Source: Mucilaginibacter gossypii (lineage in GTDB: Bacteria > Bacteroidota > Bacteroidia > Sphingobacteriales > Sphingobacteriaceae). Taken from it: DNA of 64,000 bases. The notes under the pieces were generated by a model that had not been told where the DNA came from, did no database searches, and worked only from the letters and a program-made list of their open reading frames with translations. The number at the start of each line of letters is the position of its first letter. Positions within the stretch are counted from its first letter, which is position 1. This document shows positions 1 through 64,000 of the stretch, piece after piece. Location: contig NZ_FNCG01000007.1 of NCBI RefSeq assembly GCF_900100945.1, positions 166,091 to 230,090 on the forward strand, written 5' to 3'. Position numbers and translations under genes: made by a program.

Positions 1-2
1 GG

Positions 3-2582
3 GCCGCAGAGATCTATCTGGATGGGAAAAAGATCGGCGAAGCCGGTAAAATCGGCAAAACAAAAAGGGAAACTCATTCTGCCCGTGCCCCTTTCAGCGT
101 ATATCCCTTTATCCTATCGGATCATCGGCAGCACCTGCTCGCGGTCAGATATGTTAATGAGCAGCCGCCGTTCCCGGAATATATCGCATTCCGGCTATGG
201 GCAGGTACCTATGAGCAATTGGCCAGCCGGGCACTTGATAGCTTGAAGATGAACAGCTTTTTACTGGCCAGCATTGGCGCGCAACTGGCGTTCGTATTGC
301 TGCACCTGGCGCTATTTGCCTTTTATCCAAAACAGCGGCTGAATCTTTATTACAGCCTTTTTCTATTTGCTACTTCAGCGGTGCTTTACCTTCGCTATCT
401 AACCGTTGGTACGAGCGATCCCTACCTGCAGCGGATAACCGCCGATCTTTTTGAAACAGGGATCATTGTGGCCGCCTTCCTTGCCGGAATTCTTTTATAT
501 GGCGTGAGTGATGATCACCTGCCACGCAAGCGTATACTCATTAGTGCCGTGTTAGGTTCGTTAACCTTACTGGATTATTTCCTGCAGTATCGTAATGCTT
601 CCGGAGCGACTATCTTTTGGCTGGAGATCTTTTACTTCCTGCTGGTAATGGCTGATGGTTTATTTGCGCTGGTGAGGGCAATACTCCGCCGAAAGCCGAG
701 GATCTGGCTCATCGGCGCGGGCATGCTCATCTTAACCCTGTTTTATCTGGTGGTGGGCAGCGACATTTTTGGGCTGATGAATGGTAATGATGAGTTAATT
801 GGTAAATGGATGAGCATCGGGCTGCTGGCCATCCCATTAAGCTTTTCGGTGTACCTTGCGCTTAATTTTTCCGATGTTAATCGCAGCCTGAGCGCACGGC
901 TAAAAGAAGTACAGGAACTTTCTGAATTAAGCCTGGCGCAGGAAACGGAAAAGAACAGAATATTGGCCGGACAGGCTGATCAACTGGAAAAAACGGTAGC
1001 GGCACGTACGCTGGAGGTGCGCAGCCAGGCTCAAAAATTACGGGAAATGGATGCACTCAAATCCCGGTTCATTGTTAACCTGACCCACGAATTCCGCACG
1101 CCTTTATCATTGATCATTGGACCGGCCGGCCTGATAGCGGAAAACGCCGGCACCGACGCTGAACGAAAACAGGGTAGGCTCATCAAAGAGAATGCGCAGC
1201 AATTGTTGCTCCTGATCAACCAATTGCTTGATCTAAGCAAACTGGAAGAGGGCAAAATGGAAATCGTAAATGCCGAGGCCGATATCCTGGGAATAGCTAC
1301 AGCAGTATTGCTTCCGTTTAGCAACGCCGCTATGCAGAAGCAGCTTACGCTTGCACTCAAAAGCCGGTTTAGCAAGTTAAGGGGAGTGGTTGATGAGGGG
1401 AAGTTAACCATGATACTGAGGAATGTGTTATCAAACGCTATAAAGTTCAGTTTGCCCGGCGGTGAAATCCTTGTAACGGTTGATTTGGAAAAAGCTCAGC
1501 AACCTACTGCGTTGGTCTTTACGGTCGCTGATCAGGGCATGGGTATTTCGGCAGCTAAATTACCATACGTTTTTGATCGGTTTTATCAGGCAGATGCCTC
1601 CGATACCCGCTCAAATGAAGGCAGCGGCATTGGCTTGGCGCTTGCCAGGGAATTAGTTGAGTTAATGAACGGTACGATCGCTATCGCCAGTACGGAAAAT
1701 GTTGGTACGGTGGTCCGCATAAGACTGCCGGTGAACATGACACTGGCCAACATCGGCGACGGAGATTTGTCACTGCAAGCCGAAAAGGGCGCTATACAAA
1801 CGGAGGAGAAAGATGATCTTACCAACGATGGCCCCTTACTGCTCATTATTGAAGATCATGATCAGCTTAGGGCATTTATAAGCGAAACGCTAAACGTAAA
1901 GTTCAGAACATTAACTGCGCGAAATGGCGAGGAAGGGATACAGCTGGCCAAAAAGTATATTCCTGATCTTGTCATCACCGACCTGATGATGCCGGGAATG
2001 GACGGCTATGAGGTTTGCGGTAAATTGAAAACGCAGGAACTAACCAGTCATATACCGGTAATGATGGTCACTGCCAAAAATGCATTGGAAAGCCGTAACA
2101 AAGGATGGAGCGCAGGTGCAGATGCCTACTTGTCAAAACCTTTTGAACCGGCGGAACTACTTGCGCTGGCAGACGGCCTCATCGGGAACAGGCTGTTGTT
2201 ACAGGAGCGTTACCGGCGTGAGGAGGCCTGGAAGCCTGCTGCCAGTGCTTTGCCGCCCCAGGAACTGCGCTTCTTAGAGAAAGTACGTAACCTTATACAT
2301 TCGAATTTAGCTAACGAGTTATTCGGGGTGGATCAGTTATGCGATAGCATTGGACTAAGCAAGGCACAACTGCACCGCAAACTCAAAAATACACTAGGTC
2401 ATTCACCCGGAGACCTGATCCGCATGATACGCCTCCAGCAAGCACTGCAACTATTGAAATCAGGAGAACTCACCGTGGCAGAGATTGCCTATAGCGTCGG
2501 TTTTGGCAGTCCGGCCAGTTTCTCCACCAGTTTTTCCAACTATTTCGGTTATGCGCCAAGAGATGTAAAAAATGATCATTGA
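3..2582 (+). CDS. Hybrid sensor histidine kinase/response regulator with AraC output (5' partial)
   Basis: The reading frame is open from base 3, so the start lies left of the window; the internal ATG near 219 is not the start. The first ~80 codons look like the end of a periplasmic sensor domain (7TMR-DISM-like). Several hydrophobic segments follow at about 250-860. A coiled coil leads to a HisKA domain with phospho-acceptor motif THEFRTPLSLII near 1083, a HATPase domain (N box NVLSNAIKF, later GSGIGLALA), a receiver (acceptor Asp in VITDLMMPGMDG, Lys in SKPF) and a C-terminal AraC DNA-binding domain ending at the stop. The chain is a one-protein two-component system in the inner membrane. 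Its ligand is unknown and the gene it controls may lie outside the window. Confidence 0.9.
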   Translation, partial: AAEIYLDGKKIGEAGKIGKTKRETHSARAPFSVYPFILSDHRQHLLAVRYVNEQPPFPEYIAFRLWAGTYEQLASRALDSLKMNSFLLASIGAQLAFVLLHLALFAFYPKQRLNLYYSLFLFATSAVLYLRYLTVGTSDPYLQRITADLFETGIIVAAFLAGILLYGVSDDHLPRKRILISAVLGSLTLLDYFLQYRNASGATIFWLEIFYFLLVMADGLFALVRAILRRKPRIWLIGAGMLILTLFYLVVGSDIFGLMNGNDELIGKWMSIGLLAIPLSFSVYLALNFSDVNRSLSARLKEVQELSELSLAQETEKNRILAGQADQLEKTVAARTLEVRSQAQKLREMDALKSRFIVNLTHEFRTPLSLIIGPAGLIAENAGTDAERKQGRLIKENAQQLLLLINQLLDLSKLEEGKMEIVNAEADILGIATAVLLPFSNAAMQKQLTLALKSRFSKLRGVVDEGKLTMILRNVLSNAIKFSLPGGEILVTVDLEKAQQPTALVFTVADQGMGISAAKLPYVFDRFYQADASDTRSNEGSGIGLALARELVELMNGTIAIASTENVGTVVRIRLPVNMTLANIGDGDLSLQAEKGAIQTEEKDDLTNDGPLLLIIEDHDQLRAFISETLNVKFRTLTARNGEEGIQLAKKYIPDLVITDLMMPGMDGYEVCGKLKTQELTSHIPVMMVTAKNALESRNKGWSAGADAYLSKPFEPAELLALADGLIGNRLLLQERYRREEAWKPAASALPPQELRFLEKVRNLIHSNLANELFGVDQLCDSIGLSKAQLHRKLKNTLGHSPGDLIRMIRLQQALQLLKSGELTVAEIAYSVGFGSPASFSTSFSNYFGYAPRDVKNDH

Positions 2583-2947
2583 TGTGGTATAATCAATATT
2601 CAGCAGGCAGACGCGTTGGGATCGGCCGAAACCAGCTCCTTGCCCTGGAACCGGTACAGGTTGCTGCCGCCCAAGTTATGATGACTTCCCATACCGCTTA
2701 CCGAAGATTAGCGGTAAATTGAAAAAAACCATTCTGATCGCCCCCAGCCGGCCAATTTCATTTACATCCTTAACTATTTGGTTCTAATAGCTAAAAGTGG
2801 TCAAAACCAAATTGGCCGGCTGGGGTCAATATACAGTGGTTCATCCATTTAGCATCAATAGTAATGGTTCACCTATTGGTAAAGTATAGCAGCGTTTGGG
2901 CTATGCCTGCGCAGGTACTAACCGCTGATTATCAATGATTTGATAGG
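2583..2947. other. Intergenic stretch with RHS-like and IS-end debris
   Basis: No intact gene. On the minus strand, 2600-2692 encodes a ~30-residue piece containing NLYRFQGKEL, faintly like the core of RHS repeats. The stretch 2742-2873 holds the inverted and direct repeats listed separately. The rest shows nothing I recognise. Confidence 0.5.
2742..2873. repeat. IS21-like terminal remnant: inverted repeat plus direct repeats
   Basis: A perfect 17-bp inverted repeat lies at 2742-2758 (CCCCAGCCGGCCAATTT) and 2809-2825. A second 8-bp pair, ATTTGGTT (2776-2783) and AACCAAAT (2805-2812), shares the right arm, so the two hairpins exclude each other. It is followed by two related direct repeats at 2826-2846 and 2855-2873, both starting TCAATA and ending GGTTCA(T)CC. 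Multiple short repeats near an end are typical of IS21-family termini. No istA or istB is present, so this would be a solo end. The family assignment is inference. Confidence 0.4.
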
Positions 2948-3499
2948 TCAACAAACTGCATTGTCCGCCGTTTTCCGTTTGTAATTTAGTTGAATCAAGC
3001 CTGTTTCAAATGTCTTCGATTTCACAAATTCAAGCAGCTGTTCTGGTCTTCCGTCTTTAAAGAGCCTTGTTCCTGTACCTAATAAAACAGGTATGACCGA
3101 AATTATAAACTCATCTATTAAATCGTTTTTCAATAGTTCGGTTATTACTTCTGCACCACCATCACAATAAATATTTTTACCGGTTTCTGATTTTAATTGC
3201 TGCACTAGTTTGGTTAAGTTTCCTGTGTAGAATGTTGTTTTGCCAACATTTGGTCTTTCTGTTCTTGTGATAACATACACATTTCGTTCTCCATTATCGT
3301 AGTGAGAAGCACCAATCTCCTTAACAACATAATCGTAGGTTTTTCTGCCAATAATTAACGTATCAATGGTTTCCGTAAATTCTTTATAGCCGTAATCTTC
3401 GCCCTCTTTTTCTACTAACTTCAGAAAACCAAGGTCGTCATTGGGTTTGGCAATATAGCCGTCTAAGCTTGCCGCTATGAATAGTGATATTTTTCGCAT
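2948..3499 (-). CDS. Dihydrofolate reductase family protein (RibD C-terminal type)
   Basis: The 183-residue protein has the N-terminal strand typical of the family (ISLFIAASLDGYIA), the LIIGRKTYDYV segment, and a central IYCDGGAEVITELL motif matching the NADPH-binding region of RibD-C/DHFR-like proteins. Members are NADPH-dependent reductases; the substrate of these small stand-alone forms is usually unknown. It lies just downstream of an AraC-type regulator on the same strand, 74 bp apart, so the two may be linked. Both are visibly AT-richer than the flanking kinase genes, which suggests separate acquisition. It is unlikely to be the housekeeping folA enzyme. Confidence 0.85.
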   Translation of the reverse strand: MRKISLFIAASLDGYIAKPNDDLGFLKLVEKEGEDYGYKEFTETIDTLIIGRKTYDYVVKEIGASHYDNGERNVYVITRTERPNVGKTTFYTGNLTKLVQQLKSETGKNIYCDGGAEVITELLKNDLIDEFIISVIPVLLGTGTRLFKDGRPEQLLEFVKSKTFETGLIQLNYKRKTADNAVC

Positions 3500-3573
3500 T
3501 TCTCTTAAATTTTTAAGGTTGCTGTAAAATTAATCACAGCGAGCAGTCTGCACTTTGGAAAAATACGACAAAT

Positions 3574-4362
3574 TTAAAGTTGCAATGGCGATAGTCCGGT
3601 GTTGCGTTTGATTTCATTGGTAAGGTGCGAATGGTCATAATAGCCACATTCGAAAGCGATCTCTGAGAAGCTTTGATTTTTATTTGAATTTCTGATTAAA
3701 CTCAAAGCATATTGAAAGCGGATGATATTTGAATATTCTTTCGGGGATATTCCAATTAGTTTTTTAAATATCCTCTCTAATTGTCTGACAGTCGTGCAGT
3801 TTCGTTTTGATAGTTCGTAAATGCTGAGCTGCCCGTTTATTGAATGTATATCATTGATTACTGATTGCAATTGATTGTTTTTGCCTTTTATCCTGTCGTA
3901 AAAAAAATTGTCAAGGTAATTAAATGGGCTATCAAGCATTTTGCTAATATTGAACGATTTGGATTTTTCAAATTCAACAGTCTCATTGGCCAATTCATTT
4001 TGTGAAGCATAGCTATAAAAATTGGCAAAAGTCGCAGGTTTTAGGCACACGCCTAGTAAATGTGTATCGCTGTCAATCAAGCTATCCTTGAATGAAGTCA
4101 TTGCGCCTACTATATAAGTTTTACCAAATTCCATTGAAACCGAACCGTTGTCTGTCAAACAAGTATTTCCCAAATTCATTAAAATGCCGGCACAACCATC
4201 AGGAAAAACCCGTTCCCATTGTCGTTCGAGTTCATTTCCTTTTAGTTCCCAATAAAAATGAATAAAGGGTTCCAGTTCTTCGTGAGGTTTTATTTTTCTG
4301 TATTCAATCGCTTTCGGTGGAGGGGGGAAATGACCGTCAATCTGTAATTGTACACAATACAT
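3574..4362 (-). CDS. AraC family transcriptional regulator
   Basis: I place the start at the ATG ending at 4362 (MYCVQLQIDG), preceded by AGAAG on the minus strand. An upstream in-frame ATG at 4458 would add 32 residues that do not look like the family. The N-terminal ~150 residues resemble the DUF6597-type ligand region of short AraC regulators (PFIHFYWEL, FPDGCAGILMNLG). The C-terminal ~100 residues form the double helix-turn-helix, with the second motif in FSEIAFECGYYDHSHLTNE. It probably controls the adjacent DHFR-like gene or itself; the effector is unknown. The gene is AT-rich, roughly one third GC in places. Confidence 0.85.
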   Translation of the reverse strand: MYCVQLQIDGHFPPPPKAIEYRKIKPHEELEPFIHFYWELKGNELERQWERVFPDGCAGILMNLGNTCLTDNGSVSMEFGKTYIVGAMTSFKDSLIDSDTHLLGVCLKPATFANFYSYASQNELANETVEFEKSKSFNISKMLDSPFNYLDNFFYDRIKGKNNQLQSVINDIHSINGQLSIYELSKRNCTTVRQLERIFKKLIGISPKEYSNIIRFQYALSLIRNSNKNQSFSEIAFECGYYDHSHLTNEIKRNTGLSPLQL

Positions 4363-4530
4363 ATCTTGTATTACTTCTAAATCAAGAAGTTTTGCAAAAA
4401 TACAAATTAATACCTGGAAATGAATTTCATTACGCCAAATCATGCCTTTAAAGCCCAACCTTACAACATGATCGGTTAGATTTCCGATGGAGACACATAG
4501 ATCACAATTTGAATAATTTGTTTCCTTCCG

Positions 4531-4841
4531 CTATGTTAAATTGACCCTTTTATTCTCCGGAAAATGGAATGATGACGCAGAGATGCCGTTGCCATTATTT
4601 GAAGCAAACAAACCACTTCCGGCAATTGTAGTTACCTCCCCCTTCCTGCTTATCTTACGGATCCTGTTATTGAAGCAATCACCCCCATAAAGAATACCTT
4701 GTACATCCGCGGCTAATCCAATTGGCTCGGAAAATGATGCTGTAGCCGGGGCGCCATCAGCAAAAGCCCGATCTCCGCTGCCTGCGAGCGTTGTCACTGT
4801 TCCGTTCTTGCTAATTTTACGGATCTATTATTGTTAGCAAC
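4531..4841 (-). pseudogene. NHL-repeat protein fragment, frameshifted
   Basis: The minus strand encodes about one and a half NHL repeats (NNRIRKISRKGEVTTIAG; PIGLAADVQGILYGGD). Upstream, a second NNR-IRKIS block is recognisable, but a single missing base turns the arginine codon into TAG at 4825-4827. Beyond this the repeat breaks off. The 3' end also runs into unrelated sequence. NHL repeats form beta-propellers in secreted Bacteroidota proteins, often with IPT domains. Only this core remains, so it is a decayed remnant. Confidence 0.65.
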
Positions 4842-5287
4842 TGCGTGGTTTTGACCGCTGGCGCACCTGGATGTGATCGAACCGGGAAGTGGGCGCTTTA
4901 CTTAACTGGCTTAAAAGGTAGAATGCCCGCCAGCGTGCCAATAAACGCGCTGTTTTTTTGGGATTGGACGTTTACTCACTTTAGGCCCATTTCCTGTTCA
5001 TCATCTTCCCAACGCATGCGGTCTGTGACAACTTGTCCTTTTAGACGATCTACTCTGGTGATCACTGTGGAATTCACACGAACAACATACATCCACGCAC
5101 AGCATAACCATTGCCGAACCAGCCCATCGGACGCTTTTGAATTATTTGGTCAAATCAGGTAAATTCTGAGTATACCGATCTGTATCAGACATTCCTTGTA
5201 CACCTTCAACCTTGTCTCTTCCAAATAACTAAACACCTCATAAGGAAACTGAAGCTGGCGGCGGCCATATCCCGATCCGGGATTGGA
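4842..5287. other. Gene-poor stretch, no convincing gene
   Basis: An open frame on the plus strand at 4845-5162 has an atypical composition. The minus strand shows a short open piece (MRWEDDEQEMGLK) that I cannot assign. No hairpin with a T-tract was found downstream of the large kinase gene. The stretch is probably debris between the NHL remnant and the kinase. Confidence 0.4.
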
Positions 5288-8200
5288 TTATATATACATC
5301 GTATTTTTTTTGAGCGACAACCTTGCCAGCACGGTTAAGAGCACCTCTATTTTAAACGGTTTTGCTATATAGTCGTCCATGCCAGCGTTCAGACAACGCT
5401 CCCGGTCTTCTTCAAAGGCGTTCGCAGTCATCGCTACTATAAAAGGCATTTGTGCATAATTCCGGCGAATCGCACCGGCCGCTTCGATACCATCCATATG
5501 AGGCATTTGGATATCCATTAAGATTAAATCATATCTTTTCTTTTCCAACATGTTTAATACTTCAACACCGTCAGCTGCCGTATCAGGACTATAGCCCAGC
5601 TTTGATAGGATTCTAACGATTAATTTCTGATTAATGACATTATCCTCAGCGATCAGGATATCAAAGGGGTGATCCACTGCAAAAGGTTCACTCAATCGCT
5701 TTCTATCAGTTTCGCCAGACAGGATGTTCGGCGAAGACTTTGTTAGAACCCTGTCAAGCACATTAAAGAGCTGGTGCTGTTTAACAGGCTTGCTGACCAT
5801 ACCGGAAAAAAGAGCCATGTTTATTTTGCCAGTCTGACCACCTAAAGGGTTTAACAATATCACCGGGACCTGCGGGTAAAGTTCCCTGATCCTCGACGAC
5901 AGGATTACTCCATCCATTTCCGGCATACTGTAATCGGTAATCACCACATCAAAGGCTTCGCTTTCACGGAGAATCTGCAATGCCTGCACAGGAGATTGGG
6001 TAATCGTACAAGTCAATTTCCAGGCTGTCAGTTGCTGGGCTAATGTTTCCAGCTGGGTTAGGTTGTCGTCGATGATCAAAACTTTTCGCTCCCCGTCAAC
6101 CTGGAAATTTTTCAGCACTGATGCCGGGGGCAGGCCGGCAGGCACCGTATAAGATACCTCAAAACAGAAAGTAGTTCCCGTGCCTGGAATACTGTTGACA
6201 TTAATAGTCCCTCCCATCAGGGTGACGAGTCGCTGGCAAATGGCCAGTCCAAGCCCTGACCCGCCGTATTTTCTGGTCGTAGACGAGTCCACCTGCGAAA
6301 ATGACTTGAATAATTTGTCCACCTTTTCTTCAGCTATGCCGATGCCGGTATCCCTGACTTCGACTTTAAGGGAGTGTGTACCATCGCTTCGGCTGATAGC
6401 GCTTATACCGATATAGATTTCACCTTCCGTTGTAAACTTAAAGGCGTTTCCTATTAAATTCGTCAGGATTTGTTTGAGATGAAAACTGTCCCCAACGATA
6501 CTTTCGGGCACGCTCCTATCAATCCTATAGATCAGATCGATCGGCGAATTCATGGTCTTCTGAAGAAAAAGATCAACCACTTCTTCGACACAAGTTCTTA
6601 AATTAAAAACATGGCTTTCCACTTCCATTTGGCCCGCCTCAATTTTTGAAAAATCGAGAACGTCATTGATGACGTTCAATAACGTTTCTCCACTTGCCAG
6701 GATCATAGCAGTATATTCCTTTTGCTCTTCATTAAGCGTTGTTTCGGCCAGCAAGGAAGACATACCGATCACACCATTGAGCGGCGTGCGTATTTCATGG
6801 CTCATCGTGGAAAGAAATGCAGTCTTCGCCTCGTTAGCCCGCTCAGCCTCCAGTCTTGCTGCTTCCGCTTTCTGCCGGGATTTCAATTCCTCGGCCCTTT
6901 GTTCCAGCAACTCTTCAGACTGGGCCTTTAGTTCTTCATTGATGGCCATCAGTTCTTCAGACTGGGCCTGAATTTCCCGGGACTGGGCTTGAACTTCATC
7001 CGTCCGGATTTTTACCAGCGACTCCAGTTTGTCATTCTGAAACCTTACTTCCCGCAGACGATACCGGTTAAGGCCGTATGCGCCGAGAAGAATCGCGCTA
7101 AAAACTATTAACCGAAACCACCATGTCAGGTAGAACGGAGGGACAATGACGAGTTTGAGGATTAGCGGCCTGGTATTCCATACACCATCATTATTTGCTG
7201 CCCTGACTTTGAAAAAATAGGTGCCCGGATCAAGGTTAGTATAGGTAACCTGCCGCTGATCGCCTGCATACACCCATTCCTTGTCAAAACCTTCCAGCTT
7301 ATAGGCATATCGGTTCAGCGGCGCCACCGTAAAATTCAGTGCAGAATATTTGAACGTGATCACCGCTTGTGCATAAGGCAATACCAGCTCGCTGGTGGTC
7401 GATATGCTTTGTTTTAAAGGTGAATTTCGTTCACCAAAGTCTACGGACTTATTGAATATTTCAAGTCCTGTTAACACGACCGCCGGCTTATTATAATTTA
7501 GAAACACATCTTCAGGGCGGACAACCACCAAACCGTTGATGCTGCCAAAAGCAATTTCTCCCGTGGGAACCTTAATGCCCGCACCCGGATTGAATTCTTC
7601 GCTCTTCAAGCCGTTGTAACGATTAAAATTCCTGAATTTCTGATTAGCGGGATCAAACTGAGAAATGCCTTTCAAAGTACTTAGCCAGATTTTACCTGTG
7701 TGATCCTGGCTGATATAATTGACATCATTATTGGCAAGCCCGTCTGTTTCGGTATAATGTTTGAATGATTTCGAATGCCTGTCGAAAAGGTTTAACCCAC
7801 CCTCCATCGTACCGATCCACATACGGCCCTGATCGTCTTCAAAAAAACAATTGATCGTATTACAGTTCAGTCCGCTATTAGCCATATTATACCTGGAAAA
7901 TTTCCGGGTCTGCCTGTTGAAGATACTGATACCGCTGGAATAACCGCCAACCCAAATATCACCGGCTTTATCCTGGTAAAGGGCGCCTACCCCATTGTCT
8001 CCGAGGCTGTGTTGATCGTGGGCGTCGTTCACGAGTTTAATAAAATTTCCTGTCCCGGGGTCAAACACATTTATACCGCCGCTGGCTGTGCCTGCCCAAA
8101 TCATGCCTTCGCTGTCTTCCAGCAAAGCGTAAACAGAATTATTGTTCAGGTTATACGACTTGTTTCCCTCGACAAAGCGCTTTATTTTGCCGGATTTGAT

Positions 8201-9523
8201 ATCCAAACAATTTAGCCCTGACGTATAGGTCCCTATCCAAACCTTGGTGTTTTGCCTGTTCACCAGGATAGACAAGGTGTAGTTATTGGATAAGCTGGCC
8301 ACATCTTCTGTGTGATGACTGAAATGCCTGCTGTATCCGGTTTGTTTGTTCAGGTAATCTACCCCCGAATCCGTAGCCAGGTAAAGCCCCTGCTTGTTAT
8401 CGGCAGCGATTCCACGGATAATATTTGCGGCAGAAGGTGTGTTGCTGCGGGCATATTTATAAGATGGAAAATAGGTCAGGTGGCTATCGTACTTATAAAT
8501 GCCCAGGGAGGAAGAGGCGACCCATAGTATCCCGCTTTTATCCTCAATAATATCATTTTCTGCATCATCAGGTTCACCTGTCCCCAGTACGAATTCTTCA
8601 GCCAATGAATGAAACCTCTTTGTATCCAGGTCGAATATTTGAATTGTCGTGTTGGTGGCAACCCAAAATGCGTGCGCAGAACCCTTTCGCCTGATACTAT
8701 ATATCGGATTTTTGCCTGTTACTGAATTTCTGTCTGCTAACGGATAGTATCTCTCGAAAGATTTGTCTTTCTCATTGAGCCGATTTAAACCGTTATAAGT
8801 TGCTATCCATAAATTGCCACGAAAATCAGTATTGATGCGCGTTATTGTATTGTCACTGATACTGTTAGAATTATATTGATGATGCCGGTAAAACGAAAAA
8901 GAACCGGCCCTGGAATGGTACAAATTCAAGCCAAAGTCTGTACCAACCCATAAAAGACCGTCTTTACCCTGGAAAAGACAAGTGATCCAATTACTCGACA
9001 GCCCGCTTTTGCCGGAAAAACGATCGAACCGGCCTGTTCCAAAATTTAACCTGTTCAGACCATCCTCTGTCCCGACCCATATTTGCTGATCGTTATCTTC
9101 CAGAATGCAATTAACATTATCGTTGGAAAGGCTTGATGCATCACGTGGGTCGTGCCGGTAGTTTGTAAATGTATTTAATTTCCGGTCAAATTTGCTCAGG
9201 CCGCCAAGACGTGTACCAATCCAGATATTCCCTTCGTGGTCCTCTGCCAGGCAATTGATCCCATTGGCATTAATACTATGGTTATCGCCGGCCCTGTGCC
9301 TGTAAACCATAAAGGTGTATCCATCATATTTATTTAGCCCGTTTTGCGTTCCAACCCACAAAAAACCATAGCTGTCCTTTAACAGGCACTGCACACTATT
9401 TTGCGACAACCCATCGGAGCTCGTTAATATAGAAAAATTTAAAACCGGCTTTTGAGCTTTTACAGGCCGGGTAATAAACATTAATACAAGGAGGGTAAGA
9501 TAACGTGCGGTTATTTTGCGCAT
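5288..9523 (-). CDS. Two-propeller hybrid histidine kinase with tandem receivers
   Basis: The 1411-residue protein starts with a signal peptide (residues 1-23). About 14 Reg_prop blades follow (for example [14 protein letters not shown]), enough for two seven-bladed periplasmic propellers to about residue 690. Then come a Y_Y_Y domain, one membrane segment near 806-825, a glutamine-rich coiled coil ([12 protein letters not shown]), HisKA ([14 protein letters not shown], near 910) and HATPase ([13 protein letters not shown]). Two receivers follow, near 1148-1265 and 1290-1405, with acceptor Asp in [11 protein letters not shown] and [11 protein letters not shown]. Unlike classical HTCS proteins there is no AraC output domain, so signalling must pass to a separate partner. 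Such sensors usually detect oligosaccharides. No neighbouring gene shows a clear target. Confidence 0.93.
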
Positions 9524-9882
9524 GCCAGTAAATTGAGCGGACTGTTGTTATACGTGATGCTTTTTAACAAAGGTTCGTCATTAACAGGTTAGTCATGTTT
9601 AAGTTAAGTTTCAACTTTTTTTGAGCAAAATATGGAGTAATTTCATCCGTGTTTCCACTCCTGAAAAAACCGTTTGATGCATAAACCGGCAAACAGGCCC
9701 AGTTGTAAATATTTGCCGTCGGTGACCCGAACAATACCCTACAGACAAGCGCAGACATATTTTCAATTCCGGAATTAAATAATAAAAAAATAACAATTTA
9801 AATCAATGCTGTTTTTTTATACGCTGTTTTTTATCTTATAACGAAAATAAATAAAAAAGGTTACAGGTTCCGGTATGCTCAT
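9524..9882. other. Upstream region of the kinase gene; no gene seen
   Basis: This 359-bp AT-rich stretch holds the promoter side of the minus-strand kinase gene. Short open frames on the minus strand have no recognisable product. No clear TTTG/TAnnTTTG pair or repeat could be fixed. Confidence 0.4.
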
Positions 9883-10245
9883 ATGGACAATGATTTGCCT
9901 TTGGGAACCATATATACTGGCGGTATATCGCAGTCCATGGACATTAGGATTGAAAAATATAGCAGTAGCCGGCCAGGCACTTACTGTAAAGATTTGGTGC
10001 TCCGAGGCTTTTTGTATTGTCCTCTTTGCGCTAAACAATTAACTGGCAGCACATCAAAAGGACGCCATGCATATTACACCTACTACCATTGTAAATCACC
10101 TTGCAAGGTTCGATACAATGCCAATGGAATCAATATTGAAGTTGAGAAAGACTTACGTCAGCTTATGCCAAAACCTGGCATGGCCGAATTATTTAAGGAG
10201 ATAATTTGTGATGTGACTATCGCGATATGCAAACAAAAGTATTAA
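9883..10245 (+). pseudogene. Serine recombinase fragment (zinc-ribbon part)
   Basis: The 120-codon frame contains LRGFLYCPLCAKQLTGSTSK, then YYHCKSPCKVRYN. These match the recombinase zinc-ribbon domain of large serine site-specific recombinases, with cysteine pairs CPLC and CKSPC. The text stops just before the coiled-coil region. The N-terminal catalytic resolvase domain and the recombinase domain are absent upstream, so the piece is non-functional. The missing downstream coiled coil resembles the fragment at 35847-36288, with which it does not overlap in family coordinates. Confidence 0.7.
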
Positions 10246-10287
10246 TTGTTATTTAATCTTCCCGCCACCCGGATAGCCTGTATTTAA

Positions 10288-10530
10288 AGTAAAACGAATT
10301 TCGGATCAAACGCGCATTTTGTTGTAGGAGGTCAAATAGTAAGCCGCATTCGGTTCTATCCCATCCCACAATTAAAACTGCCTACAAGAACAATAGATAC
10401 TATAAATCGCCATTGGTTGGTTCAGCTATTGGGGATGGTAGTCCTGGGTGAAGATTATTATGAATTGTGTATGATCGATATCACTACATATTTTCGAAGT
10501 ATAACCGGTGTTGATTACAAAAAACTGTAA
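10288..10530 (+). other. Start-less open frame, unknown fragment
   Basis: Eighty codons are open between TAA at 10285 and TAA at 10528, without a usable start near the beginning. The translation has a protein-like texture (IRFYPIPQLKLPTRTIDTIN; LLGMVVLGEDYYELC), so it may be the C-terminal end of a lost gene. I recognise no family. It lies between the recombinase fragment and the T9SS cluster, consistent with a recombined junction. Confidence 0.3.
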
Positions 10531-10579
10531 ATTTGATGTATTATCTTATTGAAATGTGTTTAAACCTACTCCCTTTTTA

Positions 10580-13500
10580 ATGCAAAGGCTTTTATATGTT
10601 GTGCTGCTCATAACATTTTTTTTCTCCTTCCTTGTGCAAACGGCCGCGCAATCAAACCAAACAGTAACTAACGGCGATTTAACAACACCAGCTGTATTTC
10701 CGGGTATAGGGTGCTCCTACATCTGGAAAAACAACAATCCATCTATCGGGTTGTCAGCAACGGGTGCCGGCAATATACAGGCGTTTGAAGCAATAAATAC
10801 AGGCAATACCCCTGTTACAGCCACTATTACCGCTACGCCGACCGCAGCGGGCATAGCTTATATTCTCAGTAATATCGGCCAGTTAACGTTAATTGACCTT
10901 GCCAGCAATCAAATAATAAGCAACTCACCAACAACCTATCATCCATTTGGCGAGGCCATAAGTCCGGATGGAAAAATTATATATATCACAGATCCAGATG
11001 ATGGCAGTGTCATCAGCGTTAACGCAGCCACTTTTGACGTACTGGGTTACACACCTACGGGCCCTAATTCCTACCCACGGGCCATTGCCGTAAGTCCTGA
11101 CGGGAGTAAAGTTTATGTGGCCAACGCCTATATATATAACGATTATGGCACTGTTAACATCATCGATACCAAAACTCATAACATCATAACAACCACTAAT
11201 GTTGGTTCAAATCCATCGGGACTTGTTTTGAGTCCTGACGGCAGCAAACTCTACGTTGCCAATCATAACTCAACTTTCATATCAGTTTTAAATGCTATTA
11301 CAGGATCAACAATTGGGCAAATTTCGATGACTGTAAGTACAGCAAACCTTGCAATAGCGCACGACGGCAGCGAATTATATGCAACTACCGATGCGTCTTT
11401 CACCAATGGCACTGCTATTACTGTTATTAACACAGCAACCAATCAGGTTACCAAAACCATAATTATAGGTTACAGCCCGGCGAGTATAGCTGTATCACCC
11501 GATGATAAAAAACTTTACGTAACTAACGAGGATATAAACACAGTATCTGTTATAGATAATCAAACAAAAACAATAGTTGCAAACATCCTACTGCCAGGGG
11601 GCTCATACCCTATTAGCATAAATTTAAGCCCCGATGGCACTAAGGCCTACGCTGTGAACCAAAATGGACTTATCAGCGTAATCAATACGGCCAATAACAC
11701 GGTAATTAATTCAATTCAAACTGTTACAGGCGCACTTTCGTACGGAAAATTTATTTCCGCAGGATCCGGCTGTAGCAGTTCGCCGGTTACTTTCAACATT
11801 ACTGTAAAACCAACGGCTGCTACCCCGCTTATTAATGCAGGCCCTGTCAGCGGAACAATACTGGCCTGCGCTGGGTCGGCCTCGACCTCCCCACATATAC
11901 AACAATTTATAGTTAGGGGCAGCAATTTAACCGCCGCAGTTGCCGTTACCGCCCCTGCCGGTTTTGAGGTTTCACTTTCACAAGGCAGCGGGTATAGCAA
12001 TACCTTAAGCATCAACCCATCAGGCGGCGGCTTAAGCAAAACTATATATGTACGCTCTGCTGAGTCAAGCAATGTTGGTGGTATATCGGGCAATGTGAAA
12101 TTGAAGTCCGCAGGTACCTCAGATCAGCAGGTAGCGGTTGCAGGTATTGTAAACGCGCTACCAACGGTTAACACTGTACCAAACCAGGTTAAGGCGAACG
12201 GAACGCAGTCAGATCCGGTTACATTAACCGGTAGCGGTAATACCTTTACCTGGGTTAATGACCACCCCGAAATTGGCCTGGCGGTAAATGGAGAAGGCGA
12301 TATTGCTGCTTTTACCACCACTAACAATACGGCAAGCGCTATAGTTGCTAAGATTACCGCCACTCCTTTAAATTCTCCTTATGCGTACATAACCAACTCG
12401 GCATCGTCATCAGTATCTGTTATTAATGTGGCAACTCATAAGGTAATAAAAACCATCGTTATGGGAACCGACCCGCAGGATATAACCGTTAGTCACGACG
12501 GAAAGAAAGTATATGTATCGGATCCCATTTCAAATACGGTTTCTGTTATTGATGTGGCTACAAACACAGTATCAGCAACAATATCTGTACCTGCGGGATC
12601 TTTTAGCATGGCGGTTTCGCCCGATAACAGCAAACTTTATTTAGTAGCTATTAATCCCAATTTGGGAAACAACGATGTGTATGTAATCAACACTGCAACA
12701 AACCACATAATTTCAACATTACATGTAGGCGTTAGTATTGGCATGATAGCTTTAAGCCCTAACGGCGACACATTATATGCCACAGATAACGGGCAAAATA
12801 ATTTACTGGTAATGAACGCATCTAACGGTCAGTTACAAAAAACCATCCCTGTTGGCGCTATGCCAGCCAGTGTGATCGTAAGCAACGATGGTACTACAGC
12901 TTATGTATGCAACTCAGGTGCAAATACCATTTCGATAATTAATACCGCAACCAACACGGTTGTAAAAACAGTAACGGTTGGCACAGCCCCTTTTGCCCTG
13001 GCACTTTCGCCGGATGGGAGTATACTATATGCTACCGGTTATAGCGACGGATCCCTGACAGCCATCAATACCTCCTCAAATACGCTGCGCTTCCAGGTTA
13101 ACGCCGGCCAATACCCAATGGGGGTTTCCGTAACTCCCGATGGAGAAAGCGTATATGTTGCCAACTCTAATTCAGGCACCATTACGGTGATCAGCGCCCT
13201 AACCGGCGATAAGCTCGAAACCATACCGGTTGGTCTTAACCCATTTTCAATTGGTAGTTTTATTACGCCAGTTAACAGCTGCCCCGGTCAACCTGTTTCA
13301 TTTACTATAACTGTAAAGCCTACAACAGTAAGTGCAAACATCAAAGTTTCGGGCAATATTGATCCGCTCGCAACCATATATGGCACATCATCAGCGACAT
13401 CCGGCTTTATTGTATCGGCAACCAATTTAACAAGTGGCATACAGATCACTCCGCCGTCAGGCTTTGAGGTTAGCACCAACGGAGTAAACTTTAGTCAAAC

Positions 13501-14446
13501 AGTAACGGCAGGCACAACAGGCACTCTTGCGGCAACCCCTGTTTATATACGACTTTCGGCAACAACACCCGTAGGTAATTACACCGGCGCCATATTAGTT
13601 AGTGCGGATAATACGGCCAGCAAAACTATTGCCACGGCAAATAATAATACGGTAAGCCCTGCTCCGTTAAGCATCACCGCCAATAACGTTCAAAAAACAT
13701 ATGGCGAAACATTATTAAACGTTGCAGTATCTCCCTCATTTACATCAACAGGGTTGCAAAATGGCGAAGTTATTGGCAGTATAACATTAACCTACGGTAC
13801 CGGTGCCCAATCTTCCGCGGCTGTTGGTATGTATCCGCTTTCGGTAGTGCCCTCAGCTCCGGCGGGCGGCACATTCAACATTGATAATTATACACTTAGT
13901 TTTATTAAGGGAAGCATTAATATTAACCAGGCCCCATTAACAATAACAGCTAATAACCAAAAGAAATATTATGGTGATGAAAACCCCGCTTTAACAGTAT
14001 CCTATAGCGGTTTCGTAAATATGGAAACAGCCTCGGTTTTATCGCCGCAGCCACTGGTTACTACTGACGCCATAGCAAACTCAATCCCTGGCCAATATCC
14101 TATATTAGTTTACAATGCGGGTAGCACAAACTACGCGATAACATATGTATCCGGTACACTTACCATTGAGCCTGTGAACCAGCTTTTAATTATACCAAAT
14201 ACCTTTACACCCAATGGAGACGGCATCAATGATGTCTGGAAAATTAAAAATATAGAGGATTACCCAAAATGTGTAGTGACCATATATAACAGATACGGTG
14301 AACAACTCCTTGCCTCAAATGGCTACGGTATAGCATGGGACGGCAAATATAAGGGGAAAGACGCCCCTGCAGCAACCTATTATTACCTGATTGATATAAA
14401 GAACGGCGGCAAACCCTTATCGGGTTGGGTTACCATTATAAGATAG
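10580..14446 (+). CDS. T9SS-secreted YVTN beta-propeller protein with MBG and type B sorting domain
   Basis: I choose ATG 10580 because the signal peptide starts there (MQRLLYVVLLITFFFSFLVQ); a GTG at 10556 would only add eight residues. Two modules follow. Each has a PKD-like segment (YIWKNNNPSIGLSATGAGNI; FTWVNDHPEIGLAVNGEGDI), then a seven-blade YVTN propeller (VSPDGSKVYVANA and similar), then the closing piece C..PV.F.ITVKPT. After each module comes an Ig-like segment (APAGFEVSLSQGSGYSNTLS). Two MBG-type repeats start near 13660 and 13930 (ITANNVQKTYGE; ITANNQKKYYGD). The last ~85 residues form a gliding-motility-type T9SS sorting domain (TFTPNGDGINDVWKI, IYNRYGE). It is an exported or surface-attached protein, probably an adhesin. 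Confidence 0.9.
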   Translation: MQRLLYVVLLITFFFSFLVQTAAQSNQTVTNGDLTTPAVFPGIGCSYIWKNNNPSIGLSATGAGNIQAFEAINTGNTPVTATITATPTAAGIAYILSNIGQLTLIDLASNQIISNSPTTYHPFGEAISPDGKIIYITDPDDGSVISVNAATFDVLGYTPTGPNSYPRAIAVSPDGSKVYVANAYIYNDYGTVNIIDTKTHNIITTTNVGSNPSGLVLSPDGSKLYVANHNSTFISVLNAITGSTIGQISMTVSTANLAIAHDGSELYATTDASFTNGTAITVINTATNQVTKTIIIGYSPASIAVSPDDKKLYVTNEDINTVSVIDNQTKTIVANILLPGGSYPISINLSPDGTKAYAVNQNGLISVINTANNTVINSIQTVTGALSYGKFISAGSGCSSSPVTFNITVKPTAATPLINAGPVSGTILACAGSASTSPHIQQFIVRGSNLTAAVAVTAPAGFEVSLSQGSGYSNTLSINPSGGGLSKTIYVRSAESSNVGGISGNVKLKSAGTSDQQVAVAGIVNALPTVNTVPNQVKANGTQSDPVTLTGSGNTFTWVNDHPEIGLAVNGEGDIAAFTTTNNTASAIVAKITATPLNSPYAYITNSASSSVSVINVATHKVIKTIVMGTDPQDITVSHDGKKVYVSDPISNTVSVIDVATNTVSATISVPAGSFSMAVSPDNSKLYLVAINPNLGNNDVYVINTATNHIISTLHVGVSIGMIALSPNGDTLYATDNGQNNLLVMNASNGQLQKTIPVGAMPASVIVSNDGTTAYVCNSGANTISIINTATNTVVKTVTVGTAPFALALSPDGSILYATGYSDGSLTAINTSSNTLRFQVNAGQYPMGVSVTPDGESVYVANSNSGTITVISALTGDKLETIPVGLNPFSIGSFITPVNSCPGQPVSFTITVKPTTVSANIKVSGNIDPLATIYGTSSATSGFIVSATNLTSGIQITPPSGFEVSTNGVNFSQTVTAGTTGTLAATPVYIRLSATTPVGNYTGAILVSADNTASKTIATANNNTVSPAPLSITANNVQKTYGETLLNVAVSPSFTSTGLQNGEVIGSITLTYGTGAQSSAAVGMYPLSVVPSAPAGGTFNIDNYTLSFIKGSININQAPLTITANNQKKYYGDENPALTVSYSGFVNMETASVLSPQPLVTTDAIANSIPGQYPILVYNAGSTNYAITYVSGTLTIEPVNQLLIIPNTFTPNGDGINDVWKIKNIEDYPKCVVTIYNRYGEQLLASNGYGIAWDGKYKGKDAPAATYYYLIDIKNGGKPLSGWVTIIR

Positions 14447-14737
14447 AGAGTGCCCCCACTCCGTCAATTTTAAAGCAATAAATACGGGGGTATACCTGGG
14501 CATGTTTAGCTACCGGCAAACCTCTTGAAAAAACGTTTGGAATATATTGGTCATATGATGTTCCTCCAATATTTAATAACCCCAATTTAACATTCACATA
14601 TTATATTTATAACCCACAAAATACTCTATATCAAATAAAATCTATATATTCATGAACAATTTGCAGGGCCTGGTTCTCCCCGGATCTGACCTTCGCAATT
14701 AAATTTAACCTTTCACAATTTGAAATACCCGGTCTGC

Positions 14738-17700
14738 ATGTCTAACATCTTTTTTGTAAAGCATTTTAAATTTATTTGCGCTATTGTAATCATTTTTAAA
14801 AGTAGCAGCTTATTTGCCCAGGCCCCTGTTATATCTTCGTTTATGCCTGTAAGCGGCGCGCCAGGAACAACAGTAACCATAAACGGATCTAATTTTAGTA
14901 GTAACCCCACGGATAACATTATTTTTTTTGGAGATACAAGAAGCACTGTAAATTCTGCTACAGCTAATCAACTTTCCATAACTGTGCCTGTTGGAGCCGT
15001 GAGCAGCCAGATTTCTGTTACAGCAAAAGGGTTGATGTCATATTCCCGAAACGCATTCCATGTAACTTTTGATGGGGCAGGCGTACTGGCGCCTACCGCT
15101 TTCGAAAAAGAAATAGACGCGCCCCTACCGAGCTATAGTGGCATGCTAAGATCAAAAGACATTGACGGAGACGGCAAAACCGACCTGGTATTTTCAAATC
15201 CCAGTAACAAGGCGATATCAATTTACCGTAACGTCAACACCCATGTGGGATCGATCTCTGCTTCCACTCTGGCTCCAAAAGCCGATATTAATATCGGCAA
15301 CGAAGCCATCTATATTGCAGTTGAAGACCTTAATGGAGACGGCAAACCAGATGTTGTAGGTTATAACAGCCAGGAGGCAAATTTAAATGTGCTGAGGAAT
15401 ACCAGTACGCCAGGAAATATTTCTTATGCCGCGGCTGTTAATATTACGGGAGCTAAAGGCATGGTGGCACTTACCACAGCTGATATTAACAGCGACGGCA
15501 AACCCGATATCATATTCCTTAACCCCAATGGCAGAGTTTTTTCAATTTTAATTAATAAAAGCACCGCGTCGGATATCGCGTTCGCGCCAAAGGCCGATTT
15601 CAGCACAGGTGGCAACCCCAATACTTTTACTATTGCCGATTTTGATGGCGATGGCAAAATAGATGTCGCGATAAGTAACCGGCTCATCAATGATAACTCT
15701 CCGGTTATATCCTTATTTCAAAACACCGGAAACAGTACGACAGTATCGTTCGGACCGCAAATAAATTATTCGACAACTACTTCTTCATATACATTGGCTG
15801 CCGGCGACATGGATGGCGATGGAAAGGTGGATATAGTGTTTCCAAACTACGGTAATTTGGCGGTATTGCAAAACACTTCGGTACCCGGATCAATGAAATT
15901 TAATTTTTGGGATTTTACAGACCCAACAGGTTCTCAACCTACAGGTATTTTAAGTGACGTGGATGGCGATGGCAAACCAGATGTGATTGAAAGTACAGGT
16001 TACATTACACATATAGTAAAAAACACCAGCACGCCCGGTTCATTTTCTTTTGCACCTGCCGCCGCTTTTAATACAAATACACCCTCTCTTTTCAGCGATC
16101 TTGATGGCGACGGTAAACCCGATCTGATATTGGCGAGTTATACATCAGGCCCAACTCTCGGTATACTCCGCAATAAAATAAACGAGCCAGCAGTTAATCT
16201 CATTTCGCCGGAAATTGGCCTCTCCGGCACACCGGTAAATATAACCGGCCTAAATTTAACCAAAGCGTTGGCAGTTACTATTGGAGGAGTAAACGCGGCG
16301 TCGTTTACGGTCAACTCACCTACCAGCATCACGGCGATAGTAGGCTCAGGAGCTACCGGTCCTGTAGTTGTGATAACAAAATATGGCACAGGCAAAGGTG
16401 CCGATTTTGTGTACAGCGTACCGGCACCAGTGATAAACTCGTTTACCCCTTTATCTGGCCCTGTAGGTACAACTGTTACCATATCGGGCAAAAACTTTAA
16501 TGCTATTGCCGCTAACAATATTGTATTTTTTGGTGTGGCCAAGGCTACTGTTACCTCAGCAACAGCCACACAACTGGTGGTAAAGGTGCCGGTCGGTGCA
16601 AATCATCAGCCAATCACAGTTGCTACAAACGGTTTGATGGCAGCCTCATCTAAAATATTTGATGTAACATTTACCGCGTCAGGCCCCTTTGCGCCCAACT
16701 CATTTAATAAAAGAATAGATATACCTGTGCCTGACTACCCGTCAGACGTTTTAATAGGTGATATCGACGGCGACGGTAAAACTGATATTATTGCTTTTAA
16801 CAGCAGTACATTTTCTTTTTTCAGAAATACAAGTTCAGTTGGTAATACATCATTTAGTACTAATAAGGACGTTACACCGTCAGGGAATATTGACAGGGCC
16901 ATTATTTCTGATATCGATGCCGATGGAAAGCCCGACCTGATCTATGTAAGCGTAACCGGTAAAAAGGTGGTAATTTTAAAAAACACCAGCATACCCGGAA
17001 CATTTTCCTTTGCAACTCCTATAACTATCGCCGACGGCGCGGCTCCAAACGGCGTCACAGCTGCCGATTTTGATAATGACGGCAAAACAGACATTGCTGT
17101 TTCGCATGCTGCAAACAATACATTTTCAGTTTTACGCAACACAACAGCAAACGGTAATATTGCTTTTGCCCCCGCCGTAGTTATTACATCTCTTAAGCCC
17201 GACTACCTGGGTGGCGTTTTCCCTGGTGATTTGGACGGCGACGGTAAAATCGACATAATAGCAATATCCGAAATCTCTCAAAATCAATTCAATTTAACTT
17301 TCAAAAACACAAGTACTATAGGTCATATTTCTTTCACTCCTGTAAATGCCTACCAAAACGGCTATCATCCAACAAACGTAATTATTGCAGATATTGATGG
17401 GGATGATAAACCTGATATGACAGTGCCTGCCGGTTATAGCACTTATTTGGTTTATAAGAACACAACATCATCAGGAGGGAAAATTGATTTTGCCAATGCT
17501 GTGGGTTATGAGGCTGGATTATATCCTAAGGGCTTGTCTATAGGTGACCTCAATGGCGACGGTAAACCAGACCTGGTTGCGCCCGATGGGAAATTCCCTG
17601 GTTCTATTGGTGTATTTAAAAACCTATCTACAGTTGGCACCATCCAACTTGCAGCAAAAGTTGATTACACTAAAGGCTCTTCTAATTCCAATATCTCCGG

Positions 17701-20700
17701 AACAGGATTTGGAGGCTCTGCAGTTGCAGATTTTGATGGCGATGGTCGTTTGGACATGGTCGTATCTACCTTTTATGGCAACACTATTTCTGTGTCAACA
17801 AATACCATCAATGCACCTGCAATAAGTTCGTTTACGCCGGCGTCTGCTACAAGGGGCAGCACCATTACTATTACAGGTACTAATTTAAATGGCACAACGA
17901 AAGTTACCTTTGGCGGTGTTGATGCATCATCATTCACCATTAAATCGGCGACAAGCATAACAGCAATAGTGGGCGATGGCGCAACTGGCGACGTTGCAAT
18001 AACAACCCCAGTCGCTACAGGCAAGTTGTCAGGTTTTACATTTCTCCCAGGCCCAACGCTTAAATCATTTAGCCCGCTTACCGCCGGGCCGGGTAAAACA
18101 GTGACTTTAACCGGCACTCATTTCGCAGGTGCCACGGCGGTAACTTTTGGCGGCATAAATGCCAGGTCATTTACGGTTATTTCAGATGAAAAGATAACCG
18201 CCGTGGTAAATAATACAGCTGCATCGGGTATTATTTCCGTAACGGTACCTGGCGGAAAGGCCTCCTTAGATGGCTATGTTTTTACGCTTAATCCTATTGT
18301 TAGCGCCTTTTCACCCGCCTATGGCGCAATCGATACTTCGGTTGTTATAGCAGGTAATAATTTCAATGCCGGAGTTGCAGGAAATATTGTTTATTTCGGT
18401 GCAACGAAAGCTGTAGTTACCGCGGCTACAACACAGCAACTATCTGTTAAAGTACCGGTTGGCGCTACCTACCAGTCCATATCGGTTTTAAATACATCGT
18501 CCGGTTTAACGGGCTTTTCGGTAATCCCATTTGTTGGTACCTTTAAAACCAAGTATAGTATAGCCGCAGCCGATTTTGACCCTAAGGTCGATTTCGCGCT
18601 ATCAAATGGCGCTAAGGCATCGGCCATAAGTGATATTGACGGCGATAAAAAACCGGATGTTATTGTTGTTAATTCGCTCGCCAATACAGTTTCAATTTTC
18701 AGAAATACAGCTGTGAACGGCAGTATTACATCAAACTCGTTAGCTTCCAAATTTGAACTGACCACTAAAAATACCCCGCAGGCTATAACAGTTACAGATA
18801 TTGACGGCGACGGTTTAAAAGATATAGCAGTAACCGCCCTGGGAGATAACAGCGTATCGGTTTTTCTCAATAAATCAGCAGGCGGCAATATTTCTTTTGC
18901 GGCTCCGGTAATTTTAGCTTCGGGTGCAAGCCCATACGGCATAGCGGCAGATGACCTGGACGGCGATGGTAAAACAGATCTGATTGCTACAAATCCAGCG
19001 GCCAACACCGTTTCAGTTTTTAAAAACCTAAGTACACCTGGTAAGATATTATTTGCTTTAAAAGTAGATATCGCGACCGGGAATACCCCACATGGAATAG
19101 CCACTGCTGATATTAATGGCGACGGCCTCCCAGAGATATTAACAGCCAACTTTAGTGATGCTACATTTTCGGTTTTGCAAAACCAATCAATCGCAGGTAT
19201 TATTGATGCAGCGTCATTTGCCGGTCACACAGAAACAACCGCCATTAATGGCGCCGAATCAATAGCGGTAGGTGATATTGATCAGAATGGCACGCCTGAT
19301 GTTGTTATTGCAGGCACTCAAAGCAACGCCGTTTCGGTGTTCAGGAACTCGTTGCAAGATCAACGGCCCACCTTCCTCGAACAACTTATTTTAAATACAG
19401 ATGAGGGGCCAGCGTCTGTAGCCATTGCTGATTTGGATGGAGATAGCAGGCCGGATATCATTACTGCCAATTCAACATCCAATACCTTATCTGTTTTCCG
19501 CAACATCATGCCTTTAGGGGGCGTGCCTGCGGCTATTTTCGCGCCAAAAATTATCATTGCGGCTCCCAATAACCCATCGTTTGTGAGCATCGGCGATTTG
19601 GATGGCGATGGCAAACCGGATATTATATCTGTAAAAACTCAAAACAATACGCTATCGATATTACGTAGCCATCCTGCCCAATCAACGGTTGTGCCGCCAC
19701 CTGTAATTTCGTCAATCACTCCCGGCAAGGGCGCAATTGGCACATCTGTTACCGTTAAGGGCAATAATTTTAATACATCTGCCGATGCCAATACAGTATT
19801 TTTAGGGGCTACGCAGGCAAAAGTCAACACAGCAACCGCCACGCAATTAAATATCACTGTGCCGGTAAGCGCAACTTACCAGCCTTTATCTGTGTTAAAT
19901 ACGGCTAACCATTTAACCGGTTATTCTAAAACTCCTTTTATTACCACGTTCGAGTCAAAAAAGAGTGTATCGGAAGCTGATTTAAGCTCGGCTGTAAATT
20001 TCCCAACCAATGCTTCACCTTATGGTGTGAGTGTTGGCGATATCGACGGTGATGGTAAGCCTGACCTTGTTATCAGTAATCCTGACAGGCATTCTATTTC
20101 GATATTTCGTAATACCTCGGTGAATGGTACAATAACAACATCGTCATTTGCCGCGAAAGTTGATTTCACTATTAACGGGGAGCCGCAAAAGGTTATTGTA
20201 ACTGATATTGATGGCGACGGAAAACCAGATGTAATTGTTAGCGGTTATTACGCTCCTAAAAGCTTTGTTTCAATTTTACGAAATACTGCTGTTAAAGGCG
20301 CTATCAACGCTTCATCATTTGCTGCGGGTGTAGACTTCACGGTTCCCGATGCTTCAAAAATGCAGGTAACCGATATAGATGTAGATGGTAAACCAGATAT
20401 TGCATTAGGAGACCTGACCATCCTGCTTAATCATTGTAAACAGGGCGGGATCAACGCCGACTCCTTTCCTGAACAGGCACTTTATTCATTGGGTTCGGCC
20501 AGCTATGCGTATGCATTTTATGATATCAATAACGATGGAAAACCAGATGTAATATTCAACGATAATTACAGCCATATTGCTATTGCCTTGAACAAATCGG
20601 TTCCCGGTAATCTTTCATTGGGCTCCCCTATCAAGCTAAAAAACTCGCTAAGTGGCGTCTCCTTACAGATAGCCGATATCGACGGCGATGGTAAAGCAGA

Positions 20701-23700
20701 TATCATGGCCATCGATTATGACCTCAACGCGGTGTATTTTCACCGCAATATTTCTGTGGGCAATAATATTAATGAAAATTCATTTGAAGATTATATTAAG
20801 TTTCCGGCAAACCAGAAAGCCTTTAATGCCGGTGGAAGCTCCGAATATCTGCAGGTTGCTGATATAGATGGCGATGGCAAACCCGATCTGCTCAACATAA
20901 GCAGCGGGTTAAAGGTATTTTCTCTTTTCCATAACATATCGACAGCAAATACACCATCTTATACTTATTTCGATACTAAATTTGATGTCAAAGCCGGCAA
21001 CAACGTTAGCGGCATTGCCGCAGTCGATATTGATGGTGATGGCAAACCCGACATTGTAACTGTAAACCGGGACGATGATACATTTTCAATATTCAGAAAT
21101 AATCCAACTCCCGCTGTTGTTTTAACGCCTCCAGTTGTCACGTCGGTTTCGCCAGCATCAGGTCCGGCGGGTACAATTGTAACCATAAAAGGTAAAAATT
21201 TTAACGGTGCGGCCGCTGGGAATATCGTAGCCTTCGGATCAGCAACTGCTGTAGTAAAATCAGCCACAGCAGAAAGCATTTCGGTGAGTGTTCCTGTCAG
21301 CGCTACATATGAATCGCCATCGGTTTTAAATACAGCCAATGGCCTTACCGGTTATTGGTCAGATAAATTTATCAGCACCTACCCACCCAAAAAGGATGAC
21401 ATAACGGAGCAGGATTTTGAATTGCCTGTAAGTGTTTATGGATACATGGCCGAGTATGTGCGCGTAGGCGACCTTGATGGTGACGGCAAACCCGACCTGA
21501 TAATTCACGATGGCTATCAAACGATTTCTGTACTTAGAAACCAGTCGGCTATCGGCCCAATTAATCCCGCCGCGTTTGGAGCTGTTGGTACTCTATCCAG
21601 TTACCGGTTTACCGTGGGTACCGATCCTCAAATCATAAAAGTGGCTGATATAGATGGTGATGGTAAACCCGATCTGTTAGTAAGCTATTACAGTTTTTAT
21701 GGCGTTGGCATATCTGTATTGTTAAACCGTTCAACGCCAGGCAATATAAATTTCGCCCCAAAAGTTGATATTGCTTATTATTCCACTCCGTTTGGCGCAA
21801 ATACTTATGTGGTAGAAACCGGAGATGTTGACAGCGATGGCAGACCCGAAATTTTAATCGCAAATTCATCTTTAAATGGTATTTCGGTATTGCCAAACAC
21901 CAGTAAGAAAGGCACAGTATCATTTGTTTCGCGATTTGATTTTGAGGCTGGCACACAGCCATCTGGTTTAAATCTTACTGATATTGATGGTGATGGTAAA
22001 CCCGACCTTGTAATTAGCAATAAAATGGATAACACAGTTTCTGTGTTGCGTAACATCACGGCTCCCGGTATTATCAATGCGGCTTCGTTTGAAAAACATG
22101 TTGATTATGCAACCGTTGCTTCGCCTACCAGCGTCATTACCGGTGATTTGAACGCTGATGGCAAAGCAGATATCATAGTTGTATCGAGCGAGCCTGTGCC
22201 TGGGATATCCATACTGCAAAATAAAAGTACTACCGGCGTTATTAATGCCGGCTCGGTGGGCGCCAAGGTTGATATAACCTCATTATTATCTGCAAGGGGC
22301 ATTGCCATAGCTGATATTGACGGCGATGCTAAACCCGACCTGGTTACAGGGCATACAGTGATCCGTAATATAAAGGGCAATGGCAATATTTCCCGCGCCT
22401 CCTTTGCAGCCAATGAAGTACCTGTAATGAAGATAAATAAGTTTTTTAAGGCATTTAGTGTTGAAGATATTGACGGTGATGGCATCCCGGACATCGTAGG
22501 GGTCGACGGTGGAGATCTCTCCATAGTCCGTAACAATCCTCTGGCCATAGGGCAGCCATATATATCATCCTTTAGTCCAGAATATGCCATAAAAGGCACT
22601 ACCGTTACACTTACCGGTAAAAACTTTGACAAGGTATCTTCCGTTACGTTTGGCGGTACACCGGCAGCTTCATTTAAAATTGCTTCGCCAACTACCATTA
22701 CAGCTGTTGTGGCAACAGGTGCATCTGGTAATGTGGCAGTAACCGCCCCTGCCGGCTCATCAATGAGGCCTGGATTTAACTTTGTACCGGCGCCAATCAT
22801 AACAGCCAATGGGCCAACCAAAATTTTTGCTGGCACCGGCGTTCAGTTAACCGTAAATCAGAGCTCTGGCAATTATTACCAATGGTTGCGCGATGGAGTT
22901 AAAATCGACGGCGCCACATCAATTAATTACACCGCTACGCAAAGTGGATCATATATGGTTATTGTAACAGTAAATAATATCAGCCAAACATCTGCTGCAA
23001 TCAGTATTACAGACTCGCCCGACTTGCCTGCCGACAACTTTAAATTGGCCATAACCAGTGTTTCATGTAAAGGCTCAACAAACGGGGCAATTAATATTAC
23101 GGCCCTTCAAAACCTAAATTATATCGCTACCATTACAGGTAACGGTGTAAATAACCAATATACTTTCAGGCATGATGTAACGATCAGTAACCTAACAGCC
23201 GGCACCTATTCTGTTTGTATTTCAATAGCCGGCCAGTCCAATTACAAACAGTGCTTTACAGCTGTAGTGAACCAACCGCAAGATCTTTCGGTGTACTCGA
23301 CCATAAATAATGAAAACAAAACAGTTACGCTTGCCATGACCGGCGGCGAGGAGTATCATATTTTACTTAACGGAACCAGCTACTCAACAAAAAACAGGAA
23401 TATAACGTTGGCGCTAACAGATGGTAATAACGATTTAACGGTTACCACCGATAAACTGTGTCAGGGCGTACTACAAAGAATAATTAATTTTTCGGATAAG
23501 ATCATACCATATCCTAACCCATTCCAAAATACTTTGCACCTGAATATTGGCAATGCGATATTCAAAAATGTTTCGGTGGAAATTTATGACATCGGTAACG
23601 GCAGAAAAGTATATGCTAAGCAATTTGGCGATCAATCGGGTAAGATTAGTTTAAACCTTACCGACCTTAGTTCCGGGCTTTATGGGCTGCGTTTAAATAT

Positions 23701-23740
23701 GGGTAATTCGGTAAAAATTTTTAAGATAGAAAAAAAATGA
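14738..23740 (+). CDS. Giant FG-GAP/VCBS and IPT repeat surface protein, type A T9SS domain
   Basis: The start is ATG 14738 (MSNIFFVKHFKFICAIVIIF, a signal peptide); TTG 14720 is an unlikely alternative. About 3000 residues contain 35 calcium-binding loops of the DIDGDGKPDL type, grouped 7+7+7+7+7 at about 15.16-16.15, 16.75-17.78, 18.63-19.64, 20.03-21.08 and 21.46-22.52 kb. The groups are separated by nine IPT/TIG-like domains of two subtypes (NIVFFG...VPV and VTFGG...AIV). After the last IPT come an Ig-like domain (NYYQWLRDGVKIDG), an SprB-like segment (SVSCKGSTNGAINI) and a type A sorting domain (IIPYPNPFQNTLHLNIG, ending KIFKIEKK). It is probably secreted through T9SS to the cell surface as a long calcium-dependent adhesin. 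A lipoprotein gene overlaps its stop by four bases. Confidence 0.92.
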   Translation: MSNIFFVKHFKFICAIVIIFKSSSLFAQAPVISSFMPVSGAPGTTVTINGSNFSSNPTDNIIFFGDTRSTVNSATANQLSITVPVGAVSSQISVTAKGLMSYSRNAFHVTFDGAGVLAPTAFEKEIDAPLPSYSGMLRSKDIDGDGKTDLVFSNPSNKAISIYRNVNTHVGSISASTLAPKADINIGNEAIYIAVEDLNGDGKPDVVGYNSQEANLNVLRNTSTPGNISYAAAVNITGAKGMVALTTADINSDGKPDIIFLNPNGRVFSILINKSTASDIAFAPKADFSTGGNPNTFTIADFDGDGKIDVAISNRLINDNSPVISLFQNTGNSTTVSFGPQINYSTTTSSYTLAAGDMDGDGKVDIVFPNYGNLAVLQNTSVPGSMKFNFWDFTDPTGSQPTGILSDVDGDGKPDVIESTGYITHIVKNTSTPGSFSFAPAAAFNTNTPSLFSDLDGDGKPDLILASYTSGPTLGILRNKINEPAVNLISPEIGLSGTPVNITGLNLTKALAVTIGGVNAASFTVNSPTSITAIVGSGATGPVVVITKYGTGKGADFVYSVPAPVINSFTPLSGPVGTTVTISGKNFNAIAANNIVFFGVAKATVTSATATQLVVKVPVGANHQPITVATNGLMAASSKIFDVTFTASGPFAPNSFNKRIDIPVPDYPSDVLIGDIDGDGKTDIIAFNSSTFSFFRNTSSVGNTSFSTNKDVTPSGNIDRAIISDIDADGKPDLIYVSVTGKKVVILKNTSIPGTFSFATPITIADGAAPNGVTAADFDNDGKTDIAVSHAANNTFSVLRNTTANGNIAFAPAVVITSLKPDYLGGVFPGDLDGDGKIDIIAISEISQNQFNLTFKNTSTIGHISFTPVNAYQNGYHPTNVIIADIDGDDKPDMTVPAGYSTYLVYKNTTSSGGKIDFANAVGYEAGLYPKGLSIGDLNGDGKPDLVAPDGKFPGSIGVFKNLSTVGTIQLAAKVDYTKGSSNSNISGTGFGGSAVADFDGDGRLDMVVSTFYGNTISVSTNTINAPAISSFTPASATRGSTITITGTNLNGTTKVTFGGVDASSFTIKSATSITAIVGDGATGDVAITTPVATGKLSGFTFLPGPTLKSFSPLTAGPGKTVTLTGTHFAGATAVTFGGINARSFTVISDEKITAVVNNTAASGIISVTVPGGKASLDGYVFTLNPIVSAFSPAYGAIDTSVVIAGNNFNAGVAGNIVYFGATKAVVTAATTQQLSVKVPVGATYQSISVLNTSSGLTGFSVIPFVGTFKTKYSIAAADFDPKVDFALSNGAKASAISDIDGDKKPDVIVVNSLANTVSIFRNTAVNGSITSNSLASKFELTTKNTPQAITVTDIDGDGLKDIAVTALGDNSVSVFLNKSAGGNISFAAPVILASGASPYGIAADDLDGDGKTDLIATNPAANTVSVFKNLSTPGKILFALKVDIATGNTPHGIATADINGDGLPEILTANFSDATFSVLQNQSIAGIIDAASFAGHTETTAINGAESIAVGDIDQNGTPDVVIAGTQSNAVSVFRNSLQDQRPTFLEQLILNTDEGPASVAIADLDGDSRPDIITANSTSNTLSVFRNIMPLGGVPAAIFAPKIIIAAPNNPSFVSIGDLDGDGKPDIISVKTQNNTLSILRSHPAQSTVVPPPVISSITPGKGAIGTSVTVKGNNFNTSADANTVFLGATQAKVNTATATQLNITVPVSATYQPLSVLNTANHLTGYSKTPFITTFESKKSVSEADLSSAVNFPTNASPYGVSVGDIDGDGKPDLVISNPDRHSISIFRNTSVNGTITTSSFAAKVDFTINGEPQKVIVTDIDGDGKPDVIVSGYYAPKSFVSILRNTAVKGAINASSFAAGVDFTVPDASKMQVTDIDVDGKPDIALGDLTILLNHCKQGGINADSFPEQALYSLGSASYAYAFYDINNDGKPDVIFNDNYSHIAIALNKSVPGNLSLGSPIKLKNSLSGVSLQIADIDGDGKADIMAIDYDLNAVYFHRNISVGNNINENSFEDYIKFPANQKAFNAGGSSEYLQVADIDGDGKPDLLNISSGLKVFSLFHNISTANTPSYTYFDTKFDVKAGNNVSGIAAVDIDGDGKPDIVTVNRDDDTFSIFRNNPTPAVVLTPPVVTSVSPASGPAGTIVTIKGKNFNGAAAGNIVAFGSATAVVKSATAESISVSVPVSATYESPSVLNTANGLTGYWSDKFISTYPPKKDDITEQDFELPVSVYGYMAEYVRVGDLDGDGKPDLIIHDGYQTISVLRNQSAIGPINPAAFGAVGTLSSYRFTVGTDPQIIKVADIDGDGKPDLLVSYYSFYGVGISVLLNRSTPGNINFAPKVDIAYYSTPFGANTYVVETGDVDSDGRPEILIANSSLNGISVLPNTSKKGTVSFVSRFDFEAGTQPSGLNLTDIDGDGKPDLVISNKMDNTVSVLRNITAPGIINAASFEKHVDYATVASPTSVITGDLNADGKADIIVVSSEPVPGISILQNKSTTGVINAGSVGAKVDITSLLSARGIAIADIDGDAKPDLVTGHTVIRNIKGNGNISRASFAANEVPVMKINKFFKAFSVEDIDGDGIPDIVGVDGGDLSIVRNNPLAIGQPYISSFSPEYAIKGTTVTLTGKNFDKVSSVTFGGTPAASFKIASPTTITAVVATGASGNVAVTAPAGSSMRPGFNFVPAPIITANGPTKIFAGTGVQLTVNQSSGNYYQWLRDGVKIDGATSINYTATQSGSYMVIVTVNNISQTSAAISITDSPDLPADNFKLAITSVSCKGSTNGAINITALQNLNYIATITGNGVNNQYTFRHDVTISNLTAGTYSVCISIAGQSNYKQCFTAVVNQPQDLSVYSTINNENKTVTLAMTGGEEYHILLNGTSYSTKNRNITLALTDGNNDLTVTTDKLCQGVLQRIINFSDKIIPYPNPFQNTLHLNIGNAIFKNVSVEIYDIGNGRKVYAKQFGDQSGKISLNLTDLSSGLYGLRLNMGNSVKIFKIEKK

Positions 23741-24426
23741 AAAAGGATTTTTCAATATTAGCCCTGCTGCTGATTTTGTGTGCCTGCGGAGGGAAGAAAA
23801 ACAATGAAATCGTTCCATCTCCATCGGTGGTTAAGCTTAATGCTCCTGCGCAAAATACAATTTGTTTAACCGGTGCTGTTGTTTCACCGACCCTAAGTTC
23901 GGTCACATTTCAATGGAACGCCTCGGCAAATACCAATAGTTATGACTTGGTGATCCAAAATCTTGTAACATTGGCTGTTACTACCAACAACACAACTGAA
24001 ACCCAGCTTACCCTTAACCTGCTAAGAGGTGCTCCATTTTCATGGCATGTGGTTTCAAAATCAACTTCAACCAGCGCGACAGCCGAAAGTGATCAGTGGA
24101 AATTTTACAATTCAGGGCCAGGTATTGTAACCTACGCGCCCTTTCCGGCAGAGATCATTTCCCCTGCATACGGCACTACAATAACCTCAAATTCGGGAAA
24201 AATTGATTTAACCTGGAAGGGAAGCTCACCGGGAAACCTCGACCTTACTTACGATGTGTATTTAGGTACAAGTTCCAATCCGGCCTTGCTTAAAAAAGAC
24301 ATAACAGCTATTTCTCTCAATGATGTAGCTGTTACCGCCGGCACCACTTATTATTGGAAGATTACTACAAAAGATGCTGCCGGAAACAAATCTGAGTCGG
24401 TTGTTTACACTTTTAAGGTAAAATAA
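23737..24426 (+). CDS. Lipoprotein with fibronectin type III-like domains
   Basis: The start ATG overlaps the stop of the giant repeat protein (ATGA at 23737-23740), implying translational coupling. The N-terminus has a lipoprotein signal (ILALLLILCACGG) with a cysteine near residue 16 or 18. The ~200 following residues contain two Fn3-like repeats (VTFQWNASANTNSYDLVI; IDLTWKGSSPGN...YDVYLGTSSNP, ending TTYYWKITTKDAAGNKSES). It is probably an outer-membrane-anchored partner of the secreted protein. No catalytic motif is visible. Confidence 0.85.
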   Translation: MKKDFSILALLLILCACGGKKNNEIVPSPSVVKLNAPAQNTICLTGAVVSPTLSSVTFQWNASANTNSYDLVIQNLVTLAVTTNNTTETQLTLNLLRGAPFSWHVVSKSTSTSATAESDQWKFYNSGPGIVTYAPFPAEIISPAYGTTITSNSGKIDLTWKGSSPGNLDLTYDVYLGTSSNPALLKKDITAISLNDVAVTAGTTYYWKITTKDAAGNKSESVVYTFKVK

Positions 24427-24598
24427 GAAGTTGTTTAAAAATGATTAAATAAAACTGTTATCCCTCCCTCCACGCTGTTGCGAAGCACGAAGCATCGAAG
24501 GCTTTTGTGCGCTTTTAACAGCATATGAGGCTCCAAAACAGTTAAACTTATCCTATTAAATAGCTGAGCCATTACAGCGACTAATTATGAACCTACAC

Positions 24599-26647
24599 TT
24601 ATACTGATATCTTTATATTATCTCCATTTTTAACCACATACCGGTAATTATGGCCGTTACGTTTAATGGTAATCAACAGGTGGCCTGCATCCTTTTTTTC
24701 CACTGCCAGATCGAAAACCGTCCCAAACGCGTGAATATTATCCAGTCCCATATGATCCCAGGCCTGTGGTAAGCGGGGAGTGCAATAAACGCTGTTGAAA
24801 CCCACAGGCCTCATGCCGAACAGACCTTCGGTAAAAATGCGGCAATATAATCCACTCTCTGCCGAAAGATGGCGTTGGTTACCTTCGGGATAGGCTTCTA
24901 CAGCATATGGAACATGCTCGCCCAAAAGCCGCCGCTGCGAATAGTATTTCAGGAACCTTACCGCCTGTTCGGTTTCACCAGCCTGTAATACCCCACGGAG
25001 TGCGTATAAGGTTGAGCGGTCCCAAAACGTATCGTTCCCGGCTTGCGTGGCCAGGCCGTCGGCAGTCCATAGCTCGTGCGAAAACAGGGCATTTATTGTA
25101 CCCTTGCTACGGCCATAGATACCCATGGTTAGCGGAACACAGATCCAGGAGCGCAATATGGTGTTGGTTTCATAATACTTATAGGTATGATAGCCGGCTA
25201 TATCGGCCCCAAAATATTTTTCGATAGCATTTTTAAGTGCTGCTGCCCGTTGTGCATATTGTGTTGTTTCTTTTTTTGGCAGATGTAGTTGCCGGGCTAA
25301 AAAACTCGCGGAGACCAGGGCATCGTAATACAAGCCATTGGTAGATAAATTGGCTTTGCCTGATGGAAACCTGCCTTCCAATTCATCACTTTGCGATTCT
25401 ACCACCCCTTGTTGATTAATGTGCCTGCGGTTATACTCCAGACACCATGATATTAACGGCCAAAGTTTTTTTGCCGAATCGATATTTCCTAAAGTAAGTG
25501 CATAGCGGGATGCTCCATAAGCTATCATAGCCTGGTCGCCCCTATCACCGGCACCTTTCCAAACAGTATCTCCCTCAGCCACGATAGAGCTTGGCAAGGG
25601 CTTATAATCTGGGTTCATATAACCGGCAAACAAGCGATACGCATTCATAGCCGACAGGTTCCCTATCCTATCGCCCGAAAAAGCAAAATAAGGATTAACA
25701 TATTCGGCCTGATCATTAGCCCAGATAGCTGCGTAATACGATAAACCGCCAGGCCCATGCATATAACCGCTCTTTGTTTTAAAAATGCTTTCTGTAGCCC
25801 TGATCTTGGCAAATGCAAACATGGCGTTCAAAACACTATCGGGTGTTTTCAATTGTAAAGGGCTCAGGATCTCTTCAATACGGTGTTGCCGCGCCTGCTC
25901 TTCAAGATCGGCCCTTACAGGCATTAGTGATCCAGGGTGATCAGTAGCCTGGTAGTCGATAACAAATGTGTATGATTGGCCGGGCTGCAATGTTTTGCTA
26001 CCGTCATTTACCGATTGCATAATAACTGTGTGCGGCGCGCCTTTACTTTTAAGGGTATCTGTAGTTACTTCGCGCTTTAAGTGCTCCATCACTACCGAAA
26101 CTGGTTTATTGCCGACGTTGGTAAACTTATAAGTTTCAAGAGCTATCGGTTTATCTGTTGATGGGAACAGGCTATGCTCAATATTAACCTGCCTTAACCT
26201 GTCTGCGCGATAAGCAATGCGCATAAAGCCGTGCTGGTTAATACTTTTTACCGGTAAACTTATTCCGCCTTTTGCAGCATCGGGCCATAGTAACTCGTCA
26301 TCTACGTATATCCGGGGCTGGGCATTATCATCAAATGTATACGCGATGTGGCTCCGGGTATCATCGGGGAGCATCCGGAATGTTGGGAAAACCACTGTGC
26401 GTGAAAGATGGCATAAACCCGCCGCATCTACGTTATAAGCAATCCACAACGATACTTTTTCGCCCGACATTTCGATATGATCGGCATGTGGAAGACGACC
26501 GTTTATATTCCAGGTAATACTTCCATCGGGTTGTAAAGCCCATCTGTTATCCTGTTGTGGTAAAACCAATTGCTGCGCTGAAACTAAACGCAATTGTAAA
26601 AGAAAAATGAGTATGATTAGGCTATGTTTTCGCAAGCAAAAATTCAT
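24599..26647 (-). CDS. Six-hairpin glycosidase-like protein, secreted
   Basis: The 682-residue protein has a signal peptide ending near VSA-QQ. An N-terminal ~270-residue beta-rich region is followed by an alpha/alpha-barrel segment with aromatic and acidic blocks (GYMHGPGGLSYYAAIWANDQ; QSDELEGRFPSG; AGNDTFWDRSTLYALRG). A short C-terminal beta domain closes it (FGTVFDLAVEKKDAGHLLI). This layout fits six-hairpin glycosidases such as GH78-like enzymes, but I cannot fix a CAZy family. It lies 34 bp downstream of a second enzyme of the same fold class and is read from the same promoter. A role in the periplasmic breakdown of an oligosaccharide is inferred from the SusCD locus. Confidence 0.75.
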   Translation of the reverse strand: MNFCLRKHSLIILIFLLQLRLVSAQQLVLPQQDNRWALQPDGSITWNINGRLPHADHIEMSGEKVSLWIAYNVDAAGLCHLSRTVVFPTFRMLPDDTRSHIAYTFDDNAQPRIYVDDELLWPDAAKGGISLPVKSINQHGFMRIAYRADRLRQVNIEHSLFPSTDKPIALETYKFTNVGNKPVSVVMEHLKREVTTDTLKSKGAPHTVIMQSVNDGSKTLQPGQSYTFVIDYQATDHPGSLMPVRADLEEQARQHRIEEILSPLQLKTPDSVLNAMFAFAKIRATESIFKTKSGYMHGPGGLSYYAAIWANDQAEYVNPYFAFSGDRIGNLSAMNAYRLFAGYMNPDYKPLPSSIVAEGDTVWKGAGDRGDQAMIAYGASRYALTLGNIDSAKKLWPLISWCLEYNRRHINQQGVVESQSDELEGRFPSGKANLSTNGLYYDALVSASFLARQLHLPKKETTQYAQRAAALKNAIEKYFGADIAGYHTYKYYETNTILRSWICVPLTMGIYGRSKGTINALFSHELWTADGLATQAGNDTFWDRSTLYALRGVLQAGETEQAVRFLKYYSQRRLLGEHVPYAVEAYPEGNQRHLSAESGLYCRIFTEGLFGMRPVGFNSVYCTPRLPQAWDHMGLDNIHAFGTVFDLAVEKKDAGHLLITIKRNGHNYRYVVKNGDNIKISV

Positions 26648-26681
26648 TAAGTAGTATTAGATAGGAATGTAACTGATTTTA

Positions 26682-28139
26682 TTATTTCACGTTGATATTA
26701 AGCTGCTGACCGGGTTTAACTGTAACTTCGGCAAAAGATATGTGTTTACCCCAACTATCGGTTGCATGTTTAACAGGTAACTGTTTTCCGTTGGCATACG
26801 CCAGTTTGTAATCGCCGTAAAACATTGCTTTCCAACTGACCTGCAATTTACCGGCATTGTTTAGCGAAGACTGCTTTGTACCCTGATGAACAACATTGAT
26901 CACTGTACCTAGCAACGGTAAATTACTGATACCTGCGTTGCCGTTACCGGTTGTCTTATAAATGGTACTGATGCTTTGCGAACGGGCATCTGGCCTTATC
27001 CCCATCAAGCCCTGCACAATGCCTTCAATTACACCAAATGAAACTTCGGGATATTCCCGTCTTTCGGTATTTTTATCAGATAGGTACAACAAGTAATCAC
27101 GAGCTTTGTCGCAGGAGTTATTATTATAAAATATTAACGGCAGGTAGGATGTATTTTCAACATTCCAGGTTTTGGAGGCCAGGTGAGACAGCGTTTTTTT
27201 GATACGCGTAGTATCTTTCAAAGCATCAAACCATAGCAAAAAAGTCTCGCCCTCATCCCTGCCAAATTTGCCATCCTTGCCGTAATAGGTAAAATACAAG
27301 TTATCCTTTGTGTTCCACCAATCAGTTTCCAGTCGCTGCCTGTATTTTTCGGCGTTCAAGGCATAGGCTTTGGCTTCGGCCGATTTACCTTTGCCGGCCA
27401 ATATGGCCGAGTACGTTGATAATCCCTGGTAAAGGGCAGCTAACAGGTCGACACCGGTTTTTAAATTAGGTACACCTTCCGAATAGGAAGGTAATCCCCG
27501 GCAACGATGGAAAGAATCACTTTCATTAAAAGGCACAGGCGCATTAGGGTGCGCAGGCCTGTTTAACATAGAATCTGCCGACAGCACCCAGGTGTCGATA
27601 TAATCTTTAGCTGTTTTTTCCTGAAAATTGACAAATACCGCATCGTTAATATAATACTTATTACCCGTCCACAAATACATTCGCCAGCTGGCATACAGCA
27701 CATCAAAATTAGCCGGGAGATTATACCAAAACTCACGGTCGTTCCGGTAATCTTCGGGTGCGGGCTTGCCTGCTTTATTCATCTCCCAGTATGAACACCA
27801 GTTTTTTGATGCAGACATATTGCGGGCGAACAGGGTAAGCATGTTTTGGTTTTCGCGCTTTAGGCCAAGTATCTCGCCGCCTATGCTTTGATGAGATACA
27901 TCCCGCATACAAAAGGCATCACGTGGGGGCAGCGCTGATTCGTACCAAGGCCCTACCGGGTCGGCAGGATGTCCTTTATAATGCAGCGCCATATCTTTGG
28001 CCCAGGCAAATGCCTGTTCTATTCTTTTATCAGACGAGGAAAATTTCACGTCCTGGGCAAAGGCAGACAAATTGCTCAAAATGCATAGTATTCCCGTAGC
28101 CGTTAAAAGCCTGTGAATTAATAAAGGTTTAAAATTCAT
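26682..28139 (-). CDS. Six-hairpin glycosidase-like protein, secreted
   Basis: The protein has 485 residues with a signal peptide (cut near AFA-QD). Its body is one alpha-helical barrel with motifs suited to six-hairpin glycosidases: WYESALPPRDAFCMRDVSHQ near residue 65, FNESDSFHRCRGLPSYSEG near 203, and FGRDEGETFLLWFDAL near 295. A short beta tail follows. Acidic residues in RDVSHQ or RDEGE could be catalytic, but this is a guess. It is the first gene of a two-gene unit under a promoter carrying the operator shared with SusC. Confidence 0.75.
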   Translation of the reverse strand: MNFKPLLIHRLLTATGILCILSNLSAFAQDVKFSSSDKRIEQAFAWAKDMALHYKGHPADPVGPWYESALPPRDAFCMRDVSHQSIGGEILGLKRENQNMLTLFARNMSASKNWCSYWEMNKAGKPAPEDYRNDREFWYNLPANFDVLYASWRMYLWTGNKYYINDAVFVNFQEKTAKDYIDTWVLSADSMLNRPAHPNAPVPFNESDSFHRCRGLPSYSEGVPNLKTGVDLLAALYQGLSTYSAILAGKGKSAEAKAYALNAEKYRQRLETDWWNTKDNLYFTYYGKDGKFGRDEGETFLLWFDALKDTTRIKKTLSHLASKTWNVENTSYLPLIFYNNNSCDKARDYLLYLSDKNTERREYPEVSFGVIEGIVQGLMGIRPDARSQSISTIYKTTGNGNAGISNLPLLGTVINVVHQGTKQSSLNNAGKLQVSWKAMFYGDYKLAYANGKQLPVKHATDSWGKHISFAEVTVKPGQQLNINVK

Positions 28140-28195
28140 AATTGGTCTATTCTGGTCTATTTTATAAAAATAGATAATTTTATTTATTGTCCAAA
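28140..28195 (-). promoter_or_regulatory. Promoter with tandem TGGTCTATT operator (glycosidase unit)
   Basis: On the minus strand, a TTTG (-33; 28192-28195), a 19-bp spacer and TATTTTTA (-7; 28165-28172) fit the Bacteroidota promoter. Directly downstream, 28140-28161 holds two copies of TGGTCTATT (plus strand 28143-28151 and 28153-28161). The block of 22 bp is identical at 35738-35759. The half-site TGGTCTA resembles known GntR/HutC-family sites. Confidence 0.75.
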
Positions 28196-28196
28196 C

Positions 28197-29795
28197 TTAT
28201 TTTGCAAGTACGAGCGGAGAAAACAAAATAAACATCAACACCATCAGCAGCAATAATATACAACTGTAAATATGCCGGCTCTTCCACGGCTTGATATCAA
28301 CCAGGGTATTGATCTGCAGCCCGTAAGGTTGTGCCATAGGATAAAACTTACCGATAAGCAGCATCAGCCCACAGGTTATCACAAATAATGTGGCGAGGAT
28401 ATGCAAAAAGTGGATATGCAGATCAAACACTGTTTGTGTAAGCGCATAGGTTGTAATAAAAAAGGCCAACCCGATGCTGGCTGCTTTGGCGGGCACTCTC
28501 TTGGTAACCAACCCGATAAACATAATGGTAAAAATGGGCACGTTAAAAAAGCCGTTCACCATTTGCACATAAGTGTAAAAGCCGTTTTTTACGAATATGA
28601 TAAAAGGTGCAATGAACATAGCCAGCAGGCAGATCATGATCTCAAATAATCGCGCTGCGCGGACCATATGCCTCTCGTTAGATATCCTGCCGTTCTTTTC
28701 AGCCCATGGTTTATATATGTTTAATATAAACAGTGTACTTGAGCTATTGAGGCCGGCATTAAAAGTAGTGAGGGCTGCGCCAAAAATAATAGCAGCAATA
28801 TAACCTGCGATAAAAGGTGGAGATACAAGGCTATCCAGTTTAGGGAATACTTCGGCCGTGTTATCCAAATGCGTAAAAATATGCACTGCTATCAGGCCGG
28901 GCAGGTTTAGTAATAACGGCGAGATCAGTTTACCCAAACAGGCTACTGCTATACCCTTCTGGCTGCTTTTTAAATCGCGCGAAGCCAAAAGCTGTTGAAC
29001 TATGTATTGCTCGGTTCCCCAGTAATACAGGTTTACTAACAGCATGCCGGTAAATAAGGTACTGAAAGGGATTGGATCGGCAGCGGTACCGATGCTGTTT
29101 AAATGTTCACGATGGTTATTCAGCAAAATATGCAGCCCTTGCATTATACTCCCCTGCCCCAAATACCGCAAGCCAAAAAAAGGCAGCAGAAGGCCTCCGG
29201 CAAATATGCCGAAGCCGAGCAAGGTATCTGAAGTTGATATAGCTTTCAATCCTCCTAATAATGAATACAGGCACCCTATTGTTCCCATTATCCAGATCAG
29301 GATCCAGATGGTTGTCCAGTAATCTGTTTTCCACACATCGCCAAAATGGAACAGGCCGTTAAAGGCAACGGCGCCGCTGTACAAAACCGATGGCAGCAGG
29401 TTGATAATATAACTTACCAGGAATATGCATGAAACCAGTTTGCCGATACCGGGGCCGTAACGGGCAGTAAGGTAATCAGGAGTGGTTGAAATGCCCAGCT
29501 TAAGGTACATGGGCATTAAAAACTCCGATACCAGCAGCATAGCCAGTACCGATGTCATGCCCCAGGCCATGACGGACATATTGTGGGTGTAAGCCAGCTC
29601 GTTTTCGCCTATAATAGTTGCGGTATTGATATTGGTAAACAGCAGACCTCCGCCAACCAGTAAAAACCCCAGGCTCCTATCGGCAAAAAAGAAACCATTA
29701 AGGGTTTTGATTTTATTTTTTCTTGATTTATACCAGGATAACAGGCCGACTATGCCCGTAAAAAAAAGAAAACTGGTTAGTATGATCCAATTCAC
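28197..29795 (-). CDS. Sodium:solute symporter (SSS family)
   Basis: The 532-residue protein is hydrophobic throughout, with about 13-14 membrane segments, and begins with a transmembrane helix. Family marks include GFFFADRSLGFLLVGGGLLFTN near residue 34 and YLTARYGPGIGKLVSC near 108, with CLYSLLGGLKAISTSDTLL around 175. SSS/SGLT transporters couple sodium ions to sugars, acids or similar solutes. It lies 21 bp after the GntR regulator gene and directly precedes the glycosidase promoter, so it probably imports the sugar released by the enzymes. The substrate cannot be read from the sequence. Confidence 0.92.
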   Translation of the reverse strand: MNWIILTSFLFFTGIVGLLSWYKSRKNKIKTLNGFFFADRSLGFLLVGGGLLFTNINTATIIGENELAYTHNMSVMAWGMTSVLAMLLVSEFLMPMYLKLGISTTPDYLTARYGPGIGKLVSCIFLVSYIINLLPSVLYSGAVAFNGLFHFGDVWKTDYWTTIWILIWIMGTIGCLYSLLGGLKAISTSDTLLGFGIFAGGLLLPFFGLRYLGQGSIMQGLHILLNNHREHLNSIGTAADPIPFSTLFTGMLLVNLYYWGTEQYIVQQLLASRDLKSSQKGIAVACLGKLISPLLLNLPGLIAVHIFTHLDNTAEVFPKLDSLVSPPFIAGYIAAIIFGAALTTFNAGLNSSSTLFILNIYKPWAEKNGRISNERHMVRAARLFEIMICLLAMFIAPFIIFVKNGFYTYVQMVNGFFNVPIFTIMFIGLVTKRVPAKAASIGLAFFITTYALTQTVFDLHIHFLHILATLFVITCGLMLLIGKFYPMAQPYGLQINTLVDIKPWKSRHIYSCILLLLMVLMFILFSPLVLAK

Positions 29796-29816
29796 CCTGT
29801 CCTGGTTTTGTTAAAT

Positions 29817-30827
29817 TTATAGTGTGCTCCGTTCAAATAAAATGGTTGGCACCGTTAGGCTGATCTTTTCTTTATTAACGATAGCGCGGCCGGCTAAGGT
29901 GCCCATGCTGGCAAAATCGGCAGAAAAGGTAGTAACCCCTATGATCTCTTTAGCCGGCTCGTCGTTACTTGATAGTACACCTACATCTTTACCCGGCACA
30001 AGCTGCATACTTTTACAATCACGCATAATTTGCCATAAGGCAAAGTTGTCCAGCGTAAAATAAACTTTCCCCTTTTCAACCGAACCATGGGCGTACTCCT
30101 TAATGATGCGGCCTTTAATATTAAAATCCTTCAGGAATTTTTTAAACGATGGCACGATCTCTTTCGGATCAAGAGATGCCGGCGAATGATAAAATATGAT
30201 CTCATCAAACTTCCTGATCTTAGGAGCAAGCTCGGCCAGGATGCGGTATGATGATTGGCCAAACTCCTGGGTGATGTGGTTGAAATCGCCATCGATAGGT
30301 TCATACCTGTCAAACATCAGGAATTTATTTGGAGGAATGGCTTCCAGTAGTTCTTTTGTTTTTGGATGAGGGATAGGCGCTATTACATACATACCATACT
30401 TTCCCTTGATCTGGTTAAGGATGGTTCCGAAGATCTCGATATCACCATGATGAAAATATGGGTTCAACCCGATATTAGGACCAAGCTCATGACGAAAGTT
30501 ACGGTAAAACTGCTCCTCAAAACTATCCAGGTTATACATTAGCAAAGCTACATTCAGTGTCTGTTCGGCATTACTGTTGGCCACAAAATAGCCATGCCTG
30601 TTTTTCGATTCAACAATGCCCCTGCTAATCAGTTCCCGGTACGCCTTGATAATCGTTTCCCTCGAAAACCCTAACTCCTTGATCAGCTTGTTTACTGATG
30701 GCAGCATCTCATCCTGGCCAATCACCTTCTCGTTAATAGCGTTGATGATGCCTTGTACAAACCTATCATGCTTAGAGTATGAAGGGATATCCGTAAGCTT
30801 TTTGATCTCCTGAAAAATTTTATCCAT
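29817..30827 (-). CDS. GntR-type transcriptional regulator with LacI-like sensor domain
   Basis: The start is ATG at 30827 (MDKIFQEIKKLTDIPSYSKH); the longer ATG at 30869 adds 14 residues without family character. Residues ~15-85 form a winged helix (MLPSVNKLIKELGFSRETI, then ELISRGIVESKNRHGYFVAN). The rest resembles a type 1 periplasmic-binding fold (LACI/GalR-like), as in Bacteroidota GntR sugar regulators. It is flanked by SusCD, the symporter and the glycosidases. The two promoters of the locus carry a shared TGGTCTATT repeat, the likely binding site. The palindrome TGTAC-CA-GTACA lies 2 bp upstream of its start. Confidence 0.88.
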   Translation of the reverse strand: MDKIFQEIKKLTDIPSYSKHDRFVQGIINAINEKVIGQDEMLPSVNKLIKELGFSRETIIKAYRELISRGIVESKNRHGYFVANSNAEQTLNVALLMYNLDSFEEQFYRNFRHELGPNIGLNPYFHHGDIEIFGTILNQIKGKYGMYVIAPIPHPKTKELLEAIPPNKFLMFDRYEPIDGDFNHITQEFGQSSYRILAELAPKIRKFDEIIFYHSPASLDPKEIVPSFKKFLKDFNIKGRIIKEYAHGSVEKGKVYFTLDNFALWQIMRDCKSMQLVPGKDVGVLSSNDEPAKEIIGVTTFSADFASMGTLAGRAIVNKEKISLTVPTILFERSTL

Positions 30828-30920
30828 TGTACCAGTACATTTTAGCCAAAGTAAGAAAAAAGCCGACAAGCCTGTTGTTCTTTTTCTTCATTGCCAACCG
30901 GCATCCAATTCCGGTCGGGT

Positions 30921-30965
30921 AAACACATGTTTGGCAGCCCCCGGGGGGCTGCCAAACATGTGTTT
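30921..30965. terminator. Strong intercistronic hairpin between susD-like and gntR-like genes
   Basis: A perfect inverted repeat with 22-bp arms (30921-30942 and 30944-30965) has almost no loop and is GC-rich at its tip (CAGCCCCC/GGGGGCTG). Seven T residues follow on the plus strand, only three on the minus strand, where the locus is read. It may end or attenuate the SusCD transcript or protect its 3' end. Confidence 0.7.
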
Positions 30966-30970
30966 TTTTA

Positions 30971-32599
30971 TTAATAGCCGGGGTTTTGTTTCAGGTTTTT
31001 ATTCAGATCTATCTCTGTTTGAGGTATAGGGAATAAATAATTTTTAGCGGCATCAAATACACGCGGCGTCCCTACTTTAACGGTGGTACCCGGTGTGAGT
31101 GTCAGCGCGCCGTTGGTTGGGTTCACGCTACCTTGCAAACTGCCGGTAACCTGCCCGTTCATTACCTGCTGACCAATTTGCCAGCGCTGAATATCAAACC
31201 ACCTCAAACCCTCAACAGCCAGCTCAACCCGGCGTTCGCGGCGCAACAGTGTGCGCAAGCTTGCCTGATCGTTGTATTTTGCCTGATCAACCGCCGGCAT
31301 GCTCACGTCAGGGCGTTTCCGTACCGAATTGATGTCATCAAATACCGTAGCGTCAATTTTATTGCTTTCGATCTTAGCTTCGGCATCCATCAGTTTTACT
31401 TCGGCAAAGCGGATCAGGATCACGTTCATACCAACCTGGTCCATGTTTGGAAAGTCGGCAATTACTGGAGTATATTTTCTTAAACCATAAGCCGATGGAC
31501 TACAATTGTTGTCGCCCCAATGATCGATAGTTTTCGGACTGCCCGACAGCGGATCATAGTACTGCCCGTAAGGCAACCTGCTGCTATATTGCGTACCTGG
31601 ATAAAAAACGGTTGCAGTAAGCCTTGGATCCCTGTTTTTATAAGGCTGCGCTGCATCATATCCTGATGTTGGATCATCAATAGTTTTACCATTACTTGTT
31701 TCATAAGCATCTACCAGGCTCTGGGTCGGAGCTATGGAATTATAGCCCCCTAATGAGTTAATGGTCATGTTCCTGGCCCATCCAAAATTGTTGTCACTTG
31801 CTTTAAACTGAACATCCAATATTACTTCCTGGTTATCGGCAAAAGGCTGACGGAACAGGTTTACATAGCTCGGATAAATGCTGTAGGTAAACGGCGGCGA
31901 CATAAGCGCCTGACAATCCGCAATGCACTCGGTATACATTTTATTAAAAAGCTCAATCCTCGCTTTCAAAGCGATGGCCGCACCACGGGTTACGCGGCCA
32001 ATATCCGCCCCCGAATAACTAACAGGCAGATCGGGGGCAATGGCAGTAAGCTCTTTTAAAATATAGGCTACAACATCAGCCTTAGGTGTCTGTGCTGCTT
32101 TATTAGCGTCATCTGGCGAAACATTGTGCTCAACCAATGGAACTGCGCCGTATAACTGGCTAAGCGTAAAATATTCGTATGCCCTTAAAAAACGGGCTTC
32201 GGCAATAAATCTGGCCTTTAATGTGGCATCCATATTGGTGCCTCCAACATTGTCCAAAAACCAGTTGCAGGTTTGAATACATTTATAATTCCATTTCGAG
32301 TACCCGGTATTGGTTGGCGTTGCTATTCCCGCCGAAAGTGACAACCAGTTTTCCCACGGAAACTGATCAAAGGTGTTATCTGAATTGTTATCTGCAAAAA
32401 CTCCATAATAGCCGTTGTTACTGCCTCCCCATTTTGAATAGCAGCCGTTTAAGGCGGCAAGGGCATCGTTGGATGATTTCCACAGTACGTTATTGGTGTA
32501 GGAGTCTAATGGCGCTCTGTCCAGGAAACCCTTTCTGCATCCTGATGCGGCCACCGAACCTAATATAATTGCGGTTATGATTAATTTTTTCATCGACAT
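30971..32599 (-). CDS. SusD-like outer membrane lipoprotein
   Basis: A 542-residue protein with a lipoprotein signal (lipobox VAASGC, cysteine near residue 21) and typical RagB/SusD marks: FLDRAPLDSYTN at the mature N-terminus, FIAEARFLRAYEYFTL near 130, and a C-terminal LLRRERRVELAVEGLRWFDI block before the end NLKQNPGY. It binds glycans at the outer surface and acts with the TonB-dependent SusC pore. It lies 11 bp downstream of the SusC gene and shares its promoter. Confidence 0.95.
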   Translation of the reverse strand: MSMKKLIITAIILGSVAASGCRKGFLDRAPLDSYTNNVLWKSSNDALAALNGCYSKWGGSNNGYYGVFADNNSDNTFDQFPWENWLSLSAGIATPTNTGYSKWNYKCIQTCNWFLDNVGGTNMDATLKARFIAEARFLRAYEYFTLSQLYGAVPLVEHNVSPDDANKAAQTPKADVVAYILKELTAIAPDLPVSYSGADIGRVTRGAAIALKARIELFNKMYTECIADCQALMSPPFTYSIYPSYVNLFRQPFADNQEVILDVQFKASDNNFGWARNMTINSLGGYNSIAPTQSLVDAYETSNGKTIDDPTSGYDAAQPYKNRDPRLTATVFYPGTQYSSRLPYGQYYDPLSGSPKTIDHWGDNNCSPSAYGLRKYTPVIADFPNMDQVGMNVILIRFAEVKLMDAEAKIESNKIDATVFDDINSVRKRPDVSMPAVDQAKYNDQASLRTLLRRERRVELAVEGLRWFDIQRWQIGQQVMNGQVTGSLQGSVNPTNGALTLTPGTTVKVGTPRVFDAAKNYLFPIPQTEIDLNKNLKQNPGY

Positions 32600-32610
32600 T
32601 TTTTTAATAA

Positions 32611-35600
32611 TTAAAAGGATACCTCAAGACCAAGGGTATTAGTTTTTAACTGCGGATAAGAGCCGTACGCGTTGTTACCGGCACTGGTTTCAGGATCAAC
32701 CCATTTATAAAAGCTGGTGAATGTGAGGATGTTCTGCCCGCTGTAATAAACCCTCACTCCCTTTACCCCTATGCGCTGCAGTGGTTTGCCCGGAATGTTA
32801 TAGCTTACCAATAAATTTTTGAGCCTTAAATAAGACGCGTTCCTAACCCAAAAAGATGATACAAAGCTCTGCGGATTATTCTGAGAATAGGTTGACCATA
32901 GCCTTGGGAAAGTAGCCGAGGTATTTTCCGGAGTCCAGGCATCGAGCAATGCTGTAGTTGGATTACCGATATTAGGCTGTTGCAATGAACCTAACTCGAA
33001 GCCCTGAACATAGTTTTTAACACCCAAAGCTCCCTGGAAAAAGGCACTTACATTAAAACCTTTCCAGCCTGCGCCAAGTGTAAAACCAAATGTTGTTTTT
33101 GGGAAAGGCGTACCCAGGTACACACGGTCGTTACCATCAATAACACCATCAGGTGTGCCATTAGGGCCGCTGATATCCTTATACACCAAATCGCCAGGGC
33201 CAATAACGCCTCCGCTTTGCTTAGCATGCTGGGCTACCTGTTGCTGTGTTTGAAAAATGCCTTCTACCTGATAACCGTAAAATGCTTTGATAGGTTCGCC
33301 AACAACCAGGCCACTCGAGATAGATCCGGTACCTGCCAGATCGGTTATTTTATTGGTAATGAAGGATGCGTTTATTGCAATGTTATAAGATGCACTGCCG
33401 ATCTTGTCACGGTAAGCAGCAGCAAACTCCCAACCTTTGTTACGTACAGAGCCCGCGTTTTGATAAGGTGTGGTAAAACCATAAACACTGCTGGCTGGCA
33501 GCTGCAATAAGATGTCGTTGGTATTTTTAACAAAATAATCTGCTGTGAAGTTCAATTTGCTGTTCAGCAGTTCCATATCAAAGCCAACGTCGGTAGTAGT
33601 TGATTTTTCCCAGGTGATTAGCTTGTTAGCTCCGTTATTAAGCGCGATACCTGGTGCCAGCGTTTGGTTAAATGAATAATTTTGTCCGCTTGAAATAGTT
33701 GAAATAGCGGGATAAGGACTAATTATACTAAGCGCGCCCATACTGGCCAGCGTTTGACTGCCGTTGTTAGGATTTACCAAAGTTTGGTTACCCAGTTTAC
33801 CCCATGAAGCCCTTAGCTTAAGCATCGGAATGGTACCGGATAAAGATTCGAAAAACGATTCTTTCGAGATATTCCAGCCAGCCGAGAACGAAGGAAATAC
33901 GCCCCATTGCTGCCCCCTGGCAAAACGGGATGAACCATCATCGCGAATATTGGCTTCGAGTAAATACCTGTCATCGTACGAATACCTCACACGACCAAAG
34001 TAAGATAGCAATGCCAGTTGACTGGCAGTACCGGCATTTTGCTGGCCAAGGGATGGTGCAGCGTCAATTTGCGATAACGAACTATTTAAAAAGTTTTGTC
34101 TGTAAGCATACAGGTACTGGTAATTGGTAAGCTCTTGCGAGGCGCCCGCTAACACATTGATGCTATGTTTGCCAAAAGTCCTGTCGTATTCCAGCAAACC
34201 CTGCAAGTTGTAGTAACTGTTAACCACGTTGGCATTGGCCAGTGAGCTTTGACTTATGGTAGTAAGTACCGATGAAGGATTTTGGGGATCGTAGTAAACA
34301 TCGGCCGGTTTAAACTCCTGCGCGGGATTTGTATTATGCCGGTATGCGAATGAAGGCTTGAAATGCAAACCTTTAACTGGTTCCCAATCTGCACCAACAT
34401 TACCGGTAAAAAGCGTATTTTGATTGTTGTTATACCCCGGCGAATTAAGCCAGGCAATAGGGTTACCAAACGAGAGGTAGTTATATACCCCGTTTTTATA
34501 TTGGTTTACCACGGTGCTGCTCATCGCGGCTGTTGTACCTATAATACCACCAATATCACCGCCGCCTAAGCCATCAGGAGCTTCTGTTGGTGCATATAAA
34601 AATGATAGATTGGCACTAACACTAAAGTTTTTTGTTAAGGCCGAGTTGATATTCATACGGGTAGAATATCGTTTGAAGTTTGATTTCGCGATAATACCAT
34701 CCTGCTGAAAATAACCGAGTGAAAAGGCATACTGCGTTTTCTCATCTCCACCACTGATATTCACCGCATGGTTTTGCTGAAAACCACTTCCCTTGTATAA
34801 AAAGCCCTGCCAATCGGTATTTGGATGCGTATCCGGGTCGGTTTGATTTTTAAACTTGGTAATGTCGTCGGCTGTCCAGTAAGGCGTTTGCCCTTCGTTG
34901 GCCAGAGCCTGGTTATACAGGGCAGCGGCTTGCCATGAAGGTAAAAAATCGGGCAGGTTTGATGGTTTCTGTTTACCAAAGTAGCCATTATAGTTTACCT
35001 GCATTTTGCCGCTTTTACCCCGTTTGGTCGTGATCAGTATCACACCATTGGCAGCCCTCGATCCGTAAATAGAGGCCGATGCCGCATCCTTCAGTACCGA
35101 AACAGATTGTACATCGTTGGGGTTCACGTCTGATAAACTACCGATAATCCCATCTACCACTACCATCGGATCACTATTGTTTAACGTTCCGATACCACGG
35201 ATGTTAATATTACCCGAAGTGCCTGGCTGCCCGCCCGTTGTAGTGACGGTAACGCCGGCCATGGTGCCCTGCAAAGCGTCATTAAGATTTGTAACCGGCC
35301 TGTCCTGCAGCTCCTTTGAGCCGATTGAAGCTACCGAACCCGTGAGGTTTGCTTTTTTCTGCGTACCATAGGCTACGACAACAACTTCATTCAGAACTTT
35401 TGTTTTTTTATCCGGAACCATGATTACGTTCCCATCCCAGTTAGCAGTAACCTTTACCGATTGTTTTTCATAACCGATAAAAGAAAACAATAGCATGGAG
35501 TTTTCTGATACGCTAATCTTATAAACCCCATCAGCATCAGTAACTACACCTTTAGCGGTGCCGACAAGACTAACGCTTACCGAAGGCATTGGCAAACCCT

Positions 35601-35721
35601 GCTCGTCCTTAACCCGCCCCGAAATTGATTTAAGCTGCTGGGAAAAAACCTGTTGAATACTGCATAACATGACACAGCAAAACATAACAAGCCCCAGTTT
35701 TTTAGGTACTTTTCTTTTCAT
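32611..35721 (-). CDS. SusC/RagA-type TonB-dependent outer membrane receptor
   Basis: The 1036-residue protein has a signal peptide, an N-terminal carboxypeptidase-regulatory-like domain (ISGRVKDEQGLPMPSVSVSL), a TonB-box/plug region (VVVVAYGTQKKANLTGSV; NIRGIGTLNNSDPMVVVDGI; SIYGSRAANGVILITTKRG) and a beta-barrel ending in the aromatic-terminal strand LGLEVSF. It imports oligosaccharides with the SusD-like partner encoded just downstream. It is the first gene of the locus; its promoter carries the same 22-bp operator as the glycosidase unit. The sugar specificity cannot be read from sequence. Confidence 0.96.
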   Translation of the reverse strand: MKRKVPKKLGLVMFCCVMLCSIQQVFSQQLKSISGRVKDEQGLPMPSVSVSLVGTAKGVVTDADGVYKISVSENSMLLFSFIGYEKQSVKVTANWDGNVIMVPDKKTKVLNEVVVVAYGTQKKANLTGSVASIGSKELQDRPVTNLNDALQGTMAGVTVTTTGGQPGTSGNINIRGIGTLNNSDPMVVVDGIIGSLSDVNPNDVQSVSVLKDAASASIYGSRAANGVILITTKRGKSGKMQVNYNGYFGKQKPSNLPDFLPSWQAAALYNQALANEGQTPYWTADDITKFKNQTDPDTHPNTDWQGFLYKGSGFQQNHAVNISGGDEKTQYAFSLGYFQQDGIIAKSNFKRYSTRMNINSALTKNFSVSANLSFLYAPTEAPDGLGGGDIGGIIGTTAAMSSTVVNQYKNGVYNYLSFGNPIAWLNSPGYNNNQNTLFTGNVGADWEPVKGLHFKPSFAYRHNTNPAQEFKPADVYYDPQNPSSVLTTISQSSLANANVVNSYYNLQGLLEYDRTFGKHSINVLAGASQELTNYQYLYAYRQNFLNSSLSQIDAAPSLGQQNAGTASQLALLSYFGRVRYSYDDRYLLEANIRDDGSSRFARGQQWGVFPSFSAGWNISKESFFESLSGTIPMLKLRASWGKLGNQTLVNPNNGSQTLASMGALSIISPYPAISTISSGQNYSFNQTLAPGIALNNGANKLITWEKSTTTDVGFDMELLNSKLNFTADYFVKNTNDILLQLPASSVYGFTTPYQNAGSVRNKGWEFAAAYRDKIGSASYNIAINASFITNKITDLAGTGSISSGLVVGEPIKAFYGYQVEGIFQTQQQVAQHAKQSGGVIGPGDLVYKDISGPNGTPDGVIDGNDRVYLGTPFPKTTFGFTLGAGWKGFNVSAFFQGALGVKNYVQGFELGSLQQPNIGNPTTALLDAWTPENTSATFPRLWSTYSQNNPQSFVSSFWVRNASYLRLKNLLVSYNIPGKPLQRIGVKGVRVYYSGQNILTFTSFYKWVDPETSAGNNAYGSYPQLKTNTLGLEVSF

Positions 35722-35737
35722 AATTGAGTTTTGATTT

Positions 35738-35796
35738 AATTGGTCTATTCTGGTCTATTATGTTATAAAAGTAGAAACTTTTTAAATACCGTCAAA
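35738..35796 (-). promoter_or_regulatory. SusC promoter with tandem TGGTCTATT operator
   Basis: On the minus strand TTTG (35793-35796), a 19-bp spacer and TACTTTTA (35766-35773) precede the 22-bp block at 35738-35759, which has two TGGTCTATT copies (plus strand 35741-35749 and 35751-35759). Element order and spacing equal those at 28140-28195. It is therefore a likely target of the locus's GntR regulator. Confidence 0.75.
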
Positions 35797-35846
35797 TTTT
35801 TTTTTAATAATTCGATGATGTAAGTCGCCGCAATGGTGATCATTAG

Positions 35847-36288
35847 GTCGCCCGCCCTTTTATTACGCAAAATGACAAGCTAACTGAGTTGCGCACGATG
35901 CTATTATCGAATGATATTGATTCAACCGACTATAAGCTGATGAAAATGGAGTGTGATAGGAAGATTTTAGGGCTTAAAGCAGGGTTGAAAACTTTGAGGA
36001 AAAATAACACCGAACAGCTGGATAATGCCGAAATTATAGACAGAGCACTGTTACGGTTAAACATGCTGTTTAAACTGAATAGAAAGGCTGAAATTCACAA
36101 AAAAAGGCTAACTATTGATTCGCCCCCCGGAAAAATGGAAGATTTTAGAAAAAGTTGTACGAACCGGTCAAATAAACTCGGCGGCGTTTTTGTTTTACCT
36201 AATTAACAAAAAGTTAAGAAGAAAAAAAGCCGGGATAAAAACTTCGAAAAGCTTTCATCCCGGCTCGGTACTCAAACCCGTCGTCCAC
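35847..36288 (+). pseudogene. Serine recombinase fragment (coiled coil and C-terminus), frameshifted
   Basis: Frame one encodes ITQNDKLTELRTMLLSNDID, then YKLMKMECDRKILGLK, the coiled-coil region of large serine recombinases. Near 36120 the reading frame changes: the second frame continues with PEKWKILEKVVRTGQINSAA and FYLINKKLRRKKAGIKTSKS, the usual C-terminal end of the family. No catalytic or zinc-ribbon part is present. The missing upstream part matches the piece at 9883-10245. It is a decayed remnant that probably marks an old integration. Confidence 0.65.
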
Positions 36289-36345
36289 ACGAACCAATTT
36301 ATAGATGACCTCAAAAGGTTTGCGGCTTTATTTGATGATTAAGGC
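36268..36345 (-). repeat. 78-bp dispersed repeat, copy 1
   Basis: The sequence matches 40594-40671 at 70 of 78 positions with no gap. On the minus strand it is followed within 2 bp by a hairpin (9-bp stem, 36228-36236 and 36257-36265) and a run of seven T. The two copies share repeat, hairpin and T-run order, though the hairpin sequences differ. An untranslated RNA tail or small mobile repeat is possible. Confidence 0.55.
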
Positions 36346-36784
36346 CGATTTCGACATACCTAACCGGTTTTGAGTCGAACCCGAAAATATCGTACAATGA
36401 TTATCTCTCTTAGAAACGCTGCAAAGAGATAATAGTTGTTTAATATTTTTTAAACAGGTTCGAGCCCAATAGTGCACTTCTCAAATCAGCCTATGGGTGA
36501 TTTGAAGCTATTGGTAGCTTTTTGAACTTAACCTTAACGCGGCACGTTCAAAATTTAAGATTCTAAAGTTCTCCTGATAATCGTAGCAAGCGCTTTAAAA
36601 TGACCTTACTTAGCTGCACCTGAAGTATCACCGCTCAGCTGTCGACGAATCAGAGGAATGAGTATTTTGCCTAAATCGGTAATTGTCGCATATCAAGGAA
36701 AAAACGGTGGCGAAGCCCTGTTAAAACTTTACTGAATAAATAAAGGGTTGCCGGTGCAACCCCTTATTTGTTTTCCGCTACCAC
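36346..36784. other. Intergenic stretch with hairpins
   Basis: No gene found. A 9-bp inverted repeat lies at 36400-36408 and 36425-36433 (ATTATCTCT). The terminator of the fusion gene is at 36745-36762. Confidence 0.4.
36745..36762 (-). terminator. Terminator of the AraC-permease gene
   Basis: On the minus strand GGGTTGC-ACCG-GCAACCC is followed by TTTATTTATT, 22 bp after the stop codon of the gene ending at 36785. Confidence 0.7.
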
Positions 36785-39700
36785 TCATTCATTTCGCAGG
36801 CTGTCGACAGGGTTGGCCAACGCAGCCCTAATAGATTGAAAGCTGATCGTAATCAACGCAATCGAAATCGCCGCGAACGCGGCTGCCGCGACCAGATACC
36901 ACTGGATAGTAGTACGATAAGCAAAACCCTGCAACCATTTTTGCATCGCCCACCAGGCCAGCGGCGTTGCAATAAATAATGCTATCACAACTAATTTCAA
37001 AAAATCTACAGACAACATACCTGTTATCTTCGATACGCTGGCACCCAGAACCTTACGGATACCTATTTCTTTGGTGCGTTGTTCCGCAGCGTAAGCTGCA
37101 AGGCCGAAAAGTCCCAGGCACGCTATTAAAATAGCCAGCGTACTGAAACACAAGAAAATTGTTCCCGCACGCTGCTCCGCACGATAAGTTGAATCAAAAT
37201 CGGCATCCATGAACGAGTAGGTAAACTGCTCGTTTGGTGAAAAGTGCTTCCATCTCTTTTCAATTAAAGCAAGCACGTTTGAAATCTCCCTGCCGCGCAA
37301 CCTCACATTGATAGCGCCATTATCGGGAGCATAATATAATGCTAAAGGCATAACTTCCTCGTGTAGTGAGGCATAATGAAAATCTTTAACAACGCCAACT
37401 ATATGATAAGGCTGGATTCCATATGAATCCCGGTACAACGTTTTATTCAAAGGATCTTTTGCGCCATACTTGCGTACAAATGCTTCATTTACGATCATGC
37501 CCGCACTATCTGTAGGCATATCTTTTGAAAAATTACGACCCGAGGCGAGCGTCAACCTCATGGTATGTATGTAGTCTTCATCTACCGGCCAAAATTCAGT
37601 CAGAATAACCTGTTTGATATCAATAAGCCGGGACGGGAAAAGACCGGTTCTCAACCGCAGGTCGCCGGTAGGCTGAAAAGCGCTCATACTCACATTTTCA
37701 ACCTCAGGAATCTGCTTCAATTCATTTTTGAATAAAGCAGCGCTGTTGCCCAGTACATCGCTGTTCTTAATAACTAGGACGTGGCTGCGATCAAAACCGA
37801 GGCTTTTGTTACGGATGAATTGGAGCTGATTAAAGATAACCAAAGTACTAATGATCAGGAAAATAGATATAGAAAACTGGAATACCACTAAAAAACTTCT
37901 CAGAAAACTGCCCTTAAAACCATTAGCAATCTTGCCCTTCAACACATCGATAGGTTGGAAAGCGGAAAGAAAAAAGGCAGGATATGCACCCGCTAAAAAT
38001 CCAACCACCAGGGCAATCAATAGTAATGTGGGAACCAGCCATACTAATTGTCCCCAATGCAGTGCCAGTTGTTTTGCCGCCAGTTGATTAAACATTGGCA
38101 ACAGCAACCAGGCTATTAATGCACCCATAAAAGCAGAAGCCACTGTCACTAGCATAGACTCAGTAAGGAATTGCACGATAATAAATTTTCGTGACGACCC
38201 CAGCACTTTTCTTACGCCTACTTCTTTAGTCCGGTTAGCCGACCGGGCGGTACTTAAATTCATAAAATTTACGCAAGCTATGAGCAGGATAAATATGGCG
38301 ATCACCGAAAATATATAAACATATTGAATATTGCTGCCCGCTTCCAGCTGATATTTTGCTTGATCGCGGAGGTGAATATCCGTTATGGGCATCAATACAG
38401 TTCTGAAATAATTGTCACCGCTGCTCCAGGCAGCCGGATTAAACGAATTTTTGATTTCGACAGCAGCGATCTCTTTTTCCAGCCGGTGTACATTAGCACG
38501 AGGTTTGAGCAATAAATAATTATGCATGCCGCCATAACCCCAGCCGTGTTGAGCACTTTCCGCACGCGAACTGTATGACAGGAAAAAATCATAGTGAAAA
38601 TGCGACTGCTCAGGAATATCTTTAATAACACCGGTGATTTTGTAGGCGCTGGTATCGTTGATGGTCAGCGTCTGCCCTACAACTGTTGTACGATTAAAAT
38701 ATTTTCTCGCCGTGCTTTCAGTTATTACGGCGCTGTGGGGGGCATCTAGCGCATTGGCGGGGCTCCCTTCAATCATCGGCAGGGTGAAAACCTTAAAAAG
38801 TGAAGATTCAGTAAACACAATCTTCTTTTCCTGTATATTCTCATTCCCTTTACGAATGTAAAATTTCGAGGGCGATAGAAACAGCCCGCCAACATCAATC
38901 ATGCGGGTCATTTGCTCAATTTCAGGAAACATGCCCTTAATGGTCGCAGGCAGGGGTTCTTCAGAAGTGGCGTACTGGTTCGCATTACCATTTAATTTAA
39001 CATCAAGCCCTATTCGGTATATACGGTCTGCGTGTTCGTTGTATTTATCATACCCGAGTTCATGAGTTACGTAAAAAACGATCAGTAAAAAGGTGGCCAG
39101 GCCCGCCGAAAGTCCGAAGATATTAAGAAGGGTGAAACCTATGTTTTTTTGCAGGCTGCGATAAGCGGTTTTCAAATAATTTCGGATCATGCTCTTGCGT
39201 TTGGGGCGTTGAGCTACCCGTACCCAGGTGCTTTCCCGAGGCAAGATTACTGGCTTATCAGCCGCCGGAAGTGTCAACTTATCATTTGACACTTCTTTTT
39301 TTAGCTTACGCTTATGTTCGGCCGGAGTTTGACCAGTTAATTCCTTAAAAAACCGGTTGAAAGTCGATTTAGAATTAAATCCCGAATCATATGCAATACC
39401 CAGCAAATTATAACGCTCGTAATCCGGATGGTGTAATTTCCTGATTACAGCCTGTATCCGCAACTCGTTGATAAAATCATTGAAGTTCTTTTTAAAAGAC
39501 TGATTAATAATACGCGACAATTCGTGCGGATGAATATCCAGCTTCTCTGCCAAAGTAGTTAATGATAGTTCAGCATCTTCATATAATCGATCGGCCGCTA
39601 CCACTTTTTTTAGCCACCTGCCCCTATCCCGTAAATTCTGGGGCACGGAAGTCGGCAAGGATTGTTCAGGTCTTGTATCCGATGCTGAAATGTTGCTAAA

Positions 39701-40222
39701 TCCAATCCAGATCAGTACCACAAGGATCCCAAGGACAATCAGGTCATTGAGCCAATATACAGCAGTCAGTAACAGGAGCACTTTGAGTATGCTGTCCAAT
39801 CGCCGGTATCTCATGAGCTGCCTGTCCATCAACACGGCTTGTTGACTCCGTTGCGCATCTCGGATTAACTGATGTGACAGGCACAAGTAGCCGGCCATAC
39901 TCAGCAGTACGATCCAGCCTGGAACTACCGGTAATAAAACCAGCGGGCCGAAATGCCACAGGTTACCGCGCTGAAATGTTCGCCCCGGATGGATTAATTG
40001 CAAAAAGTAAAAATAAAGTAAAGGTCCCCAGGCCAGCATTACAGATAACGGCAAGCCCGCAGCATGCAATAGCGTTACACTCAAAACCAAACTCAAATAC
40101 CGGTTGGCACTGCTGTTAATCCGTTTGCCGGACCATAAAAGCATAGCCACGGTAAACCCGGTAAAAATCATTCCGAGGAGAAAAAGCTCTAAGCTTTGAA
40201 TATGAAAGATGTTTGAATGCAA
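36785..40222 (-). CDS. Membrane AraC regulator fused to MacB/FtsX-type permease
   Basis: One 1145-residue chain. Residues 1-180 carry about five or six membrane segments. Residues ~205-310 are an AraC-type double helix-turn-helix (LSLTTLAEKLDIHPHELSRI; LLGIAYDSGFNSKSTFNRFF). A basic linker leads to Met345 (codon at 39190), where a complete two-half FtsX-type permease begins (MIRNYLKTAYRSLQKNIGFT). It has a periplasmic MacB-like domain, the cytoplasmic NRTKEVGVRKVLGSS and QRTKEIGIRKVLGASV loops, and ends VDSLRNE. No ATPase gene is adjacent. The architecture suggests transcription control coupled to permease state; the function is unknown. A sister protein lies at 50215-53841. Confidence 0.85.
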   Translation of the reverse strand: MHSNIFHIQSLELFLLGMIFTGFTVAMLLWSGKRINSSANRYLSLVLSVTLLHAAGLPLSVMLAWGPLLYFYFLQLIHPGRTFQRGNLWHFGPLVLLPVVPGWIVLLSMAGYLCLSHQLIRDAQRSQQAVLMDRQLMRYRRLDSILKVLLLLTAVYWLNDLIVLGILVVLIWIGFSNISASDTRPEQSLPTSVPQNLRDRGRWLKKVVAADRLYEDAELSLTTLAEKLDIHPHELSRIINQSFKKNFNDFINELRIQAVIRKLHHPDYERYNLLGIAYDSGFNSKSTFNRFFKELTGQTPAEHKRKLKKEVSNDKLTLPAADKPVILPRESTWVRVAQRPKRKSMIRNYLKTAYRSLQKNIGFTLLNIFGLSAGLATFLLIVFYVTHELGYDKYNEHADRIYRIGLDVKLNGNANQYATSEEPLPATIKGMFPEIEQMTRMIDVGGLFLSPSKFYIRKGNENIQEKKIVFTESSLFKVFTLPMIEGSPANALDAPHSAVITESTARKYFNRTTVVGQTLTINDTSAYKITGVIKDIPEQSHFHYDFFLSYSSRAESAQHGWGYGGMHNYLLLKPRANVHRLEKEIAAVEIKNSFNPAAWSSGDNYFRTVLMPITDIHLRDQAKYQLEAGSNIQYVYIFSVIAIFILLIACVNFMNLSTARSANRTKEVGVRKVLGSSRKFIIVQFLTESMLVTVASAFMGALIAWLLLPMFNQLAAKQLALHWGQLVWLVPTLLLIALVVGFLAGAYPAFFLSAFQPIDVLKGKIANGFKGSFLRSFLVVFQFSISIFLIISTLVIFNQLQFIRNKSLGFDRSHVLVIKNSDVLGNSAALFKNELKQIPEVENVSMSAFQPTGDLRLRTGLFPSRLIDIKQVILTEFWPVDEDYIHTMRLTLASGRNFSKDMPTDSAGMIVNEAFVRKYGAKDPLNKTLYRDSYGIQPYHIVGVVKDFHYASLHEEVMPLALYYAPDNGAINVRLRGREISNVLALIEKRWKHFSPNEQFTYSFMDADFDSTYRAEQRAGTIFLCFSTLAILIACLGLFGLAAYAAEQRTKEIGIRKVLGASVSKITGMLSVDFLKLVVIALFIATPLAWWAMQKWLQGFAYRTTIQWYLVAAAAFAAISIALITISFQSIRAALANPVDSLRNE

Positions 40223-40558
40223 TAAAGTCCTGGTTTCAACTTTCGTTCCAAAACAATAAAAAATTAAAAATCAAACAATTAAATACAAACCCATTAAGTT
40301 TCTGTATCAGTTCCGAACAATAACTCGTTCGTTTTTGAGCAAAAAAAAAACAACGACATAACTACGCTTCCAACCAGAGATAGCTACCCAAAAATCAGAT
40401 AACTATACTAATGCCATCAACCGCCCAATGCCCTGTATTTAGCGCCGGTTAAATATGGCTGCAAAAAAACCGGTGATCAGTTTTGTGATACTTAAAAAAG
40501 TGAATAATGGCGATAGCAGGAACATAGGGTTTTCGTCGTTGCGCAAACTTGCATAAAA

Positions 40559-40583
40559 AAGTTGTCAATAAAATTGACAACTT
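40559..40583 (-). terminator. Hairpin with T-run following repeat copy 2
   Basis: An 11-bp stem (AAGTTGTCAAT and ATTGACAACTT, loop of 3) is followed on the minus strand by a run of T. It could end the HxlR-type gene at 40774-41145 or a short RNA containing the repeat. Confidence 0.6.
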
Positions 40584-40593
40584 CCCTAAAATT

Positions 40594-40671
40594 GTACTCA
40601 AACGCGTCGACCACACGAACCATTTTATAGATGACCTTAAACGGTTTGTGGCTTTATTTAATGATTTAGGC
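40594..40671 (-). repeat. 78-bp dispersed repeat, copy 2
   Basis: This copy is about 90% identical to 36268-36345 and in the same orientation; the two flank the AraC-permease gene. On the minus strand the terminator-like hairpin at 40559-40583 follows 10 bp later. Confidence 0.55.
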
Positions 40672-40773
40672 AGAATTCGGAATATTTGATCGCTGCCATG
40701 CTGCAAAGGTAGCCGATGCCAAACCGGCCTCTGTCAGCTCAGTTCCATTTTACAGATGCCGGATCAGGGTGAC

Positions 40774-41145
40774 CTATAGATCTACAAATTCGCCTCTTTG
40801 TTCGGCAACCTGATTACCCCACTGCAGGATGGCATTAAGCAAAGGAATGCAGGACCTTCCAAATTCGGTTAAGCCATAGATCACTTTGATCGGCGGCTTT
40901 TCGCCGTAGACCTTTCGATAAATCAAATCGTCTTCTTCCATTTGCCTGAGCTGCAGGCTCAGTGTTCTTTCGGTTACGCCGGGCATTTCCTTGCCGAGCT
41001 CGCTGTACCGTTTAGCCGCATCTTTTAGATGGTATAGGATGACCGCTTTCCATTTCCCGCCGATCAAATCCATCGCCAGGCTTACGGTACAAGGATATCG
41101 TTTGTCACGGAGCTGGATAAAATCGCTTTTACATTCTGTTCGCAT
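40774..41145 (-). CDS. HxlR family transcriptional regulator
   Basis: The 123-residue protein is a single winged helix with HxlR hallmarks: CTVSLAMDLIGGKWKAVILY, RYSELGKEMPGVTERTLSLQ and a C-terminal LTEFGRSCIPLLNAILQWG. A cysteine pair (Cys5, Cys19) may sense redox or electrophiles as in other family members. It is divergent from the NmrA-like gene at 41234, with an inverted repeat between them, so it probably represses that gene and itself. Confidence 0.92.
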   Translation of the reverse strand: MRTECKSDFIQLRDKRYPCTVSLAMDLIGGKWKAVILYHLKDAAKRYSELGKEMPGVTERTLSLQLRQMEEDDLIYRKVYGEKPPIKVIYGLTEFGRSCIPLLNAILQWGNQVAEQRGEFVDL

Positions 41146-41168
41146 GGGTTCGTCAGGCTATCCAAATG

Positions 41169-41215
41169 GATAGTTATTGCAAAAGTAATAAACGATAAAT
41201 AGTTTTGCAACTATC
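41169..41215. promoter_or_regulatory. Inverted repeat between divergent HxlR and NmrA-like genes
   Basis: GATAGTTATTGCAAAA (41169-41184) and TTTTGCAACTATC (41203-41215) form an inverted repeat broken by three bases in the left arm. It lies between the two start codons, where the HxlR regulator would be expected to bind. Confidence 0.5.
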
Positions 41216-41233
41216 ATTTTTATAGTTTAACTT

Positions 41234-42199
41234 ATGGAATCGGAATTCAATCAAACAGCGCTCAAACCGCTGATCACCATCACAGGAATTTTAGGCAAGC
41301 AGGGTTACAGCGCCGCGCAAACGCTTTTGAAAAGTGGCCGGTACCGGGTGCGCGGTATTACCCGCCGTACGGATTCACCGAATGCGATCAGCCTGAAAGA
41401 ACAGGGTGCGGAATTAGTTAACCTGCCACTGGATGTCGGTCATCAGAAAGCTTATACCGAAGCATTTCGCGGCTCGCACGGGGTTTTCATGATGACGCCT
41501 GGTATCGCGCCGCCGGATACCCACGAATTTGAGTTGGGTAAGCAACTGGCGGATGCGGCGGTGGAAGCCGGGGTACAGCACGTGATCTTCAGCAGCCTGG
41601 AAAACGTTGATGAGATCACCCGGGGAAAGAAGTTCGCACCACATTTTACAGATAAAGCCAGGGTCGAAGCCTATATCCGGACACTGCCTATTACCAGTTC
41701 CTTTATTTATATGGCTTTTTTCTACACGAACCTATTGGAGTTTTATACGCCGCTGGTCAGGGAGGATGGTACGCTGGTCTTTCCCATCTATCTGCCGGAA
41801 GACTTCCGTGCGCCTTTTGTTGATCCCTTAACAGCTACCGGGCCCGCTGTACTGGAGCTATTTTCTGACCAGCAGCAATATGCCGGGCAGTCGTTGCCTG
41901 TGATCGGCGACATCATTTCGCCGCGGGAGATGGTAGCTACTTTTATCCGGGTAACCGGCAAAAAGGCCGTTTACAGTTCAGCTTATTCGCGCGAAGACTT
42001 TCTCCGGCATTTCCCGGCGTTTGCTTCCAACGAGCTGTTGGTGCAGGAAACTATCGGAATGGTGAATTACGCCGTAGAAGATGGTTATTTCCGCGAAGGC
42101 CGCGATCTGGAATGGAGCCGCCGGATCGATCCCGGTACCCTAACCTGGGAGCGTTTTTTGCGCAAGACCGGATGGCAGGGCGAAAAGATCAGCTTTTAA
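41234..42199 (+). CDS. NmrA-like NAD(P)-binding protein
   Basis: The 321-residue protein starts with a Rossmann glycine motif (ITITGILGKQGYSAAQTLLK) after a short leader. The NmrA-type body includes GVFMMTPGIAPPD, the central VQHVIFSSLENVDEI and a middle SFIYMAFFYTNLLEF. NmrA-like proteins bind NAD(P)(H) and act as redox sensors or as atypical short-chain dehydrogenases; a catalytic YxxxK is not evident. It is divergently read from an HxlR-type regulator and is probably induced under the same stress. Confidence 0.88.
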   Translation: MESEFNQTALKPLITITGILGKQGYSAAQTLLKSGRYRVRGITRRTDSPNAISLKEQGAELVNLPLDVGHQKAYTEAFRGSHGVFMMTPGIAPPDTHEFELGKQLADAAVEAGVQHVIFSSLENVDEITRGKKFAPHFTDKARVEAYIRTLPITSSFIYMAFFYTNLLEFYTPLVREDGTLVFPIYLPEDFRAPFVDPLTATGPAVLELFSDQQQYAGQSLPVIGDIISPREMVATFIRVTGKKAVYSSAYSREDFLRHFPAFASNELLVQETIGMVNYAVEDGYFREGRDLEWSRRIDPGTLTWERFLRKTGWQGEKISF

Positions 42200-42458
42200 A
42201 CTGATCTGCTTTCCGGCCCGCGACGATGATCACCGGCTTTTTTATAGGCGATATCTTATCCCTGGCAAAGGGACACGTTATTGAGAATAGCTCCAAATAA
42301 AAACAGAGACAATTTTAATGGGTAATATTCTTTCCGGCTGCTGCTATCACCGCAACAGTAGCGGACGCATGGAGTAGGATATGGACTAAAAGAAATCATC
42401 AAATTTGTGCGCCGGCAATCTTTTCCTGGCGTTTTTTGTTAAGGAACAAACACAGCGC

Positions 42459-43337
42459 ATGAAAGCACCGCATTTATTTTTTATCGTTAACCCCTCGGCC
42501 GGGAAAGACGAACCTATCGTAGAACAGATCGGTGAAGTATTCCGGCACAGCAAGACAGCGATCACGGTTCACGTATTGGAGGAAGAAGAAGAACCTGCCG
42601 AACTCATCCGCTCGGTGCTGAATGAAACCGATCTCGTAGCCGTTTATGGTGGTGATGGCAGTGTGACGCAAGCCGCTGCAGGTTTGATCGGAACCAGCAC
42701 CCCCCTGGCCATTATTCCCGGCGGAACGGCCAATGTTTTTGCCAAAGAACTGGGTATCCCGCAAGATACCATGGAAGCTTTAAAGCTGATCCGCGACCAA
42801 AAGTATCGCTTGCAAGCGGTAGATACAGGACTGGTTAACGGCCGCCCTTTTCTTTTACGGGTCAACCTGGGCATCATGGCAGAAATGATCACCGAAACCG
42901 ACCCGGGTTTGAAGGACAAGATCGGCCAACTGGCTTATGGTATTGCCGCGGTGAAAAGCGCTGTAAATACCGAACCGGTTACTTACCATTTAACGATAGA
43001 CGGCAAAACGGCCGAAGCAACCGGCGTAGCCCTGACTGTTACCAATTCCGGCAGCATCGGTATCGGCGGCTTGCAAATGTACCCGGGGATCAGTGTCAAT
43101 GACGGCTTACTGGATATTATACTGCTCAAAGATGCAGGATTGCTATCGCTGCTCAAAGCCGCGGGGTCCAGTCTACTGGATCAAACAACCGACGCCGTTG
43201 ATCATTGGGCCGGTAAGGACATTACGATCAGGTTGCCTGAAAAACAAGTATATCTCTGTGACGATTGTGGAACAGAAGCTAAAAAACTTACGCTAAAGGT
43301 TGTTCCGGGCTCCTTAACGATTGCTGTGCCATGTTAA
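42459..43337 (+). CDS. Diacylglycerol kinase family lipid kinase
   Basis: I place the start at ATG 42459 (MKAPHLFFIVNPSAGK), since NPSAGK is the canonical N-terminus and an AAGGAA lies upstream; the GTG- or ATG-started longer form from 42405 is unlikely. The nucleotide motif GGDGSVTQAA is near residue 64, followed by IPGGTANVFAKELGIP. The C-terminal domain is complete to VPGSLTIAVPC. These kinases phosphorylate diacylglycerol-like or ceramide-like lipids at the inner membrane. The next gene overlaps its end by seven bases and encodes a phosphatase, suggesting opposing or sequential lipid reactions. Confidence 0.9.
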   Translation: MKAPHLFFIVNPSAGKDEPIVEQIGEVFRHSKTAITVHVLEEEEEPAELIRSVLNETDLVAVYGGDGSVTQAAAGLIGTSTPLAIIPGGTANVFAKELGIPQDTMEALKLIRDQKYRLQAVDTGLVNGRPFLLRVNLGIMAEMITETDPGLKDKIGQLAYGIAAVKSAVNTEPVTYHLTIDGKTAEATGVALTVTNSGSIGIGGLQMYPGISVNDGLLDIILLKDAGLLSLLKAAGSSLLDQTTDAVDHWAGKDITIRLPEKQVYLCDDCGTEAKKLTLKVVPGSLTIAVPC

Positions 43338-43888
43338 CGAAAATCAAAAGTATCATTATCCTGCTGGTTATTTTCTGGCAGAAGATGTGGGATAATATTT
43401 ACCGTTTCTTTAATGGCGTTCCAACCCTGAAGCGCAGCCGGATCACCGCCAATCTTTTTTTAGGGAGCCAGTACAGCCTGATCGGCCTGCAAAAACTCAA
43501 AGCACTGGGCATCACTGCTATTGTCAATATGCGGGAACATCCGGCTTTCGCCGAGTCGAAATACGAAGGATTCCATTACCTGCATTTGCCTACGAAAGAC
43601 AATACCCCGCCGCCGCTGGAAACATTGATCAAAGGCGCGGAATTTGTCACTCACGAGATCAAAGCCGGCGGCAAGGTTTATATTCACTGCCGTCAGGGCC
43701 TCGGTAGGGGACCTACCATGACCATTGCCTACCTGATCAGTACCGGCCTGACTTATGACGCTGCTTTTGCACTGGTCAAAAAGGTGCGCTCTTTTATTAA
43801 CCCACGGTCATCGCAGATTGCTCAGTTAAAAGCATTGGAACAATACTATCAGGAACATCCCCAACCGGCCAGCATAACCCCTAAATAA
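43331..43888 (+). CDS. Membrane-anchored dual-specificity-type phosphatase (PTPMT1-like)
   Basis: The 185-residue protein begins with a hydrophobic helix (IKSIIILLVIFWQKMW), then a Cys-based phosphatase domain with the P-loop HCRQGLGRGPTM near residue 119. The general-acid aspartate may be in LPTKDNTPP. The frame starts inside the stop of the lipid kinase gene (43331-43337), so the two are co-translated. This pairing and the membrane anchor point to a lipid phosphatase of the PTPMT1 kind (phosphatidylglycerophosphate), but a protein phosphatase is possible. Confidence 0.8.
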   Translation: MLTKIKSIIILLVIFWQKMWDNIYRFFNGVPTLKRSRITANLFLGSQYSLIGLQKLKALGITAIVNMREHPAFAESKYEGFHYLHLPTKDNTPPPLETLIKGAEFVTHEIKAGGKVYIHCRQGLGRGPTMTIAYLISTGLTYDAAFALVKKVRSFINPRSSQIAQLKALEQYYQEHPQPASITPK

Positions 43889-44332
43889 TTAAAGCGGTTG
43901 GGCCAAACCCACCAGCAGTCCTTCGGCCCCCCGGATATAACAAAGCCGGTAGGCATTTTCATATTTTACGATCTCGCCAACCAACGTTGCGCCCTGTTTT
44001 TGCAAACGCTCCACCAGTTCATCAATATTCGTCACGGCAAACATCGCCCGCAAATAACCCAACGCATTGACCGGCGCATTGCGGTGATCCTCCATGACTT
44101 CGGGATCCAAAAAACGTGATAGTTCTAAACGGCTATGTCCGTCCGGCGTCACCATCATCGCAATCTCTACCCGCTGGTTAGGAAGGCCTGTGATCCGGCC
44201 AGCCCATTCACCTTCGATTACCATCCGCCCTTCCAGCTTCAAACCGATTTCGCTAAAAAAAGCAATCGCTTTATCGAGGGATTCCACCACGATCCCCATG
44301 TTGTCCATTCTCAATAATTCGCTTGTTGCCAT
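43889..44332 (-). CDS. VOC family (glyoxalase-like) protein
   Basis: The 147-residue protein has the paired beta-alpha-beta modules of the VOC superfamily: DNMGIVVESLDKAIAFFSEI at the N-terminus, then RLELSRFL, and a second module YLRAMFAVTNIDELVERLQK with CYIRGAEGLLVGLAQ at the end. His11 and Glu are not at clear metal sites in my reading, so the activity is open. Its stop codon abuts that of the convergent phosphatase gene. Confidence 0.85.
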   Translation of the reverse strand: MATSELLRMDNMGIVVESLDKAIAFFSEIGLKLEGRMVIEGEWAGRITGLPNQRVEIAMMVTPDGHSRLELSRFLDPEVMEDHRNAPVNALGYLRAMFAVTNIDELVERLQKQGATLVGEIVKYENAYRLCYIRGAEGLLVGLAQPL

Positions 44333-44394
44333 AAACCTGTTGGAATAAAATTTGTTAACTATTAACTAATTATTCATAACAAATATATCGACCT

Positions 44395-44556
44395 ATGAGT
44401 ACAAGAGGAAGTAAAGTGGAAAGGAATTCCGTTTCGGATCAGCCCCACGAGATCAAATATGAAGCACAAAAGGAAGGTACCAGTGCTAAAGCCATCAAAG
44501 AGGCCAAGAAATCGGCAGGCAACCAACGTGCCGCTATAGAAAAGAAAGTGAAATGA
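44395..44556 (+). CDS. Small basic protein, DUF3606-like
   Basis: An ATG at 44395 opens 53 codons to TGA at 44554. The product is very hydrophilic (HEIKYEAQKEGTSAKAIKEA, then KKSAGNQRAAIEKKVK) and resembles the small DUF3606 family. It is the first of a tight run of small genes. The following ATG overlaps its stop (ATGA at 44553-44556). The function is unknown. Confidence 0.65.
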   Translation: MSTRGSKVERNSVSDQPHEIKYEAQKEGTSAKAIKEAKKSAGNQRAAIEKKVK

Positions 44557-44796
44557 GCCGGGCATTTGTCAAAGAGGGCGATGCCGATAGCAGCGAACAT
44601 GGCTTCGCTGCTTTTCTTTTTAAAACGCGAGAATGGCGGCCCGGTATATGAACTGCATACCCGCTATAGCGAGAAATACCGGAAAGAAGTGCATGAAATG
44701 AGCGACGGTTTAGGTTATATGCTCAATGATGATAACCAATGGCAAATCATATTAGAAAATGAACACACCAGAAAAAAACAAGGAACAAACCGATGA
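44553..44796 (+). pseudogene. Small gene with probable frameshift
   Basis: ATG 44553 overlaps the previous stop and encodes MSRAFVKEGDADSSEHGF, ending after 32 codons at 44651. Shortly before this, around 44625, the other frame takes over with NGGPVYELHTRYSEKYRK and continues to 44796, where the next gene (44759) already begins. Joining the two frames gives one plausible small protein. MSRAFVKE is a start seen in GreA-family relatives, but nothing else of that family follows. It could be a real frameshift, a sequencing error or two separate peptides. Confidence 0.4.
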
Positions 44797-44950
44797 GATC
44801 GGTGATGATTTGGAAAGCGGCAATGAAGTAAACCAGGCGATCGAACAGCAAGGCGATGACGCTCCCGCCGCAATTCCGCGTGATACCGATGCGGCTAAGC
44901 ATGAGCCGAGAAAGCAGGATGATAACCAGGAATTGCAGGGCGCACCGTAA
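44759..44950 (+). CDS. Small acidic hydrophilic protein, unknown
   Basis: The 63-residue product is strongly acidic and polar (NKEQTDEIGDDLESGNEVNQ) and lacks hydrophobic segments, so it is probably disordered. Its stop overlaps the start of the exonuclease gene (TAATG at 44948-44952), which supports translation. I recognise no family. Confidence 0.6.
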   Translation: MNTPEKNKEQTDEIGDDLESGNEVNQAIEQQGDDAPAAIPRDTDAAKHEPRKQDDNQELQGAP

Positions 44951-45720
44951 TGAAGATCGCGACGTATAATATCAACGGCATCAACGGCCGCCTGGAGCAT
45001 TTGCTGCGTTGGCTCCGGGAAGCTCAGCCGGATATTGTCTGTTTGCAGGAGCTCAAACGTGAACAGCATAGTTTCCCCGAAAGCGCTTTAAAAGATGCGG
45101 GCTACAACGCGATCTGGCAGGGCCAGAAAAGCTGGAATGGCGTAGCCATTCTTGCCAAAAACGAGATACGTGAACTGCACCGCGATCTGCCTGGCGACGA
45201 CGATGAGTTTACCCATAGCCGCTATATCGAAGCGTTCGTCGATGACGTGGTCATCGGCTGTATCTATTTGCCGAACGGCAATCCCTGGCCGGGCCCTAAA
45301 TTCGACTACAAATTACGCTGGTTCAGACGTCTGGCTGATCACGCAAAAGGATTGGTCAACCGCGAATTGCCGGTACTACTGGTCGGCGATTACAATGTGA
45401 TGCCTACCGAACTGGATACCTATAAACCCGCAAAATATCTGGAGAACGCGCTGTTCCGGCCCGAAAGCCGCGAAGCTTTTAAGAAATTGGTGGATCAGGG
45501 CTGGACCGACGCCATCCGCGATCTATATCCCCACGAACGTATCTATACCTTTTGGGATTACCTGCGCAATGCTTACGGCCGGAATGCCGGGCTACGGCTG
45601 GATCATTTTCTGTTAAATAAACATATCGCGCCGCGTTTAAGGACCGCACAGGTAGACAAACATGTACGCGGCTGGGAACACAGCAGCGACCACGCGCCGG
45701 TGTGGATCGAACTGGCATGA
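44950..45720 (+). CDS. xth: Exodeoxyribonuclease III / AP endonuclease family
   Basis: The 256-residue protein has the full endonuclease-exonuclease-phosphatase fold: MKIATYNINGINGRLEHLL, LQELKRE (metal-binding Glu), GVAILAKN, a catalytic VLLVGDYNVMPTE, and SDHAPVWIELA at the C-terminus. Exonuclease III acts on abasic sites and as a 3'-5' exonuclease in base excision repair. The gene is embedded in a run of small genes with overlapping ends; the company of KTSC and DUF1810 genes is common around stress or DNA repair loci. GC content here is visibly above the window average. Confidence 0.9.
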   Translation: MKIATYNINGINGRLEHLLRWLREAQPDIVCLQELKREQHSFPESALKDAGYNAIWQGQKSWNGVAILAKNEIRELHRDLPGDDDEFTHSRYIEAFVDDVVIGCIYLPNGNPWPGPKFDYKLRWFRRLADHAKGLVNRELPVLLVGDYNVMPTELDTYKPAKYLENALFRPESREAFKKLVDQGWTDAIRDLYPHERIYTFWDYLRNAYGRNAGLRLDHFLLNKHIAPRLRTAQVDKHVRGWEHSSDHAPVWIELA

Positions 45721-45739
45721 TATTTAAACCAATTAAACC

Positions 45740-46174
45740 ATGGACACCAAACAGCATTTAAAGCGTTTCCTGGACGCACAGCGCAATGATTACGAAACAG
45801 CGCTGGCCGAGATCAAAAGCGGCCGCAAGCGCAGCCACTGGATGTGGTATATCTTTCCGCAGCTCGCCGGCTTAGGCATGACCGAAATCTCGAAACATTA
45901 CGCTATTCAAAACATTCAGGAAGCTACCGACTTTTTATTTGACGAAACCCTGGGCCCGCGACTCCTTAAGATCTGCAAAGCCCTGCTGGAACTGCCCACC
46001 AATGACGCTTTTGAAGTTTTCGGGGACCCCGACCACCTCAAGCTCAGATCAAGTATGACCTTATTTGACGCCGTGCCGGCTACTTTTCCGGTATTCGGGC
46101 AGGTATTAGATAAATTTTATCAGGGCGAACGTGATCAGCGCACATTGGATATTTTAAAGCAGCAGAAAATATGA
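45740..46174 (+). CDS. DUF1810 family protein
   Basis: The 144-residue product matches DUF1810: the marks KSGRKRSHWMWYIFPQLAGL near residue 28, HYAIQ, then EATDFLFDETLGPRL, and DHLKLRSSMTLFDAV. Family members are calpastatin-like in annotation, but the function is unproven. The stop overlaps the start of the next gene (ATGA at 46171-46174). Confidence 0.9.
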   Translation: MDTKQHLKRFLDAQRNDYETALAEIKSGRKRSHWMWYIFPQLAGLGMTEISKHYAIQNIQEATDFLFDETLGPRLLKICKALLELPTNDAFEVFGDPDHLKLRSSMTLFDAVPATFPVFGQVLDKFYQGERDQRTLDILKQQKI

Positions 46175-46392
46175 AACCCGGCCCGCAGCTTTTAGCCCTG
46201 CTTGATAAACAATATACATCGTCTAAGTTGACAGAAATGGTTTTTCAACGCTATGACCTGGCCTTTAAAACCGATGAAACGGGCCAGCCTGTTTTGTTAT
46301 TCATCGGCAAAAAAGACGGCCAGGGTAAGATCAAAGGCGAACGCTTCGCCAGGCAGGCGAAAGGCCACTGGGACAATAAGGGCAAAATATGA
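46171..46392 (+). CDS. Small unknown protein
   Basis: Seventy-three residues, basic and soluble (TEMVFQRYDLAFKTDETGQP; VLLFIGKKDGQGKIKGERFA). No signal peptide or motif. Start and stop both overlap the neighbours by four bases (ATGA), so it is read as part of the run. I recognise no family. Confidence 0.65.
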   Translation: MKPGPQLLALLDKQYTSSKLTEMVFQRYDLAFKTDETGQPVLLFIGKKDGQGKIKGERFARQAKGHWDNKGKI

Positions 46393-46751
46393 AAAAGAAA
46401 AGCTACAAGATCACGTTCAGTATGCAGGAAGGCTACGCACCCGGTGCAAAAATTCACCGCATCAGCACTGCCGAACGCATCATTAAAGATTGGCTCACAG
46501 AACGCCTGCGGAAAGAAGAGCCCATCGTAACGGGGCTTTTACAACAAGGCACCTTGTTTTTTCCGGCGAACGACGCCATCAGCGCATCGCCCACCGCTAT
46601 CTTTACCGGTGAGCTTTCTGAACCAAAAGATATGAAGCGCAGCAACAAAGAGGTGAAAAATACGCTCAGGTCGTTAGCTGCTTTGTTGAAGGACCGGTTG
46701 AAACAAGAATCGGTTTTTATCGTTTACCGAGAAAAGAACTGGTGTGTATGA
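46389..46751 (+). CDS. Unknown protein in small-gene run
   Basis: A 120-residue basic protein (YKITFSMQEGYAPGAKIHRI; NKEVKNTLRSLAALLKDRLK). No domain recognised. It overlaps the previous and following genes by ATGA at 46389-46392 and 46748-46751. Confidence 0.65.
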   Translation: MKKKSYKITFSMQEGYAPGAKIHRISTAERIIKDWLTERLRKEEPIVTGLLQQGTLFFPANDAISASPTAIFTGELSEPKDMKRSNKEVKNTLRSLAALLKDRLKQESVFIVYREKNWCV

Positions 46752-47254
46752 ACAACGAATTGGAAAAGCAGGAATTACTGATCGGTGACGATGGTGTGTT
46801 TCCCGGAAACAGGCTGCCGGCGCTGTTGTATAAAGGCGCTTTGGACATCCCATTTTTGTTTCCGGCCACGCATGTCAGCAAGCTGTTTGCGGCAAACGGA
46901 TGGAGCAATAGCTGGGATGCGGGCATTTTTACCTATCACCATTACCACAGCGTCACCCATGAAGTGCTTGGCATTTATTCGGGCAAAGCCCGCGTTCAAT
47001 TAGGTAATGATGCCGGTCCCGTCATCCTCTTAGAGAAAGGCGACGTACTGATCATTCCGGCCGGTGTAGCCCACAAAAATCTCGATGAAGAAAATGATGT
47101 TGGCGTGGTCGGCGCTTACCCGGACGGTAAAGATTACGATATGAATTACGGCAAACCCGGTGAAAGGCCAGGAACCGATAAGCATATCGCAGCCGTACCC
47201 TCGCCCAAAACAGATCCGCTGACGGGCGAAGTGATCAAACAATGGAAAAATTAA
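46748..47254 (+). CDS. Cupin domain protein (YjlB-like)
   Basis: I choose ATG 46748, which overlaps the previous stop (ATGA); a GTG at 46742 is the alternative. The 168-residue product has a single cupin barrel: FTYHHYHSVTHEVLGIYSGK holds the His-rich metal site, and GDVLIIPAGVAHKNL gives the second motif. This matches YjlB-type cupins. Metal-dependent activity is likely but the substrate is unknown. Confidence 0.85.
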   Translation: MNNELEKQELLIGDDGVFPGNRLPALLYKGALDIPFLFPATHVSKLFAANGWSNSWDAGIFTYHHYHSVTHEVLGIYSGKARVQLGNDAGPVILLEKGDVLIIPAGVAHKNLDEENDVGVVGAYPDGKDYDMNYGKPGERPGTDKHIAAVPSPKTDPLTGEVIKQWKN

Positions 47255-47267
47255 AGAAGGAGGAAAT

Positions 47268-47452
47268 ATGCCCTGGTATAACGGCGACTACCCGCCATCT
47301 AGCCGAAATACCTGCGGGAAAAAGCGGTAGAGATCGCTAACGAGATCATTAAAGAAAGCGGCGACGAAGGCATCGCTATCGCCACCGGGTTGAAACGGGC
47401 ACGGCAATATTTCGAAGAGCACCCGGAAGAAATACCTGAAAACGAAAAGTAA
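47268..47452 (+). pseudogene. Small conserved protein, frameshifted by a short deletion
   Basis: ATG 47268 follows a strong Shine-Dalgarno (AAGAAGGAGG). It gives MPWYNGDYPPSSRNTCGKKR and then stops. Another frame continues with PKYLREKAVEIANEIIKESG and GIAIATGLKRARQYFEEHPE to TAA 47450. The parts fit one small protein if the family's usual YPPSY.NQP.YLREKA text is restored, which needs about ten bases around 47300. The next gene begins 3 bp after its stop. Confidence 0.65.
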
Positions 47453-47454
47453 TC

Positions 47455-47703
47455 ATGCCCTCTGCAGTCATCAAATCTTACAGCTATGATGCCGCCAGCG
47501 AAACACTGGAAATCGTCTGTCACTCCGGCAAGGTCTATCATTACCTCTGCGTGCCTGAAAAAGTATTTAAGGAGATGCGCTCCACCATGGTCAAGGGTAT
47601 CTGGTTCAACCGGCATATCAAAGGAAAATATCCGTTCGAGGAAACCACCCCAGGTTTAAACCAAACGAATTTATTTGAAGATCAACTAAAAAAACGGCTG
47701 TAA
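47455..47703 (+). CDS. KTSC domain protein
   Basis: The 82-residue product is a complete KTSC domain: SAVIKSYSYDAASETLEIVC, then GKVYHYLCVPEKVFKEM, and GIWFNRHIKGKYPFEE. KTSC domains occur alone or with nucleases and DNA/RNA-binding proteins; the biochemical role is unknown. It is the last intact gene of the small-gene run. Confidence 0.85.
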   Translation: MPSAVIKSYSYDAASETLEIVCHSGKVYHYLCVPEKVFKEMRSTMVKGIWFNRHIKGKYPFEETTPGLNQTNLFEDQLKKRL

Positions 47704-47743
47704 GACAGGCCTGTGTTAACGCTGATACCCGCTCCGCGGTTGG

Positions 47744-47998
47744 TTGCCATTATTTGGCGAGCTTTTAGCATTGAAGCCGATACAAACCAATCACGACTAT
47801 TCCAGGTTCGCGCCTGCCGTCACGAATGAACAGGCTTTGCCGGCTGAACTGTTCAGGGAAATGGTAACGCCGCAGGCAGAAAAAATGCCCGGCGGGCCCC
47901 GCCGTGGAATGGCCATTTTTACCAACGGGAACAACGGCTTCGCCTTGATCAAGCAGGTCCTGAAAGCGGCGTTTCTCCTGAAAGAACTTACGCCTTAA
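47744..47998 (+). pseudogene. Serine hydrolase (beta-lactamase-like) remnant
   Basis: The 84-codon frame begins at TTG and joins a segment like the middle of class C-type serine hydrolases (NHDYSRFAPAVTNEQALPAE, LFREMVTPQAE) to a piece like their end (RRGMAIFTNGNNGFALIKQV). The catalytic SxxK and YxN parts are absent, so it is an internally deleted remnant. The assignment is tentative. Confidence 0.4.
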
Positions 47999-48127
47999 AG
48001 TAGAGAACGGCTCCGAAATTAACTGTGGCGGGCGGCAATCAACGCCAGGGTACTTCTCCTTTGACTATATTCGTTCAGCTTCAGTTATTTAACACTATTT
48101 AAACGGTCTGTTGTAAGCCATTCCCTT

Positions 48128-48553
48128 TTATGTTGCGGTTTTGCCTTTGGCATCTATTAACTGAAAGCCCGCCTTGACGGCCTTCGTTTTTATTATATAG
48201 CGTACTTCCAGGGAATCCCTAGAATTAATGGCCAGTTTAATTTTATCCGGGCTTAAAAAAGTAGCTGTAAAAGGATATTTTTCTCCTATGGTGATCCTTC
48301 CGGTGATGTAATTGGCCTGTTGATCACGGATCTTAAAATAGCCGGTATAACAATGTAGTTTCCTGGTTACGCTTATCTTGCCGCCGGGAAAAAAGGCGAT
48401 CTGAAAATTTTTTAACGAGTCCGCAACCGGATCTTTCTCCGTCCAATAGCCATAAATGGTATTGGCAGGTTCTATTCGTTTGGTATAGGTTTTGAAATCA
48501 AAACCTGAACAAATACCGAGAACGATAAAGCTGCTTAATACGATAGTTTTCAT
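48128..48553 (-). CDS. Secreted or lipoprotein of unknown function
   Basis: I choose ATG 48553 (MKTIVLSSFIVLGICSGFDF), giving a 141-residue product with a signal sequence; LGIC-S could be a lipobox. The mature part is beta-rich (GYWTEKDPVADSLKNFQIAF, ISVTRKLHCYTGYFKIRDQQ), like small Bacteroidota lipocalin-type proteins. No motif is decisive. Confidence 0.6.
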   Translation of the reverse strand: MKTIVLSSFIVLGICSGFDFKTYTKRIEPANTIYGYWTEKDPVADSLKNFQIAFFPGGKISVTRKLHCYTGYFKIRDQQANYITGRITIGEKYPFTATFLSPDKIKLAINSRDSLEVRYIIKTKAVKAGFQLIDAKGKTAT

Positions 48554-48805
48554 AGCAATCCATTTTTTTATCACTTATCTAAAATTAGGTGAGAATGAAA
48601 AGATGGTCAACAGATTTAACGTTTTTTAACAACCATATCTTGCCCATCGGCGTTCACCTATGTACAGCAACGCTATACTTTGTATGTTTTTCTCATTTAA
48701 TAAAACGTTTTACCAACTAATTTTGGAAAAATTTGCTGAACACATCGCTCCCGAAAGGCAGTCGCATTTCGCCTCCCTTTAATAAAATGGCTAACTTAGC
48801 GGGCG

Positions 48806-49294
48806 ATGACCGACATTGAACGTTTTAACCTCTATTGGCTTAACCATGCCATGACTGCCCCGGTAGCGTCGGCAGAACAATATTATTACGATGCCCATAC
48901 CAAAAAATTCTTTACGGAAAGGTCCGGTGTTTTATTTGATATGGTCGACCTCCCGCTGACTGCTCCGGCCTCCGAACGCCTTGTAGAACGGTTAGCAGGC
49001 ATCGACGCTGAAACATCTGAAATCGTTGAAATTCCAAGATTGAATATTCGGGACAAGGTTTCCGTACAATTGTTATTTCTGTCGAAATTTCCAGGGATTA
49101 TCCATGAGGAGAAGCTGAGGTTAGCCGCCGAACAACAACAGGATGCCCAGGGCTTTGTCCTGGATAAACTTGATGCCATGGACCCGGTCCTGTTTCCTTT
49201 GTCAGGCTACTGGGAAGACTTTAAGTTAAAGACGATCCAATATTACCTGGAAAAATTCACCGGCATCATCGGCATAACTTTAAAAATGTTTTAA
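48806..49294 (+). CDS. Unknown soluble protein
   Basis: A 162-residue product without signal peptide or membrane segments (AEQYYYDAHTKKFFTERSGV; LSKFPGIIHEEKLRLAAEQQ). It vaguely recalls UPF0158-type proteins but I cannot confirm a family. Both neighbours are also poorly characterised. Confidence 0.6.
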   Translation: MTDIERFNLYWLNHAMTAPVASAEQYYYDAHTKKFFTERSGVLFDMVDLPLTAPASERLVERLAGIDAETSEIVEIPRLNIRDKVSVQLLFLSKFPGIIHEEKLRLAAEQQQDAQGFVLDKLDAMDPVLFPLSGYWEDFKLKTIQYYLEKFTGIIGITLKMF

Positions 49295-49346
49295 ATTAGG
49301 TGATAATCTGAAAAACTGAGTTAAACCGGAACTTTTTTAATCAATC

Positions 49347-49724
49347 ATGAGGCTTATACTGTCCATCTTATTTTTGACGATACTCTAGATAAAAGCATCT
49401 TCTCAGGAGCTGCCATCTGATAGTCTTGCAAATATTGCGCGAAATGCGATGTCCACCTATGCTTATATTCAAATTGAAGGTAAATTACTTTCGAAAAAAC
49501 TAAAAGTGGATGTTGATTTTGGGGATACTCCGGAGCAGTTAAAGGCCGGAAAGGAATATTCCGAAAAGCTGACAGGGAAAAAGTCCTATGCTGCTATTTT
49601 AAATTTTATGGTTCAAAACAAATTCGAACTCGTCCAAACGCTCGGATACACGGAGGCCTATTCGGGAACAGGCGGCACAACAGGTATTGTTTTTATCATG
49701 AAGAAAAGTACAGCGCCCCGATAG
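49347..49724 (+). pseudogene. Secreted small protein interrupted by an amber codon
   Basis: ATG 49347 opens a clean signal peptide (MRLILSILFLTIL), but the next codon is TAG at 49386-49388. The same frame then continues with IKASSQELPSDSLANIARNA to TAG at 49722. Reading through would give a 125-residue secreted protein with signal cleavage near ASS-QE. A downstream ATG at 49449 would make a leaderless form. The body (KLKVDVDFGDTPEQLKAGKE) is of unknown family. Either it is a nonsense pseudogene or the base is wrong. Confidence 0.6.
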
Positions 49725-50214
49725 CCGTTCGTAATGCTCAACCTGCGTAAAAGTAATCCTGAGGCTATTTGTCAATGCTTTCACTTCCCCTTATGTTCAG
49801 CGAAAAGCGAGGCAGTACCGTTCTTCGTATTTCGCCCTTTGTTTTTCCCCTCACCAGCCTACTTTTTTCTTGCCTTCCAAAGCATCGCAAATTTTGCCGC
49901 TTCTATCTCGTAAGCCTTTTATAAAAGGCTACGGCATAATAAAGCATTCTGCTTTACCCTTGGGAACTTAAGCCGTTGAAGCCGTCCCTGCGCCGACCAA
50001 AAAAGGGCCACTTTCTGGTTATTTTGCTGCGCTCAATTAGAAAAGATGCATAACGCTGGTTGAACTGGTGAACACCGATGATCTATTTAAAGAGCTGAAC
50101 ACTTACGTAATAGTTCAATCCCAATTGAATTCAGAAGTTGCCGGAATCGAACACCAATCGTCCGTTTTCGTTACAACCTGCTTTTGCTACCTTGTCATAA
50201 ATAATTAATTTTCA
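49725..50214. other. Intergenic stretch with palindromes
   Basis: No gene found. A perfect 18-bp palindrome lies at 49913-49930 (AGCCTTTTATAAAAGGCT), and a hairpin AAAGCA-TTC-TGCTTT about 10 bp later. These may end transcripts from either side. Bases 50080-50214 are the upstream region of the second fusion gene. Confidence 0.45.
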
Positions 50215-53200
50215 ATGATATTCACCCATGGAATGCGTATTGTTGCAAACTTTTTATTGGAAAACTTTACAATAAAGATCGGCATTACTGAGGTAGCTTA
50301 CCTGGGAGCGATCTATAGCAGCCTGGGTATGGCTGCACTTCTGGTTGTTGATAAAAGAAGCCCGAGGAAGAATGGCTGGCCATTAGCATTGGCCCTGGTC
50401 TTGATGCAATTTTCCCTTGTGCGCATCGTGGCTATAAAAGGCAGGTTCCCTGTTGATCTGCCAGACAGCCTCCTGGGTTTAGGCCCCCTGATCTACTTTC
50501 AAGTATTGAAGAAATGCCGGCCACTTGAAAAGCTTACATCAATGCACACATGGCATTTCCTTCCCTTGCTCATCACTTTAGGCATTCCGTTATGCTATCC
50601 CGCGAAAGCGACATGGCTAAGCGCGTTCTCCCCGGTTTCAGTCCTGCTTTACCTGTTAGCGGCTCATCGGGAAATAGTGGCCATGTACCATAGCCGAACC
50701 TTTATCGAGGGTGACCGTAACAGGAACGAAATGGAATGGCTTCGCCGGCCTTTAATAGTGTTAGGCGCAGTCTGGCTGCTCTTGTTAATTTTAGGGACCG
50801 GACACTATGTAATAATCAAAAATCCGGTACTATCCGCTATTGAACACTTCTTGTACCTGCTGTCAGCCATGTTGTTGATCTGGCTCGCCTTCCGGACTTT
50901 TATTCGGACACAAGGAAATTTGGATGTACCAGGAACCTCAGCTATAAAGCTTAACTTGAATGCTGATCTGAGACGTAAGGGTGGCCAATTGAAAGCAGCT
51001 TTGAAGCTGGAACACTACTACCGGGACCCGGAACTGGACCTCCGGTCGCTGGCTGAAAAAATGGATGTTCATCCTAATGAACTTTCCAGGATCATTAACG
51101 CGGTATTCAAAAAGAGTTTCAATGAGTTGATCAATGAATACCGGATCAATGACGTTATGCGAAAAATGCAGGACAGAAATTATGACCACCTGACCTTGCT
51201 CGGCATTGCTTATGAATCTGGTTTTAACTCTAAATCCACTTTCAACCGGGCATTCCGGGAAATGACAGGACAAAGTCCCGCAGAATATAAAAACGAATTA
51301 AAAAATAAGCGCCCAACTTATAACCTGGGACGAACAGGACACTTCGCTGTCCGACCTTCGGGTCATAAAACAGCCACGATTCAGGCTGAACTGGAATTAA
51401 AGCGAAAACTCATGTTGAAAAATAATTTAAAAATCGCCTGGCGTAATTTAAAGCGAAACAAGATCTACACGACGATCAACATTACCGGATTATCCGTTGG
51501 TATTGCAGCCTGCCTGCTGATATTCCTGGTCATTAAATATGAAACGAGCTTTGACGATTACCACCAAAAGCGTGACCGGATCAACCGGGTGGTCACGATC
51601 AGCAACGGGCCTGGCGGGGTGCATGCCGGCGTTGGCACACCGTTGCCGATAACCGAAGCTTTGAAACTCGATTTCCCGCAACTGGAGCAGGTGGCCAATA
51701 TCATGCAAAATTCTAATTCGCACTACACCGTGGATGACCTGCAACATACCGGCGTTGCCCGAAAGTTCAGGGAGCCGCTGGCTTATTACGCCGATCCGGA
51801 ATTCTTCGGCGTGTTCGATTTCAAGTGGCTGGCGGGTGATCGAAACACCGCGCTTTCGGCGCCAAATACCATTGTGCTGTCCCGCCAGGAGGCGAATAAA
51901 TTTTTCGGCGATTGGCGGACTGCCATGGGCAAAACGGTGAAGTTCGAAAATGCGCGCGACCTGCAAGTCACCGGGATATTTGATGATACACCGGTCAACA
52001 CTGACATCCCGATGAAATTAGCCGTTTCATGGGCGACATTAACGGTGGCTGGGGGAGAACTTTATGATAGCCAGCAAGACTGGGTCAGTACCTTTGGGGC
52101 GAAGAACTGTTATGTGGTTTTGCCACCCGGTTTAACGGCCGAACGGTTTAATCAAGACCTGCTTGCTTTTGCAAAGCGCCACTTGCCCGCAACGCCGCAA
52201 AAAGGTGAAAGCTACCAATTGCAGCCATTAAGCGATATACACTACAATACCGACACGACCGTTTACAGCGGACATCCTTTCAGCAGGCAGCTGATCAATG
52301 TGATCGGCCTGATCGGATGCTTTCTGTTGCTGATCGGCTGTGTTAATTTTATCAATCTGGCTACCGCGCAGGCGGTCAACCGTTCAAAAGAAGTGGGGGT
52401 GCGAAAGGTAATGGGCAGCAGCCGGCTGCAACTCGTTCTGCAATATATGAGTGAGACTTTGATCATTACCACCCTGGCGGTATCGTTGGCCGTCGTGATG
52501 GCGGTACTGGCTGTGCCGATGTTCAATAACTTGCTGGATACTGAATTACGCCGTTCTTTTCTAAATGATCCTGCTATCATCATGTTTTTGTTGGGCGTCA
52601 TTGCCGCCGTTACGCTGGTCGCCGGGCTTTATCCGGCCTTTGTACTTTCCGGTTTCAATCCCGTCGCAGCAATGCGTAACCAGGTGACCGCCGGCAGGGC
52701 CAGCGGTATGTCGCTCCGCAGGGTATTGGTACTTGCACAATTTTGCATCGCTCAGTTTTTGGTGATCGGAACACTGGTCCTGCTGCGTCAAATGGACTAT
52801 TTTCAAAACAAACCGCTGGGGTTCAATAAAGACGCAGTGATCACTGTCCCGGTTCCTGCAGACAGTTTGAGCCGATTGAAATTAAACAGCCTGAAGAATG
52901 AGCTGCTCACGCAATCCGGCATCAAAAATGTCAGCCTGAGTTTGTTCGGGCCATCTGATAAGAGCGGTTGGGCTACGGATATCAAGTACGACAACGCTGC
53001 CAAACCGGCAAATTTCGCGGTTAACTTAAAATGGGCAGACCGGGAGTATTTCAAATTATACGAAATGCAATTTGTTGCCGGCGGGCCATATCCGCAAGGC
53101 GATGTGGTAAAAGGCTACGTGGTCAATGAAGCGCTGGTTCGGCAACTCGGCATCTCCGATCCGAAACTGGTCATTGGCAAATATATTATGCTTTGGGACC

Positions 53201-53841
53201 GCAAGGATCTCTACGCCCCGATCACCGGCGTTGTTAAAGACTACCATATCAAATCTTTGCAAAATGCCATCCCACCGGTTTTGATGGGCGCTTCTTTGAA
53301 TCAGTACGCAAAACTTAACGTCAAGATCGATCTGCAGCATGTTGATCAAACGCTTTCAACTATTGAACGGCTATGGAACAAAACTTATCCTGCTGGAGTC
53401 TATGAGTATCAGTTCCTGGACCAGACCATCGCCAATTTTTATAAAAAGGAAAATGCGCTTGCGGTGCTGTATGAGATCTTCGCATCGGTTGCCATTTTTA
53501 TATCTTGCCTTGGCCTCTATGGTTTGGTTTCGTTCATGGCGGTACAACGAATCAAGGAAGTCGGCATCCGTAAAACACTGGGCGCTTCGGTGATCAATAT
53601 CGTCTTTTTGTTTTATAAAGAATTCACAGTGCTCATTCTAATTGCCTTTGCCGTCGCTGCGCCGATCGGCTATTACTGCATGGAAAAATGGCTGCAGGAT
53701 TATACCTACCGCATTCAGATAGGACCCGGCGTATTTGTGATAGCCATCGCCAGCTCCGTTTTTATTGCCTGGGTTACTGTCGGCTCAAAGGCGATCAAGG
53801 CGGCGTTGACCAATCCGGTAAAGAGCCTAAAGAGCGAATAA
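50215..53841 (+). CDS. Second membrane AraC regulator fused to MacB/FtsX-type permease
   Basis: The 1208-residue chain has the same order as 36785-40222: about six or seven membrane helices to residue 230, an AraC double helix-turn-helix at ~260-365 (LDLRSLAEKMDVHPNELSRI; LLGIAYESGFNSKSTFNRAF), a linker, and from Met400 (codon at 51412) a complete FtsX-type permease (MLKNNLKIAWRNLKRNKIYT). The two permease loops are NRSKEVGVRKVMGSSRLQLV and QRIKEVGIRKTLGASVINIV. There is no ATPase gene nearby. The AraC parts are close (about two-thirds identical by eye) but the permease parts differ more, so this is not a recent duplicate. Confidence 0.85.
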   Translation: MIFTHGMRIVANFLLENFTIKIGITEVAYLGAIYSSLGMAALLVVDKRSPRKNGWPLALALVLMQFSLVRIVAIKGRFPVDLPDSLLGLGPLIYFQVLKKCRPLEKLTSMHTWHFLPLLITLGIPLCYPAKATWLSAFSPVSVLLYLLAAHREIVAMYHSRTFIEGDRNRNEMEWLRRPLIVLGAVWLLLLILGTGHYVIIKNPVLSAIEHFLYLLSAMLLIWLAFRTFIRTQGNLDVPGTSAIKLNLNADLRRKGGQLKAALKLEHYYRDPELDLRSLAEKMDVHPNELSRIINAVFKKSFNELINEYRINDVMRKMQDRNYDHLTLLGIAYESGFNSKSTFNRAFREMTGQSPAEYKNELKNKRPTYNLGRTGHFAVRPSGHKTATIQAELELKRKLMLKNNLKIAWRNLKRNKIYTTINITGLSVGIAACLLIFLVIKYETSFDDYHQKRDRINRVVTISNGPGGVHAGVGTPLPITEALKLDFPQLEQVANIMQNSNSHYTVDDLQHTGVARKFREPLAYYADPEFFGVFDFKWLAGDRNTALSAPNTIVLSRQEANKFFGDWRTAMGKTVKFENARDLQVTGIFDDTPVNTDIPMKLAVSWATLTVAGGELYDSQQDWVSTFGAKNCYVVLPPGLTAERFNQDLLAFAKRHLPATPQKGESYQLQPLSDIHYNTDTTVYSGHPFSRQLINVIGLIGCFLLLIGCVNFINLATAQAVNRSKEVGVRKVMGSSRLQLVLQYMSETLIITTLAVSLAVVMAVLAVPMFNNLLDTELRRSFLNDPAIIMFLLGVIAAVTLVAGLYPAFVLSGFNPVAAMRNQVTAGRASGMSLRRVLVLAQFCIAQFLVIGTLVLLRQMDYFQNKPLGFNKDAVITVPVPADSLSRLKLNSLKNELLTQSGIKNVSLSLFGPSDKSGWATDIKYDNAAKPANFAVNLKWADREYFKLYEMQFVAGGPYPQGDVVKGYVVNEALVRQLGISDPKLVIGKYIMLWDRKDLYAPITGVVKDYHIKSLQNAIPPVLMGASLNQYAKLNVKIDLQHVDQTLSTIERLWNKTYPAGVYEYQFLDQTIANFYKKENALAVLYEIFASVAIFISCLGLYGLVSFMAVQRIKEVGIRKTLGASVINIVFLFYKEFTVLILIAFAVAAPIGYYCMEKWLQDYTYRIQIGPGVFVIAIASSVFIAWVTVGSKAIKAALTNPVKSLKSE

Positions 53842-54119
53842 TTTTTTAATGTTACCCAGATCAACAGGATTGTAAGAGGCACTATAACCGGCAACATCTA
53901 AAGTATATAATGGCCATAGTCATCCCAGCCATCTTTGCTAAATAAAAAGCACGGATATTTTTTAGAAATGTAAGATTCTATCTGTTATCCGAATCAGCAA
54001 CTTACCCTGCTTTTCAGGGGCGGAGCCAAAGCATGAGGTGAAAAGATCAAAGAGAAAGGCACCAGGATAATGGTTGGGCAAGCTGATGGAATTTTAAGGA
54101 AAACTTAGGTTGATAAACA

Positions 54120-54147
54120 ACAAAGCCCGGTCGGCGCCGGGCTTTGT
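54120..54147. terminator. Terminator-like hairpin
   Basis: ACAAAGCCCGG (54120-54130), loop TCGGCG and CCGGGCTTTGT (54137-54147) form an 11-bp GC-rich stem. No clear T-run follows on the plus strand. It may mark the end of the second fusion transcript, 280 bp downstream of its stop. Confidence 0.5.
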
Positions 54148-54444
54148 CATTGGAGGCATCAAGAACCGCCTTCCACCTCTCAGTACAATCTTTCCCAGCG
54201 TCCTGTGATAAGTGTAATATTCAATTTTCTTTAGTTTTTCATTTTCAAAGACATGCTTAAAACCGCGGCAACGCTGAATTTGGATGTCAGCCTGAATGGT
54301 CCGCGCTAAGCGGACCGAAACTTTGTTCAGCACTTTTACTGATCACTGCAGGATCAGTAAAGAAAAATGAACAGGGTATTAAATTGGGGTTATTTGACAC
54401 AGATAAGGTATTTCAATTTGATATAGATGGTTGGCCAATGATAG

Positions 54445-54558
54445 CCGCGCCTGTCCGGCACCTACCGGCTGGGCTTCGGCTACCCGCAATCGTTCAATAA
54501 GCTATTCAAGAACAAGACCAAGTTATCGCCCCTGGAATTCCGGGCGATGTTTAATTAA
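54445..54558 (+). pseudogene. AraC-type C-terminal fragment
   Basis: The frame reads YRLGFGYPQSFNKLFKNKTK and ends EFRAMFN before TAA 54556. It matches the second helix-turn-helix end of AraC regulators (YPQSFNKLFK...SPLEFR). Everything before it is missing, so it is a decayed remnant. Confidence 0.5.
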
Positions 54559-54628
54559 GCGATTGACCGGATCAATATATCTTCGCAACCTGGTATGTGA
54601 AATAGATCTGAAGGAATATCCGGTAACG

Positions 54629-55066
54629 TCAACTCAAAGCCCTTTTGTCCTGCCAAACAAAATCCCCCTTCCTTTCGCATAACAACCATTTGCCATTTAC
54701 CCGTATATATTTATCATGGTAAATGGCCCCGATGGTCGACTTTATCTTGACTCCGTTTTCAATGCTGATCGTAGTTATCTGACTATACAACGTACCCTCG
54801 GCATCTTCGTTCTTTATAAAAACCGTATGCTGCCCGTTGAGATGGAAAGCAACCTCAAAATTCCTGTTGAATTCTTTGAACGCTTCCGCCATGGCTTGCC
54901 GCCCCTGTAATTGCATGATGATTTTTCCGTCAACGGTCATCTCCGTAATGGCATCCTCGGTAAATTGCTGAACTTGCGAAGAAAAATCCTTTTTATCTGC
55001 CAGTATAGAAATCTGATCAACCAGTGCGCTAAGCTCGAGGCGATCTGCTAATTCTTGTATATCCAT
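54629..55066 (-). CDS. SnoaL-like / NTF2-fold protein
   Basis: The 145-residue product has the NTF2-like layout: an N-terminal helix (LADRLELSALVDQISILADK), a strand segment (AITEMTVDGKIIMQLQGRQA) and a C-terminal YIRVNGKWLLCERKGDFVW. These small domains act as isomerases, dehydratases or binding proteins. Four bases separate it from the MDR gene upstream on the same strand, so it is probably in the same transcript. The substrate is unknown. Confidence 0.85.
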   Translation of the reverse strand: MDIQELADRLELSALVDQISILADKKDFSSQVQQFTEDAITEMTVDGKIIMQLQGRQAMAEAFKEFNRNFEVAFHLNGQHTVFIKNEDAEGTLYSQITTISIENGVKIKSTIGAIYHDKYIRVNGKWLLCERKGDFVWQDKRALS

Positions 55067-55070
55067 GATG

Positions 55071-56111
55071 TTAGGCTACCGTGAGTACAATCTTTCCCTG
55101 GATATGACCTTTAGCAGCACGTTCATGTGCTTCGCGAGCTGCTGACAACGGGAATGTACTGTCTATGAGCACACTAATACTTCCGTCATTCAATAATTCA
55201 GCCAGCTTTGCGAGTTGTACCCCGCTGGAACGGACTTGTACCGATGATACGGTGATACCAAGCTTTTCTGCTTCATCATAATCCGCAAAACCCAAAGGAT
55301 AAACCGGGAATAATGCACCCCCACGTTTTAACGTTTTCAAGAACCGGCCTGATGATGCCCCGCCAATGGTATCCACCACCAAATCTATATCCCGTACCAC
55401 TTCGTCAGCGGGTGTTTGCGTATAGTCGATGAATTCGTCTGCACCCAGATTTCGTACAATTGTTTCATGCTGCCCGGCCGCTACTGCTATTACCTTAGCT
55501 CCGTGAAGCTTGGCTACCTGGACTGCAAAGTGACCAACACCCCCTGCCGCGCCATTGACCAATACCGTCTTGCCTTTCAACGGTACCGGAACATGCGGAT
55601 GAGGTTGTAATGGGTTGGGGTGATTATGGCCAACCTCCACCAAGAATTGCCAGGCAGTCAACAGCGACATTGGCGCTCCCGCAGTATGTACATGATCAAT
55701 ACTGGCAGGTTTAATTGCAAGATCAGATACAGGTACGCTCACATATTGAGCATATCCCTTACTTTCCCCGATGCTGAAAAAGCGGACCATAGCATAAACC
55801 TCATCGCCTATCTTAAAGTCTTTCACGTCGTTTGCAACAGCGGCTACAACCCCTGATATATCAGTACCGAGGATCATTGGAAAATCACCTTTTGGTTGCC
55901 ACTCGGGCGGCAGCGAATGATAGCCATCGCGCAGATACCAGTCGGGAGGGTTCAGGGCAGATGCGAAAACTTTTACCAACACCTCACCGGTTTTTAGCTT
56001 GGGCATTGGTGCATCCTCGTAACGAAGTACTTCCGGCCCGCCAAATTCATGTAACCTTACTGCTTTCATCAGCCTCCCGGTATGATCATTTGTATTTACT
56101 AACTCTTCCAT
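55071..56111 (-). CDS. NADP-dependent oxidoreductase, medium-chain (quinone-reductase type)
   Basis: The 346-residue protein (start ATG 56111; MKAVRLHEFG at ATG 56069, preceded by GGGAGG, is an alternative) has the MDR fold: GEVLVKVFASALNPPDWYLR at the N-terminus, GTDISGVVAAV, the nucleotide motif VLVNGAAGGVGHFAVQVAKL, and a C-terminal KGHIQGKIVLTVA. No zinc ligands were seen, consistent with quinone reductase-like members. It is divergent from an HxlR regulator and co-transcribed with the SnoaL-like gene. It probably reduces quinones or reactive aldehydes. Confidence 0.92.
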   Translation of the reverse strand: MEELVNTNDHTGRLMKAVRLHEFGGPEVLRYEDAPMPKLKTGEVLVKVFASALNPPDWYLRDGYHSLPPEWQPKGDFPMILGTDISGVVAAVANDVKDFKIGDEVYAMVRFFSIGESKGYAQYVSVPVSDLAIKPASIDHVHTAGAPMSLLTAWQFLVEVGHNHPNPLQPHPHVPVPLKGKTVLVNGAAGGVGHFAVQVAKLHGAKVIAVAAGQHETIVRNLGADEFIDYTQTPADEVVRDIDLVVDTIGGASSGRFLKTLKRGGALFPVYPLGFADYDEAEKLGITVSSVQVRSSGVQLAKLAELLNDGSISVLIDSTFPLSAAREAHERAAKGHIQGKIVLTVA

Positions 56112-56262
56112 TATTAATTTAATTTCATGTCTATTAATGACTTGTTAATGATGATACAATTGTCGGATAAATAGGTACTTTTGACAAGTATGTACTTTTA
56201 AGTATCTTATATACCAAAAAGTATGCAATGCTGAATACCAGAATTTTATACAATTGCAAGAA
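56112..56262. promoter_or_regulatory. Divergent regulatory region with repeated GTACTTTT sites
   Basis: GTACTTTT occurs at 56175-56182 and 56192-56199 (17 bp apart); a similar TACTTTTT occurs in the other orientation at about 56216-56223. They lie between the MDR gene and the HxlR gene, as expected for HxlR operators. Confidence 0.5.
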
Positions 56263-56670
56263 ATGAAAAATGATCAAATGGTGACGAATGAAACCCAACT
56301 ATGTGCTGTAGATTATGCATTCAAACGGATAGGTGGAAAGTATAAAGCCCGTATCTTATGGTACCTGGACATGAAAAAAGTACTTCGCTACGGAGAACTG
56401 ACCCGGACGCTTCCTGACATTACTACAAAAATGCTAACGCAGACCCTGCGCGAGCTTGAGCAGGATAAATTGATCATCCGGCAGATGTACCACGAGGTTC
56501 CTCCTAAAGTGGAGTATTCGCTTAGCGAGACCGGACAGGAATTGATACCTTTCATCGCTCATTTGCATAATTGGGGGAAAAAGCAAATCGAGCTGGAGAT
56601 GCATAGCAGCGGTAAACAAAATGACGAACGAACAGCAAGTGTGTGCCGCACGGTATGCAATACCGACTAA
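56263..56670 (+). CDS. HxlR family transcriptional regulator
   Basis: I choose ATG 56263 (MKNDQMVTNETQLCAVDYAF); TTG 56254 is a weaker start. The 135-residue product has the HxlR core FKRIGGKYKARILWYLDMKK, RYGELTRTLPDITTKMLTQT and LSETGQELIPFIAHLHNWGK. Cys14 is placed like the redox-sensing cysteine of related regulators. It is divergent from the MDR/SnoaL-like unit and probably represses it. Confidence 0.92.
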   Translation: MKNDQMVTNETQLCAVDYAFKRIGGKYKARILWYLDMKKVLRYGELTRTLPDITTKMLTQTLRELEQDKLIIRQMYHEVPPKVEYSLSETGQELIPFIAHLHNWGKKQIELEMHSSGKQNDERTASVCRTVCNTD

Positions 56671-56795
56671 TCAGGTTCGGTTTCCAGTAATCTAACTAGT
56701 CGTACAATAGCTAATTGTATAATAACTATCCCTCATTGGCTTTTCGCTTCAGGCACCGAAATGTAGCTTAAAGCAATAATGTTTAAAATTTATAA

Positions 56796-57692
56796 ATGAA
56801 GCTGCCGATCAGAAAAGTAGTTTTTGATGAAAAAATCCCCTTTGGATTTGAAATTCTTTCGTTAGACAGTGCGGATGCCAGGTCCAAAGAGAATTTAAGA
56901 GCGCCGCACCGGGCATCCTTCTACCTGATTATTTGGTTTCAGAAGGGAACCCCAGTCCATATAGTCGATTTTAATCCGGTAGCCGTTAAACCAGGTTCTT
57001 TTTTATTCATCAGAAAAGATGCGGTTCAGTTTTTTGACCAAACGAACGACTTTACCTCGCGGATAATACTTTTTACGGAGGATTTTTATGGTTCAACAGA
57101 ACAGGACCATCAGGCGCTAAACACAAGCCCGTTGTTCATCGATCTCTTGGGTAATGGGGGGCATATTAACATAGCTGCCACGCCCAGGCTAAAAGAGTTA
57201 TGGACGTTACTGGAAAATGAAGTTATCGTGGAAGCAGACAGTATACAGCCTGCGCTGTTGCAAAAACTTTTAAGCAGCTTTTTGCTGCTGTCAGAAAGGG
57301 AGCGTCTAAAGCAGGGGATCCCTGTCATCTCCCGCGGTGCGCAGGCAGATCTTTTCATGGCATTTAAAAGCCTCCTGGAAATTGATTTTAAAACAGAGAA
57401 AACCGTCGGCTATTATACCGAAAAGCTCTTTGTTTCAGACAAGGTGCTGACCCATGCCCTAAATGCAATGATCGGCAAAACGCCTAAACAGGTGATTGAT
57501 GAACGGGTAATCCTTGAAGCCAAAAGACTGCTGGTTCATAACCGGATAGCAGTGAAATCCATTGCACTGTCCCTGGGCTTTGAAGAACCTACCAATTTCA
57601 ATAAGTTTTTCAAAAAACATTGCGGTAAGACACCTGTCGAATTCCGCCTTGGATATAGCGAACCCCCAAAAGGCGCAAAAGTATCATCATAA
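56796..57692 (+). CDS. AraC family transcriptional regulator
   Basis: The 298-residue protein has a cupin-like N-terminus (FYLIIWFQKGTPVHIVDFNP, then PGSFLFIRKDAVQFF) and a C-terminal AraC domain (YTEKLFVSDKVLTHALNAMI; IALSLGFEEPTNFNKFFKKH). It is followed 71 bp later by the alpha/beta hydrolase gene in the same orientation, which it may regulate. The ligand is unknown. Confidence 0.92.
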   Translation: MKLPIRKVVFDEKIPFGFEILSLDSADARSKENLRAPHRASFYLIIWFQKGTPVHIVDFNPVAVKPGSFLFIRKDAVQFFDQTNDFTSRIILFTEDFYGSTEQDHQALNTSPLFIDLLGNGGHINIAATPRLKELWTLLENEVIVEADSIQPALLQKLLSSFLLLSERERLKQGIPVISRGAQADLFMAFKSLLEIDFKTEKTVGYYTEKLFVSDKVLTHALNAMIGKTPKQVIDERVILEAKRLLVHNRIAVKSIALSLGFEEPTNFNKFFKKHCGKTPVEFRLGYSEPPKGAKVSS

Positions 57693-57763
57693 GTCGGTAA
57701 TCTACCTTTACGCTTATTGATTAGTCACCGAATTTTGTGCCATACATCAAAAAAGGAGTGACT

Positions 57764-58531
57764 ATGTATTATGCTGTTAATAACATCAATCTATATGTAA
57801 AGGAAGAAGGCCACGGTAAACCTGCGTTACTGTTCCTTCACTTTTGGGGAGGCTCAGCCGATACCTGGAACGGCGTAACCGGTATATTGAAGCATGATTT
57901 CAAGTGCATCAGTTATGACCACCGGGGATGGGGCAGGTCAGATAAGCCGGCGGGCGGCTACAGTATTCCGGAACTGGCACAGGATACCCTTGCACTTGTT
58001 AAAGCGCTCGATCTTCAAAATTATATCCTCATCGGGCATTCCATGGGCGGTAAGGTTGCCCAATATATTGCGGCACAAAAACCGGATGGTTTGCAAAAAC
58101 TGGTTCTGGTTGCGCCGTCTCCATCTTTACCCACTATTCCGCCTGCGGAAATACTGGAAGGTATGAGAAGCGCCTATACCTCATTAGAAAACATCAACGC
58201 TACAATTGACCATGTTTTCAAGGCCGGAGATATTGGCCCCGATATCAGGGAACAACTGATCAAAGACATCCAAAGCCACAATGAATCATCGCGTTTAGGC
58301 TGGACAGACACCGCCCTGCAGGAAGACGTTTCAGCCGGGGTAGCGCAAATCGCCGTTCCAACCCTGATCATTGCCGGGGAGAATGATCTTGTTGATCCAC
58401 CGCAACGCCTGGAAGCAGAAGTGAAAGCACTGATACCCCGGTCGGAAATGACAATTATTAACGGTGCAGGTCACTTAATTATGCTGCAGAAACCCGGGCA
58501 GGTGGCAGCCTTAATTAAAGACTTTATATAG
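57764..58531 (+). CDS. Alpha/beta hydrolase
   Basis: I choose ATG 57764 (MYYAVNNINLYVKEEG) because AAAGGAG lies 5 bp upstream; GTG 57737 is an alternative. The protein has 255 residues. The catalytic set is visible: an oxyanion HFWGG, nucleophile GHSMGG near residue 94, acid in ENDLVDPP and histidine in INGAGHLI near the end. The motif fits haloperoxidase/chloroperoxidase-like hydrolases. The substrate cannot be inferred. It probably belongs to the AraC regulator's regulon. Confidence 0.9.
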   Translation: MYYAVNNINLYVKEEGHGKPALLFLHFWGGSADTWNGVTGILKHDFKCISYDHRGWGRSDKPAGGYSIPELAQDTLALVKALDLQNYILIGHSMGGKVAQYIAAQKPDGLQKLVLVAPSPSLPTIPPAEILEGMRSAYTSLENINATIDHVFKAGDIGPDIREQLIKDIQSHNESSRLGWTDTALQEDVSAGVAQIAVPTLIIAGENDLVDPPQRLEAEVKALIPRSEMTIINGAGHLIMLQKPGQVAALIKDFI

Positions 58532-58964
58532 GCGCTGAGTCACGTCGCCTCCAACCTTTATTGTTTGAACAGGGGCATGAACAGGCGCGTTCAAGACCTG
58601 CACTGTAAAGTTTACACCCAATATCGGGAATACAGTAAAGCCCTTCCGACTTCGCGACAGGGCTTTACCCAATCTGTTAAGCATCAATGAATTGTTTATC
58701 TCGCTGCGTTTCTTTTTTACTCACCTACCGGCAATATTGAATTGCAATTTTCTAATTGACTGTAAATGATGTTAATTGGGTCGGCGTGCTTACAAAAGCA
58801 TCGAACCCTTTCATGTTACTGGTATCAAGCTGAATCGCCTTTTATAATGCAAATTTGCGTTGCGATCATAAAATGCACGTATCCAGATTAATGCTTCTTG
58901 TATCCAAATCTTTTATTTGAAAGCAGCGGCTAATTTTAGACCCACTTTGTTTATCTTATTTATC
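58532..58964. other. Intergenic stretch holding a terminator
   Basis: No gene found in 433 bases apart from the hairpin at 58635-58668. The remainder is AT-rich. Confidence 0.45.
58635..58668 (+). terminator. Terminator hairpin after the hydrolase gene
   Basis: GTAAAGCCCT (58635-58644) and AGGGCTTTAC (58659-58668) form a 10-bp stem with a 14-nt loop, about 100 bp after the hydrolase stop. The following T-run is weak. Confidence 0.6.
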
Positions 58965-59816
58965 TCAATTATCACTGATAATAAAACTGCGATCACTGAA
59001 GGCAGGCAGTTTTGATGCAGTTTCATAGAAATATTTTACTTCGTCCCTGTTATCCATTAGCCCTAAACTATAAAGTGCAGGAACGAAATGATCCGGAGTC
59101 GGTGCGGCCAGTTTTCCAAGCTGATGGCTTGTTTCATAATTTATAAAAGACGCCATTTTTCTTTCGTCAATTTGTTTTTTCAGCCAGCGATCGTATTCCG
59201 CTTCCCAACCGAAAGGGGTCATATCGCCTGTTTGAAATTTCTGACGCACTAATGGCAAATTATGAATGAGCGATCCGCTTCCGATGATCAATACCCCTTT
59301 CTCCCGTAAAGATTTTAATTGCTTACCCAATTCATAATGATAAACCGGCTTGGCATAATAATCAATGCTCATTTGAAAAACAGGAATGTTCGCATCAGGA
59401 ATCAGATGCATGAGCATTGGCCATGCACCATGATCCAGCCCCCAGTCGGTTGTTTCGGTAACTGATGGAACAATCTTCGTTATTTCATGTGCAATTTCCG
59501 GCGCTCCATGTGCGTGATATTTTACATCGTAATATTTTTTTGGAAATCCATAATAATCATAGATCTGTTCCTGTTCCCTGGAGATATTTACAAATGTTCC
59601 TCTTGTACACCAATGAGCGGAGACCACAACCACTGCTTTTACATCGTAACGCTGTTGCAGCGTATTGCCTAATTCAAAGAGCGAATTCCAAAAGGGGTTT
59701 TCATCCCTTGACATCGGTATATTCATTGGATTGCCATGTGAAGTAAATAAAACCGGCAGTTTTTTTCCCTGACCAGGCAATCCGTCAGTATATTTTTCAA
59801 ATTCCCGTAGATCCAT
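58965..59816 (-). CDS. ygiD: 4,5-DOPA dioxygenase extradiol-like protein (YgiD type)
   Basis: The 283-residue protein has the LigB-type extradiol dioxygenase marks: LPVLFTSHGNPMNIPM near residue 20, VVVVSAHWCTRG, TDWGLDHGAWPMLMHLIPDA and VLIIGSGSLIHNLP. The histidines in SHGNP, SAHW and LDHGAW are probably the metal ligands. Family members open catechol rings such as DOPA. It is 89 bp from the YceI-like gene on the same strand and may share its promoter. Confidence 0.92.
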   Translation of the reverse strand: MDLREFEKYTDGLPGQGKKLPVLFTSHGNPMNIPMSRDENPFWNSLFELGNTLQQRYDVKAVVVVSAHWCTRGTFVNISREQEQIYDYYGFPKKYYDVKYHAHGAPEIAHEITKIVPSVTETTDWGLDHGAWPMLMHLIPDANIPVFQMSIDYYAKPVYHYELGKQLKSLREKGVLIIGSGSLIHNLPLVRQKFQTGDMTPFGWEAEYDRWLKKQIDERKMASFINYETSHQLGKLAAPTPDHFVPALYSLGLMDNRDEVKYFYETASKLPAFSDRSFIISDN

Positions 59817-59905
59817 CGCATTTAGAGATAAGGGAGCTAAGGCTAATAATTTGAATAAACCTTAGCACTCCATAATTATTGGTTTGATAATAAAATGGAA
59901 AGATC

Positions 59906-60436
59906 TTATTGTTTCACAAATTGAACGTTCGCAATCAATTTCACCTCGTTGCTCACCACGGCACTTGTCGCTTCGCTAAGCAGGCCAAAACTGACATCGA
60001 AATCTTTCCTGTTGATCTTTCCGGTTAACGAAAATCCCATCCGGGTGTTACCCCTTTGATCCTGGTTAATACCACCGAATTCGGCATTAAGTGTGATTTT
60101 CTTGCTTACACCCCGTAAAGTGAAAGTCCCGTGCACTTTATAATTCTCGTCATCTGCCTGCTCTACGCTTTCAGTGACAAACGTTAGTTTGGGATGGTTA
60201 GCTGCATCAAAAAAATCAGCACTATTCAAATGCCCGTCACGTTGTTCATTGAAAGTTGTTATGGAATTTATGTCTGCTGAAAAACTTCCTTTTGCTGTTG
60301 CAAAATTATCGTCCTCTGTTTCCAATGTAGCCTCAAACTTTTTAATATTTCCGGTTACAGTTGAGATCATCAGGTGTTTTACTTTGAATTGAATTTCCGA
60401 ATGCATCGGGTCAATTATCCATTTTGTTGTTGCCAT
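59906..60436 (-). CDS. YceI family protein
   Basis: I choose ATG 60436 (MATTKWIIDPMHSEIQFKVK), the usual start for the family; ATG 60460 would add eight residues. The 176-residue protein has the YceI beta-barrel: HLMISTVTGNIKKFEATLET, SINSITTFNEQRDGHL, FTLRGVSKKITLNAEFGG, and GFSLTGKINRKDFDVSFGLL. YceI proteins bind lipophilic molecules such as isoprenoids. No signal peptide is visible, so it is probably cytoplasmic. It is divergent from an HxlR regulator. Confidence 0.92.
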   Translation of the reverse strand: MATTKWIIDPMHSEIQFKVKHLMISTVTGNIKKFEATLETEDDNFATAKGSFSADINSITTFNEQRDGHLNSADFFDAANHPKLTFVTESVEQADDENYKVHGTFTLRGVSKKITLNAEFGGINQDQRGNTRMGFSLTGKINRKDFDVSFGLLSEATSAVVSNEVKLIANVQFVKQ

Positions 60437-60500
60437 TTTGTTTATCGATTTAAGAATCATTTAGGGTACAAAATTACCTATCTTTGCTAACTAATATATA

Positions 60501-60540
60501 GTAGTTACCTAAAGGGAAGTAGTTACCGTTGGGTAAGTAC
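60501..60540. promoter_or_regulatory. Direct repeats between YceI-like and HxlR genes
   Basis: GTAGTTACC occurs at 60501-60509 and 60519-60527, 18 bp apart, with a related GGGTAAGTACC at 60531-60541 in inverted form. The region lies between the two divergent starts and is a likely HxlR operator. Confidence 0.55.
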
Positions 60541-60556
60541 CAAATAAATTGACATT

Positions 60557-60898
60557 ATGAGCCAAAAGGAAAAAGTTTGCCAGCAAAAACTGATTGTCAC
60601 GAGAGATGCACTGGAGGTGATCCAGGGTAAGTGGCGGATTCCCATTGTTCTTGCCCTGACTTTTGGCGATAAAAGGTTCGGTGAAATACAAAGGGACATT
60701 GTGGATATATCGCCTAAAATGCTGTCACAGGAGTTAAAGTCACTGGAGACCAACAAAATTATCACCAGAACACTTTATGACAGCATGCCGGTTACTGTTG
60801 AGTATTCTTTAACCCCGCTGGGGCATTCCATGAAGAAGCTGTTGGATGAGTTGTTAAACTGGGGCGTCACATTCCGTAAAGAAGTTGTGGGGAGGTAG
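60557..60898 (+). CDS. HxlR family transcriptional regulator
   Basis: The 113-residue protein has the typical core RDALEVIQGKWRIPIVLALT, RFGEIQRDIVDISPKMLSQE and LTPLGHSMKKLLDELLNWG. Cys8 could sense redox. It is divergent from the YceI-like gene, with paired repeats between them, and is probably its regulator. Confidence 0.92.
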   Translation: MSQKEKVCQQKLIVTRDALEVIQGKWRIPIVLALTFGDKRFGEIQRDIVDISPKMLSQELKSLETNKIITRTLYDSMPVTVEYSLTPLGHSMKKLLDELLNWGVTFRKEVVGR

Positions 60899-61362
60899 AA
60901 ATATTGCCGGGGATTTTAAAAAAAGTGAGTCCCGGCACTGATTTTTCAGCAACCGGAACTCGCTTTTTAGTTATTGTTACTGCAATTGTCAGCTGCCTGG
61001 TATTTACCAGATATTCGTATGGGCAATTAGGCTTTAGAATATGATCACTCTGCTAAATTAACGTTAATCAGCTGGTAACAGACTTCTTCATTAGTGTCTT
61101 TAATTAAAGATCGTTGCGCAATGCCCGTATTATTGGCAGTCGATCAGGTGAAACTCTAAAAAAATGGCATAGTACCCGCGCAAAACTGAGTTCTTTTCTG
61201 CAGCATCAATATCTTTGTCTACGCCTAACAGCGCCGAGATTATTCCATCTACTAAGAATGAAACGGCTAGGCATGATCCATAAATCGCATCAGTAAGTCG
61301 GTTACCAACTCGTAAAAATTGCCGGAAATAATTTAATTTAGGCATCACAAGCTACTTGTTAC
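60899..61362. other. Intergenic stretch; no convincing gene
   Basis: Apart from the terminator at 60920-60968, nothing recognisable is present. Short open frames at 61114-61296 and on the minus strand have no family character. Confidence 0.45.
60920..60968 (+). terminator. Terminator of the HxlR gene
   Basis: AAAAAGTGAGTCCCGG (60920-60935) and CCGGAACTCGCTTTTT (60953-60968) form a 16-bp stem with two mismatches, ending in a run of T. It lies 22 bp after the HxlR stop. Confidence 0.7.
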
Positions 61363-62346
61363 ATGTTGTTTACTTTTTCTGCCGGCCCTGATTTCGATTT
61401 TATGACGCATTTCGCCCGGCATATCGGAGAAAAGGTGGAAAATGGTCTGCTGAATATTCCAGATAGCCTCGGGCAGGGATATATACGCAAAATATCCTTC
61501 GGGCCGGACTTCAAGATTACCTTGCATAGTTATACATTAAAAGAAGAACTGGTTATCAAACGTAAAAATGGCGGAACAGGACATGACCTGCTGACCGTCT
61601 TTTTTTACAATAATGAACAAGTACTTGAGATCGCTTTCGACGATAAGCCTCAGGTGCGTTTTTCGCAACGTGATGATTCTGCTATTCAGGTGACTTCCAA
61701 TGACCTTAGTTCCACCATCCGTTTTCCCGCGCACCATGTTGTTCATTATGTGGTGGTTGCTATCAAGCCGCCTTATTTGAAATCATTGCTTGCCTTGCAG
61801 CAGCCTAAAGCCATTTTTGATACTATCACAGGCCAGGGCAATTCCTTCCTTTTTTTTGAAAGCATGACTGGTGAGACTAAACAAATACTCAAAAACATTG
61901 CAGCCGTTAACGTGAATGAACCTTTGGGCCATTTCTCCATGCACATCAAAGTACAGGAATTACTGTATCTGCTTTTCCACCAGTTGTCGGCACGTGAAAG
62001 TAACACTCACCTCAGTATTAACAGCGTCGATGCCGAACGGCTGTTACATATCCGTAATGAAGTGATCAGTGATCTGAGCGTACCGCCTATCTTGAGCGAA
62101 CTTTCGCAAATCGCGATGATGAGCGAAACTAAACTCAAGCAATTGTTCAAGCAAACCTTCGGCAGCACTATCTACAATTACTTTCAGCAGGCGCGGATGG
62201 AAGAAGCCGCTTTCCTGTTAAAACAGGGAACACATTCGGTTGCCGAGGTGGGCTATGAACTTGGATTTACCAATCTCAGTCACTTTAGCCGGCTGTTTGA
62301 AAAGTACTATGGCCTCAACCCCAAAAAATACTCTTACCTGTCTTAG
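61363..62346 (+). CDS. AraC family transcriptional regulator
   Basis: The 327-residue protein has an unusual ligand region rich in strands (FKITLHSYTLKEELVIKRKN; VLEIAFDDKPQVRFSQRDDS) and a C-terminal AraC domain (LSELSQIAMMSETKLKQLFK; EVGYELGFTNLSHFSRLFEK). It is 95 bp upstream of the ene-reductase gene in the same direction and probably controls it, together with the NmrA-like gene. Confidence 0.9.
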   Translation: MLFTFSAGPDFDFMTHFARHIGEKVENGLLNIPDSLGQGYIRKISFGPDFKITLHSYTLKEELVIKRKNGGTGHDLLTVFFYNNEQVLEIAFDDKPQVRFSQRDDSAIQVTSNDLSSTIRFPAHHVVHYVVVAIKPPYLKSLLALQQPKAIFDTITGQGNSFLFFESMTGETKQILKNIAAVNVNEPLGHFSMHIKVQELLYLLFHQLSARESNTHLSINSVDAERLLHIRNEVISDLSVPPILSELSQIAMMSETKLKQLFKQTFGSTIYNYFQQARMEEAAFLLKQGTHSVAEVGYELGFTNLSHFSRLFEKYYGLNPKKYSYLS

Positions 62347-62441
62347 CTCCGTCGCATCGGACTATTTTAATGTCATATCGCGCTATTTTACGCTACTAAA
62401 TCGGGGCAATTTTGTGATGTCAATCAAAACAGACATTCAAA

Positions 62442-63512
62442 ATGAAAAAGATATTTGAACCATTTAGTAAAGGCACATTACAATTAAAAAACCACGTAGT
62501 GATGGCTCCTATGACCCGTAGCCGGGCCATAAACAATATCCCCAATAATCTGATGGCAACTTATTACGGGCAACGCTCCGGTGCTGGGTTGATCATTACC
62601 GAAGGTACCGCACCAACACCGGAAGCTTTAGGATACCCGCGAATCCCCGGCATTTTTTCTGTAGCCCAAATTCAAGCCTGGCAAGCAGTGACCAAAGCTG
62701 TACACGATGGCGGATCAAAAATATTCCTGCAACTGATGCATACGGGCCGCATCGCTCATTCTGCAAATTTGCCAGAAGGATATCAGCCGGTAGGCCTATC
62801 AGACATCCCTGCAGCCGGTGAGATTTTTACTGACAGCCTGGGCATGCAGCCACATTCTGTACCTGTTGCTTTGAACCAACAAGGCATCAAGCGGGTGATC
62901 GAAGGTTTTGTAAAAGCTGCCAAAAACGCCATTACAGCTGGCTTTGACGGCGTGGAACTGCATGGTGCCAACGGCTATTTATTGGAACAATCCCTGAATC
63001 CACAGGTCAATAACCGAAATGATGATTACGGAGGATCTATTATTAACCGCAGCCGGTTAACGCTGGAAGTGGCTCAAAAGATTGCCGACGCTATTGGCAG
63101 CGAGAAAGTTGGTCTGCGCATCTCGCCCTATTCAACCCTAAGTGATATGCCGGTTTATGACGAAAGTGAGGTTCATGACACCTACGTTTACCTGGCCAAA
63201 GAGCTAAACCGCATCGATATAGCTTACCTGCATATCTCGGACAATCCTACAATCCCGATTAAAACTCATGAGGAAATACGGAAGGCATTCAATAACACGC
63301 TGATCTATTGCAATGGATTAACGGCAGACACTGCAGAGGAAAAATTACAGAACGGCTCGGCTGATTTAATAGCTTTTGGTCGCAGTTTTTTGGCTAACCC
63401 GGATTTTATCGAAAGGGTTGCGCAAAACGCAACCCTGAATGAAGTTGATTATGCGACACTTTACACTCCCGGTGAACAAGGCTACACCGATTATCAAACT
63501 TTGAAATCGTAA
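62442..63512 (+). CDS. nemA: Alkene reductase, Old Yellow Enzyme family
   Basis: The 356-residue protein has the OYE barrel marks: LKNHVVMAPMTRSRAIN near the N-terminus, LQLMHTGRIAHSANLP, a central FDGVELHGANGYLLEQSLNP with the active-site His/Asn region, and ADLIAFGRSFLANPDFIERV at the FMN phosphate site. These flavoproteins use NADPH to reduce activated double bonds, nitroesters and quinones. It is followed 22 bp later by the NmrA-like gene, so the two form one operon. Confidence 0.93.
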   Translation: MKKIFEPFSKGTLQLKNHVVMAPMTRSRAINNIPNNLMATYYGQRSGAGLIITEGTAPTPEALGYPRIPGIFSVAQIQAWQAVTKAVHDGGSKIFLQLMHTGRIAHSANLPEGYQPVGLSDIPAAGEIFTDSLGMQPHSVPVALNQQGIKRVIEGFVKAAKNAITAGFDGVELHGANGYLLEQSLNPQVNNRNDDYGGSIINRSRLTLEVAQKIADAIGSEKVGLRISPYSTLSDMPVYDESEVHDTYVYLAKELNRIDIAYLHISDNPTIPIKTHEEIRKAFNNTLIYCNGLTADTAEEKLQNGSADLIAFGRSFLANPDFIERVAQNATLNEVDYATLYTPGEQGYTDYQTLKS

Positions 63513-63534
63513 ACACTCAAAACATAAAACCATT

Positions 63535-64000
63535 ATGAAAATAACTACTACGGGCTCATTAGGAAATGTAGCCAAACCACTTGTACAAAAATTAATAGCG
63601 GCTGGTCATCAAATAACCGTCATCACCACCAAAACAGACCGCAAAGCAGAAATCGAAGCCTTAGGCGCGAAAGCTGCCGTCGGCTCAATCAGCGATCAAG
63701 GTTTTCTGACCGCGGCATTTAAAGATGCAGATGCTGTTTACACCATGCTGCCACCAGCCATGGGGCCGGGCAATATGATCCAAAACATTGCAGATGCAGG
63801 ACAAGCCTACGTAGAAGCTATTGAAGCAGCCGGTGTAAAACGCGTGGTGATGCTCAGCAGCGTCGGTGCCGATGCAAATGAAGGCACCGGACCCGTGCAA
63901 GGCGTACATCGCGTCGAACAGATATTTCAGCACTTAACTGATGTGAACATTACTGTCCTTCGCTCCGGCTTTTTTTTCGTCAACTTTTTCAGGGATATCC
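63535..64000 (+). CDS. NmrA-like NAD(P)H-binding protein (3' partial)
   Basis: The frame starts at ATG 63535 and runs off the window edge. The Rossmann start KITTTGSLGNVAKPLVQKLI, the later DADAVYTMLPPAMGPGN and VKRVVMLSSVGADANEG match NmrA/SDR a5 proteins. At least 155 residues are visible. It is co-transcribed with the ene-reductase and probably serves in the same redox response. Confidence 0.88.
   Translation, partial: MKITTTGSLGNVAKPLVQKLIAAGHQITVITTKTDRKAEIEALGAKAAVGSISDQGFLTAAFKDADAVYTMLPPAMGPGNMIQNIADAGQAYVEAIEAAGVKRVVMLSSVGADANEGTGPVQGVHRVEQIFQHLTDVNITVLRSGFFFVNFFRDI

Follow-up and report, generated by a model that had tools for sequence, protein, structure and literature searches.

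Two copies of a 22-bp block in a carbohydrate locus of the soil bacterium Mucilaginibacter gossypii are most likely the operator of a GntR-family regulator encoded between them (29817–30827), which would repress both promoters and be released by a sugar (probability of about 0.87). This reading draws on the sequence, position and conservation of the block, on its restriction to GntR loci and on the predicted fold of the regulator. The analysed stretch of DNA (the window) comprises 64,000 nucleotides, and the locus lies on the minus strand throughout, with the gene order SusC, SusD, GntR, sodium symporter, GH_b and GH_a. Its features are as follows:

35793–35796, minus strand: TTTG, the −33 element for susC, separated from the −7 element by 19 bp
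35766–35773, minus strand: −7 element of the susC promoter, TACTTTTA; the repeat begins at 35759
35738–35759, minus strand: candidate operator copy 1, before SusC, at about +2 to +20; its core is AATAGACCAGAATAGACC, YAGNN array TAG AC CAG AA TAG AC C
32611–35721, minus strand: SusC/RagA TonB-dependent transporter (profile match)
30971–32599, minus strand: SusD lipoprotein (profile match)
30921–30965, no strand assigned: perfect 22-bp inverted repeat with a 1-nt loop, between susD and gntR
29817–30827, minus strand: GntR regulator of 336 aa, with an N-terminal GntR winged helix-turn-helix and a sensor of the LacI/periplasmic-binding-protein type (AraR-type); presumed to bind the operator
28197–29795, minus strand: sodium:solute symporter, PRK10484 family (612 bits, cut-off 401), probably for galactose-type sugar uptake
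28192–28195, minus strand: TTTG, the −33 element for GH_b, with a 19-bp spacer to the −7 element
28165–28172, minus strand: −7 element of the GH_b promoter, TATTTTTA; the repeat begins at 28161
28140–28161, minus strand: candidate operator copy 2, immediately before the GH_b start codon, at about +1 to +20
26682–28139, minus strand: GH_b, probable (alpha/alpha)6 glycosidase with weak trehalase/MGH1-like similarity, below cut-offs
24599–26647, minus strand: GH_a, beta-sandwich plus (alpha/alpha)6 barrel, GH94/GH65-like fold

The label "glycosidase pair", given to GH_a and GH_b in the preliminary description, is plausible, although neither protein reaches the Pfam or NCBIfam cut-offs. The gap between susD and gntR folds 7 standard deviations more stably than its shuffles, and a shorter terminator-like hairpin is found in this gap in other species; the inverted repeat at 30921–30965 is a probable transcription end or mRNA hairpin. 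Therefore, gntR and the symporter gene probably have a promoter of their own, one without the operator. Outside the locus, a single open frame at 36785–40222 (minus strand) combines an AraC-type helix-turn-helix (PF12833) with a MacB/FtsX-type permease; what looks like a membrane protein carrying a DNA-binding domain could be either a genuine fusion or two frames fused. A secreted-looking protein of 3006 aa with many DIDGDGKPD-type repeat segments is encoded at 14720–23740 (plus strand).

The block AATTGGTCTATTCTGGTCTATT is present in exact form at both sites, as the preliminary description had claimed. No third copy with up to 3 mismatches was found within the window, where 100 shuffles gave an expectation of 0. 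A search of the whole genome (7.1 Mb) with the 17-bp core TGGTCTANNCTGGTCTA revealed two exact copies, both at this locus; the five two-mismatch matches found elsewhere in the genome are at the control level (5 + 6). Internally, the block repeats itself directly with a 10-bp period (TGGTCTATT twice), and not in inverted form. An 18-bp core is conserved (coding strand, AATAGACCAGAATAGACC), and the AATT/TT flanking it is not.

According to the literature, the primary promoter consensus of Bacteroidota consists of TTTG at −33 and TAnnTTTG at −7 (PMC7366714). Both promoters agree with it at a spacing of 19 bp, the last base being A instead of G, and the coordinates confirm the earlier observation that TTTG, 19 bp and TAnnTTTA lie directly upstream of both copies on the minus strand. 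In the case of GH_b, the −33 element falls within the gap of 57 bp that follows the symporter gene. The first YAG follows the −7 element by 8 bp (susC) or 5 bp (GH_b); hence, counted from the promoter elements, the blocks would cover about +1 to +20, in line with the proposed position at or just after the transcription start, which we infer from the same consensus.

Analysis of 80 loci from Sphingobacteriales and Chitinophagales, chosen by their GntR (Mucilaginibacter, Pedobacter, Chitinophaga, Niabella, Flavihumibacter and others), revealed that the element resolves into tandem 5-bp units, YAGNN, with 3–8 units per array in a single orientation. The 10-bp direct repeat of the window is one version of this array, with just three full units at each site. 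In relatives, the units TAGAA, CAGAC, TAGTA and TAGGA occur, always direct and never inverted. All 65 runs of at least four exact YAGNN units were located upstream of a locus gene (SusC, glycosidase or gntR), and the reversed-letter control gave 2 such runs in the 80 loci. The distance from the end of the −7 element to the array is 0–10 bp in 73 of 75 cases, while that from the array to the start codon ranges from 3 to 331 bp, so the array keeps its place relative to the promoter and not to the start codon. Arrays also precede gntR in more distant relatives, suggesting autoregulation there; in Mucilaginibacter, gntR and the symporter gene have no array of their own.

In all of the assigned arrays YAG is found on the coding strand, always downstream of the −7 element. 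Such a fixed orientation relative to transcription is not strictly needed by a DNA operator and counts against the operator reading. It would suit an array that works in the mRNA, where the first 20–40 nt could be bound by an RNA-binding protein or affect translation in a TRAP-like manner; TRAP targets are (N)AG repeats with 2-nt spacers, and the YAG units with their 2-nt spacing resemble them. Nevertheless, action in the mRNA is improbable, given that the array is confined to loci of one DNA-binding regulator and that the window has only three units. A target of TRAP itself was rejected as a candidate: a search for TRAP (PF02081) that detects it in B. subtilis as a control finds no homologue in the genome.

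Because the 80 loci had been selected by GntR, scans in the reverse direction, from array to GntR, were performed. In 161 genomes of the family, only 19 of which possess an orthologue of this GntR, 12 promoter-anchored arrays were found, and 7 of the 12 lie within 2 kb of such an orthologue, a match that 12 random places would hardly ever be expected to produce. The remaining five lack a nearby GntR and are at background level; since the reversed-letter control (about 11) is close to the total of 12, the enrichment in these genomes is one of location only, not of number. Among 395 Bacteroidia genomes, two array matches were obtained; one precedes SusC in a locus that also encodes a GntR of 49% identity, the symporter and a GH36 alpha-galactosidase. 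With matches in just 2 of the 395 class genomes, a general promoter feature of Bacteroidota was rejected. A scan of one small other family for the array returned nothing. A wider regulon in the genome was also rejected, as four successive YAGNN units gave 4 matches, none at this locus, against 4 in the control.

In 61 Mucilaginibacter genomes, with the orthologue defined at ≥76% identity, the element was found in the locus in all 12 genomes that possess such a GntR, and in 10 of these both promoters carry it with no more than 1 mismatch. As for the two exceptions, the susC promoter lies off the contig in G018, and the susC array deviates in G049. Seven of the remaining 49 genomes have a single match (six with 1 mismatch, one exact). 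That in G026 adjoins a 56% identical GntR orthologue, and the exact array in G047 precedes SusC on a 4.3-kb contig of a genome that is 63% complete. No locus GntR was found in the stretch of DNA inspected around the matches in G001, G008, G030, G039 and G048 or around a second match in G018, and these were taken as chance. A scan of the genus for five YAGNN units gave no matches. Mucilaginibacter sp. SP1R1 (L042 and L091) carries a second, orphan GntR, 80% identical, which is accompanied by neither SusCD, symporter or glycosidase genes nor a nearby array.

As the pairing of GntR with the array is deduced from sequence, the array might instead be bound by a regulator other than the encoded GntR. 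This is likewise improbable: the array tracks GntR in scans that were not selected for GntR, and none was seen near GntR paralogues of about 30% identity, in a test tuned to 10-bp repeats only. Together with the two exact copies in 7.1 Mb, both flanking gntR, the co-occurrence favors the proposal of a shared operator and a strictly local circuit with the GntR encoded between the two units.

The regulator matches the GntR winged helix-turn-helix profile (PF00392) with an E-value of 3.2 × 10−11 and 43.2 bits (cut-off 27). Its sensor is modeled as a LacI/type I periplasmic-binding-protein fold (AF2 model, pLDDT 91), for which the top PDB folds are RbsR, PurR and ribose-binding protein; in the 49% identical relative, Peripla_BP_3 is found at an E-value of 2 × 10−4, below the cut-off. 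Domain profiles gave no match to a UTRA sensor, typical of the HutC subfamily. Because a GntR DNA-binding domain is joined to a LacI-type sensor fold, the regulator is AraR-type and not HutC; by its predicted protein architecture it is an AraR-type GntR, although neither an AraR orthologue nor a member by its site. AraR is the best PDB match for the DNA-binding domain; of the residues that contact DNA in AraR, R41 is kept (R56), while E30 and R45 are replaced by V45 and I60, respectively, in keeping with a different DNA site. No palindromic AraR-like operator was found at the two promoters, only the direct repeat, and both an inverted TGGTCTA pair and a palindromic TGGTCTAGACCA site are absent from them. 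The HutC/DasR assignment made in the preliminary description is therefore not borne out, the sensor being LacI-type without UTRA and the site not palindromic. The likeness of the TGGTCTA half-site to DasR sites is retained in part of the Mucilaginibacter set only, as relatives carry other YAGNN units.

What we infer is that GntR binds the array, cooperatively, that it represses and does not activate, and that galactose or a galactoside is the inducer. In the absence of the sugar ligand, GntR, probably in the form of at least two dimers acting cooperatively, would occupy the tandem array in both promoters (susC and GH_b, about +1 to +20) and block RNA polymerase. Sugar entering via the symporter would bind the LacI-like sensor and release GntR, leading to expression of the outer-membrane SusC/SusD and the two glycosidases, while gntR and the symporter gene of Mucilaginibacter, without the array, would be expressed at a basal level. 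GntR-family activators exist, and with this precedent the array could be an activator site from which GntR, sitting downstream of the start, would stimulate transcription. However, this is very unlikely, since the −33 and −7 elements appear complete unaided and +1 to +20 is a roadblock position, as in NanR (PMC8012715).

Within the genus, the window GntR shares 94% identity with its M. gossypiicola counterpart. In the orthologous loci, SusC and GH_b are each preceded by the core AATAGACCAGAATAGACC or its variant AATAGAACAGAATAGAAC. Comparison of the susC and GH_b promoters of the same genome gave an identity of 0.93 for the array, 0.45 for the core promoter and 0.29–0.32 for the outer flanks. 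The two arrays are matched by genome: only 32 of 20,000 random between-genome pairings reach the observed identity, as expected for sites of one protein, with a contribution of shared ancestry. Recently duplicated DNA without a regulatory role (a copied promoter segment or mobile repeat) would account for the identical sequence at the two window sites, but its chance is negligible, as the sharing is limited to the 18-bp core with flanks at background identity, and the pairing persists across genera; the footprint refutes it. In several species, SusC/SusD is replaced by an unrelated pair (35%/28% identical) and the array is retained. Loci L093–L101 have non-orthologous SusC/SusD compared with the window, the regulator, symporter, glycosidases and operators being retained.

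With regard to the substrate, GH36 or GH97-like alpha-galactosidases are found next to the GntR–symporter pair in 27 of the 80 loci, and GalK or GalT adjoins gntR in some loci; in the window, GH_a and GH_b occupy the place of those galactose enzymes. Members of the SSS family of permeases have been predicted to transport galactose in other bacteria (PMC5507952). Based on these neighbors and permease predictions, galactose or a galactoside is the best guess for the inducer and is slightly favored, and the inducer in Mucilaginibacter could differ from that of its relatives.

A more tentative suggestion, rather doubtful at present, concerns the 5-bp register. An AraR-type GntR might read half-turn steps, which would place successive units on opposite faces of the helix and lead to assembly of a polar filament of variable length downstream of the start; no description of such a recognition mode for AraR-type GntR proteins was found in the literature searched. 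If the register is true, it would represent a new, testable mode of DNA reading by a GntR-type repressor. The rule of a YAGNN array right after the −7 element locates the targets of a set of orthologous sugar regulators in two orders of Bacteroidota, a phylum with few known operators. It predicts an inducible galactoside-type locus and ties in GH_a and GH_b, glycosidases without a family assignment.

Inverted repeats are the usual target of GntR dimers. The HutC-subfamily regulators DasR and NagR (YvoA) have the half-site TGGTCTA in common with the window version, but the window regulator lacks UTRA and the inverted TGGTCTAGACCA arrangement is absent. Direct-repeat sites are known for the GntR proteins NagQ (TGGTATT), NanR and FarR (PMC4494728); NagQ and FarR differ in being HutC-type proteins of other bacteria without 5-bp arrays. 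Bacteroides HTCS and SusR also use direct-repeat operators in carbohydrate loci (PMC3878776), although they belong to other protein families, with a site spacing of about 21 bp or 67–77 bp. AraR of B. subtilis likewise joins a GntR winged helix-turn-helix to a LacI-type sensor, but it binds the palindrome At(T/A)tGTaCGTAcaa(A/T)T through contacts that include E30, R41 and R45 (PMC4218819), one of these three residues being shared here. The closest mechanism is that of E. coli NanR, a GntR-family regulator of a sugar locus with the operator (GGTATA)3, which needs two or more repeats, binds them as cooperative dimers and is released by sugar (PMC8012715). Like NanR, the regulator here would be a GntR-family repressor of a sugar locus with a direct-repeat operator downstream of the polymerase site, whereas NanR has a FadR-type sensor and three 6-bp repeats compared with a LacI-type sensor and 3–8 units of 5 bp. 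By analogy, the regulator may work like NanR without being a member of that group. The literature searched, with partial coverage, contained no description of such an array.

Follow-up and report, generated by a model that had tools for sequence, protein, structure and literature searches.

The stretch of Mucilaginibacter gossypii DNA analyzed here (64,000 nucleotides, the window) contains, at 36785–40222 on the minus strand, one open frame of 1145 amino acids with a TTG start, in which an AraC-type transcription factor is followed by an FtsX-type permease. Comparison of this gene with its relatives establishes, at the level of sequence, the architecture of the fusion, its recurrence and maintenance, the exchange of its front end, and a common predicted sigma54-type promoter with a putative upstream operator. 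From the joint evidence we tentatively read the product, with a confidence just short of even, as a single membrane protein, namely a duplicated type VII (YbbP/MacB-like) permease whose cytoplasmic N-terminus carries a seven-helix AraC-type transcription factor, the gene being sigma54-controlled and the permease acting as the signaling input. Both halves belong to known families; what is new is their union, the exchange between permeases, and the promoter. We found the fusion described nowhere in the open literature searched, subscription papers lying mostly outside its scope.

In the proposed mechanism, an NtrC-like activator would switch on the fusion gene together with plain FtsX permeases. 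The permease, driven either by an ATPase whose gene lies elsewhere or simply by the binding of a ligand, would change shape on engaging an envelope substrate, and this movement would reach the HTH on the same chain and alter the transcription of target genes. The coupling of the HTH to the permease that the earlier note suggested, with cell-envelope stress as a possible signal, is likewise hypothetical. The diverse permeases would then be interchangeable sensors feeding one conserved DNA-binding output, and a sensor–output scheme of this kind agrees with the finding that the output is conserved while the permeases vary and are exchangeable. Type VII permeases such as BceB take part in signaling via separate kinases. 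A permease with its own DNA-binding domain would, if true, be a one-protein transporter-sensor, and would hint at the role of some Bacteroidota FtsX permeases that have no neighboring ATPase.

Architecture and occurrence of the fusion

The earlier note, made from the DNA letters, had described one frame with N-terminal membrane helices, a full AraC double HTH, and a two-half permease, and the open reading frame, the Pfam matches, and the AF2 model all confirm this description. The N-terminal membrane module (aa 10–179; 39686–40195, minus strand) has seven helices in the AF2 model, at aa 10–31, 37–54, 59–77, 85–96, 102–126, 133–156, and 162–179, and is also apparent in the hydropathy profile of the relatives. 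The AraC double HTH (aa 224–305; 39308–39553, minus strand) covers positions 1–79 of the 80 of the Pfam model HTH_18, with 57 bits against a cut-off of 33.6 (2e-15), and its Foldseek matches are AraC-type domains, e.g., 3oou, AraT, and YesN. Two HTH motifs are present, and the signature residues of the AraC/XylS type are invariant across the fusions. The permease (aa 345–1145; 36785–39190, minus strand) contains MacB_PCD in two stretches (1.2e-31) and FtsX in two stretches (1.1e-25).

The AF2 model, calculated from an alignment of 68 proteins (the window protein and relatives), has a mean pLDDT of 81.9 and places the AraC domain at 197–307 and the permease from 342 onward, with the linker in between (308–343) below a pLDDT of 50 and hence predicted to be disordered. 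The solved fold nearest to the permease is YbbP of E. coli (9ge6, E 2.5e-15, Foldseek), followed by MacB, LolCDE, and BceAB. With its MacB_PCD and FtsX halves and a YbbP/MacB fold, the permease is assigned by Pfam, AF2, and Foldseek to the type VII ABC permeases. The earlier note had also placed the HTH between two membrane units. This placement holds, except that the first unit is better seen as the seven-helix membrane module of an AraC regulator, which makes the protein read as a complete membrane regulator before a complete permease. The sequence comparison supports the suggestion that one chain unites a membrane-tethered transcription factor with an FtsX permease. The modeled anatomy fits that of a membrane-tethered one-component regulator, ToxR/CadC-like in principle, in which an extracytoplasmic input and a cytoplasmic DNA-binding output would share one chain. 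The front end resembles the membrane AraC/XylS regulators of Bacteroidota in its multi-helix membrane part and C-terminal HTH_18. Stand-alone genes of this type, which encode some 370–400 amino acids (e.g., L038, 10301–11413), are numerous in the family genome sample; unlike them, the fusion continues with a linker and a complete permease in one chain.

A second AraC-FtsX fusion lies in the window at 50215–53841 of the plus strand (1208 aa as called), and the M. gossypii genome has six in total; its plain FtsX permeases, each of about 800 amino acids, number about 30. The fusion is present in 12 of the 101 genomes sampled from the bacterial family, where the scores separate clearly (fusions at least 167 bits, non-fusions at most 97), and in only 4 of 395 genomes of a phylum-wide sample, one of the four being a partial frame. 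A junction search of named genomes returned 77 loci, all with single-frame fusions, which is not a frequency because such a search favors fusions; together with the M. gossypii genome this gives 108 distinct fusion ORFs, with a junction identity of at least 41% across species. The loci are from Mucilaginibacter, Hufsiella, Parapedobacter, Chitinophaga rupis, Puia, Spirosoma panaciterrae, and metagenome-assembled genomes (MAGs), mostly from Mucilaginibacter and relatives, and include a complete genome, that of Mucilaginibacter sp. SMC90 (L069 and L089). The survey proposed in the earlier note finds the fusion recurrent in Mucilaginibacter and its relatives rather than unique to the strain, and the sequence comparison supports that it is under selection. 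None of the viral contigs searched carries it, and a scan of the genome for the junction DNA, with up to two mismatches allowed, hits four of the six fusions and no other site. Clustering of the neighbors around the 77 loci yields no gene family that recurs beyond 8–9 loci and no conserved operon partner.

The permease, its ATPase, and the exchange of its regulator

FtsX permeases usually work with a separate ATPase, and the statement of the earlier note that none is nearby holds. A PF00005 profile search of the genome finds no ABC ATPase on contig C16 (275 kb), and no partner ABC ATPase is found at the 77 loci, where the only ATPases near the fusions are, by sequence reading, MlaF-like or ABC-F. 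The partner ATPase gene adjacent to the permease in type VII systems is thus absent. The coupling-helix residues of the permease are nevertheless intact: R664, E667, G669, R671, K672, and G675, and in the repeat R1049, K1051, E1052, G1054, R1056, K1057, and G1060, are kept in 94–100% of the fusions. These motifs are cytoplasmic, after TM2 and its repeat, and are retained in plain permeases as well. In the type VII fold, such cytoplasmic coupling motifs contact the ATPase. An array of plain permeases on contig C27, in contrast, is bordered by ATPase genes at either end and includes, at the start, an HlyD-type adaptor. Conserved coupling motifs, the lack of a nearby ATPase gene, and the flanking ATPase genes of the C27 array together suggest that the fusion permease is probably energized in trans, rather than being ATPase-free.

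The fusion shares with YbbP/YbbAP, MacB, LolCDE, and BceAB a duplicated FtsX-type permease, two periplasmic MacB-like domains, and coupling helices, and differs from these systems in having a DNA-binding regulator at the N-terminus and no ATPase gene nearby. Mechanotransmission has been described for YbbAP (PMC12646458). In MacB, the N-terminal position that the regulator has in the fusion is taken by the protein's own ATPase (PMC5985334). The BceAB-BceRS modules likewise use an FtsX-type permease as a sensor for gene regulation (PMC5985334); there, however, the signal from the permease goes to a histidine kinase that is a separate protein, whereas the fusion has the DNA-binding domain on the permease chain, and the neighbor clustering at the 77 loci finds no conserved kinase beside it. 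A further likeness is to the ADOP duplicated permeases (TIGR03434), which also lack a neighboring ATPase and to whose model the fusion aligns over nearly its whole length. The score of 324.5 bits is below the curated cut-off of 622.3, which leaves the fusion outside this family, and the fusion has the added regulator. It is worth mentioning here that two other FtsX permeases (L015, 4801–7575; L048, 192–2924) have an extra N-terminal region of about 100 amino acids with no Pfam match. By eye, that of L015 resembles the FecR/anti-sigma type, and it may be another regulator–permease fusion.

The two halves of the fusion have separate histories. Over 96 near-complete fusions, one gene entering twice via overlapping loci, the mean pairwise identity is 54% for the front end and 36% for the permease. 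The identities of the two parts correlate by only 0.14, and their nearest neighbors agree in 25 of the 96. Discordant pairs occur in both directions, one with 80% identity in the front end and 33% in the permease, another with 45% and 89%, respectively, and the change in identity falls on the permease's first Met or, in one pair, inside the linker. Fusions and plain permeases are intermingled in the tree of the permeases, with 24 label changes, at least 20 of which are forced by well supported branches, and a single clade of fusions is rejected in a 30-protein mixture-model tree (AU p 8e-54). The sequences thus show that the front end has repeatedly been exchanged at the first codon of the permease; they demonstrate the exchange itself, though not each of its directions.

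The geometry of the junction is uniform, the distance from the HTH motif to the permease Met being 98 amino acids in nearly all of the first members measured, and that from the end of the HTH 49 amino acids in 72 of 81 fusions. This uniform linker length suggests a single origin of the front end, followed either by its spread through recombination across the conserved beginning of the permease gene or by repeated losses. It is possible, if somewhat doubtful, that the fusions form a recombining permease–regulator family. Recombination at the initial codon of diverse FtsX permeases would then swap a single conserved membrane AraC front end among them and connect various envelope sensors to a common DNA-binding output, and the linker would hold a second nucleic-acid element (an internal start or an antisense transcript). 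A fixed regulator exchanged at one exact codon provides natural experiments on the coupling of transport and transcription, fused permeases being comparable with their plain sisters, and the repeated swapping of the regulator end in soil and water Bacteroidota suggests a reusable wiring of cell-envelope events to gene control.

The linker and the internal ATG

The module swapping, the sigma54-type promoter, and the nucleotide-level constraint on the linker were not foreseen in the earlier note, and the last of these may leave room for separate products. The linker (aa 308–344, 37 residues; 39191–39301, minus strand), although disordered in the model, is constrained at synonymous sites: of 437 codon columns scored, those with the strongest synonymous conservation are mostly at codons 308–342, with AAA used in 103/103, GTA in 64/64, TTA in 77/80, and CGC in 88/95 sequences. 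It contains, at its 5′ side, an inverted repeat, GAAGTGTCAA-8-TTGACACTTC (39268–39295, no strand assigned), adjoined by a run of seven A (39296–39302), and the arms of the repeat covary across 83 sequences (0 of 500 shuffles). Immediately after the linker comes the internal ATG of Met345 (39188–39190, minus strand), which conservation and breakpoints identify as the first codon of the ancestral permease and the breakpoint of the swaps. This residue is Met in 107 of 107 fusions and is the sole invariant Met, the next best column reaching 95%. The invariant Met345 and the nucleotide-level constraint suggest that the gene may not act only as one chain.

Internal initiation that also yields a separate permease is, indeed, a serious rival to the reading of a single signaling chain. 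In such a dual-product gene, translation from the internal ATG would yield a permease of about 800 amino acids, in addition to the fusion or in its place, the linker DNA would carry the signals (a start region, a hairpin, or an antisense transcript), and the regulator and the permease would be co-expressed partners. Besides the features just described, a natural split copy (L080, 10096–11265 and 11331–12717) speaks for it, where the regulator frame ends by a frameshift in the linker and the permease frame starts at the internal ATG. A two-gene arrangement would, however, be expected to break the frame often, whereas 107 ORFs keep it open across the linker; frequent swaps at the internal ATG could keep resetting the Met; and the stability of the hairpin beyond that of synonymous shuffles is modest (z about −0.5). 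On balance we consider the dual-product gene rather unlikely.

Neither RNAalifold nor Rfam detects a structured RNA in the linker. The wobble pairs of the repeat are biased toward the antisense strand (103 vs 33). Together with the hairpin, after which the opposite strand has a run of T, this bias points toward a possible antisense terminator. We have also considered a programmed frameshift at the AAAAAAG run, which is unsupported because the stem begins directly after the run.

Promoter, operator, and further alternatives

Upstream of the fusion gene is a predicted sigma54-type −24/−12 element, TTGGAAC-N5-TTGA (40236–40251, minus strand), recognized by a pattern match across the fusions. In its strict form the pattern occurs in 41 of 103 fusions, compared to 0 of 36 plain permeases and 0 of 261 control upstream regions, and its most conserved columns are GG and TTG, at sigma54 spacing. 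A reading as the Bacteroidota −7 box (TAnnTTTG) was dropped, since the T-A columns of that box are unconserved, whereas GG and TTG are conserved. The family start is a TTG in 87 of 96 fusions. In the window gene (40222) and its relatives this TTG lies only some 2–3 nucleotides past the predicted transcription start, from which an almost leaderless translation would follow.

Further upstream, the fusions have a long inverted repeat as a putative operator, with the consensus TTCAAAACCGAACGGCC-N-TGTTCGGTTTTGTTACAA, of which the window gene has a weak copy, CAAAAACGAACG...TGTTCGGAACTGATACA (40303–40337, minus strand). At a score of more than 12 bits, the operator is recognized in 70 of 103 fusions, in contrast to 7 of 261 control upstream regions; of the seven, six belong to divergent genes with an intergenic region in common with a fusion, and one to the HlyD gene of the C27 array. 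The spacing to the −24 element is 46–49 nucleotides (about 47). We attribute the 10–12 bp steps in the operator position relative to the called start to differences in start calling, because the distance to the −24 element is fixed. For the second fusion, sequence comparison locates an operator half, CGTCCGTTTTCGTTACA (50159–50175, plus strand), and sequence reading a predicted sigma54-type element, TGGAAT-GCGTA-TTGT (50229–50244, plus strand), with the geometry of the other fusions. This promoter geometry places the start of the gene more likely at the TTG at 50257 than at the called position.

Operators related to those of the fusions also precede the plain FtsX permeases of the C27 array, beside an NtrC-like activator gene. 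The exact core TGTNCGNTNNYRNTACA occurs four times in the genome, three of them in this array, to be compared with three occurrences of the reversed control pattern. Genes for NtrC-like activators adjoin plain permease loci on contigs C27, C28, and C19, and the genome has one RpoN gene. The C27 operators, the NtrC-like genes beside plain permeases, and the one RpoN argue that the operator is more likely the site at which an activator acts on a sigma54 regulon of permeases than one for autoregulation by AraC, and it may be bound by the activator, by the AraC domain, or by both.

The swap point has both the operator and the front end on its upstream side, and the operator is conserved in most fusions, as would be expected if the front end were an expression-control cassette. 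As an autoregulator it would bind the inverted repeat before its own gene and set only the dose of whichever permease it carries, with no signaling by the permease. This is improbable, in our view, because the −24/−12 element predicts an NtrC-type activator, the related C27 operators precede permeases that have no AraC part, and autoregulation does not need the fusion of two chains. An assembly error, which the earlier note had named as a finding that would overturn its proposal, or a non-functional read-through fusion of two neighboring genes can be dismissed with near certainty in view of the many independent copies (the second one in the window, six in the genome, and the 108 ORFs with their conserved junction, including those of a complete genome), even if single copies do decay, a Spirosoma plasmid relative (41.9% identity) having one in-frame stop in the permease, of a kind not found in the window copy.

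Two other regions deserve mention. The array on contig C27 (126000–176000, L114–L116; the array itself spans 128–174 kb) comprises nearly 20 plain FtsX permeases in tandem, with the HlyD adaptor, the ABC ATPase genes at both ends, the NtrC-like activator gene at one side, and sigma54-like promoters, and is possibly a large envelope permease regulon. In the window, a frame of 3006 amino acids (14720–23740) lies beside the gene for a protein with a type IX secretion signal (10556–14446).

Follow-up and report, generated by a model that had tools for sequence, protein, structure and literature searches.

One membrane-bound AraC regulator module joined many times to divergent MacB/FtsX-type permeases in Mucilaginibacter

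A single regulator module, made up of a terminator-like hairpin, a promoter, a seven-helix membrane (7TM) domain, an AraC-type helix-turn-helix (HTH) and a linker, has been joined on many occasions to distinct permeases of the MacB/FtsX type (ADOP/YbbP-like) that had already diverged. Recombination near the join and, less often, at the border between membrane part and HTH continues to carry the module from one permease lineage to another. Two members of the family lie on a 64,000-nucleotide stretch of the genome of the soil bacterium Mucilaginibacter gossypii (RefSeq assembly GCF_900100945.1, contig NZ_FNCG01000007.1, positions 166,091 to 230,090 of the forward strand), here called the window, to which coordinates refer unless a locus or contig is named. 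As an overall explanation we favor a repeatedly joined, swapping module that works as a transmembrane regulator, with a probability of about one half.

The gene at 50215-53841 (plus strand) encodes 1208 amino acids in a frame that is open throughout, with zero internal stops, and its ORF, Pfam and NCBIfam matches and AlphaFold model give the order 7TM domain, AraC HTH, linker and duplicated MacB/FtsX permease. Seven membrane helices are predicted at residues ~24-234 (50284-50916) by a model of residues 13-419, with pLDDT mostly 77-97 over the helical part and a mean of 84 for these first 407 modelled residues alone. The HTH_18 domain that follows (residues 279-360; 51049-51294) passes the Pfam cut-off with an E-value of 9.8e-17, and its structure matches are DNA-binding domains of the AraC family. 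A linker of ~40 residues (361-399; 51295-51411), disordered in the model with pLDDT <50, leads to an internal ATG at the join (Met400; 51412-51414) that corresponds to the start codon of stand-alone permeases. The permease has two halves, each with a large periplasmic domain in the AlphaFold model. It comprises a MacB-like periplasmic core domain (MacB_PCD, residues 419-649; 51469-52161; Pfam E 2e-24), a first FtsX domain with the coupling motif EVGVRK (residues 699-816; 52309-52662), placed by Pfam and invariant columns, and a second FtsX half with the coupling motif EVGIRK (~residues 1068-1208; 53416-53838), placed by Pfam, model and alignment; FtsX is hit by Pfam in two stretches (E 6e-22). 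No curated family in Pfam or NCBIfam matched this protein from end to end.

The second gene (36785-40222, minus strand; 1145 aa, TTG start) has the identical domain order by Pfam and NCBIfam, with its AraC HTH at residues 224-305 (39308-39553, minus strand; Pfam E 2e-15) and its internal ATG at the join (Met345; 39188-39190, minus strand). A preliminary description made from the sequence alone had noted this shared architecture, had judged the AraC parts to be closer to each other than the permeases, and had found the linkers to differ. All three observations were borne out, with 64% identity in the HTH against 31% in the permease and 25% in the membrane part, and 17% in the linker. The AraC parts of both window genes are fast-evolving in the AraC tree. 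As a separate observation, the 7TM part aligns with GPCR bundles at Z up to 16 over 220 residues, the top rows all being GPCRs, although helical bundles score high by default; Foldseek gives a weak match to GPCR bundles (E ~0.1). The window also encodes, at 10556-14446, a 1296-aa protein that combines beta-propeller-like repeats and MBG_2 domains with a type IX secretion C-terminal domain, and, at 14720-23740, a very long ORF of 3006 aa.

The host genome (7.1 Mb, 45 contigs) carries six fusions and ~30 like permeases that lack the AraC part; all six of its 7TM-AraC modules of this subtype are fused. Six full-length copies on five contigs, and 97 full-length unique copies from many assemblies, exclude an assembly artifact or chance join and establish the real gene family that had been proposed from the two window genes. 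The possibility raised alongside that proposal, that only these two copies are fused and relatives keep the parts as separate genes, fails: 81 of 149 Mucilaginibacter genomes have a strong fusion match. A genome of this genus may hold up to at least 13 fusions, often in tandem runs, and nearly all of the matches listed in the genus sit in open frames of ~1200 aa. Within a phylum-wide sample of 395 Bacteroidota genomes, the long fusions among the matches listed all came from Mucilaginibacter, and the stand-alone 7TM-AraC module (~370-450 aa) was present in 104. Outside the genus the family is rare; single fusions were found in Chitinophaga rupis and Parapedobacter tibetensis, and a third family has one intact and one decayed fusion (L088, genome G249). 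Fusions from outside the genus nest within the Mucilaginibacter AraC-module clade in the trees, which suggests that they were acquired by horizontal transfer.

Trees of both parts, as the preliminary description had advised, were built from 97 full-length fusions (92 once near copies were removed), and the permease tree also took in 39 stand-alone permeases. They proved incongruent. Fused AraC modules form a single clade with support of 98, and the one unfused row nested among them in a larger AraC tree (L095) is a fusion split by a frameshift. Fused permeases, by comparison, are mixed among stand-alone ones: the permease tree requires 23 changes between the fused and unfused label, of which well supported branches force at least 19, a count that varies with sample and long branches and whose detail fast trees overstate. 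A single clade of fused permeases was rejected by the AU test on a smaller set (p = 3e-7). Some permease lineages occur in both the fused and the stand-alone state at 78-81% identity, the stand-alone copies being preceded by an ordinary intergenic region. Pairs of fusions are chimeric in both directions. Locus L131 and a host-genome copy on contig C27 (L016) share 86% identity in the permease and 46% in the AraC part (62% and 26% at four-fold sites), whereas other pairs share 83% in the AraC part and 32% in the permease, the dissimilar part being saturated at four-fold sites. Across pairs the identities of the two parts are only weakly correlated (r 0.23). The word "independent", as it had been applied to the two window fusions, fits the joins to different permeases but not the AraC part, which arose once.

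The join itself is sharply defined. All 97 full-length fusions have the internal Met, which is the ancestral start codon of stand-alone permeases, and Phe follows it in 98 of 113 fusions versus 13 of 46 stand-alone permeases (Fisher p 1e-12), an excess indicating that the first codons travel with the module. Synonymous conservation is ~0.24 in the AraC part and steps down exactly at the join to 0.10 in the permease; its maximum for the gene (0.5) is in the linker. A change-point scan resolved two groups of breakpoints, at -21 to +45 nt around the internal ATG and at ~-300 to -470 nt, where the membrane part meets the HTH, with two breakpoints further upstream still; the milder breaks at that border could also reflect unequal rates. 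Where two fusions are alike in the AraC part but not in the permease, the break mostly falls at +20 to +40 nt, and in a few cases further downstream. In Mucilaginibacter flavidus (L095:7992-11659 and L210), one fusion has been broken by a linker frameshift into two intact genes, one for a 7TM-AraC protein and one for a permease whose start is the internal ATG. Gene breaks as a class do not cluster in the linker; of five interrupted genes, one is broken there and the others in the permease. Upstream, family genes are preceded by a conserved promoter-like stretch and terminator-like hairpin, from which we infer that the moving module probably begins at the hairpin and extends to the join. A remnant of the conserved terminator-like block that precedes most family members, CGTCCGTTTTCGTTACAA, lies at 50159-50176 (plus strand). 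The terminator-like inverted repeat AAAACCGAAC..GTTCGGTTTTGTTACA (e.g. in L108 and L163) travels with the fused gene and not with the preceding gene.

An ABC ATPase gene was found neither on the window's contig (C16) nor closer than 10 kb to any of the host genome's six fusions. Both ATPase-coupling motifs are kept in 97 of 113 fusions and 40 of 46 stand-alone relatives, and candidate MacB-type ATPases are encoded elsewhere in the host genome. On contig C27 (C27:128143-174673, L017-L019), ~18 stand-alone MacB/FtsX permeases lie in tandem, with two MacB-type ATPases and HlyD-like and TolC-like genes bracketing them. This array resembles a single pump locus in which many permeases are interchangeable; several of them carry in-frame stops. 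No conserved operon partner or recombinase was found near the family, the commonest neighbor, a LytTR-like sensor/regulator pair, occurring at 12-13 of ~88 loci. Because no neighboring gene is conserved across the family, no regulon is suggested. The nearest stand-alone 7TM-AraC relative by score (L215) sits in a cluster of such permeases, one of which, beside it, carries permease prefix domain 2; this context hints at a functional link between 7TM-AraC proteins and permeases that predates the fusion. At 30 other stand-alone 7TM-AraC loci no permease adjoined the gene (flanks of ~1.5 kb, 6-8 kb at three loci). A permease at L021:2801-5575 has an unassigned N-terminal extension of ~114 aa, which matches no Pfam or NCBIfam model; its appearance, by eye, as a FecR-like anti-sigma fusion was therefore discarded.

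The linker is variable as protein (residues 361-400, mean identity 45-49%) and constrained as DNA. Single codons are nearly fixed within it: CCA for Pro in 79 of 79 genes (17% gene-wide), GTA for Val in 59 of 59 (30%), TCT for Ser in 49 of 51 (11%) and TCG for Ser in 62 of 65 (19%), as are TTA for Leu (72 of 78; 19%) and CGC for Arg (66 of 72; 25%) just before the internal Met. Binomial p-values for these codons take no account of relatedness. Among 843 pairs saturated in both halves, however, codon sharing still reaches 72-74% in the core and first linker block, compared with ~40% elsewhere, so that shared recent ancestry alone is insufficient to account for the pattern. The core is AT-rich (27% GC versus 44%), and the conserved blocks are AAAAAAGA, CCATCTTATAATTTG, GGTAATTTCG and AAATTAAACCGCAATTATATG; the two window copies keep the join Met and part of these blocks. 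Such strong synonymous constraint implies that the linker carries a nucleic-acid element, for which the candidates are a recombination target, an internal start or promoter, or an operator. The palindromic block CCAnnTTATAAnnTGG resembles a stem. RNAalifold finds no consensus pair, however, the middle positions of the block do not pair and it is degenerate in the host-genome copies, so that an RNA hairpin was rejected and CCAnnTTATAAnnTGG looks like a DNA dyad at most. The linker is not a dispersed repeat either, as it occurs only in fused genes or their remnants.

How the pattern of joins and the linker DNA arose can be read in several ways. A single old fusion, whose AraC part was later lost many times and whose permease evolved faster, would agree with the one clade of AraC modules, but we regard it as very improbable given chimeras in both directions with synonymous sites saturated in the unlike half, the sharp step at the join and swaps within permease orthologues. 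For the linker, one tentative reading is an internal promoter and/or ribosome start, which would let the locus produce, besides the full fusion, a separate permease begun at the internal ATG; the constraint on the linker DNA would then serve this start, in a manner compatible with our main explanation. The invariant Met (97/97), the codons fixed right before it, the AT-rich core, the codon sharing of core and first block in otherwise saturated pairs (72-74% versus ~40%) and the two open genes left by the M. flavidus frameshift, the second from the internal ATG, would all fit such a start. By inspection, however, there is no good Shine-Dalgarno sequence and no full Bacteroidota -7 box (TAnnTTTG), blocks TAATTTCG and TTATAATTTG being near misses only, and swaps at the same core account for part of the conservation. 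It is likewise possible, though we would not presume it, that the core is a recombination target, through short homology with permease 5' ends and possibly a site-specific core, that drives permease capture, the remaining linker blocks serving capture too. Breakpoints of the join group do fall at the core, 22-26 nt of which match the starts of stand-alone permeases at 92-100%, and the full linker is otherwise confined to fused genes or remnants. No recombinase or transposase gene recurs near the family, however, the conserved blocks reach 100 nt upstream of the exchange point, and the second set of breakpoints, at the membrane/HTH border, is what ordinary homologous recombination would give.

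With respect to function, we read the domain content mainly as that of a one-component regulator tethered to the membrane, in which a MacB/YbbP-type permease would serve as sensor or cargo and the ATPase would come from elsewhere. The fusion product would reside in the inner membrane, with the HTH in the cytoplasm, held between 7TM bundle and permease. A ligand or envelope state, sensed by the permease's periplasmic domains, the 7TM bundle or both, would alter HTH dimerization or access to DNA, making the protein a one-component transmembrane transcription regulator that probably acts on its own promoter and perhaps on nearby genes. Because both coupling loops are kept, an ATPase encoded elsewhere probably still binds the permease, which would be a sensor-transporter that borrows its ATPase, as in systems of the BceAB or CbrA type. 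Without an ATPase, an orphan permease may be inactive, or may be active solely as a transporter. The structural matches of the permease to YbbP, MacB, LolCDE and BceAB(S) fit a role at the envelope, for example in the sensing or extraction of peptides or lipophilic compounds. The permease may instead be cargo and not sensor, in what is essentially an efflux or extraction permease controlling its own expression. The retained coupling motifs, the unit's own conserved promoter and the stand-alone C27 array with its bracketing MacB-type ATPases, HlyD-like and TolC-like genes lend themselves to this idea. We nonetheless consider it doubtful, as the unit has no ATPase of its own and simple autoregulation does not need a regulator fused to every permease copy.

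Under the regulator reading, module swapping would yield combinatorial pairs of sensor or pump with regulator. We offer, as a speculation less probable than not, that a dedicated DNA element within the coding linker serves to shuffle the one membrane-bound AraC module among a stock of divergent permeases, so that cells and strains would re-wire which envelope signal governs transcription. Signaling of the proposed kind would mean a covalent tie between transcription and an ABC-type permease, and would offer a direct handle on what the large, uncharacterized orphan-permease families of Bacteroidota and Acidobacteria sense or move. As an example of domains joined repeatedly at a single exact point, the family is unusually clean: one regulator module is combined with many permeases, and the coding linker holds a conserved DNA element. 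The family makes the origin and diversification of multidomain receptors directly testable within one genus.

Judged by sequence, the parts come from known families, and the architecture as a whole, which falls with N-terminally extended orphan permeases and membrane-bound one-component regulators, matches no curated Pfam or NCBIfam family over its full length; no published description of an AraC-FtsX fusion was found in the open-access literature. The nearest structures to the permease half are YbbP, MacB, LolCDE and BceAB(S), with E. coli YbbAP(-TesA) and MacB, both Type VII ABC transporters, as its best matches. YbbP has the duplicated layout of the fusions, and the FtsX domains, large periplasmic domains and ExGxRK-type coupling loop are all traits of Type VII (MacB/LolCE/YbbP-like) permeases. 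YbbAP and MacB differ in lacking an HTH and in having their ATPase encoded beside or within the permease. Lipid extraction is described for YbbAP-TesA (PMC12646458). Acidobacterial duplicated orphan permeases (ADOP, TIGR03434) resemble the fusions in their two MacB_PCD-FtsX halves, large paralogous families and want of an adjacent ATPase, a layout present in the 50215-53841 protein, but known ADOPs have no 7TM-AraC prefix. TIGR03434 aligns to residues 403-1208 of that protein at 288.9 bits, below the cut-off of 622.3, and scores to the model range over 289-325 bits against this cut-off (622). Open-access literature on ADOP yielded nothing beyond a genome note (PMC11573002). Transporters with permease prefix domain 2 (NF038404) carry a short N-terminal prefix on the same kind of permease; this prefix is of ~60 aa and not a 7TM-HTH regulator, the window protein has no match to it, and no open-access paper on permease prefix domains was found. 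Stand-alone 7TM-AraC regulators of Bacteroidota have the same 7TM and HTH_18 module but are unfused and lack the linker element. BceAB-BceS and CbrA are sensor transporters that report to gene expression through histidine kinases. They share with the fusions a transporter part linked to gene expression; in place of a histidine kinase, the transporter of the Mucilaginibacter fusions is covalently joined to a DNA-binding domain.
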